This document shows, in pieces, positions 1 through 26,301 of a DNA stretch of 26,301 bases. Source of the stretch: a virus. The notes below the pieces were generated by a model. The model made no database searches. It saw only the letters and a program-made list of their open reading frames with translations, and was not told the DNA's origin. The position numbers and the translations under genes were made by a program. The stretch's first letter is position 1; each line of letters begins with the position of its first letter. The stretch is from the IMG/VR virus record IMGVR_UViG_3300025326_000183, positions 1-26,301 of that record; one strand, given 5' to 3'.

Positions 1-56
1 AGCAGCACACCCAGCCCGAACCCGATCAACCCTACGGCAAAATAAGCAGCTTCCAT
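1..56 (-). CDS. Partial small membrane protein, runs off the window edge
   Basis: An ATG at 56 opens a reading frame that continues through the window edge and begins MEAAYFAVGLIGFGLGVL, which looks like a single hydrophobic membrane segment. It overlaps the end of the preceding 38-residue membrane gene in another frame, as the other small genes here overlap. The upstream GGGA is only a weak ribosome site. Too little is visible to name a family; it could be a chance frame. Confidence 0.3.
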   Translation of the reverse strand, partial: MEAAYFAVGLIGFGLGVL

Positions 57-148
57 AATCCCATGATCGCCAAACCCAAAAATAAAGCTGAAATCAGCAC
101 CCCCAGCACGATAATTGCCGTCAAAGCTCTGTCCCGCAGCCATTTCAT
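32..148 (-). CDS. Small membrane protein (38 aa)
   Basis: The 38-residue frame starts MKWLRDRALT and is followed by a long hydrophobic stretch (about residues 11-36: IIVLGVLISALFLGLAIMG, then LWKLLILP) ending in TAG at 34..32. A strong Shine-Dalgarno, GGAGG, lies 7-8 bases before the ATG, which is the main reason to believe it. The charged N-terminus followed by hydrophobic residues suggests one transmembrane helix with the N-terminus inside. It lies downstream of the integrase in the lysogeny end and belongs to a set of tiny membrane proteins there. Function unknown; a holin-like or host-membrane role is possible but unsupported. Confidence 0.6.
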   Translation of the reverse strand: MKWLRDRALTAIIVLGVLISALFLGLAIMGLWKLLILP

Positions 149-206
149 CGTGCACCCTCCAAAATTTATTGCAAAATGCCCCTGCATCCCGTCAACTCCT
201 ATTCGC

Positions 207-228
207 GCAATAGTATTAGAACTATTGC
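207..228. other. Inverted repeat just downstream of integrase: candidate attP core or weak terminator
   Basis: GCAATAGT (207-214) and ACTATTGC (221-228) form perfect 8-bp arms around a 6-bp centre, ATTAGA, starting three bases beyond the integrase stop. Short inverted arms around a 6-8 bp spacer next to int are typical of tyrosine-recombinase core sites. There is no U-tract, so it is a poor intrinsic terminator. The attP reading is inference. Confidence 0.3.
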
Positions 229-230
229 TA

Positions 231-1271
231 CTAAATCAGCCCCAAAAGCTCCCCAACCTTCCCCCACGTCGTATCCCCTCTACCCTCGATCTCGTGCAGG
301 TAGATCTGCGTTATTTGGACCTGCGAGTGTGCAAGAAATTTTGAAATAGCGTATATGTCCATCCCGCTTTCTTTCCTCAGCATCGCCGCCGTGTGCCTCA
401 AACTGTGGACGTGTATTCGAGTTGGATCCAGACCAGCCAGGCGAGCGCGCCGCTTCAGGATCCGCCCCACTTCTCCCGAGCTGATCGGCGCTATCCCGAA
501 CTTCCAATCCTTCACGTTCGGCAGCCTGCGAGCCCGCTCGCTCAGCGCCGTGAAGATATAATCCTGGTCCTGAATGGATTCCAACCTACCCGCCGCCGCC
601 AGGTATGCCTTGATCGCCTCCCATGCCGTCCTTGGGCATTCGTACAGCTTATTCCGTTTACCCTTGCCGCTCCACCGGTACCATATCCCCCCGTCCCTCT
701 CCTCGAAGTCCCCCCAGCGCAGGTTCCTCACCTCGCTGTTCCTGCGCCCGGTCGCCAGGTAGAACAGGATCAACGCATAATCCCGCTTCCCTCTCACCGA
801 ATCCTGTGGGATCGCCTCCAGCAGCGCCCGGGCTTCCTCTGCGTTCAGATAGTAAGCATTCTCGTACACCGCCGACCGCAAGCGCAGCCCACGTCCCACA
901 GCCGGGTTAGAATCATGCAGCGTCTTCCGCTCCCCGTCCGGCGCCACGATCTCGTACTCCTCCATCGCGTAATAAAAGAATGCTTTTACGGCATTCACCC
1001 GGCAATTGATCGTCTTTGCCGCCAGGCCCTGGGCTTGCATCTGGATCACCCAGTGAGCCATGTCTGTCCTGCTCACCTCCCACGCCGGCTTTGCCACGAA
1101 CTGCGTGAACAGCCCCCACGCTTTCCTGTATGCCTTTTGCGTGTTGGCGCTCTGCCGGCTGGAGATCCACAGCTCGAACGCATCCTCCCACAGCTCCAGG
1201 CGAGTTTCGACTGCCATTGAGAAGCGAGCTTCGACTGCCATTGAGAAGCGCTCTTCGTCGATTTCACTCAT
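231..1271 (-). CDS. int: Tyrosine recombinase / phage integrase
   Basis: Site-specific recombinase expected to insert and excise the prophage through a 3'-phosphotyrosine intermediate. Numbering from the TTG-initiated frame one codon upstream, the SAM-like core-binding domain covers about residues 30-110 (SANTQKAYRKAW, AAKTINCRVNAVKAFF) and the catalytic domain about 140-345. Catalytic residues visible are R178 (TGRRNSE), a lysine in GKGKRNK (204-209), H290 and R293 (HSLRHTAA), H316 (LAHS) and nucleophile Y325 (QIYLHE). I chose the ATG at 1271 (MSEIDEER) because GGGAG lies about 10 bases upstream. Length (346 aa) is normal and the active site is complete, so it may be functional. It is probably transcribed from the promoter at 2050-2077. 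Residues about 10-25 hold a tandem duplication, RFSMAVEA then RFSMAVET. Confidence 0.95.
   Translation of the reverse strand: MSEIDEERFSMAVEARFSMAVETRLELWEDAFELWISSRQSANTQKAYRKAWGLFTQFVAKPAWEVSRTDMAHWVIQMQAQGLAAKTINCRVNAVKAFFYYAMEEYEIVAPDGERKTLHDSNPAVGRGLRLRSAVYENAYYLNAEEARALLEAIPQDSVRGKRDYALILFYLATGRRNSEVRNLRWGDFEERDGGIWYRWSGKGKRNKLYECPRTAWEAIKAYLAAAGRLESIQDQDYIFTALSERARRLPNVKDWKFGIAPISSGEVGRILKRRARLAGLDPTRIHVHSLRHTAAMLRKESGMDIYAISKFLAHSQVQITQIYLHEIEGRGDTTWGKVGELLGLI
1201..1248. repeat. 24-bp tandem duplication inside integrase N-terminus
   Basis: Two adjacent 24-bp units (1201-1224, 1225-1248) differ at only a base or so and encode the duplicated octapeptide RFSMAVEA/T before the core-binding domain. 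The frame is kept. It looks like a recent slippage duplication in a non-conserved leader. Confidence 0.85.
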
Positions 1272-1309
1272 CAAAAAAAGACTCCCAGGGGATCCGTGCT
1301 ATCCTGTAA

Positions 1310-1393
1310 TTAGTGGGCGTTCTTCCACAGACCATCCAGGAAAAGCGCCGCCATCGCAATCAGGAAAATAACGATGCCCGTCGTAATATCCAT
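1310..1393 (-). CDS. Tiny membrane protein (27 aa)
   Basis: The ATG at 1393 begins MDITTGIVIFLIAMAALFLD and the frame ends GLWKNAH with TAA at 1312..1310. One hydrophobic helix spans about residues 6-19. GGAGG lies 9 bases upstream of the ATG. It sits directly between the 76-residue gene and the integrase on the same strand, with little spare sequence. Small size makes chance possible, but the ribosome site and membrane-helix composition support a real gene. Function unknown. Confidence 0.5.
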   Translation of the reverse strand: MDITTGIVIFLIAMAALFLDGLWKNAH

Positions 1394-1394
1394 C

Positions 1395-1625
1395 TCACAA
1401 TCCCTCCATACTTGGCGCTTGATACTTGACACTTGGTACTACTTCCCATCCCCCCGTCCTGGCCAGGCGATAGAACAGGCGCTTCCCATAGCACGTCGCC
1501 TCCCGCTCGCTCTCCAGGTGGCGCTTCGTCAGCCTGTACCCATCCTCCACCCCGATGATCGCCCGGAACGACCGCGTCCCGTCCCAGTGGTGGCTGTAAC
1601 ACGTCCCGATCAGCTTGATCGTCAT
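1395..1625 (-). CDS. Small hypothetical phage protein (76 aa)
   Basis: Begins MTIKLIGTCYSHHWDGTRSF. The ATG at 1625 overlaps the stop of the upstream gene (ATGA), and a near-perfect ribosome site, GGAGGTGATC, lies just upstream. Residues 1-60 look like a compact alpha/beta domain with several Arg, Tyr and Cys residues. The last 14 or so residues (from VPSVKYQ) are encoded by a dispersed-repeat sequence at about 1411-1441, so the native protein probably ended near residue 60 and was extended by repeat insertion. No family recognised; its place between a membrane protein and integrase suggests an accessory lysogeny gene. Confidence 0.6.
   Translation of the reverse strand: MTIKLIGTCYSHHWDGTRSFRAIIGVEDGYRLTKRHLESEREATCYGKRLFYRLARTGGWEVVPSVKYQAPSMEGL
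1411..1441. repeat. Dispersed repeat, 'cttg.(a/g)cacttgg' family
   Basis: The stretch reads as iterated ACTTGG / ACTTGACACTTGG words. A similar element occurs at about 15880-15909 with ATGACACTTGGCACGTGACAC. It encodes the C-terminal extension of the 76-residue gene. Recognised by eye only. Confidence 0.5.
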
Positions 1626-1765
1626 TTGATCACCTCCCTGTACTCATCGCTCTCCGGATCCTGCATCGCCGCCGCCCTGCACAGCGCCGCAGCTCCCACC
1701 ATCGCCAGCGTTGTCAGCAAGATCCCGATAATTCCACCGATGCACACATACCCGATGATGCTCAT
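1622..1765 (-). CDS. Small membrane protein (47 aa)
   Basis: The frame starts MSIIGYVCIGGIIGILLTTL and continues AMVGAAALCRAAAMQDPESD. One long hydrophobic helix covers about residues 3-28, followed by a charged acidic tail (DPESDEYREVIK). GAGG lies six bases upstream of the ATG at 1765. The TGA at 1624..1622 overlaps the ATG of the next gene (ATGA), and its last codons overlap that gene's ribosome site, so the two are probably translationally coupled. The topology, a single helix with a cytoplasmic acidic tail, is common in small phage membrane proteins. Function unknown. Confidence 0.55.
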   Translation of the reverse strand: MSIIGYVCIGGIIGILLTTLAMVGAAALCRAAAMQDPESDEYREVIK

Positions 1766-1804
1766 CTCGCCCTCACGCAACAGAGACAAAAAAAGCCCCC
1801 CACG

Positions 1805-2023
1805 TTATTCAGTGGTAGAGCTTTCTCGTGCTTCTTCCAGGACTTGCTGGCCGCTCTCCGTGATCCGCACCCGCTGCCTGGCGATATATGCTTCCCAGGC
1901 CTGGTTGATCAGGTGTCGCACCGTCGCAGCCGCGGATCGATCTTCTATCACAGCCAAGGTGTTCAACCGCTTATCGGTCTCCGGATCGATCCGCATATTC
2001 CATAATCGTGTTCTATCGCTCAT
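1805..2023 (-). CDS. Ribbon-helix-helix (CopG/Arc-like) DNA-binding protein
   Basis: A 72-residue protein with the order expected for a ribbon-helix-helix repressor: a short strand near residues 6-12 (RLWNMRI), helix A (PETDKRLNTLAVIED), a turn (RSAAAT) and helix B (VRHLINQAWEAYIARQ). Such proteins dimerise and insert a two-stranded sheet into the major groove. AGGAGG lies four bases before the ATG. It is the first gene after the near-consensus promoter at 2050-2077, with a leader of about 20 bases, so it may autoregulate the integrase operon. An antitoxin role is also possible, but no toxin partner is obvious. Family assignment rests on pattern rather than strong identity. Confidence 0.7.
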   Translation of the reverse strand: MSDRTRLWNMRIDPETDKRLNTLAVIEDRSAAATVRHLINQAWEAYIARQRVRITESGQQVLEEARESSTTE

Positions 2024-2049
2024 CCGACCTCCTTATTCAATTCTTATAA

Positions 2050-2077
2050 ATTATAATAGCTTATTATTATTTGTCAA
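2050..2077 (-). promoter_or_regulatory. Near-consensus sigma70-type promoter for the lysogeny/integrase operon
   Basis: On the minus strand TTGACA (2077-2072) is separated by 16 bases from TATAAT (2055-2050), both perfect consensus hexamers inside an AT-rich island in a GC-rich window. Transcription would start near 2043, about 20 bases before the ATG at 2023. It faces away from the plus-strand regulator that begins at 2112, giving the divergent layout usual for phage control regions. Confidence 0.8.
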
Positions 2078-2111
2078 GAGTTATTATATATATTGCAAAG
2101 ATGTGAGTACA

Positions 2112-2474
2112 ATGTACCCAATGACTGCCTTCTCGGATTGGCTTCAATTGAAATTTGAAGAATGGGAGAAATCGAAAGGTCGCCGCCGGCAGTCTTACAC
2201 CGCCTTCGCACGCCACCTTGGAGTAACTCAGCCATCATTAGCTCACTGGATGATGGGCGATAACCTTCCTGACGCCGAAAGCGTAGTGATTCATTTCTTC
2301 TTCTTTTTCTTCTTCTTCTTCGGCTTTGCCTTCGCCGGCGCCGCCACCTTCACGTACTCCTGGTACGCCGCCAGCTGCGCGCTCTCCGAGAAGTCCAGCG
2401 CCTGCCAGCTCAATCCGCTGTTCACCCCCACGCTCACTTCCTCCACGATCAGGTCCCTCACATCGGCCAGGTAG
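2112..2474 (+). pseudogene. Truncated XRE/Cro-CI-type regulator reading into antisense of the tail gene
   Basis: The only convincing plus-strand gene. It starts MYPMTAFSDWLQLKFEEWEK and contains a helix-turn-helix (SYTAFARHLGVTQPSLAHWM) followed by GDNLPDAESV, the usual turn before helix 5 of the XRE fold. At about base 2288 homology stops abruptly. The frame continues as antisense of the neighbouring tail gene (a run of phenylalanines opposite its lysine codons) up to 2474. Helix 5 and any dimerisation domain are therefore missing or replaced. The ribosome site is weak, and M at 2121 is an alternative start. The converging tail gene ends at 2291, so 2285-2292 looks like a rearrangement junction. 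A short HTH-only protein that still binds DNA cannot be excluded. Confidence 0.6.
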
Positions 2475-3511
2475 CTGCCTTGCTCCTGGTAGCTCATCGT
2501 GTAGTCCATGTCCCGGAATACCCCCGGCTGCACGAACCACGGGTTGAGCGCTTCCGCCGCTTCCAGCCGGCTGCTCAGCATGCCCTTCACGATGTAGTAG
2601 TTCGGTTCGGTTGGGATCTGCTCGTAATAAAAATATCTGTCTCCCCTGACATATGCCCGGTATAAGGCCCCCCCGGCGTCGCCCATCTTCACCAGCCGTT
2701 TCAGCATCAGGTCCCAACAGCGCTCGTAGCCCTCGACCGTGCGTGTGATCGTGGTCGTGTTGTTCCAGATATTTCCCGGCGTCAGGAATGTGGCGCAGTC
2801 GTTCGTCAGGATGTCCACCATCCAGTCGTGGATCGTGTCCGTGGCGTCGTCGTCGGTGGTGGTGTGCCGCCAGTTGGCGGTGAAGATGTACCCGCATACC
2901 GTCACGTCCAGGCTGGCGATCCCCTCTCCCCCCGATGCCTGCGGCCGGGACCACGGCCAGGCGTGCTCCGCCAGGTAAGTCGCCGATCCAGCCGCCGCCA
3001 GCGCGCTGCCCGTCTTGGCCGCGTCTTCGATCGCTTCCCGCCGCCCGTAGCGGTCGATGCTCGCCTGCACCAGGCTGGCAGATGTGATGTGGTCTGTGCC
3101 GTCGTTCCACTTGGTCCGCACGTGGTTGTACATCTGGTCCAGCGAGCGCGTGCGGCTGGCGTTGTGGGTGTTCAGCGTCATCTCGTAGAGCATCCCCCGC
3201 CAGCTCACTACTCCCTGTACGCTCTCCTCCAGGTGATATCCCAGCCAGTTATAGAAATAATCCGTCAGCGTCGCCTCGTCGGCGTAGATGCGGAATGTCC
3301 CCTGCCAGTCCCCCCCCTGCAGCCTGACCTTGCGCTGCCAGGCCTGCGCTTCCTTCGTCAAATCCTTGACGAAGTTCTTCCCCAGCAGCACCGGCGTGAA
3401 CAGCAGCAGGCTGGGCTGGTACTCCGGCCCGGGGATCGCTATCTCCCGCCCCCAGTCCCACTGTACCCTGCCCCTGTCAACCGCTGGTATGCCTACCGGT
3501 GTCGTGAACAT
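2291..3511 (-). CDS. Distal tail / baseplate-type structural protein (406 aa)
   Basis: The second gene after the tape measure, where siphophages usually encode tail-tip or hub proteins. I do not recognise a named domain. It is a soluble, aromatic-rich mixed alpha/beta protein without membrane segments: an N-terminal beta-rich part (GRVQWDWGREIAIPGPEYQP), a central region with many Thr/Asp (WRHTTTDDDATDTIHDWM) and a C-terminal helical part. It ends with an extraordinary basic tail, AKAKPKKKKKKKKK. Its ATG overlaps the stop of the upstream gene (TGATG at 3513-3509), indicating translational coupling. The poly-lysine end abuts the apparent junction with the truncated regulator, so the original C-terminus may have been altered. 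Structural role is from position only. Confidence 0.65.
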   Translation of the reverse strand: MFTTPVGIPAVDRGRVQWDWGREIAIPGPEYQPSLLLFTPVLLGKNFVKDLTKEAQAWQRKVRLQGGDWQGTFRIYADEATLTDYFYNWLGYHLEESVQGVVSWRGMLYEMTLNTHNASRTRSLDQMYNHVRTKWNDGTDHITSASLVQASIDRYGRREAIEDAAKTGSALAAAGSATYLAEHAWPWSRPQASGGEGIASLDVTVCGYIFTANWRHTTTDDDATDTIHDWMVDILTNDCATFLTPGNIWNNTTTITRTVEGYERCWDLMLKRLVKMGDAGGALYRAYVRGDRYFYYEQIPTEPNYYIVKGMLSSRLEAAEALNPWFVQPGVFRDMDYTMSYQEQGSYLADVRDLIVEEVSVGVNSGLSWQALDFSESAQLAAYQEYVKVAAPAKAKPKKKKKKKKK

Positions 3512-4869
3512 CAGGTAATATATCCTAGAACTCGATTAACAATATCTAGCCCAATATCAATATCATCCCCTAAGTCGTGCGCCGTCTCCCTTTCCCCTGC
3601 CACGACGATAAACCCACCGTCATGCGGCCATTCCCAATTAATGGCCGTTATCTCTAATCCGCCAGACCAATCGCCGTGCATTGCATTAATCCGCCCATCT
3701 TCATAAACATATACTGTCTCTGTATCACTGGCCCCCAGGTTGCATTTATATAGTTTCAATAAATGATCTGCCGGGATTAAGATTATTTCATCCAGCTTAA
3801 AGCTGGTCGTCGTACCGCTGATCTGTTGCAAATATAAGGACATGCAGACATTCGCCAATAAGCTGCTATCTATATTGAACCTTCCGAAATGTGGGATGGT
3901 TATCTTTCCCAGTTCGACCAACCGCCAGCCTGTATTGCTAACGTACACGATCTCGTTCAGCTTTTCGTAATTTTGTGTGGCTGACGAAGATCCCTGTCCC
4001 GTCCGGAGCTGCACACCCACCGTGCCCGCATCAACTTTCATTCTTCCTAATACGAACCAGTTCCCCAAATAGGAATAACAGCGTTCGGCAGTCGGCTCGT
4101 GGTTGGCCAGTTTGCTCCACCACACTTTCGTCAGACTGGATGGTACACTTGTTACCTGTAGGCAGTTGGAGCTCGTCCCAGCCGGGCTGGCAGTCGCATC
4201 GTTCACAAAGCTCCCGGCTACTGCTGTTCCCACCTCAGCCTCCCAGCTTGCATCGAAATAGGAATTTACCCATGAATATGTGTTGCTTCCCAAATAACGC
4301 TGGATCCCGAGCCACAGCCGGTATAGTGCAGTCGCCGGTCCACTGAAAAAATTTGAGATTGCTATTCTGCTATTCAGCGATCCATATAACACGCCTCCTG
4401 GATTCACGGCGATTTTTCCACCAGTACAGTTCACATTGGAGCTATTAATGTAAAAACTATGATTCCTTTCGTTCCAGCTTTCATCTCGCAAAAAACCGAT
4501 CTGATATATCATGTGCCCCCGTCCCAGTAGCGGCGTCATGGCTGATCCATTCACTGGCGCCGCATCGAATTGATATATCACCGCTTGTTTTATGTTTTCG
4601 CCATTGCTATAGACTCTAAACATAGCTCCATTGTTCAGGTTTGGATCGGCGAAATAATTGATAACACGCTGCTGAATACTCAACAGCGTTTCGACGTTCG
4701 TGCGTAGCGTGGCATCCGTCCCGGTCAGCCCGATCTGGAACGTCTCCATTACCGTCCCGTCTCCTACCACCGTCGTGCGCCACGTGTCCAGCAGCAAAAA
4801 GATCGTGCTCTGCCGTAGATCCAACAGTGTACTTTCACCCATAGTAATAAATGCCATTCCATCCGCCAT
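3511..4869 (-). CDS. Tail protein with central beta-sandwich-like region (452 aa)
   Basis: The first gene after the tape measure, the position of distal tail proteins. Residues about 1-140 carry a tail-type N-terminal region (GMAFITMGESTLLDLRQST, TWRTTVVGDGTVMETFQIGL). Residues about 200-370 look like a beta-sandwich of carbohydrate-binding-module type (FDASWEAEVGTAVAGSFVND, FVLGRMKVDAGTVGVQLRTG, SFKLDEIILIPAD). A C-terminal part resumes the tail-like domain (INAMHGDWSGGLEITAINWE). This suggests a distal tail scaffold with an inserted glycan-binding module, as in many evolved distal tail proteins. GAGG precedes the ATG. Its base composition is less GC-rich than its neighbours. The domain call is fold-pattern inference; no catalytic motif is seen. 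Confidence 0.6.
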   Translation of the reverse strand: MADGMAFITMGESTLLDLRQSTIFLLLDTWRTTVVGDGTVMETFQIGLTGTDATLRTNVETLLSIQQRVINYFADPNLNNGAMFRVYSNGENIKQAVIYQFDAAPVNGSAMTPLLGRGHMIYQIGFLRDESWNERNHSFYINSSNVNCTGGKIAVNPGGVLYGSLNSRIAISNFFSGPATALYRLWLGIQRYLGSNTYSWVNSYFDASWEAEVGTAVAGSFVNDATASPAGTSSNCLQVTSVPSSLTKVWWSKLANHEPTAERCYSYLGNWFVLGRMKVDAGTVGVQLRTGQGSSSATQNYEKLNEIVYVSNTGWRLVELGKITIPHFGRFNIDSSLLANVCMSLYLQQISGTTTSFKLDEIILIPADHLLKLYKCNLGASDTETVYVYEDGRINAMHGDWSGGLEITAINWEWPHDGGFIVVAGERETAHDLGDDIDIGLDIVNRVLGYIT

Positions 4870-4880
4870 GTTTCCTCTCT

Positions 4881-4921
4881 CTCAGTTCCTCAGCCCTTTT
4901 CATCTTCTCAGTGATTCAGGT
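4881..4921. repeat. Dispersed 'ctcagt' repeat between tape measure and tail gene
   Basis: CTCAGTTCCTCAGCCCTTTT then CATCTTCTCAGTGATTCAG fills the whole gap. Near-identical words recur at 20556-20591 and, more diverged, at 19293-19330, showing one dispersed family in three gene gaps. Confidence 0.65.
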
Positions 4922-4923
4922 CG

Positions 4924-6753
4924 TCACCCCATGCTTGCATTTAATCTGCTCAGCCTGCTATTCATCAGCATCGCCAGGCTCAGCGCCGCCGCCTGCTGGT
5001 TGTAGTTGTTGATCTCGATATACGTATCCCCACCGCCGCCCGGTTCGCTCTTGCCCGGCGGTGTGACCGTCACGTGCTCGCCCGAGGAGGTCCATACCGG
5101 GAAGGTGTCGTTCGGAAAGCCGGGCGGGATGTACGTATCCAGGCCGTGCTGCCCGCCGTAGCCCTGGCCGGTCTGGTTTTTGTATGTTTTAGTCGTTTGC
5201 ATCAATACTTTAATCGTGATCGTCTTGCTTTTCAGCTTTTCAATTTCCGACCTGAGATCGTAGGCTTTTTGAATGGCAGTTTGAGTGTTAGAAGCTAAAT
5301 CTTTCATCCCGCTTTTCAATGTATCAATTGCCGGAAAGGCTGTTGTTGTTATCCCTCTGGCTAATTCATCGCCCTTCTTTTTATATTCTGCCTCCGAGAT
5401 AGCGCCGGCCTCGAACGACAAGGTCAATATATCAATTTGCCGTTGCATTTCGAGTTCTTTGGCGGTCGTCTCGCCTGACTTTATTCTCAGCTCATCAAGC
5501 AGCCTATTTTTTTCGAAAAGCGGAACATTTGACTTTGCCAGGGCAGCGGCTAACTCTCCATATATCCCAGGCGCCTTTTCGTTCAGCGAATTGACCGATG
5601 CCTGCAGCTCTTTGGATTTCCGTAACTCCGTATTGACCATGCTCTGGGCTGCTGCCAGGTTCTCTTCAGCCTCCCTCATCCCGTCTGTAAGAGAGATCGA
5701 CGTTGGGTGTAATCCCGCCCGGATCTGCTCAACTTCCAGGGTGCCCGACAACGAATAATTGTATTCGTCTACCTTTCCCTTCAGCCATTCGATGGCATTC
5801 GCATCCTCGTAGCTGCTGAAGGCGATCTTGTCTACCTGCTCCGCCAGCTCGGCGTGCGTGATGATCCCTTGCTGCTCCGCTTCTCTTAGTAGCGTCTGCG
5901 CCTCCATCGATGTCGTCAGCGCATCCGCCATCCCCGCCAGCCCGACGTTCGAATCCCTTACTGCCGGCAGCAGCCCCTTCCCGATCACTTCCTTCAGGTT
6001 GCCCAGCGAGTTCTTTAACGAATCGCTGCCCGCCCCCGCTTCGTGCATCGCTGCCGCCGTCCCCCCGAACTCGGTCTGCAGCTCGCCCAGGATGATCTTC
6101 TGCGCTTCGTATTCCTTCCCCGATTCCACCAGGCTTTTGATCAGGTCCTGCTGCTGGTCGGTGAGCTGCACGCCCACCCTTCGCAGCGCTCCCGCCCCTT
6201 CGATCGGGTCGTTCAGCGCCTTACCGACCTGTACGATACTGCTTTGTAAATCTTGCCCCATCGCCGCGCTCATATCCAGCGCCGCTTGCATCGCCTGCGG
6301 GAATATGTCCTCGCCCACCTTCGTGAACGTCAGCATCACCGCGCTCTGCTTCACGATCAGGTCGTCTTCTATCCCCGTCAGCCCGGATAGCTCGTCCGCC
6401 AGGTCGTTCACATCCCCCGCCGTCACCCCCGCCGCCCCACCCGTGCTCCTGATCACCGCCTCGAGCTGCGCCTGCGCCTTGGCTGCCGCTTCCGCTTCCG
6501 CCACGCTGCTCTTCATGAAACTGACCAGTGCGTATCCCGCGCTCACCAGAGCTCCGCCCGCCAGGAAACCCTTCACCGCCGTGCTGATCCCGCTGAACGC
6601 CCCCTTGATGCCCTTGGCGCCCTCGTCGATCGCTCCGGCGTCCTTCTTGAAATCCTTCGCCACCTTCGAAGCCCCGCTCATGTCCTTGATGAAATCGGAC
6701 GTGTCCGCCGCCAGCTTCGCGATCATGTTCCCAATTACAAACTCACCGGCCAT
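4924..6753 (-). CDS. Tail length tape-measure protein
   Basis: Sets tail length and is ejected ahead of DNA during infection. The 609-residue protein shows the expected profile: Ala/Ser/Lys-rich helical N-terminus (IAKLAADTSDFIKDMSGASK), a hydrophobic helix at about 63-80 (FLAGGALVSAGYALVSFM), the conserved core of lambda-gpH-like tape measures (about 85-270: AQLEAVIRSTGG, FPQAMQAALDMSAAMGQDLQ, QVGKALNDPIEGAGALRRVG), long coiled-coil stretches (about 360-520), and a Gly-rich C-terminus (QGYGGQHGLDTYIPPGFPND) ending in INNYNQQAAALSLAML. It follows the chaperones and gp10-like gene, as expected for the end of a tail-assembly block. At about 1.5 angstroms per residue it predicts a short tail near 90 nm. 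GAGG precedes the ATG by six bases. Confidence 0.92.
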   Translation of the reverse strand: MAGEFVIGNMIAKLAADTSDFIKDMSGASKVAKDFKKDAGAIDEGAKGIKGAFSGISTAVKGFLAGGALVSAGYALVSFMKSSVAEAEAAAKAQAQLEAVIRSTGGAAGVTAGDVNDLADELSGLTGIEDDLIVKQSAVMLTFTKVGEDIFPQAMQAALDMSAAMGQDLQSSIVQVGKALNDPIEGAGALRRVGVQLTDQQQDLIKSLVESGKEYEAQKIILGELQTEFGGTAAAMHEAGAGSDSLKNSLGNLKEVIGKGLLPAVRDSNVGLAGMADALTTSMEAQTLLREAEQQGIITHAELAEQVDKIAFSSYEDANAIEWLKGKVDEYNYSLSGTLEVEQIRAGLHPTSISLTDGMREAEENLAAAQSMVNTELRKSKELQASVNSLNEKAPGIYGELAAALAKSNVPLFEKNRLLDELRIKSGETTAKELEMQRQIDILTLSFEAGAISEAEYKKKGDELARGITTTAFPAIDTLKSGMKDLASNTQTAIQKAYDLRSEIEKLKSKTITIKVLMQTTKTYKNQTGQGYGGQHGLDTYIPPGFPNDTFPVWTSSGEHVTVTPPGKSEPGGGGDTYIEINNYNQQAAALSLAMLMNSRLSRLNASMG

Positions 6754-6767
6754 AACAAACCTCGCTC

Positions 6768-6832
6768 TCAGCTATTAGCTTTAAGCTGTCAGCTTTAAAA
6801 ATCTGTGTAAATCTGCGAAATCTGCGGATCAC
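6768..6832. repeat. Two dispersed repeats filling the gap before the tape measure
   Basis: The gap contains iterated CAGCTATTAGCTTTAAGCTG words, then the periodic AATCTGTGTAAATCTGCG plus AAATCTGCGGAT. The first family also occurs at 8109-8166 and 16241-16300. The second runs up to the stop of the gp10-like gene. Confidence 0.6.
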
Positions 6833-7314
6833 GCTCTTGCTCTTTTTAATCGTTCCATCAGCTCTCTTCCGATCACCACCTTCACCTTCTCCTCGCTCGC
6901 ATCGAATCCGGGTCGCATAAATGGGTCCGCCGCCATCCCCGGGTGGTTCATCACCCGCTCCCGCAAGTTTCCTCCAACCAGCAGCAGCGCCTCTGCCAGG
7001 CTGGCCTCGATCTCGTGCGGTCCCGCCCCCGTCTCGAAGAAACGGTAGAACCAATGGTCCCTGTCCGGACCTACGCTCACTCCCGCGTAGCCGCGCTTGA
7101 TGCTGCGCATGTCCGGGACCATGATAATGTTCGGCCCTGGCGCCCGGCTCTCGATCTCCGCCTCCAGCACCTTTCCCCCTTCCAGCACCGCCTCCATCAC
7201 CGCCGCCCCCGCTGCGATATCGCTCAGCTTCTGGAGCATCGCAATCAGCTCGTCCGCCCCCTCGAGCACGAACGAGCTGGAGCTCTTCATGTACGTAACC
7301 GCTTTTTTTGCCAT
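6829..7314 (-). CDS. HK97 gp10-like head-tail joining / tail-completion protein
   Basis: A 161-residue member of the HK97 gp10 family of head-tail junction proteins. Family hallmarks are visible: the N-terminal helical GADELIAMLQKLSDIAAGAA, EAVLEGGKVLEAEIESRAP, the core WFYRFFETGAGPHE and the near-C-terminal ADPFMRPGFDASEEKV with a helical end. The ATG at 7314 overlaps the upstream stop (TGATG), so it is translationally coupled to the T chaperone frame. The TTG one codon earlier is unlikely to be used. It is oddly placed: in HK97-like genomes this gene normally precedes the tail terminator and tube, whereas here it sits between the chaperones and tape measure. Confidence 0.85.
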   Translation of the reverse strand: MAKKAVTYMKSSSSFVLEGADELIAMLQKLSDIAAGAAVMEAVLEGGKVLEAEIESRAPGPNIIMVPDMRSIKRGYAGVSVGPDRDHWFYRFFETGAGPHEIEASLAEALLLVGGNLRERVMNHPGMAADPFMRPGFDASEEKVKVVIGRELMERLKRARA

Positions 7315-7730
7315 CAATCTCCCGTAGGGGCGGGTCGCGACCCGCCCTTACTATACCTCTCTGCCCACATCTTCACCTTCCGCCACACCTCCTCCGGCCG
7401 TGCCCCGCCGCTCTCCGCGGGGGTCGGCTCTTCTCCCCCTCTCCCTGTGGGAGAGGGGTCAGGGGTGAGGGCTCCATACCTCGGCATAAACTCCCCCGCC
7501 TCATACGGCTTCGGCCTCTTCTTCCCATCCCGGTACACGTTGGCGATCAGGCTGGCCACGATCCCGGCGCTCACCTCCGCCCGGTATCCCAGGCTCACCG
7601 GCTCCACCTGGTCGAACGCCATCCACTCCGCCATCACGCCCGCCGGCATGCGGCTCAGCAGCCCGTCCACGTCCCACACCCCCAGCGCCAGGCTCAGCCG
7701 GTAGGCGAATCTCCGCCAGGGGTCTCTGGA
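7314..7730 (-). CDS. gpT-like tail assembly chaperone extension (made by -1 frameshift from G)
   Basis: This frame has no convincing start of its own; it opens in the -1 frame of the upstream chaperone at a slippery heptamer (7736-7730). After the shift it reads SRDPWRRFAYRLSLALGVWD, then VDGLLSRMPAGVMAEWMAFD and IANVYRDGKKRPKPYEAGEF, the conserved T/DUF4035-type module. The fusion would be about 259 residues and should chaperone the tape measure while tail tube assembles. The only internal start is a GTG at 7679 without a good ribosome site. About the last 50 residues are repeat-derived: LTPDPSPTGRGGEEP from one palindromic element and GGSRPAPTGD from a second repeat, so the native C-terminus probably ended soon after EFMP. 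Confidence 0.85.
   Translation of the reverse strand, partial: SRDPWRRFAYRLSLALGVWDVDGLLSRMPAGVMAEWMAFDQVEPVSLGYRAEVSAGIVASLIANVYRDGKKRPKPYEAGEFMPRYGALTPDPSPTGRGGEEPTPAESGGARPEEVWRKVKMWAERYSKGGSRPAPTGD
7328..7347. repeat. Perfect 20-bp palindrome (GGGCGGGTCGCGACCCGCCC), dispersed-repeat type
   Basis: A fully self-complementary 20-mer flanked by CGTAG and TTA. It encodes the GGSRPAP end of the T chaperone frame and stops just before the TGATG coupling to the next gene. It resembles widespread bacterial dispersed palindromes. In RNA it would form a strong hairpin. Confidence 0.75.
7433..7471. repeat. Translatable palindromic repeat, copy 1 (in T chaperone)
   Basis: The stem CCCTCTCCC / GGGAGAGGGG is followed by TCAGGGGTGAGGG. 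On the coding strand it reads LTPDPSPTGRGGEE. It lies in frame after the conserved T module. Confidence 0.85.
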
Positions 7731-8077
7731 AAATTTTCACGGAGCTGCTCCACATCTCCCGCTGTCGCCCTGGAGAGCCGCATGCCCGCCTCGCTGATCG
7801 CCGTCAGGGTCTTCAGCCGCTTGCTGATCAGCAGATCGAGATCCGCCTGGTTCTCCATGTCGAACAGCGGCTCGCCTTTCTCGTCCACCAGGAACGCCGC
7901 GCACATGATTGCCTGGGTTGTGACCGTATCTTTCCCATCCGATAGCGCCGCCAGCCTGCCCCACGTGTGCGCGTCCATCGCCCGCACGCGCACCCTCCCG
8001 CCGAACGCCTCCACCTCTTCCACCGGCCGGTCGTCCGCAGCAAGGATAGCGTCACGACCTAAAATAGCTTTAGTCAT
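7694..8077 (-). CDS. gpG-like tail assembly chaperone
   Basis: A 127-residue protein beginning MTKAILGRDAILAADDRPVE; the ATG at 8077 is preferred over the TTG at 8092 because GAGGG lies just upstream. Composition and layout match lambda gpG-type chaperones: an N-terminal beta part (VEAFGGRVRVRAMDAHTW), a helical middle (AIMCAAFLVDEKGEPLFDME, LISKRLKTLTAISEAGMRLS) and a short end (LRENFPETPGGDSPTG). It lies between tail tube and tape measure, and about 14 codons before the zero-frame stop it carries a slippery heptamer that gives the G-T fusion. Most ribosomes should make G and a minority G-T, the ratio important for tail assembly. Confidence 0.88.
   Translation of the reverse strand: MTKAILGRDAILAADDRPVEEVEAFGGRVRVRAMDAHTWGRLAALSDGKDTVTTQAIMCAAFLVDEKGEPLFDMENQADLDLLISKRLKTLTAISEAGMRLSRATAGDVEQLRENFPETPGGDSPTG
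7730..7736 (-). promoter_or_regulatory. Programmed -1 ribosomal frameshift site A AAT TTT
   Basis: In the G frame the codons are GAA AAT TTT CCA, giving the canonical X XXY YYZ heptamer AAATTTT. Both tRNAs can re-pair after a -1 slip (AAT to AAA, TTT to TTT). The -1 frame then reads straight into the conserved T module and the zero frame stops at 7696-7694. No stop interrupts either frame in the overlap. This is the mechanism known for lambda G/GT. Confidence 0.88.
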
Positions 8078-8108
8078 CGTCCGCCCTCTCAACTTGAATA
8101 GCTATATG

Positions 8109-8166
8109 CCGTAAGCTCTTAGCTCTTAGCTTTAAGCTGATAGCTGATAGCTGATAGCTGATAGCT
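8109..8166. repeat. Tandem 'agctgatagctgatagct' repeat in gap
   Basis: GCTCTTAGCTCTTAGCTTTA is followed by four TAGCTGA units, filling the space between the tail tube stop and the G chaperone. Related TAGCT/CAGCT words occur at 6768-6803 and 16241-16300. Confidence 0.75.
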
Positions 8167-8583
8167 TTACGTTATCGTCGGCGCCCCGGTCGGTTGGATC
8201 GTCACGTTGCACTTGAACCCGTCTTTCACCTTCGACACGCGCCCCACCTTCTGGATGTGGGCGCTGAAGGCAATGATCTCCTGGCCTGCCGGGTCTTCGA
8301 TGCTCATGCTCACTGCCGCCGTCGCATCGAAGGCCGTCAGCACTGCCTGGTGCGTCGCCTCCAGGTCGTCCCAGCCCAGCACCGCTGTGAAGGCGTTTAG
8401 CGCCCTCACGCCCGAGTCGATCCAGGTCGTATACCCGCTCGCCGCCGATGCCGGGTGCGCCGTCATATCCGCCAGGAACTTCTCCGTCTCCGGGAAATCC
8501 ACGTCCAGCAGGTTTGTCACTGCCGTCAGCGTCGTGCTGATCATGATCTTCAACACCACTCCAAATCCACCTTGCTCAGCCAT
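8167..8583 (-). CDS. Major tail tube protein
   Basis: A 138-residue protein beginning MAEQGGFGVVLKIMISTTLT and ending QPTGAPTIT. Alternating strands (LTAVTNLLDVDFPET, AVSMSIEDPAGQEIIAFSAH, GFKCNVTIQPTG) around one helix (LEATHQAVLTAFD) fit the beta-sandwich of siphophage tube proteins. Its position between the tail terminator and the G/T chaperones is the standard slot. AGGAG lies seven bases before the ATG. The identification rests on position, size and strand pattern; no single diagnostic motif exists for this family. A palindromic repeat directly upstream (8611-8651) could influence mRNA stability of this highly expressed gene. Confidence 0.8.
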   Translation of the reverse strand: MAEQGGFGVVLKIMISTTLTAVTNLLDVDFPETEKFLADMTAHPASAASGYTTWIDSGVRALNAFTAVLGWDDLEATHQAVLTAFDATAAVSMSIEDPAGQEIIAFSAHIQKVGRVSKVKDGFKCNVTIQPTGAPTIT

Positions 8584-8610
8584 CTTTATTCTCCTTTTCT
8601 TTTATCTTTC

Positions 8611-8651
8611 CCTCTCCCCTTCCCTTTAGGGAAGGGGCCGGGGGTTAGGTT
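8611..8651. repeat. Translatable palindromic repeat, copy 2 (intergenic)
   Basis: CCCCTTCCCTTTAGGGAAGG with a GGCCGGGGGTTAGG tail, lying between the tail terminator stop (8652-8650) and the tail tube gene. It is the one copy wholly in a gene gap between two well-defined genes. Confidence 0.9.
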
Positions 8652-9042
8652 AAGCCCTATACATGATTCCCACGTCCACCCTGGTCGTATACACACCTCC
8701 TACAGCTCCCCACCCGTCGAACTCATTCAGCACCTCCCCGCTTTCCACCGTCACATCCCCCATCAGCCCCTTATACCCTCGCACCGCGGAACCTATCATC
8801 CTCGCCAGCTCCTTCGCCGCCTCGAACGTGTTCCCCTGGCAGGTGAGCTGCACGCGCGCCGTCTTGAGCTTGCTCAGACCGTCGTGGTCCATGATCTCCG
8901 TCTGGCTGATCACCTGGTACGCCGCCGCCGGCCTGCTCACCTCTTGCGGGATCGTCATCGGGTAGATCCTGGTCTCCACCAGGTTGTACACTTCCGCTTT
9001 GGTCGTCAGGTACTCATACAGCCCTTCCTCGATGTTGCTCAT
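8650..9042 (-). CDS. Tail terminator / completion protein (DUF3168 family), internal start
   Basis: A 130-residue protein that should cap the tail tube and join it to the head. It starts MSNIEEGLYEYLTTKAEVYN and shows family marks RIYPMTIPQEVSRPAAAYQV, then TARVQLTCQG, FEAAKELARMIGSAV and VDVGIMYRA. It lies directly before the tail tube gene, the standard slot. AGGAGG lies 11 bases upstream of this ATG, so it can be translated alone. However, it is also in frame with, and not separated by any stop from, the upstream beta-helix frame, so a fused product is equally readable. Normal family length is about 110-140 residues, which argues that this internal start gives the functional protein. Confidence 0.85.
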   Translation of the reverse strand: MSNIEEGLYEYLTTKAEVYNLVETRIYPMTIPQEVSRPAAAYQVISQTEIMDHDGLSKLKTARVQLTCQGNTFEAAKELARMIGSAVRGYKGLMGDVTVESGEVLNEFDGWGAVGGVYTTRVDVGIMYRA

Positions 9043-10527
9043 GGTCGTCGATACCTCCTCTACCAGCCACACGCCATAGGACGGGAACGGCTCGCTCGGC
9101 CACGCGATCGGGCTGTCGTATCCCGTTGGGCTTCTCAGGCTCCAGTCCGCTGCCAGCAGGCTGATCGTCAGGTTCGGGCTGTCCGCGTCATACGTGAACT
9201 CCACGTACTCGCTCATGTTCAGGCAGTTGTAGTAACGGCAGGTCGCCCCGTTCTCCAGCCCCAGGGGTGTCAGGTTTACAGTCACGCTGCTCGCCCCCAG
9301 GAAGTTCATCGCTACCACAAACCCTCTGCCTGCCGTGCTAGCCGGGATCGCTGCGACTGTGTTGCTGGTGGGCAGCCCCGAATTGTGCGTGGTGGCTGCG
9401 TCGAACCCGCTAGATGCTTGCCAAGTGGCGTAGTTCGATGCCACGCCGTTGTATTGGAATGCCGCCGATCCCGCTGGATTTCCCCAGTACACATTTTGGT
9501 TCCATATCACCGTTCCCGGGGTGTTGTTGGGCATGTAGTCGCCGATCTCCTTGCTGCCTCCTGAGTTGTTCACAGCCAGGTTGGATAATAAGTTGACGTT
9601 CTTGAAGCCGCGGCAATACAGCACGTATACCCCCACCGCGTCCCACACCGTGTTGTGCTGCAACGTGATCGCTGAGGGATTGGCGTTGCTCGTGTCGATG
9701 CTGGCCTGGATCGCTGCCCGGTTGCCCATCACGTAGTTGTATGTCACCACGTTGCCGCTATTATCGTAGCTCGGCGCTCCGATCAGGATCTTGCCGTGCA
9801 TCACTACATTGTGGTCGAGGGTGTAATCCCGCACGTCGGCTGCCGTGCCGTAAAAATGGAGGTTGTAAGCCTGGCTGGCGTAGGTCGATTGGAACGAATA
9901 TAAGAACACGTTATTTTTGATGCTCACCGCTCCGCCGCCGTGGTTGTGAGCGTATAGGTTGTAGCCGGCGTTGTAGCCCAGCGCCGCGGAATAAAACCCG
10001 TTCCACCCAACCACGCACCCGTCCATCTCGAACCCTGCCGCCTCCATCGGGTATATATTCTCGCAGTCGTGGATGTAGCAATCGTAGATCTTGATCCCCG
10101 CCGCTGTGATGTAGATCGCCGGGTAGTCCACGTTGGCCTGCGCTGCAAAACTCCTGGTTGTGGGCGTGGGTGCTATCTCGATCCCCTGGATCGTGATGTA
10201 GCTGCAGTTCCCGCTCGTGAAATGCACCCCGCCATTGATCCTTACCGTTTCCCGTAGATAATTCTTGAACGTGATCTGGCTGCCGCTCGCTCCAGATACC
10301 TTGAACGTGTACACGCCCTTCCCGGCGACCGCCGCCGTGCCGTCCATATAGGTTACAGCCGTTTCACCCTTCACCAGCGGCGTGTACGTCCCCGCCCTCA
10401 GCAGCACCTTATCCCCCGCCGCCACCGGGCTTCCCGCCGCAATTAACGACTCCAGCGTGCGCGGGTCGCTGGAACTCCCCAGCCCCGTCGCACTGCCTGT
10501 CGTCGCTACAACCCAGATCCGAGCCAT
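8650..10527 (-). CDS. Right-handed beta-helix protein fused in frame to tail terminator
   Basis: The 625-codon frame starts MARIWVVATTGSATGLGSSS, with GAGGTAA just upstream. Residues about 20-320 have the look of a right-handed parallel beta-helix: AGDKVLLRAGTYTP, GSQITFKNYLRETVRINGGV, YITIQGIEI, IKIYDCYIHDCENIYP, AVSIKNNVFLY, YTLDHNVVMH, ITLQHNTVWDAVGVYV, VNLLSNLAVNNSGG. These regularly spaced I/V-x-N-N-x-V turns are typical of tailspikes, pectate lyases and NosD-type repeats. Residues about 380-490 form a beta-sandwich-like end (LGASSVTVNLTPLGLENGAT). No signal peptide is present. M496 then begins the DUF3168 tail terminator. The beta-helix could be a tailspike or side fibre that binds or cleaves glycans; catalytic residues cannot be assigned by eye. 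Confidence 0.8.
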   Translation of the reverse strand: MARIWVVATTGSATGLGSSSDPRTLESLIAAGSPVAAGDKVLLRAGTYTPLVKGETAVTYMDGTAAVAGKGVYTFKVSGASGSQITFKNYLRETVRINGGVHFTSGNCSYITIQGIEIAPTPTTRSFAAQANVDYPAIYITAAGIKIYDCYIHDCENIYPMEAAGFEMDGCVVGWNGFYSAALGYNAGYNLYAHNHGGGAVSIKNNVFLYSFQSTYASQAYNLHFYGTAADVRDYTLDHNVVMHGKILIGAPSYDNSGNVVTYNYVMGNRAAIQASIDTSNANPSAITLQHNTVWDAVGVYVLYCRGFKNVNLLSNLAVNNSGGSKEIGDYMPNNTPGTVIWNQNVYWGNPAGSAAFQYNGVASNYATWQASSGFDAATTHNSGLPTSNTVAAIPASTAGRGFVVAMNFLGASSVTVNLTPLGLENGATCRYYNCLNMSEYVEFTYDADSPNLTISLLAADWSLRSPTGYDSPIAWPSEPFPSYGVWLVEEVSTTMSNIEEGLYEYLTTKAEVYNLVETRIYPMTIPQEVSRPAAAYQVISQTEIMDHDGLSKLKTARVQLTCQGNTFEAAKELARMIGSAVRGYKGLMGDVTVESGEVLNEFDGWGAVGGVYTTRVDVGIMYRA

Positions 10528-10535
10528 CCGTTACC

Positions 10536-10817
10536 TCACCCTCTCCGCCCGCTCGTCCATCCCGGCCTCTTCCTCGATGTGTCCACCGGTCTGCTCCTGC
10601 TGCTCTCTTCTTCTCTCTTGACCTTCCTTGCTACCCCTCCTCCACTTCCATACATGATCATCAGTATCCCCGCCAGGATGCCCCGGTAGCTTCCTGCCAC
10701 CTGCTGGCGGTCGCCCTGCGTGTGCGTTCCGGGCGTGGGCAGCACCAGGTGCGCATCGATCCCGGATGCCATAAGGCTCGCCCGCTTATCTCTCGTGTCA
10801 ATTGCCACTATGCCCAC
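10536..10817 (-). CDS. Small conserved-type phage protein (93 aa)
   Basis: Begins MGIVAIDTRDKRASLMASGI from a GTG at 10817, overlapping the end of the Ser-Asp repeat gene. A second GTG at 10808 (reading VAIDTRDKR, TAGTG overlap) has GGGGAG at better spacing and may be the true start. Residues 1-60 (LVLPTPGTHTQGDRQQVAGS, YRGILAGILMIMYGSG) resemble a short module that I associate with structural operons of phages of GC-rich bacteria, located beside fibre genes. The C-terminal third is very basic and Ser/Arg-rich. It has no assigned function. Its tight packing between fibre-type genes suggests a virion or assembly accessory. Confidence 0.6.
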   Translation of the reverse strand: MGIVAIDTRDKRASLMASGIDAHLVLPTPGTHTQGDRQQVAGSYRGILAGILMIMYGSGGGVARKVKREEESSRSRPVDTSRKRPGWTSGRRG

Positions 10818-13120
10818 TCCCCGCGTACGAAGGTCGTCCCGTCATCGCTCACCGCTGCGCTGGCAATGTCCGCCCCGTCCGCGTCGTTCCTCAGGCTCTC
10901 CACCGCGCTGGTCGCCGTGCGCTTGTTCCTCGCCAGTGCAAACACGAAGGCCAATTTATCGCCGTAGCCGGCATTTGCCGCCGGCACGCCTGCGATCTCC
11001 GCTTCAGCCGTGTCCCATACCTGCGAATACAGGTCGCTCAGCGAGCTGGCGCCCACCGTCACGCCGGCTGCCAGGTTGGAGTACACGTCGCTCAGCACCC
11101 CGCTCATCCCCGCTAAATAAGATCGTAGATCGCTGGTCAGGTCGCTCAGCTGCGAGTTGGTCGCCACTGCTTTCGGCACACGAGACTGAAAGTCGCTCTG
11201 AACATCTGATAATAATGAGTAGATGTCCGATACTCTCGACTGGTTTAGCAGCACCCGGCTGTTCGTCTGCTGGGCTGCGCTCAAGATGTCGCTCAGGTCA
11301 GAAGCCAACACCGCCTGCACCCGGCTGGCGATGTCCGAGATGTCGCTCGCTCCCAGCGTAAAGGCTACCGCTGCAATCGCACTGCGCAGGTCGCTCATGT
11401 CGCTGGCATTCAGCGGCACACCCGCTGCAAACTGGCTGTCCAGCGCACTCTGCACGTCGCTGATCACACTGGCGTTCAGGTCGAGTTGGCTTTCCACATC
11501 GCTCACCATCGACCGCACCACCAGCACCCGGGAATTTCCCTGCTGCGCTGCGCTCAGGATGTCTGAAATATCGCTGGCCAGGATCGCCTTGACCGCCGAG
11601 GCGATGTCGCTGATGTCGCTGGCTGTGACCGTTGTCACTGCCGCAGCCACTGCCGAGGCAATGTCGCTGATATCCGATGCCGTCAGCGTTACGGATACCG
11701 CCCCGATCTTGCTCCCCAGGTCGCTGTTCATGTCGCTCAGGAAGCCGCTGTTCCATACGAACTGCGAGTCCAGCGCGCTCTCTATATCCGACACGTTTGA
11801 CTGGATCAGCACGATCCTGGAGGAGACTGCTGCCCCGATCGCCGTCGCCCATACCCGGCTGGCGATATCGCTCATGTCCGACGCGCTCACGCTGGCCGTC
11901 ACTCCGGCAATCGCACTCCTCAGGTCGCTCAGGTCGCTGGCCGTCAGTGGGTGACCGGCTGCAAACTGGCTGTCCAGCGCGCTCAGTACGTCGCTGATCA
12001 TGCTGGCGTTCAGGTCGAGCTGACTGTCCACGTCGCTCACCAGAGATTGCACCACCAGCGCCCGGCTGTTCCCCTGCTGCGCCGCGCTCAGGATGTCCGA
12101 GATGTCGCTGGCCAGGATCAGCTTGACCGCGCTGGCAATGTCCGAGATGTCGCTCGCCCCGATGCTGGCCGTCACCCCTGCGATCGCCGATCTCAAATCG
12201 CTCAGATCGCTGGCGTTCAGTGGGTGACCGGCCGTGAACTGGCTGGTCAGGGCGCTGTCCACGTCCGATACTAACGACTGGATCAACAGGATCCGGCTAT
12301 CGACCCGCACCCCTGCTGCCGTCGCCCATACCCGGCTGGCGATATCGCTCATGTCCGAGGCGCTCACGCTGGCCGTCACTCCGGCAATCGCACTCCTCAG
12401 GTCGCTCAGGTCCGAGGCGTTCAGCGGGTGACCGGCTGCAAACTGGCTGTCCAGCGCGCTCAGTACATCGCTGATCATGCTGGCGTTCAGGTCGAGCTGG
12501 CTCTCCACGTCGCTCACGTTCGACTGGATCAACGCAATCCGGGAAGATACCGCTGCCCCGATCACTGTCGCCCATACCCGGCTGGCAATGTCGCTCATGT
12601 CCGAGGCGTTCAGCGGGTGGCCCGCCGTGAACTGGCTGGTCAAGGCGCTGTCCACGTCGCTCAGCATGCCGCTCATCCCCAGTAGGTAAGATAATAGATT
12701 GCTGTTCACATCACTCAGCAAGGACTGCGACGCTACAGCCTTCGGCACCCGGCTCTGGAAATCCGACATCAGATCGGATAGCAGCGAATAGGCATCCGAC
12801 GGGTCGATTTCCTGCGGCTGGAAGATCAGGATCTGGTCGGCGCAGGATGGGTGCGAATAGCGGATAATCAGGTAGTCATAATTACATTCCGCCGCCTTCA
12901 ATGTCTGCTGGAAGATGCCCGAGTGTACCAGCGTCACTGCTTTCGAGATCGTCCCCGATGTGAACGCATCGCTCACCCCGTGATTGACCCCAAAGAATTT
13001 CTTGGTCGCCGCCGAGTTGAAATCGCTGGCCGTGATCCCGCTCTCGATTGTGGCAAAGTCCGTCTTGTCCACCATCGGGAACATGATCTGGTTCATGGCG
13101 TTCTTTTTAAAATTCGGCAT
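10808..13120 (-). CDS. Ser-Asp repeat structural protein, probable fibre (770 aa)
   Basis: Three parts are visible. Residues 1-108 are a non-repetitive beta-rich head (MPNFKKNAMNQIMFPMVDKT, TISKAVTLVHSGIFQQTLKA, DQILIFQPQEIDPSD). Residues about 109-690 are an imperfect repeat array built from short words such as ASDISDIASAV, LSDVDSALTSQF, AAGHPLNASDLSDLRSAIAG and SRVWATAIGAAVSSRI. The last 80 residues (VWDTAEAEIAGVPAANAGYG, LAFVFALARNKRTATSAVES, SDDGTTFVRGEWA) resemble a terminal module common in phage fibre-like proteins. The regular hydrophobic spacing suggests trimeric helical or beta-prism repeats. Ser and Asp dominate, giving many possible O-glycosylation sites. The start has AAGGAG six bases upstream and overlaps the methyltransferase end by 14 bases. 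The array holds long near-identical DNA repeats and could change length by recombination. Confidence 0.8.
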   Translation of the reverse strand: MPNFKKNAMNQIMFPMVDKTDFATIESGITASDFNSAATKKFFGVNHGVSDAFTSGTISKAVTLVHSGIFQQTLKAAECNYDYLIIRYSHPSCADQILIFQPQEIDPSDAYSLLSDLMSDFQSRVPKAVASQSLLSDVNSNLLSYLLGMSGMLSDVDSALTSQFTAGHPLNASDMSDIASRVWATVIGAAVSSRIALIQSNVSDVESQLDLNASMISDVLSALDSQFAAGHPLNASDLSDLRSAIAGVTASVSASDMSDIASRVWATAAGVRVDSRILLIQSLVSDVDSALTSQFTAGHPLNASDLSDLRSAIAGVTASIGASDISDIASAVKLILASDISDILSAAQQGNSRALVVQSLVSDVDSQLDLNASMISDVLSALDSQFAAGHPLTASDLSDLRSAIAGVTASVSASDMSDIASRVWATAIGAAVSSRIVLIQSNVSDIESALDSQFVWNSGFLSDMNSDLGSKIGAVSVTLTASDISDIASAVAAAVTTVTASDISDIASAVKAILASDISDILSAAQQGNSRVLVVRSMVSDVESQLDLNASVISDVQSALDSQFAAGVPLNASDMSDLRSAIAAVAFTLGASDISDIASRVQAVLASDLSDILSAAQQTNSRVLLNQSRVSDIYSLLSDVQSDFQSRVPKAVATNSQLSDLTSDLRSYLAGMSGVLSDVYSNLAAGVTVGASSLSDLYSQVWDTAEAEIAGVPAANAGYGDKLAFVFALARNKRTATSAVESLRNDADGADIASAAVSDDGTTFVRGEWA
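11842..12022. repeat. Long direct repeat, copy A (181 bp) in Ser-Asp array
   Basis: Matches 12319-12499 at a constant offset of 477 bp (159 codons) with about eight mismatches by eye, clustered around 11927-11940. It encodes the unit running from ATRVW-type words through LDSQFAAGHPL to QLDLNAS. Confidence 0.85.
12319..12499. repeat. Long direct repeat, copy B (181 bp) in Ser-Asp array
   Basis: Second copy of the 11842-12022 unit, 477 bp away. Shorter related segments occur throughout 11280-12690. Such identity allows deletion or expansion of whole 159-residue blocks while keeping frame. Confidence 0.85.
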
Positions 13121-13751
13121 CCTTCACTCCTTCCTTCTCCCCTTCCCTTTTAGGGAAGGGGCCGGGCGAAGTCCCGTCGTTCTTGGACGGGAGGGTTAGG
13201 TTGAAAATCAGCCCTTCCGCCGTCCCTGGCTCGCCGTTGTACCAGTACCATTCCACGATCCCGTACCCGTGTCGCTCTACCAGCACTTTCAGCGTGTGCC
13301 AGCTGTAATACGCCACGTGCTCTGGGTTGACCATCTCGACCCCCCCTTGAATATACTGGTACCCGCTCTTATTCATGGCGTTGGGCGTGGTCAATATCAG
13401 CGGACATTTATACCCATGCAGTAGGTCCAGGAAGTGCCCTGCGTTGCTCAGGTGCTCGATCACCTCGCCTGCGATCACCACCTCCACCCCGGGGATCCCC
13501 GGCAGCTCCTGCGCCGTGTCCAGGTCGATGCACCATTCCGCATTAGCCCGGTTGATGCTGTGGTACTCGCCCGCTATTTGCCGGATCGCCTCGCTCATCG
13601 GCCCGCTCGCCCCAACATCCAGCACTACCTTGCCCTTGGCCTGTCCCAGCAAGTATTGCTCCCGGCTGATCGATTCAGCCATCGGCACCCGGTGCTCCAT
13701 CTTCGCCAGGTATTCCGCCCTGGTATCTAGTAGATCATAAATATCGTTCAT
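13107..13751 (-). CDS. Class I SAM-dependent methyltransferase (sugar/virion modification?)
   Basis: A Rossmann-fold methyltransferase of 214 residues. Motif I is KVVLDVGASGP (41-51), an acidic cofactor position follows near 75-78 (CIDLD), and later motifs are VVIAGEVIEHLSNAGHFLDL (91-110) and CPLILTTPNAMNKSGY (116-131), in the style of Methyltransf_11/23 enzymes acting on small molecules or sugars. It overlaps the glycosyltransferase upstream by 17 bases and the Ser-Asp repeat gene downstream by 14 bases, so the three are probably co-translated. Residues about 184-206 (SKNDGTSPGPFPKREGEKEG) come from a palindromic repeat; the native enzyme probably ended near GLIFNL. The target is not shown by the sequence; methylation of a sugar placed by the neighbouring enzyme is my inference. 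Confidence 0.85.
   Translation of the reverse strand: MNDIYDLLDTRAEYLAKMEHRVPMAESISREQYLLGQAKGKVVLDVGASGPMSEAIRQIAGEYHSINRANAEWCIDLDTAQELPGIPGVEVVIAGEVIEHLSNAGHFLDLLHGYKCPLILTTPNAMNKSGYQYIQGGVEMVNPEHVAYYSWHTLKVLVERHGYGIVEWYWYNGEPGTAEGLIFNLTLPSKNDGTSPGPFPKREGEKEGVKDAEF
13135..13202. repeat. Translatable palindromic repeat, copy 3 (long form, methyltransferase end)
   Basis: CCCTTTTAGGG-type stem (CCCTTCCC.TTTT.AGGGAAGGGG) whose tail GGCCGGG..GGGTTAGG is split by a 26-base segment, AGTCCCGTCGTTCTTGGACG, itself partly palindromic. It extends the methyltransferase reading frame into the next gene's start. Confidence 0.85.
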
Positions 13752-14658
13752 AGATCGCTATGCTTTCCTTCACCGTGTCCGCTACGTTGTGGTGATCGAT
13801 CGCCCATTGCCGGTAGTTCACCTGCCCGTAGTTCTCCCAGCACTTGATGATCGTCGCCGCTATGCTCTCCGGCTGCAGCTCGCACGTCCACGGGTAACCG
13901 TCCTCCCGGTATCCCGGCCCGATGAACGCCTTGCCCGCTCCAAAGGCTTCGATACCCCTGGCATACAGCGGGTAGAGACCGCTCACTACCATATCCACCC
14001 GGTTGTAGAGCGTGTTCACGTCCTGCACCGGTCCCTGCAAGGACCGCACGAACGTCCACCACTTGTTGTTCTGTACCAGCGCCGAGAAAGTGTCCTTCAT
14101 GCGCTTATCTGTCAGGTTATACAAATGGAGCCTGGCGTTCGGATACCTCTTCCACACCTCCTGCATCGCCACGCACAGGTACAGCGGGTTGCGCTGCCCC
14201 CGCCAGTTCTCCACATACAGCACCGCCGGCTCGCCCGATAGCCGCTCGGTCACGCCCTCCAGCGGGGAGTACACGTCCAGGTCGATGCCCTTGCGCACGT
14301 AGTAGGTGCGCTTGATGCTGTTCCACACGATCAGCTCATCTTTCCTCATAGCAATGAACGCATCCATCACCGGCGCCAGGTCCACGATCGCCTTCATGCT
14401 CACTCCGTTCCCCACGCTGGATAATGGCTCGCCGTGCATCCACATGAACTTCGGGTTCCCGTTGTGGTACTGCGTGATCGGCATCTGGCTGTGCACCAGC
14501 TCCACGTCCGGCTCGCGCATCACACCGTAGATCGCCCCTTCCGCCTGTGGCTCGCGCAGGCATACGCCGTGCCCTTGCTTCTCCTCGTAGTTCGCCAGCT
14601 CTAAGGTCGTCCGGAAGAGCCCGCTATTTTCCTTCTTGACATAGTGCATCAGGTTCAA
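13735..14658 (-). CDS. GT-B fold glycosyltransferase (group 1 / GT4-like)
   Basis: A 307-residue enzyme expected to move a sugar from a nucleotide donor to an acceptor. The N-terminal Rossmann-like half begins MNLMHYVKKENSGLFRTTLE and carries VELVHSQMPITQYHNG and the acceptor-side KFMWMHGEPLS. The C-terminal half has AVLYVENWRGQRNP, ARLHLYNLTD, and the donor-site signature RGIEAFGAGKAFIGPG (234-249, E237), typical of GT4. The start is a TTG at 14658 with GGAGG about 10 bases upstream; ATG at 14649 is an alternative. It overlaps both neighbours. Placement directly before a methyltransferase and a Ser-Asp-rich fibre suggests virion glycosylation. Modification of host surface glycans is the main alternative. 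Confidence 0.83.
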   Translation of the reverse strand: MNLMHYVKKENSGLFRTTLELANYEEKQGHGVCLREPQAEGAIYGVMREPDVELVHSQMPITQYHNGNPKFMWMHGEPLSSVGNGVSMKAIVDLAPVMDAFIAMRKDELIVWNSIKRTYYVRKGIDLDVYSPLEGVTERLSGEPAVLYVENWRGQRNPLYLCVAMQEVWKRYPNARLHLYNLTDKRMKDTFSALVQNNKWWTFVRSLQGPVQDVNTLYNRVDMVVSGLYPLYARGIEAFGAGKAFIGPGYREDGYPWTCELQPESIAATIIKCWENYGQVNYRQWAIDHHNVADTVKESIAIYERYL

Positions 14659-15869
14659 GGTAGATTAACCCTCCGTGAAATGCCTGCATGCACGCCCAGC
14701 GGGCGCGCGTCGGTGTTCTTCGTCGTCCGTCCTCCCCCTGCCCCATAAGTCGCATAAACCGATACGAAGAAAAATATTGAGAAATCGTTGATGGTCGTTG
14801 GGACAGTCGGGTATGTGGACGCTGTCTCGCCATATCCATAATCCCCCGCGTTATCAACGTAAATTAATCCGGTGCCTCCCAGGCTTTCACACACCACACC
14901 GAGATAATAGAAACTCGATGCTGTTACTGATGGTGGCGTTGCAAATGTTAGATCATACCAACCTACAGTAGAGACTAAAGTTGCTCCCGTTTCACCATTG
15001 GTTAATTTTGTCAAACTGTTATTGTGAATGCCACCCTTGAAATTCTTGTTTGCTGATGTCGCCTCGACGTAGGCCGTCAGCTTCGATACGGTCCCGGAGC
15101 CCGTTGGCGTGCCGCCGCCGGTGATATAGATATTTTCGACGTTTGCCCCAAATGCCCCGGCTGTCTCATACCCGAACGTCGGATCGATGACGATCGGATA
15201 GGCCGCCGCGTCCAGCCAGGCCCCGTCCACGCTCAGCGTCAGCGTGTTGGCAAGCGGGTCGATGTCGATGTCCGCCCAAATCCAGTTGCCCAGGCTATCT
15301 GTTACTTTGGGCCGGAAAATGTGGAATGCCTTGCCTGTGCGGTAATTCTTTTCTCCAAGGCGATAATCCCGCTTGCTTTCGTGGTATACGGCGTAGGAGT
15401 TGACCGCGTTCTCCGGCTGGATCCATCCCCGGTCCAGCAGCTCCTGCGGCAGCGCTGGCTGCTTGATGAATTTCAGCCCCTTATGCGTGATCGCCACCGT
15501 GATCGAGTCGACCGGTGGCCGGCTGGGGATCAGGATCTCGAACTCGAAACCGCCCTCGCCCGACGCCTCCGGATGGTCGTAGAAGATCGCCCGGTAGCCG
15601 TTCTTTTGCCAGGTGATCGTCTCCACGCCCTCGTAGCTGACCTGCTCCGCCTGGTTGCCGGGGATATTGAGCGCCAGCGCAAAGTTAACTTCATCGTCCC
15701 ATTTCTTTATTTTGAAATGGGGTCTGAAATTATTGCGGTCGGTGATATCCCCCACCTCGATCTCCAGCCGTTCTTCGACGTTCGCCCGCTGCACCTTCAC
15801 CAGGGTGTTGTTGGCAATCGTGTACTTGGCCGTGATGGCGCCCGGCGGGTTATTGGGCAGCTTAGCCAT
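14655..15869 (-). CDS. Structural-type protein with beta-sandwich C-terminus (404 aa)
   Basis: Starts MAKLPNNPPGAITAKYTIAN, with AGGTGAG five bases upstream; the longer frame to 15899 is a repeat-derived extension. Residues about 1-210 are beta-rich with DEVNFALALNIPGNQAEQVS, PPVDSITVAITHKGLKFIKQ and NWIWADIDIDPLANTLTLSV, then AAAYPIVIDPTFGYETAG marks a domain border. Residues about 235-375 look like a jelly-roll (NIYITGGGTPTGSGTVSKLT, GGIHNNSLTKLTNG, GWYDLTFATPPSVTASSFYY), as in carbohydrate-binding decorations. The end (KNTDARPLGVHAGISRRVNL) seems unstructured. It lies between the head-closure gene and the second modification block, so a capsid decoration or neck fibre is plausible. No family named with confidence. 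Confidence 0.65.
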   Translation of the reverse strand: MAKLPNNPPGAITAKYTIANNTLVKVQRANVEERLEIEVGDITDRNNFRPHFKIKKWDDEVNFALALNIPGNQAEQVSYEGVETITWQKNGYRAIFYDHPEASGEGGFEFEILIPSRPPVDSITVAITHKGLKFIKQPALPQELLDRGWIQPENAVNSYAVYHESKRDYRLGEKNYRTGKAFHIFRPKVTDSLGNWIWADIDIDPLANTLTLSVDGAWLDAAAYPIVIDPTFGYETAGAFGANVENIYITGGGTPTGSGTVSKLTAYVEATSANKNFKGGIHNNSLTKLTNGETGATLVSTVGWYDLTFATPPSVTASSFYYLGVVCESLGGTGLIYVDNAGDYGYGETASTYPTVPTTINDFSIFFFVSVYATYGAGGGRTTKNTDARPLGVHAGISRRVNLP

Positions 15870-15879
15870 TCTTCTCACC

Positions 15880-15909
15880 TGGCACATGACACTTGGCACG
15901 TGACACTAT
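15880..15909. repeat. Dispersed 'cttggcac(a/g)tgacact' repeat in gap
   Basis: ACCTGGCACATGACACTTGG followed by CACGTGACACT fills the gap between the head-closure gene and the structural gene. It resembles 1411-1441. It provides a spurious N-terminal extension for the 404-residue gene. Confidence 0.6.
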
Positions 15910-16235
15910 ACCTGCTCCCTGCACATCAATACCACTTCCCTCTTCCTCATTTCCACGTGCTGCACCGCCTGGATGTCGTAGACGTGCGTCCCGTCGTCAT
16001 CCGTAAAGCTCGCCCGCATCTGCGGCAGGACCCCGCTCACATACCGCATGCGGATCTTCGTCGTGATCTCCGCTCCCTCCTGGCGCCCCTCCAGGTACTC
16101 CCTGCCCACCATCGGCGCCACCTCCGCCCATACCGTCGTCACCGTCGTCCACGTGATCACCTCCCCCCCGTAGGTATCCCTCGTTACGCTTTTCTCCGCA
16201 ATCGTCACCCTGTTCCTCAATCGTCCCGCTTCCAT
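15906..16235 (-). CDS. Head-tail adaptor / head-closure protein (SPP1 gp16-like)
   Basis: A 109-residue protein with the hallmarks of the phage head-tail joining family: MEAGRLRNRVTIAEKSVTRD, YGGEVITWTTVTTVWAEVAP, VGREYLEG, then IRMRYVSGVLPQMRASFTDD and a strand-rich end VYDIQAVQHVEMRKREVVLM. It should form the ring that closes the connector beneath the portal. It follows the gp6-like connector, as expected. GAGGG precedes the ATG by about seven bases. Length is normal and no repeat has entered the coding region. Confidence 0.88.
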   Translation of the reverse strand: MEAGRLRNRVTIAEKSVTRDTYGGEVITWTTVTTVWAEVAPMVGREYLEGRQEGAEITTKIRMRYVSGVLPQMRASFTDDDGTHVYDIQAVQHVEMRKREVVLMCREQV

Positions 16236-16240
16236 AAATA

Positions 16241-16300
16241 GCCCTCAGCTTTCGGCTATCAGCTTTCAGCTCTTGCTGACCGCTGACTGCTGACCGCTCA
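16241..16300. repeat. Dispersed 'cagctttcggctatcagct / gctgaccgctgact' repeat in gap
   Basis: CTCAGCTTTCGGCTATCAGC, TTTCAGCTCTTGCTGACCGC and TGACTGCTGACCGCT fill the gap between the two connector genes. The first half matches the TAGCT/CAGCT family at 6768 and 8109. Confidence 0.7.
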
Positions 16301-16888
16301 AAATCGTTTTACTTTCATTCGCAGATCATTGCACAGCATCCCCGCCGCCATCGGCAGCCTCTGGATATTCACCCCCCGCTCCACGATCACCTCCTCCCGG
16401 TGCTCGTAGTAATGCCCGATCAGCAACAGCATCGCCTGGCGCGCCCGGTAGTCCACGTTCGCCCCCGCATCCCCGAACCCGCACACGAAGCGCATGCGCA
16501 CCCCATTCGCCTCGATCAGCTGCCCGCTCGGGGGGGAAGCCGTGGATTGCAGCACGATCCAGCCCGGCACGCTGTACGCGTCCACGCTGTAATTGGCGCT
16601 GCTCCACACCGCCTCACTCGCCCCCTCAAGCGTGTAATTGATGCTCGTCACGCTCTGTAAGGGCGGGTACGGCACCTCGATCGGGCTGTCCGGCCAGCCA
16701 TCCAGGAACCAGTCCCAGGTCTGCGTGATCAGCTTGTGCAGGCTCAGCGTCTCCACCTCCAGCCTGGCTGTCTTTATAATGATATTGATCAGATCATCCT
16801 CGCTGCTGCCATCTACCCGCAAGTGCAGCTTCGCCTCCGTCAGGCTGATTGGTTCTACGCTCGGTCCCGTTATCAATCTAAGCCCCAT
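16298..16888 (-). CDS. Head-tail connector, gp6-like (phiE125 gp8 family)
   Basis: A 196-residue adaptor expected to form a ring under the portal. Family features seen are the N-terminal GPSVEPISLTEAKLHLRVDG, helical DDLINIIIKTARLEVETL, the conserved ITQTWDWFLDGWPDSPIEVP followed by YPPLQSVTSINYTLEG, then NYSVDAYSVPGWIVLQ, GVRMRFVCGFGDAGANV, and a helical end AMLLLIGHYYEHREEVIVER. AGGAG lies eight bases before the ATG, inside a small 'ttaggaattagggattagg'-type repeat at about 16896-16917. It sits immediately before the head-closure gene, the canonical order. Confidence 0.9.
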   Translation of the reverse strand: MGLRLITGPSVEPISLTEAKLHLRVDGSSEDDLINIIIKTARLEVETLSLHKLITQTWDWFLDGWPDSPIEVPYPPLQSVTSINYTLEGASEAVWSSANYSVDAYSVPGWIVLQSTASPPSGQLIEANGVRMRFVCGFGDAGANVDYRARQAMLLLIGHYYEHREEVIVERGVNIQRLPMAAGMLCNDLRMKVKRF

Positions 16889-16912
16889 AATTCCGCTCCT
16901 AATCCCTAATTC

Positions 16913-17143
16913 CTAACTCACCCGCTCCCTCTTACTGACCGCCCGCTCCTTCGCCCTCACCACCCTCACCTCCACCCCCCCTTCCCGCTCCGGGAAGGGG
17001 GTTGGGGGGTTAGGTCCTTCCATCTCCCTCGCCTTCCCCGCCTGGACCATCATCGCTCCCAGCGCCTCATCCACGAACACCTCCTCGCCCGCAAACCACA
17101 CCGACCCTTCCACCACGCAATTCTCTAGAATAATGACCCTCAT
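16913..17143 (-). CDS. Small structural-type beta protein with repeat-derived tail (76 aa)
   Basis: I chose the ATG at 17143 (MRVIILENCVVEGSVWFAGE), with GGAG about eight bases upstream, over a longer frame made of repeat sequence. Residues 1-42 are clearly related to the N-terminus of the glycosyltransferase at 18423-19286 (MKIRVLENTVVEGSVRWAGE): the shared pattern is V-x-LEN-x-VVEGSV-x-x-AGE. This short domain, a couple of strands then a helix, is of a kind common between capsid and connector genes. Residues about 44-57 (PNPPTPFPEREGG) are from a palindromic repeat, followed by a very basic tail (VRVVRAKERAVSKRERVS). Function unknown. Confidence 0.65.
   Translation of the reverse strand: MRVIILENCVVEGSVWFAGEEVFVDEALGAMMVQAGKAREMEGPNPPTPFPEREGGVEVRVVRAKERAVSKRERVS
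16973..17015. repeat. Translatable palindromic repeat, copy 4 (in 76-aa gene)
   Basis: CCCCTTCCCGCTCCGGGAAG stem with GGGGTTGGGGGGTTAGGT tail. On the coding strand it is read as PNPPTPFPEREGG, just after the conserved 42-residue domain. Confidence 0.88.
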
Positions 17144-17162
17144 GTTCTTCACTCCAATCTGT

Positions 17163-17221
17163 TCTTCTCTGTGTTCTCCGTGCATTGCCCCGGTTCCTGC
17201 ACGGGGACTCTGTGGTTAAAC
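17163..17221. repeat. Dispersed 'ctctgtgttctccgtg...actctgtggtta' repeat interrupted by a hairpin
   Basis: TTCTCTGTGTTCTCCGTG and ACTCTGTGGTTAAACT flank a short hairpin, GCCCCGGTTCCTGCACGGGG. The flanks look like a single periodic repeat split by a second small element. It fills the gap between the second glycosyltransferase and the 76-residue gene. Confidence 0.55.
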
Positions 17222-17863
17222 TAATTCCTTCTCCGGCCTGCCCAGCCCCGGCTCCCTCACCTGCGCCCGGGCAAACAGGCGATCGAACCACGCAAAAGAA
17301 TACCCGCCTTCCCACAGCGCATCTATGAAATCGAAATCGCCCGCATACCGCTTCCCAAAGCGGGTCACATTTTCCGTGAACACCCCCCGGCGCGTCACGT
17401 AAGAGCCCAAGTCCACATAGCCCTCGCGCGGCTTCTCCTGCCAGATCAACGGCAGGTTTAGCCCGCGCTTGATATTCCTCACCATCACCACGTCCGGCCC
17501 CCTGTCCACGTCATTGCGAGGAGCGCCCTTAGCGACGAAACAATCTTCTCCCGCCCATATAAACCTCGCCAGGTCCGCCACCACCCGCTCGTCCGCCAGC
17601 TCGTCATCGTCCTGTAGCACGTACACGTACTCGCCCATCATCTCGTCCACGTGCCTGCCGATCTCCGCGAACATCCCCGCAATCCCCACCCCCACCTCGT
17701 CCACCACCACCAGGTGCTGTATCAATTCCCCTACCCCCTCTCCCGCTGGGAGAGGGCTGGGGTGAGGGCTCCGAAGGAGTGTTTGCGCGCAAACACTCTC
17801 CTTACACCGCTCCAGCATCCCCGGCCTCTTGTAGGTCGGCGTGTAAATGGTTAGAAAAAGCAT
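17216..17863 (-). CDS. GT-A fold glycosyltransferase (GT2-like) interrupted by two in-frame repeats
   Basis: Begins MLFLTIYTPTYKRPGMLERC, the nucleotide-sugar binding start of family-2 glycosyltransferases, followed by ESVCAQT. The next strand of the fold (HLVVVDEVGVGIAGMF) is displaced by a palindromic repeat encoding residues about 32-44 (SPHPSPLPAGEG). The metal-binding motif YVLQDDDELAD has D85-D87. A second, unrelated repeat adds FVAKGAPRNDV (about 109-119) before VVMVRNIKRGLNLPLIW. The C-terminal part (ENVTRFGKRYAGDFDFIDAL) completes a short catalytic domain. The frame is intact, so loop extensions may be tolerated, though reduced activity is possible. It overlaps the upstream methyltransferase by 13 bases. 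Confidence 0.78.
   Translation of the reverse strand: MLFLTIYTPTYKRPGMLERCKESVCAQTLLRSPHPSPLPAGEGVGELIQHLVVVDEVGVGIAGMFAEIGRHVDEMMGEYVYVLQDDDELADERVVADLARFIWAGEDCFVAKGAPRNDVDRGPDVVMVRNIKRGLNLPLIWQEKPREGYVDLGSYVTRRGVFTENVTRFGKRYAGDFDFIDALWEGGYSFAWFDRLFARAQVREPGLGRPEKELV
17508..17545. repeat. Dispersed repeat 'tcattgcgaggagc...gcgacgaaacaatc' inside glycosyltransferase
   Basis: TCATTGCGAGGAGCGCCCTT followed by AGCGACGAAACAATC is a dispersed element type I recognise from many bacterial genomes. It is read here as CFVAKGAPRND in the glycosyltransferase frame. Confidence 0.75.
17732..17770. repeat. Translatable palindromic repeat, copy 5 (in GT2-like gene)
   Basis: CCCCTCTCCCGCTGGGAGAG stem with GGCTGGGGTGAGGG tail. 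It sits exactly where the first loop of the GT-A fold is expected. A 22-bp perfect palindrome (17777-17798) follows a few bases later. Confidence 0.88.
17777..17798. repeat. Perfect 22-bp palindrome in glycosyltransferase coding sequence
   Basis: GAGTGTTTGCG and CGCAAACACTC are exact complements. It encodes ESVCAQT, a normal family-2 sequence, so the symmetry may be partly coincidental. It adjoins repeat copy 5. Confidence 0.7.
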
Positions 17864-18438
17864 ACGCCGATACCTTTTTCTGCCTGATTGGAAAAGCTGG
17901 TGAGCTCCATCGTCTTTGATCTATCCTTGAGGGTTGCCCACAGGCGATACACCTCGATCGATGGATCGCTTGGATGATATAAGATGTCATGCAAAGCCAC
18001 GACCCCGCCCTCCGCCGCCATCGAGGAATAATCCTCGAAATCCTGAACCACTCCCTTGTAACTGTGGTCGCCGTCGATGAAGATAAGATCGAATGGTCCT
18101 CTTTTGCTTGCCCACCGTCGGCTGGCTGGATCATGGCTATCTTTCGATAAGAGCTGGAACGTCACACCCAATGATTCTGCCCAATGCTGCCATTTCTTGG
18201 GGTGAGCTGTCTTGCTAATTCCCCATGCCGCTCCGGGGAGATCGATAGCGCACACGAATCCGCCCGGTCCAATTAACTTCATCCACTGGTAGAGCGTGCC
18301 GCCCTCGAATGCGCCAATCTCAAGCACACGCCAGATATTTCGTTCCTGGAGCAGCGATAGCAGCCCTTGGAACTCACCGGCGTATTGGTTAGGCTGAACG
18401 GGCGCCTTAGGATCGTAGAACATCAAAGCCTCGGCCAT
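17851..18438 (-). CDS. Class I SAM methyltransferase (Methyltransf_24 / CmcI-like)
   Basis: A 195-residue Rossmann methyltransferase: motif I WRVLEIGAFEGGTLYQWM (36-53), CAIDLPG (63-69) at the cofactor ribose site, and FDLIFIDGDHSYKGVVQDFE (117-136) followed by GGVVALHDI, the pattern of CmcI-like and Methyltransf_24 enzymes that often methylate sugars or small hydroxylated compounds. GAGG precedes the ATG by about six bases. It overlaps glycosyltransferases on both sides, forming a compact three-gene block between capsid and connector genes. No repeat has entered this gene. O-methylation of a virion glycan is my inference; a host-surface or DNA-linked sugar remains possible. Confidence 0.85.
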   Translation of the reverse strand: MAEALMFYDPKAPVQPNQYAGEFQGLLSLLQERNIWRVLEIGAFEGGTLYQWMKLIGPGGFVCAIDLPGAAWGISKTAHPKKWQHWAESLGVTFQLLSKDSHDPASRRWASKRGPFDLIFIDGDHSYKGVVQDFEDYSSMAAEGGVVALHDILYHPSDPSIEVYRLWATLKDRSKTMELTSFSNQAEKGIGVCFF

Positions 18439-19286
18439 AATACCTCACCGTTGGTATTCTTATGCCCGCACACCACCCGCATCTCCGCCGCCTGCCGGAA
18501 GCCCGCTCTCAGAACGTCCGTGCTGAAATAAGTATCGCAATGCGCGCTGTTGCGCTCATCTATTCTCAGCTCGAGCCTTTCTAGCACCCGCCTGCGGATC
18601 AGCGTGCACCCAAACCCCGCCCCCGAGCACGGGTACACTCCCAATTTCACCGCCCGCTTTAGCAGGTGCGGGTGGATGCTCAGGCTCTCCCCGATGTTCC
18701 TGGGCGTCCCTGGGTACAGCTCGAAGATATTGATCACATCGCTCGCTCTGAAGCGGTACACCCCGTAAATCACATCCGCCGGAACTGCCGCCAGCCTGGT
18801 CAGCGCATCCCTGGGCGGGATCATATCGCTCTCCACGATCAGCATCGCATCGTACCGGCCCTGCAGGAATGTCTCCCGTCCCCGCTTGTACTGGTGCAGA
18901 TGGTTCAGGATCCCCGCCTTTCTTGCGTCTCCACTCCGGGCTAAGTCCCCAATGATCTCTTGGGGATTATCCCGTTGGAACACCCACGTAATCGCTCCAT
19001 CCCACTCCAAAGCCAATACAGCCTCCACCGTCTCCGGTTCCAACCGGTACACCGGCGTGAACACCATAATGTCCTTGATCTCCCCCTTCCCTTTTAGGGA
19101 AGGGGGCTGGGGGGTTAGGTTAGGATAACGGTCATCCATCCTATCCTCGTAATCCTCCTCGTTCACCCTCTCCACCAGCTCCTGCCTCTCCAACTGGATC
19201 ACGGTGGGCCGGTCCAGCTCCATCACCTCGCCGGCCCACCTCACACTCCCTTCCACCACCGTATTTTCCAAGACCCTGATCTTCAC
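18423..19286 (-). CDS. Fusion of small structural-type domain to GT-A glycosyltransferase through a repeat
   Basis: Residues 1-53 (MKIRVLENTVVEGSVRWAGE onward) match the small protein at 16913-17143. Residues 54-69 (NLTPQPPSLKGKGE) are a palindromic repeat. From M74 a GT-A-like glycosyltransferase begins (MVFTPVYRLEPETVEAVLAL), with the DxD-type metal motif AMLIVESDMIPPRDALTRLA (152-154), VIYGVYRFRA, a Gly/Cys-rich CSGAGFGCTLIRRRVLERL acceptor region and CDTYFSTDVLRAGF. The frame starts at a GTG (19286) with a weak ribosome site. The ATG of M74 (19067) has AAGGA four bases upstream, so the enzyme can also be made alone. It is the first gene after the capsid, and its end overlaps the methyltransferase by 16 bases. 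Confidence 0.82.
   Translation of the reverse strand: MKIRVLENTVVEGSVRWAGEVMELDRPTVIQLERQELVERVNEEDYEDRMDDRYPNLTPQPPSLKGKGEIKDIMVFTPVYRLEPETVEAVLALEWDGAITWVFQRDNPQEIIGDLARSGDARKAGILNHLHQYKRGRETFLQGRYDAMLIVESDMIPPRDALTRLAAVPADVIYGVYRFRASDVINIFELYPGTPRNIGESLSIHPHLLKRAVKLGVYPCSGAGFGCTLIRRRVLERLELRIDERNSAHCDTYFSTDVLRAGFRQAAEMRVVCGHKNTNGEVLWPRL
19080..19125. repeat. Translatable palindromic repeat, copy 6 (fusion joint of glycosyltransferase)
   Basis: CTTCCCTTTTAGGGAAG stem, then GGGGCTGGGGGGTTAGGTTA. It encodes the linker between the small structural-type domain and the enzyme. Confidence 0.9.
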
Positions 19287-19292
19287 TGATCT

Positions 19293-19330
19293 TTCATCAC
19301 TTCTCAGTTTTTCTCAGTGTCTCAGTGGTT
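19293..19330. repeat. Dispersed 'ctcagt' repeat after capsid gene
   Basis: CACTTCTCAGTTTTTCTCAG then TGTCTCAGTGGTTCAACG fills the gap between capsid and the first glycosyltransferase; related to 4881-4921 and 20556-20591. Confidence 0.6.
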
Positions 19331-19338
19331 CAACGTTT

Positions 19339-20538
19339 TTACGCGCTCGGATGCACGCCGTACCCGATCGCCTCCGCCTGCAGCACCGCATAGTCGATGG
19401 CGAAGTAGTAGTTCAGGATCACTTCGCCGTAGCTGGAGCGGGTGTACGGATCGCGCAGCATCGTCATCGCCGGATCTTCGCGCACGCCCACGAAGTTCCA
19501 GTTGCCAAAGTACACGCTCTTCGTGCTGGCTGCCGTCGCTCCGGACTTGCCCGAATATTTCACCGGGAAGCCCAGCAAGGTCGGTCCGCCTTCATTGCCC
19601 ATCTGGTTATTGGCGTAGCGCCGGGTATTGGCATCGTCCAGCAGCACGATCTCGCCGTGCACGCTGCGCCGCATCACCCACGCTACCGATCCGGTGTCGT
19701 CCAGGTAGGGATCCAGCCCCTCGTAGAAAGAGATCGCCTCCAGCTCGTCCACCGCGATCACGGTCGCGCTGGCGAAGCTCTTGAACGACGTACCGTTGGC
19801 TGCTACTTCGGTCAGCAGCAGGCTGTTGCGTGTCTTCGCCAGGCCGCGCCCCACGAAGTCGTTCAGGAACTCCATCAGCCGCGAGTCCTCATCCCGCAGT
19901 AGCTGGTAGGTCAGGTCGACTTTCTTGGTGTACATCACCAGCGTCATGGTCTTCTGTGACAGCGCCGGGGCGTCGCGGTCGAAGCCCACCGATTCTGCCG
20001 TGGATACGAACTCGCCGTCGTCTTCATCGTCCACCGGCACGTTCACCGATGTCCCTTGCCCGGGGATGTTGCGCACGCCCAGCTTGACAGTCAGGTCGCC
20101 CTCGTCGCGCTTGGCGATGATCCCCTGGTAGTGCCCGGTCGGGACGGCGTACCCGCCGTCTGCCGCCGTGGTGATGTTCATGGTCGTGTCGTTGCTGGCG
20201 CGCTGCTCGCCGGGAAATCCCCCGAACTGCAGCCCGCCGTGATCGCCGGTGCGGATGTAGTGGCACCACGCTCGCTCTTCCGTGTCGCCCAATCCGATCC
20301 GGTTGTGCCCCGGCGCCTTGCGGTTGCCGATCACATCCTGGATGTTGCCCACCACCTCGCCGAACTTCTCCAGGCGCTCCGCCCGCTTCTCCATCCCGTC
20401 CGCCTGGGCCAGATTGTCGTCGTACTCCACCTGCTCTTCCGGTGTGAAATCGCGGTCTTCCTCTTCGCTCTTTTCCACCAGCGCATTGGCCTTTTTCAAC
20501 AGCTCAGCCCGCTGAGCTCGTAATTCTCTCGCCTTCAT
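19339..20538 (-). CDS. HK97-fold major capsid protein
   Basis: A 399-residue capsid protein. Residues 1-75 are a charged coiled coil (ELRAQRAELLKKANALVEKS, EYDDNLAQADGMEKRAERLE), the scaffold-like delta domain normally removed by the prohead protease; the mature fold begins after about residue 100-120. Core features are TTAADGGYAVPTGHYQGIIA, GVRNIPGQGTSVNVPVDDED, LSQKTMTLVMYTKKVDLTYQ, LLRDEDSRLMEFLNDFVGRG and the end VREDPAMTMLRDPYTRSSYG leading to NYYFAIDYAVLQAEAI. AGGAG precedes the ATG by about eight bases. It directly follows the protease. No repeat has entered the gene, as expected for a tightly constrained protein. Confidence 0.95.
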   Translation of the reverse strand: MKARELRAQRAELLKKANALVEKSEEEDRDFTPEEQVEYDDNLAQADGMEKRAERLEKFGEVVGNIQDVIGNRKAPGHNRIGLGDTEERAWCHYIRTGDHGGLQFGGFPGEQRASNDTTMNITTAADGGYAVPTGHYQGIIAKRDEGDLTVKLGVRNIPGQGTSVNVPVDDEDDGEFVSTAESVGFDRDAPALSQKTMTLVMYTKKVDLTYQLLRDEDSRLMEFLNDFVGRGLAKTRNSLLLTEVAANGTSFKSFASATVIAVDELEAISFYEGLDPYLDDTGSVAWVMRRSVHGEIVLLDDANTRRYANNQMGNEGGPTLLGFPVKYSGKSGATAASTKSVYFGNWNFVGVREDPAMTMLRDPYTRSSYGEVILNYYFAIDYAVLQAEAIGYGVHPSA

Positions 20539-20555
20539 CTCTCATTCTCCTGATC

Positions 20556-20591
20556 AGTGCCTCAGCACTTTTCATCTTTTCAGTGATTCAA
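20556..20591. repeat. Dispersed 'ctcagt' repeat between protease and capsid
   Basis: CAGTGCCTCAGCACTTTTCA then TCTTTTCAGTGATTCAATC. It provides the last codons (ESLKR) and stop of the protease. Nearly identical to 4881-4921. Confidence 0.7.
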
Positions 20592-21552
20592 TCTCAATGT
20601 GCCTCTTCCGATTCTTCGCCCGCACGCGCCTCTGCGCCCGCGCCTCAGCCGCCGCGATCTGGATCGCCTGATCCGCGTCTCCGTTGAGACTCCCGCCTGC
20701 AGCAAGGTTGGACAATACCGACCTCACACCCACTGAGGTCTGAGGGTACGCCGGAAAGCTCACCGGCGATACATCATAAAGTTGCTTGCACGCTCCTCTC
20801 TTCAAGGTGCGCACCATATTCCCTTCCTCGTTCTCTTTCCATTCGTCCCAGCCTTGCTTCACACTGAACGCAAAGCTCATCTGGTCCACGTCCCCGCGCC
20901 GGATGCTCGTTACCGCATCCCTGCCCGTCTGTGTGTCGGGTGGATCGATCTCCACGCCCAGCCCCGCTTCCTGGTCGTTCAGCTTCAGTGTCCCGTTCTT
21001 GGTCCGCCCGATGACCAGGTCCGTGTTATGGTTCCACAGCGCCCGTACATCGTTCCTCAGCACGCCCTCGAAAAACCCGGGGTCGATCACTTCGATGAAG
21101 CTTCCAAACCAGCCATCGATCTCTGTCGGCTGGTTGTACACCGCCGCAATCCCTTCAATCCTCGGCTCCGTACCCGCCTCCGAAACCCTCACCTCGATCA
21201 TCTGATAATTCCTTACCTCACGCTCGCCATTCTCCACCATTCCTTCCTCCTCACGCCCTTTATTCAGGTGCGCTTCCAGATGCCGCCTCACGCCCGCCTT
21301 ATCCTCTTCCGGGATGGACGAATTGCTCAGCCTGGCCAGCGCATTCCTGACCCCGTTCAGCACTGCCGGCCCGCCCTGGGTCCGGTGGTGCGGGAATTTA
21401 TACGTCTGTTTAGCGTCCACATCTCCGCCCGCCTCCCGCCAGGCGTGGCAGTACCACAGCGTCGCTTCCTCGTTCGGCATCGCCGCCACCGCCCCCGGCC
21501 CATCCCACTCCCCCTCCGTCACATCCGTGTTATGCACACCCTTCGCTGGCAT
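20572..21552 (-). CDS. HK97-type prohead protease with N-terminal extra domain
   Basis: I set the start at the ATG at 21552 (MPAKGVHNTDVTEGEWDGPG), with GGAG upstream; the longer frame is repeat sequence. Residues 1-104 are a separate module: TLWYCHAWREAGG, YKFPHHRTQGGPAVLNGVRN and IPEEDKAGVRRHLEAHL. The serine protease follows: RIEGIAAVYNQPTEIDGWFG, FIEVIDPGFFEGVL, catalytic His in ALWNHNTDLVIGRT (H175) and Ser in DVDQMSFAFSV (S226), then CKQLYDVSPVSFPAYPQTSV. A second ATG at 21240 (residue 105) has AGGAGG five bases upstream, giving a 222-residue protease-only product of normal family length. It should mature the capsid encoded next. The last few residues come from a dispersed repeat. Confidence 0.9.
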   Translation of the reverse strand: MPAKGVHNTDVTEGEWDGPGAVAAMPNEEATLWYCHAWREAGGDVDAKQTYKFPHHRTQGGPAVLNGVRNALARLSNSSIPEEDKAGVRRHLEAHLNKGREEEGMVENGEREVRNYQMIEVRVSEAGTEPRIEGIAAVYNQPTEIDGWFGSFIEVIDPGFFEGVLRNDVRALWNHNTDLVIGRTKNGTLKLNDQEAGLGVEIDPPDTQTGRDAVTSIRRGDVDQMSFAFSVKQGWDEWKENEEGNMVRTLKRGACKQLYDVSPVSFPAYPQTSVGVRSVLSNLAAGGSLNGDADQAIQIAAAEARAQRRVRAKNRKRHIEIESLKR

Positions 21553-21570
21553 CTCTTCTTCTCCTTCCTT

Positions 21571-21641
21571 CTCCCCCTTCCCGTGTCGGGAAGGGGGCTG
21601 GGCCGTACTTAGCCCCGACTGTACTTGAGGGGGGGTTAGGT
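21571..21641. repeat. Translatable palindromic repeat, copy 7 (long form, portal-protease gap)
   Basis: CCCCTTCCCGTGTCGGGAAG stem whose tail is split by a segment with TTAGCCCCGACTGTACTTGA (21609-21628). It fills the gap between the portal stop and the protease start and gives the protease frame a spurious 39-codon extension. Confidence 0.88.
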
Positions 21642-23732
21642 CTACCCTGCCACCACCATACAATCGCATCCGCCGTGATACGGCGCATGCCCCAAATCCG
21701 TCGAGCTCCGCAGCGGCTCTTCCGTCCCATCCACCGTCAGCTCGCCGCCCGCCTTGATGAAAAATTCATTGATTCCAATCACAACCCCGTCCAGCGCATC
21801 ACAATACGGGCAATTCTCTCCGAAGGCCACCGACCGTAAAAACTGCACCCCCAGCGCCCCATACACCATCTTCGCCATCGCGTTGTTGAAGCGCACGCTC
21901 TCCTCATCCGCAATTACCGCCGCCCGGGTGTCCGGCCAGGTATCCAGCTCCTCGTTCAGCGCCTCCTCGGCGTCCGCCTCGTCCAGCAGCGCCCGGCTGT
22001 ATGCTGCCTGGATCCTGTCCTTGCTGATCCCCACATGCCTGGCGGAGTACCCGCCCACGTACGATTCTGTGAACCTTTCCACAGACTCTTCAGGAGTCTC
22101 CCCCCCCACCTCCTTCGCCGCCTGCTCCGCCACTTGTTGCCCGTAAGTCCTGCCCACCGGCAGCACCTGCTGCTTCACATAATCCGCATGCTCCTCGTAA
22201 TAGCTGTCCATCCACAGCCGCAGCCCTGCCCAATCCAACCCCTTGTTCCCCTTCGGCGTCCCCGCTCGCTTCACCGCGTTCTTCACATCCTTCACTTCCC
22301 GCCGCAGCACCCTCCCCGCCGTCTCCTGGTACAACCCCCTGAACGTCCCCATCAGCCTGTGCCTGCTCCTCGCCGCTTCCTTCCCCCTCTTCTCTTTCCC
22401 CTCTCCCAAAGATGGGAGAGGGGCCAGGGGTGAGGGCGAATTTCTCTGCGCGCTCCCCTCTCCCTGTGGGGGAGGGGCCGGGCTGTCCTTAGCCCCGACT
22501 GTACTTGAGGGGGGTGAGGTTCCCTCCTCCGTCATATTCAGCGGCACCAGCGGCGCCTCCAGCCCATCGATCGGGTTCAGATTTTCCTTCTCACGCGCAT
22601 CCGCCCGCGTAAACCACCCGCTCTGGATCCCGCTCTGGTACGCCTGGTACCTGCTCAGCGTCGATCCCCGCAGCAACCCGTCTACCAAAAATTCAGAATA
22701 ATAGCGCTTCCGCTCGCTTTCCACCATCAGGTTCTGCCGGATGCTCTGCTCCCATCTGGTCAGCCACGGCACCATCGTATATTGCACGAACTCGATCCCC
22801 AGCTCCTCGATATTGCTGAACGTCGCCCGCTCCAGGTCGCCGATCATGTGCGGAGGCACGCGGTAAATCCTGGCGATCTCCCCCACCTGGAACTTGCGCG
22901 TCTCCAGGAACTGCGCATCGTCGTTCGGCATCCCGATCTCGTGCCACTTCAATCCCTCCTCCAGGATCGCCACCTTCTGAGCGTTATCCAGCCCCATGTG
23001 CATCTCGTTCCAGCTCGCCCGCAAATTCTTACCCGCCTCCGGTCCTAATTTCCCGGGATGCTCCAGCACCCCGCCCGGCCTGGCCCCGTTCCCGAAGAAC
23101 TTACCCCCGAATTTCTCCAGTCCCAGCGTCAACCCGATCGCATTTCGCATCAATTCCACCGGCGAATAGCCCCACATCCCATCCCCAAACGCCTTCAAAT
23201 GCCAGATCCGCTCCCCGTTGATCCAGATCTGCTGGCTGCTGGGCAGCTGGTACTGGTACATCTTGACCCCGTTCTCGATCTTGATATCCAGCATGCGGTC
23301 CGGTCGCAGCGGGAATATCGATGTGATTCTCCCACCCCGGTCGTAATCGAGCTGGCTATAGGCGTTACCCCACAGCGCCAGGTGTCCCTGCAGTGTCTCC
23401 CGCATCTCGAAAGAAGTCATCCACTCGTTCGGCGCATCGTGCAGGATCGGGTACAGGTAAAAGTTCACCGCCCGCTCGCGACTCTTCCCCTTGCGCTCGT
23501 AGGTGATCAGCGGCAGGCTGGCCAGCGTCTCCGCCAGCACCCGCACGCATGCGAACACCGCCGAGCTGGTCAGCGCTGATTCCGGCGTCACGCTCACCCC
23601 CGCCGCGCTGTTCCCGCCCCCCAGCACCACCGCCATCATCTGGTCTATGAACCCCCCCCTCTGCTCCCCTTCCCGTGTCGGGAAGGGGTCGGGGGTTAGG
23701 TTTCTTCCCAATATCTGCCCTAAAATACTCAT
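21642..23732 (-). CDS. HK97-type portal protein fused to a MuF-like head morphogenesis domain
   Basis: A 696-residue frame with four parts. Residues 1-11 (MSILGQILGRN) are the native start, followed by a palindromic repeat (12-26, LTPDPFPTREGE). Residues about 27-400 are the portal: GVSVTPESALTSSAVFACVR, LAETLASLPLITYERKG, FEMRETLQGHLALWGNAYSQ, HLKAFGDGMWGYSPVELMRN, FFGNGARPGGVLEHPGKLG, IARIYRVPPHMIGDLERATF. Residues about 400-450 are two tandem palindromic repeats. Residues about 455-696 are a MuF/SPP1 gp7-like domain ending with a metal-ligand pattern, C641-C644 (ENCPYCDALDG) and H682/H686/C689/C691 (GHAPYHGGCDC). The ATG overlaps the upstream stop (ATGA). Portal-MuF fusions are known; no toxin domain is attached. 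All frames stay open. Confidence 0.93.
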   Translation of the reverse strand: MSILGQILGRNLTPDPFPTREGEQRGGFIDQMMAVVLGGGNSAAGVSVTPESALTSSAVFACVRVLAETLASLPLITYERKGKSRERAVNFYLYPILHDAPNEWMTSFEMRETLQGHLALWGNAYSQLDYDRGGRITSIFPLRPDRMLDIKIENGVKMYQYQLPSSQQIWINGERIWHLKAFGDGMWGYSPVELMRNAIGLTLGLEKFGGKFFGNGARPGGVLEHPGKLGPEAGKNLRASWNEMHMGLDNAQKVAILEEGLKWHEIGMPNDDAQFLETRKFQVGEIARIYRVPPHMIGDLERATFSNIEELGIEFVQYTMVPWLTRWEQSIRQNLMVESERKRYYSEFLVDGLLRGSTLSRYQAYQSGIQSGWFTRADAREKENLNPIDGLEAPLVPLNMTEEGTSPPSSTVGAKDSPAPPPQGEGSAQRNSPSPLAPLPSLGEGKEKRGKEAARSRHRLMGTFRGLYQETAGRVLRREVKDVKNAVKRAGTPKGNKGLDWAGLRLWMDSYYEEHADYVKQQVLPVGRTYGQQVAEQAAKEVGGETPEESVERFTESYVGGYSARHVGISKDRIQAAYSRALLDEADAEEALNEELDTWPDTRAAVIADEESVRFNNAMAKMVYGALGVQFLRSVAFGENCPYCDALDGVVIGINEFFIKAGGELTVDGTEEPLRSSTDLGHAPYHGGCDCMVVAG
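22396..22436. repeat. Translatable palindromic repeat, copy 8 (portal-MuF linker)
   Basis: CCCCTCTCCCAAAGATGGGA stem, then GAGGGGCCAGGGGTGAGGG; read in frame as SPSPLAPLPSLGEG. Lies about 20 bases from copy 9. Confidence 0.9.
22453..22521. repeat. Translatable palindromic repeat, copy 9 (long form, portal-MuF linker)
   Basis: CCCCTCTCCCTGTGGGGGAG stem and a tail split by the same TTAGCCCCGACTGTACTTGA segment (22489-22508) seen in copy 7; read as SPPSSTVGAKDSPAPPPQGE. Confidence 0.9.
23663..23701. repeat. Translatable palindromic repeat, copy 10 (portal N-terminus)
   Basis: CTCCCCTTCCCGTGTCGGGA stem, then AGGGGTCGGGGGTTAGG; read in frame as LTPDPFPTREGEQ immediately after the first 11 portal residues. 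Confidence 0.9.
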
Positions 23733-23893
23733 TTGCGCCTCGCCTCACCCACCACAGCCAGGACCACCAGCAGCCCCCCGCACACTGTCAACGCCGCCGC
23801 CGGCGACCACATCCACAGCCCGATTCCCATCATAACCAGCCCAACCAGGCTGATCACATCATTCCAGCCCACGGAATTAACCAGCCTATTCAT
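23729..23893 (-). CDS. Small two-helix membrane protein between terminase and portal (54 aa)
   Basis: Reads MNRLVNSVGWNDVISLVGLV, then MMGIGLWMWSPAAALTVCGG and LLVVLAVVGEARRK. Two hydrophobic helices cover about residues 13-29 and 32-48, with a basic C-terminus. The ATG at 23893 overlaps the upstream gene's stop by eight bases, and its own TGA overlaps the portal ATG (ATGA), so it is locked into the translational chain. The frame is on the coding strand with no gap on either side. Small membrane proteins are often found between terminase and portal in phages of GC-rich bacteria; function unknown, possibly holin-like. Confidence 0.7.
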   Translation of the reverse strand: MNRLVNSVGWNDVISLVGLVMMGIGLWMWSPAAALTVCGGLLVVLAVVGEARRK

Positions 23894-24149
23894 TTTCACC
23901 GTAAATCGTTTGTACCAATGCTTCTATGGTTGGCAGAAAAGCCCCCTCCTCAACTTCTTCCCAATCCGGATGCTCGAATACTGCCCCATAAGCATTCCTT
24001 TGAGAATCATAAAAACCACGCACGAACTTAGTCCCTTCCGGGATACCCTGTAAGCATTTTATGGTATGGGCTGGCATGCTGTTGCCTTCTATGATCCAAT
24101 CCATGATAATTTCAGGACTAAAATAAACTAGCTTTCGTTTCGCTTTCAT
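23886..24149 (-). CDS. Hypothetical phage protein (87 aa)
   Basis: Starts MKAKRKLVYFSPEIIMDWII, with the ATG overlapping the terminase stop (ATGA), so translational coupling is likely; the longer frame is a shadow. The sequence continues EGNSMPAHTIKCLQGIPEGT and KFVRGFYDSQRNAYGAVFEH, then an acidic end PDWEEVEEGAFLPTIEALVQ. It is a compact soluble alpha/beta protein with no known motif. Its AT content is higher than its neighbours, which may mean separate acquisition. I cannot assign a family. Confidence 0.7.
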   Translation of the reverse strand: MKAKRKLVYFSPEIIMDWIIEGNSMPAHTIKCLQGIPEGTKFVRGFYDSQRNAYGAVFEHPDWEEVEEGAFLPTIEALVQTIYGENE

Positions 24150-25822
24150 AACGTAATAATCCCTCTCTCCGCATACACGCTCTGGCTCCCCTCGTAGAAC
24201 CTGCCCCTCGCCATCGCATCCACCCACGCCGCCGTCAGGTCGATCCGCTTCGTCCTATCCACAGATCGCCCCTTATGTTCCTTCACGAACTTGATATACC
24301 CCTGCCCGTTCTTCGCAATACTCGTGTTCCCAAAGCACCACCTCGCCACCGGGTTCGCCTCGTGCGTCATCCTCCCCCGCAGCAGGTGCTCCGTCGGCAC
24401 ACTCGGCAAATCCCCTCCCTCTTCCCCCCCCTCTCCTTCTAGGAGAGGGGCCGGGGGTGAGGTAGGTTCCTCCCCCCCCGCCTGCCCCTTCAACAAAATC
24501 TCCACCTGGTTCATCGGATCCGTCAGGCTGGCGAACGTCTGCGGCACATCCACCGCCGTAATCCCTTCCTTCTCCAGCCGCTGGATCAGCATGGCACTCA
24601 TCGCCCGGTCGCACGGCAGCTCGATCACCCTGTGGAACTTCGCCAGCTCCAGCACCGTCTGCTCGATCACCGTGTAATCGATCACGTTCCCTTCCGTCAG
24701 CGTCAAATACCCCTGCTTGGCCCACACGTCATACGGGATCTTGTCGCCCTTCACCCGCTCCTCCAGCCCCTCGCTCGGCAGCCAGCAATGCCAGAACACC
24801 CGCCAATCCTTCTGATCTCCTTGAGGAGGGAATAAGACCGCCAGCGCCGTTAGATCTGTAGTGGAGGATAAATCGAGGCCCAGGTAGCAGTCTTTCCCGA
24901 GCTGATCCGCCCGCGTCCAGTCCCCCACCGTCCGGTCGAACAATTCGAGGGGCTGCCACGTGGTTAGTTTGGTCGTCAGCCACTGGTTGAGCCGTAGCCA
25001 GCGGAAGAGTCGCTCGTCCTCCGGTTTTAGTTTGGCCTTAGTCGCCGATTCCCTCACCGCCTCGATCGTGATCGTCTCGCCCAGGCTCGGGTTCGCCTCG
25101 TACCAGTGCTGCTCGTTGTAGATATCGTCTCCCTGATAACCGTAGATCACCGGGTACCACGTCGGGTCCTGTATCTCCCCCGCCAGGATCATCCTCGCAT
25201 ACTCATGCTGCTCCCATCCGATGCTCACCCGGTCCGGATCGTCCCCCGCCGTCGTGATCACCCACCAGATCGGCTGTTGGCGAGCATCGCCCGCCCCGAA
25301 CGTCATCACATCCCACAGCCCCCGGTTCGGCTGCGCATGCAGCTCATCGAAGATACACGCGCTCACGTTCAGCCCATGCTTCGTATACGCCTCAGCGCTC
25401 AGCACCTGGTAGAACGATCCCGTCACCCGGTCCGTAATCCTCTTCTTCGAAGGCGTCAGCTTCGCCCGCTTCCTCAACGCCGGCGCCTGGTCGATCATAT
25501 CCACCGCCACATCGAACACCAGGCTGGCCTGCGATCGGTCTGCAGCGCACCCGTACACCTCACCGTTGCGCTCGCCGTCCGCAAAGGTATGCAAAATGCC
25601 GGCGCCGGCAGCCAGCTCAGTCTTCCCCTGCTTCTTAGGCAGCTCGATATACACGAACTTATACTGTCGCAGGCCGCGCTCAGTGACCGTCCCATACACA
25701 TCGCTGACGATCTGCAGCTCCCACGGCAGCAAGATGAACGGCTGCCCGTAGAACTTGCCCTTCGTATGCCGCAGGCTCTCGAATATCTTGACCGCCCGCC
25801 GTGCCCGTCGCTCATCGAACAT
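24146..25822 (-). CDS. terL: Terminase large subunit (Terminase_1 type) with in-frame repeat
   Basis: The packaging motor that cuts and translocates DNA into proheads. Residues 1-270 are the ATPase: FVYIELPKKQGKTELAA (Walker A, K67/T68), VSACIFDELHAQ (Walker B, D159/E160) and coupling motif VITTAG (188-193). From about residue 310 the RNase H-like nuclease begins (CYLGLDLSSTTDLTALAVLF, D317), with further elements ELPCDRAMSAMLIQRLEKEG and NPVARWCFGNTSIAKN. Residues about 447-470 (GGEEPTSPPAPLLEGEGGEE) are a palindromic repeat inserted before LLRGRMTHEANPVARW, a variable loop of the family. The frame overlaps the small subunit by 11 bases. All visible catalytic residues remain, so it may still function. 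Confidence 0.95.
   Translation of the reverse strand: MFDERRARRAVKIFESLRHTKGKFYGQPFILLPWELQIVSDVYGTVTERGLRQYKFVYIELPKKQGKTELAAGAGILHTFADGERNGEVYGCAADRSQASLVFDVAVDMIDQAPALRKRAKLTPSKKRITDRVTGSFYQVLSAEAYTKHGLNVSACIFDELHAQPNRGLWDVMTFGAGDARQQPIWWVITTAGDDPDRVSIGWEQHEYARMILAGEIQDPTWYPVIYGYQGDDIYNEQHWYEANPSLGETITIEAVRESATKAKLKPEDERLFRWLRLNQWLTTKLTTWQPLELFDRTVGDWTRADQLGKDCYLGLDLSSTTDLTALAVLFPPQGDQKDWRVFWHCWLPSEGLEERVKGDKIPYDVWAKQGYLTLTEGNVIDYTVIEQTVLELAKFHRVIELPCDRAMSAMLIQRLEKEGITAVDVPQTFASLTDPMNQVEILLKGQAGGEEPTSPPAPLLEGEGGEEGGDLPSVPTEHLLRGRMTHEANPVARWCFGNTSIAKNGQGYIKFVKEHKGRSVDRTKRIDLTAAWVDAMARGRFYEGSQSVYAERGIITL
24425..24466. repeat. Translatable palindromic repeat, copy 11 (in large terminase)
   Basis: CCCCCTCTCCTTCTAGGAGA stem, then GGGGCCGGGGGTGAGGT. 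Read in the terminase frame as TSPPAPLLEGEGGEE. Confidence 0.9.
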
Positions 25823-26246
25823 TTCCGTTCACAAACTCCTCAACCTCATCCAGCAGCGTCTCGAACTCATCCACTTGCTTCTCCGCTGTCTTCTTCGCCA
25901 GCCTCGCCCGTCCCGTCGGCGATATCCCCAGCTTCTCACTGTAAGACAGCGCCAGCCTGCTCCACGCCTGCTTCTGCTCAACCCGGGTTTCCTTCGAGTA
26001 AGCCACCACAGCATCGGCATACATCGCCAGCAGGTCCGCATCCACATTGTCCAGCAGCTTCAACCCCTTCATCCGGCGCTTCGTATAATCGAAAACCTTC
26101 CTGGCATCCGCCTCCAGCCACTTCGGCGCATGTAATGAAACACGTGTCGCCCTCTGAAGTCCCCCCTCGGCACTCTCACGAGCACCACGCTCCGCTTTGG
26201 TCAAATGTTTGCGCATATTTGGCAGGTTTTTGGGTGGCGTTGGCAT
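25812..26246 (-). CDS. terS: Terminase small subunit (P27 family)
   Basis: A 144-residue DNA-recognition subunit that directs the large subunit to packaging sites. The start is the ATG at 26246 (MPTPPKNLPNMRKHLTKAER), with AGGAAGG about ten bases upstream. The N-terminal basic region precedes helices (LEADARKVFDYTKRRMKGLK, LDNVDADLLAMYADAVVAYS) and the P27 C-terminal signature ALSYSEKLGISPTGRARLAK followed by an acidic helix (EKQVDEFETLLDEVEEF) that probably binds the large subunit. The overlap with terL supports coupled translation. The promoter of this operon is not in the window. Confidence 0.88.
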   Translation of the reverse strand: MPTPPKNLPNMRKHLTKAERGARESAEGGLQRATRVSLHAPKWLEADARKVFDYTKRRMKGLKLLDNVDADLLAMYADAVVAYSKETRVEQKQAWSRLALSYSEKLGISPTGRARLAKKTAEKQVDEFETLLDEVEEFVNGNVR

Positions 26247-26301
26247 TGTATTGACACCTTCCTCCCCCCTCACGATCGGGGAGAAAGATTCGCGTGGACC
26301 A

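Follow-up and report, generated by a model that had tools for sequence, protein, structure and literature searches.

A conserved glycosyltransferase, methyltransferase and Ser/Asp-repeat fiber cassette in uncultured tailed phages, with predicted fiber glycosylation

A glycosyltransferase (GT), a methyltransferase (MT), and a Ser/Asp-repeat fiber are encoded in this order on one strand in all 14 distinct uncultured phage types in which the region is visible, next to an upstream protein with a C-terminal tail that most of these phages share. That the linkage is conserved in 14 or more different phages, all of them uncultured, suggests, from sequence comparison, that they decorate their own fibers with capped sugars. 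We put at about even the chance that the four genes form a late cassette of uncultured tailed phages making a glycosylated, O-methylated fiber and/or partner protein. To our knowledge, virion protein glycosylation has been described for very few phage systems, mainly mycobacteriophages, and no report of a GT4-MT-Ser/Asp fiber cassette was found in the open literature searched.

RESULTS

Gene order and overlaps in the window

The stretch of DNA analyzed here (the window) is a 26.3-kb virus record from IMG/VR. Spurious open reading frames (ORFs) aside, its genes run on the minus strand from terminase to tail, beginning with TerS, TerL, portal, protease, and major capsid protein. A first GT/MT/GT group (17216 to 19286) and connector-type genes come next, followed by the 414-aa upstream protein, the GT, the MT, and the Ser/Asp protein (Table 1), and then by a beta-helix/tail-terminator fusion, the tail tube, the tape measure, and more tail genes. 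An integrase-like ORF is located at 231 to 1274. Domains were taken from Pfam and PHROGs searches, and the remaining genes were named from position and by eye. As sequence searches of Pfam, PHROGs, and PDB with the window proteins gave weak matches (E = 0.032 for the GT and 3e-4 for the MT against Pfam), assignments were made through family alignments and a predicted fold.

Table 1. Features of the cassette, with positions in the window
Feature	Position	Strand	Basis
Upstream protein of 414 aa with a variable body, tagged by the conserved C-terminal tail	14655..15899	-	ORF, comparison of relatives
Conserved C-terminal tail GGRTTKNTDARPLGVHAGISRRVNLP; stop codon overlaps GT start	14658..14735	-	Family comparison
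GT4-type (GT4-like) glycosyltransferase, 307 aa, TTG start	13735..14658	-	AlphaFold2, VIA-align, family alignment
Class I SAM methyltransferase, 214 aa, of which roughly the first 185 form the core	13107..13751	-	Methyltransf_23, alignment, PDB 3cc8
Dispersed GC-rich palindromic repeat, lengthens the MT and makes the 14-nt overlap	13129..13173		Repeat family D7
Ser/Asp-repeat fiber, 770 aa	10808..13120	-	ORF, SD count, relatives in 14 phage types
Conserved beta domain at the fiber N-terminus, about 105 aa	12806..13120	-	AlphaFold2, BFVD matches, alignment
Predicted shaft of Ser/Asp heptads (b and f Ser, c Asp)	11021..12805	-	Position table, periodicity
Fiber C-terminal tip domain, exchangeable between phages	10811..11020	-	Microcystis phage match, tips of relatives

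The three ORFs and the two longer overlaps between them stand in the ORF list exactly as an earlier note on this DNA had described them: the GT and MT genes share 17 nt (13735 to 13751) and the MT and fiber genes 14 nt (13107 to 13120). The upstream ORF and the GT gene overlap by 4 nt (14655 to 14658). The 17-nt overlap is also found in L012; in the other members, neighboring cassette genes mostly lie end to end or share a few bases, with genes inserted between cassette neighbors in some of them (L036, L042, and L049). The earlier note had also read likely co-translation from the overlaps; the 14-nt one does not speak for co-translation as an evolved feature. That overlap stems from MT residues 186 to 214, which are encoded by a palindrome and its flanks (13129 to 13173), and the palindrome is one of several family D7 copies in the window. 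The same residues are missing from 13 other aligned MTs, all of which end before the extension, so that the overlap is not ancestral. Being the product of an inserted palindromic repeat, it was rejected as a sign of evolved coupling and is no evidence for it.

Conservation and inheritance of the cassette

A scan of IMG/VR with a trimmed GT4 alignment yielded 17 loci. With near-identical records counted once, these represent the window phage, L012/L013, L036, L037, L038, L039/L041, L040, L042, L043, L044, L045/L046, L048, L049, and a truncated L004, with GT4 identities to the window copy of 59 to 87%. The order GT4, MT, Ser/Asp fiber on one strand was present in 14 of 14 phage types with the region visible, and a GT gene is in this way genetically tied to a virion-type protein in every one of them, as in a virion-glycosylation module. 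The reverse scan, starting from the N-terminal 105 residues of the fiber, returned 14 loci, of which 13 were on contigs already known and one on a short contig (L054) with an MT and the end of a GT4 upstream of the fiber. The earlier note had proposed to check whether related phages carry all three genes together, and this is strongly borne out from both ends. No fiber devoid of the enzymes was recovered in the reverse scan of IMG/VR at sequence-recognizable distance; because the scans were built on patterns from known members, which enzyme-free fibers may escape, this counts as evidence rather than proof. Scans of IMG/VR with single proteins reached no further than the same phage or its nearest relatives, and the complete GT4 and MT alignments, used as queries, added nothing.

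Two capsid relatives of the window phage (L007 and L008) contain neither the GT4/MT enzymes nor a Ser/Asp-rich ORF; as they lack both fiber and enzymes, they were counted in favor of a cassette that modifies its own fiber. Among phage records, GT4 and MT had no match anywhere, including in a Microcystis phage whose fiber has the same tip as that of the window, a different N-terminal domain, and no Ser/Asp shaft, and this fiber was counted in favor of the same reading. In the same records, the window capsid protein had no match, nor did the conserved tail or the shaft (the latter query was possibly masked by the BLAST low-complexity filter), and the fiber gave one match to its tip and one insignificant match to its N-terminus (E = 1). 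Neither GT4 nor the fiber N-terminus had a relative in the genome contigs, which therefore gave no host name; relatives of TerL are spread over many hosts. The strong linkage shows, as judged from gene content, a functional dependence, without telling which protein is the substrate.

A TerL related to that of the window was detectable in 3 of 14 records, some of which are fragments, at 30 to 33% identity, and the packaging and capsid genes of a fully read 42-kb contig differ from those of the window. The best reading of these comparisons is that the cassette is mobile and that its linkage is held across phages with different packaging genes. Pairwise distances were correlated between GT4 and MT (r = 0.55, p = 0.0004), between GT4 and the fiber N-terminus (r = 0.41, p = 0.003), and between MT and fiber (r = 0.28, p = 0.013). 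These correlated distances point to a block whose parts are for the most part passed on together, while fiber subtypes are exchanged to some extent.

A heptad pattern in the Ser/Asp fiber

The window fiber contains 53 SD dipeptides, compared with 13.0 ± 3.2 in composition-preserving shuffles (z = 12.7), and its gene carries direct repeats of 42 to 251 nt. The repeats fit a heptad of the form phi-S-D-phi-x-S-x. When 13 fibers were pooled, the surroundings of SD showed a hydrophobic residue at +2 (~90%) and Ser at +4 (80%), with further hydrophobic residues at +6 and -1, and the Ser/Asp periodicity was about 3.5 to 3.9 residues in most members examined. Read from these patterns, the shaft is predicted to be helical, with hydrophobic residues at heptad positions a and d, whereas the exposed positions hold Ser (b and f) and Asp (c). 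Such repeats resemble an amphipathic helix and not a disordered stalk, and the exposed Ser and Asp could be purely structural.

AlphaFold2 models the first ~100 residues of the fiber as a beta domain (pLDDT 72 to 88), followed by helices of low confidence. The beta domain resembles BFVD predictions of tailed-phage proteins, which in some cases carry a tail-protein or BppU annotation, at identities of 20% or less, and a fold search of the PDB with the fiber model returned only generic Ig-like matches with E above 0.01. From the position of the gene and this N-terminal fold, we infer that the fiber is a structural protein of the virion. The C-terminal tips differ among relatives; that of the window is 52% identical to the Microcystis phage protein. 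The N-terminal fold also recurs in structure predictions for other phage proteins, which was counted against the glycosylated-fiber reading together with the chance that the scans miss enzyme-free fibers.

A shared C-terminal tail on the upstream protein

In 13 of 14 phages, the ORF upstream of the GT ends in a shared C-terminal tail of about 25 residues (GGRTTKNTRxxPLGxExGMxxR). This tail-tagged protein is the fourth part of the cassette and was missed in the earlier note. The bodies of these proteins are mostly unrelated between phages (LamG in two, the others without clear family), and within the sequence searched the tail occurs only at the end of this ORF. It lies immediately 5' of the GT gene in 11 phages, with an inserted gene between them in 2 more. 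Because synonymous sites in the tail codons are near saturation (pS ~0.7) and nonsynonymous divergence is lower (pN ~0.3), the peptide is selected at the protein level; the saturation of the synonymous sites also led us to reject the idea that a recombination site in the DNA explains why the tail is shared. The GT may use the tail as an acceptor or as a tag for recognition, or the tail may be a peptide that docks to the fiber, and the first option is attractive since mycobacteriophage virion glycans are reported at C-termini.

Taken to its limit, a tail acting as recognition or acceptor peptide would mean that the enzymes modify only the tail-tagged protein and that the fiber is a structural partner rather than a substrate. 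The adjacency of the tail to the GT, its presence on otherwise unrelated proteins, its codon pattern, and the C-terminal glycans that PMC12619734 describes for mycobacteriophage virion proteins all fit such an arrangement. However, L049 keeps GT4, MT, and fiber with no such tail upstream, and the tail could equally serve in docking to the fiber, so that we consider an exclusive modification of the tagged protein unlikely.

Predicted activities of the two enzymes

The AlphaFold2 model of the GT, obtained with 14 GT sequences as input (pLDDT 86.4, pTM 0.83), has a GT-B fold with two Rossmann domains, and its nearest structures in VIA-align are GT4 enzymes and their neighbors. BshA is the closest (Z = 26.6, rmsd 3.2, 300 residues aligned), HepE, MshA, and PimA are also near, and the protein O-glycosyltransferases GtfA (4pqg) and SdgB (7vfl) reach Z scores of 23.0 and 22.9. 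In the family alignment, the second Glu of the GT4 EX7E motif is conserved (E237) and the first is not, being replaced by Y, F, D, or H across the family (Y229 in the window GT); the segments HGEPLSSVGNG and ENWRxxRNP are, like E237, nearly invariant. Given one Glu kept and the other lost, catalysis is likely but not certain, and we call the enzyme GT4-like without claiming formal membership of GT4, a family of retaining GT-B enzymes. The earlier note's GT4-like assignment is in this sense upheld by the fold model. The window GT had no Pfam match to DUF1975, its 307 aa aligning end to end with the GT-B core.

Methyltransf_23 was found in 14 of 14 family MTs (best E = 4e-15), and PDB sequence relatives of the MT comprise the methyltransferase 3cc8 (E = 4e-11) as well as O-methyltransferases. 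With a SAM-binding core and its motifs, the protein is a class I SAM methyltransferase, in agreement with what had been proposed. Its position beside the GT suggests that it O-methylates the transferred sugar.

The two enzymes might instead modify a host surface glycan, in receptor masking or superinfection exclusion, and lie near the fiber because fiber and receptor co-evolve. Temperate phages encode GTs that alter host serotype, according to the account in PMC12619734, and the integrase-like ORF of the window would suit such a lifestyle. Yet, in the members examined, the genes sit inside the late structural block, on the same strand and abutting the fiber gene; the cassette showed neither a membrane-embedded partner nor a flippase; and dependence on one fiber family with exchangeable tips is not expected from receptor masking, which leaves this role quite improbable. 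Very improbable, finally, is a GT that is a non-catalytic relative serving as fiber assembly factor beside a protein-modifying MT, for although the first EX7E Glu is lost and the GT is very strongly conserved together with the fiber, E237 and the two sequence segments are nearly invariant and a neighboring MT with intact SAM-site motifs fits a chemical product.

DISCUSSION

We favor a cassette whose enzymes act on its own products. The GT4-like enzyme would use a nucleotide-sugar donor to glycosylate proteins of the cassette, the likeliest acceptors being the b- and f-position Ser exposed along the helical Ser/Asp shaft, with Thr or Asn of the upstream protein's conserved tail as further candidates. 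The neighboring MT would then cap the transferred sugar by O-methylation. The conserved N-terminal beta domain would anchor the fiber to the virion, and the tip and the tail-tagged partner would be swapped between phages, probably to alter binding. Possible roles of the glycan include protection from proteases, shielding, and tuning of adsorption. More tentatively, the genes may amount to a mobile, self-sufficient module for fiber decoration, composed of a coiled-coil shaft with Ser exposed at b and f for O-glycosylation, a dedicated GT4-like enzyme, a capping MT, and an adhesin with a C-terminal tag. We hold with similar reserve that the exchangeable adhesin of this module, which has not been seen in cultivated phages, could be recruited or marked through the common tag.

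Several mycobacteriophages, Che8 and Rita among them, are reported to have glycosylated virions (Freeman et al. 2023, as cited in PMC12619734 and PMC11256854), with the glycans placed at the C-terminal ends of subunits of the capsid and the tail tube (Freeman 2023, as cited in PMC12619734). Phage-encoded GTs are common to both cases, with virion glycans reported there and predicted here. The targets given in those accounts are major capsid and tail tube subunits, whereas here they would be the Ser/Asp fiber and its tail-tagged partner, and the phages of our set are without a cultivated relative carrying these genes.

Staphylococcal Sdr proteins and their enzymes SdgA and SdgB likewise combine a Ser/Asp-rich surface protein with a GT-B enzyme, the fold of SdgB being that of the cassette GT (7vfl). 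The analogy to Sdr repeats drawn in the earlier note nevertheless fails at the level of the repeat. SDSD is absent from 13 of 13 cassette fibers, the DSD motif that SdgB minimally needs as acceptor (PMC8561734) does not occur in the window fiber and occurs 0 to 2 times in the others, and the repeat is an amphipathic-helix-like heptad in place of a dipeptide, for which reasons a direct Sdr analogy was rejected. The cassette GT is also shorter than the SdgB chain (307 aa versus ~500 residues), is without the DUF1975 domain inserted in SdgB (PMC8561734), and is accompanied by an MT.

Streptococcal serine-rich repeat adhesins with GtfA/GtfB offer another case of a dedicated GT beside a Ser-rich repeat adhesin, with the GtfA fold (4pqg) similar to that of the cassette GT, but the phage cassette has no GtfB partner or accessory Sec genes and its shaft is coiled-coil-like. 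Phage tail and BppU-type proteins resemble the fiber in the predicted N-terminal beta domain, whereas only this fiber family has the Ser/Asp shaft and the enzymes linked to it. On gene content, the cassette would be a phage module of virion-glycosylation type, with a putative chemistry, and not a member of the Sdr/Sdg group.

With a module passed on as a block in otherwise unrelated phages, the means and purpose of fiber glycosylation become directly testable with three or four genes. The repeat design hints at where the sugars may sit, and the partner protein carries a common peptide tag. If the cassette works as proposed, it would provide a compact tool to decorate coiled-coil proteins.

Two IMG/VR loci carrying the GT4 glycosyltransferase family, L036 and L042, have HNH-like ORFs, recognized by eye, between GT4 and the upstream gene encoding the tail-tagged protein (L036:1428-1943 and L042:7030-7584), and the C-terminal tail is conserved in both despite this insertion. 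L049, a cassette member without the tail-tagged protein, harbors an additional methyltransferase-like ORF and an unassigned 241-aa ORF as insertions within its cassette (inserted region 8882-11114).

In the tail region of the window, the tail terminator (8650-10527, minus strand) carries a fused beta-helix domain, which is missing from the protein of locus L011, whose tail terminator part is 65% identical. Another tail-region protein (2291-3511, minus strand) ends in nine consecutive lysines, encoded by a poly-A/T tract. GC-rich palindromic repeats are scattered through the window; many lie within ORFs, where they are translated in frame into Pro/Gly/Arg-rich inserts. Short AGCTGAT/AGCTTTC-type repeats occupy intergenic gaps (6764-6794, 8101-8166, and 16240-16271).

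Positions of dispersed repeats and of modification-type genes
Feature	Location	Coordinates	Strand	Assignment
GC-rich palindromic repeats	Window	7427, 8606, 13129, 16977, 17735, 19074, 21573, 22413, 22455, 23657, 24419
Sulfotransferase-like gene and two glycosyltransferase-like genes	L013 contig	5495-6334, 6816-7448, 10021-11109	Reverse-strand coordinates	By eye

The modification-type genes tabulated for the L013 contig lie amid structural genes. A second enzyme set follows the major capsid protein gene in the window (17216-19286, minus strand), comprising GT-like, Methyltransf_24, and GT2-like genes. In L004 and in L006-L008, the GT-like gene of this set has likewise remained next to the gene for the capsid protein. 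Glycosyltransferase and methyltransferase genes are also found downstream of the capsid gene in the unrelated L013 contig. The window's set may be a capsid-glycosylation module.
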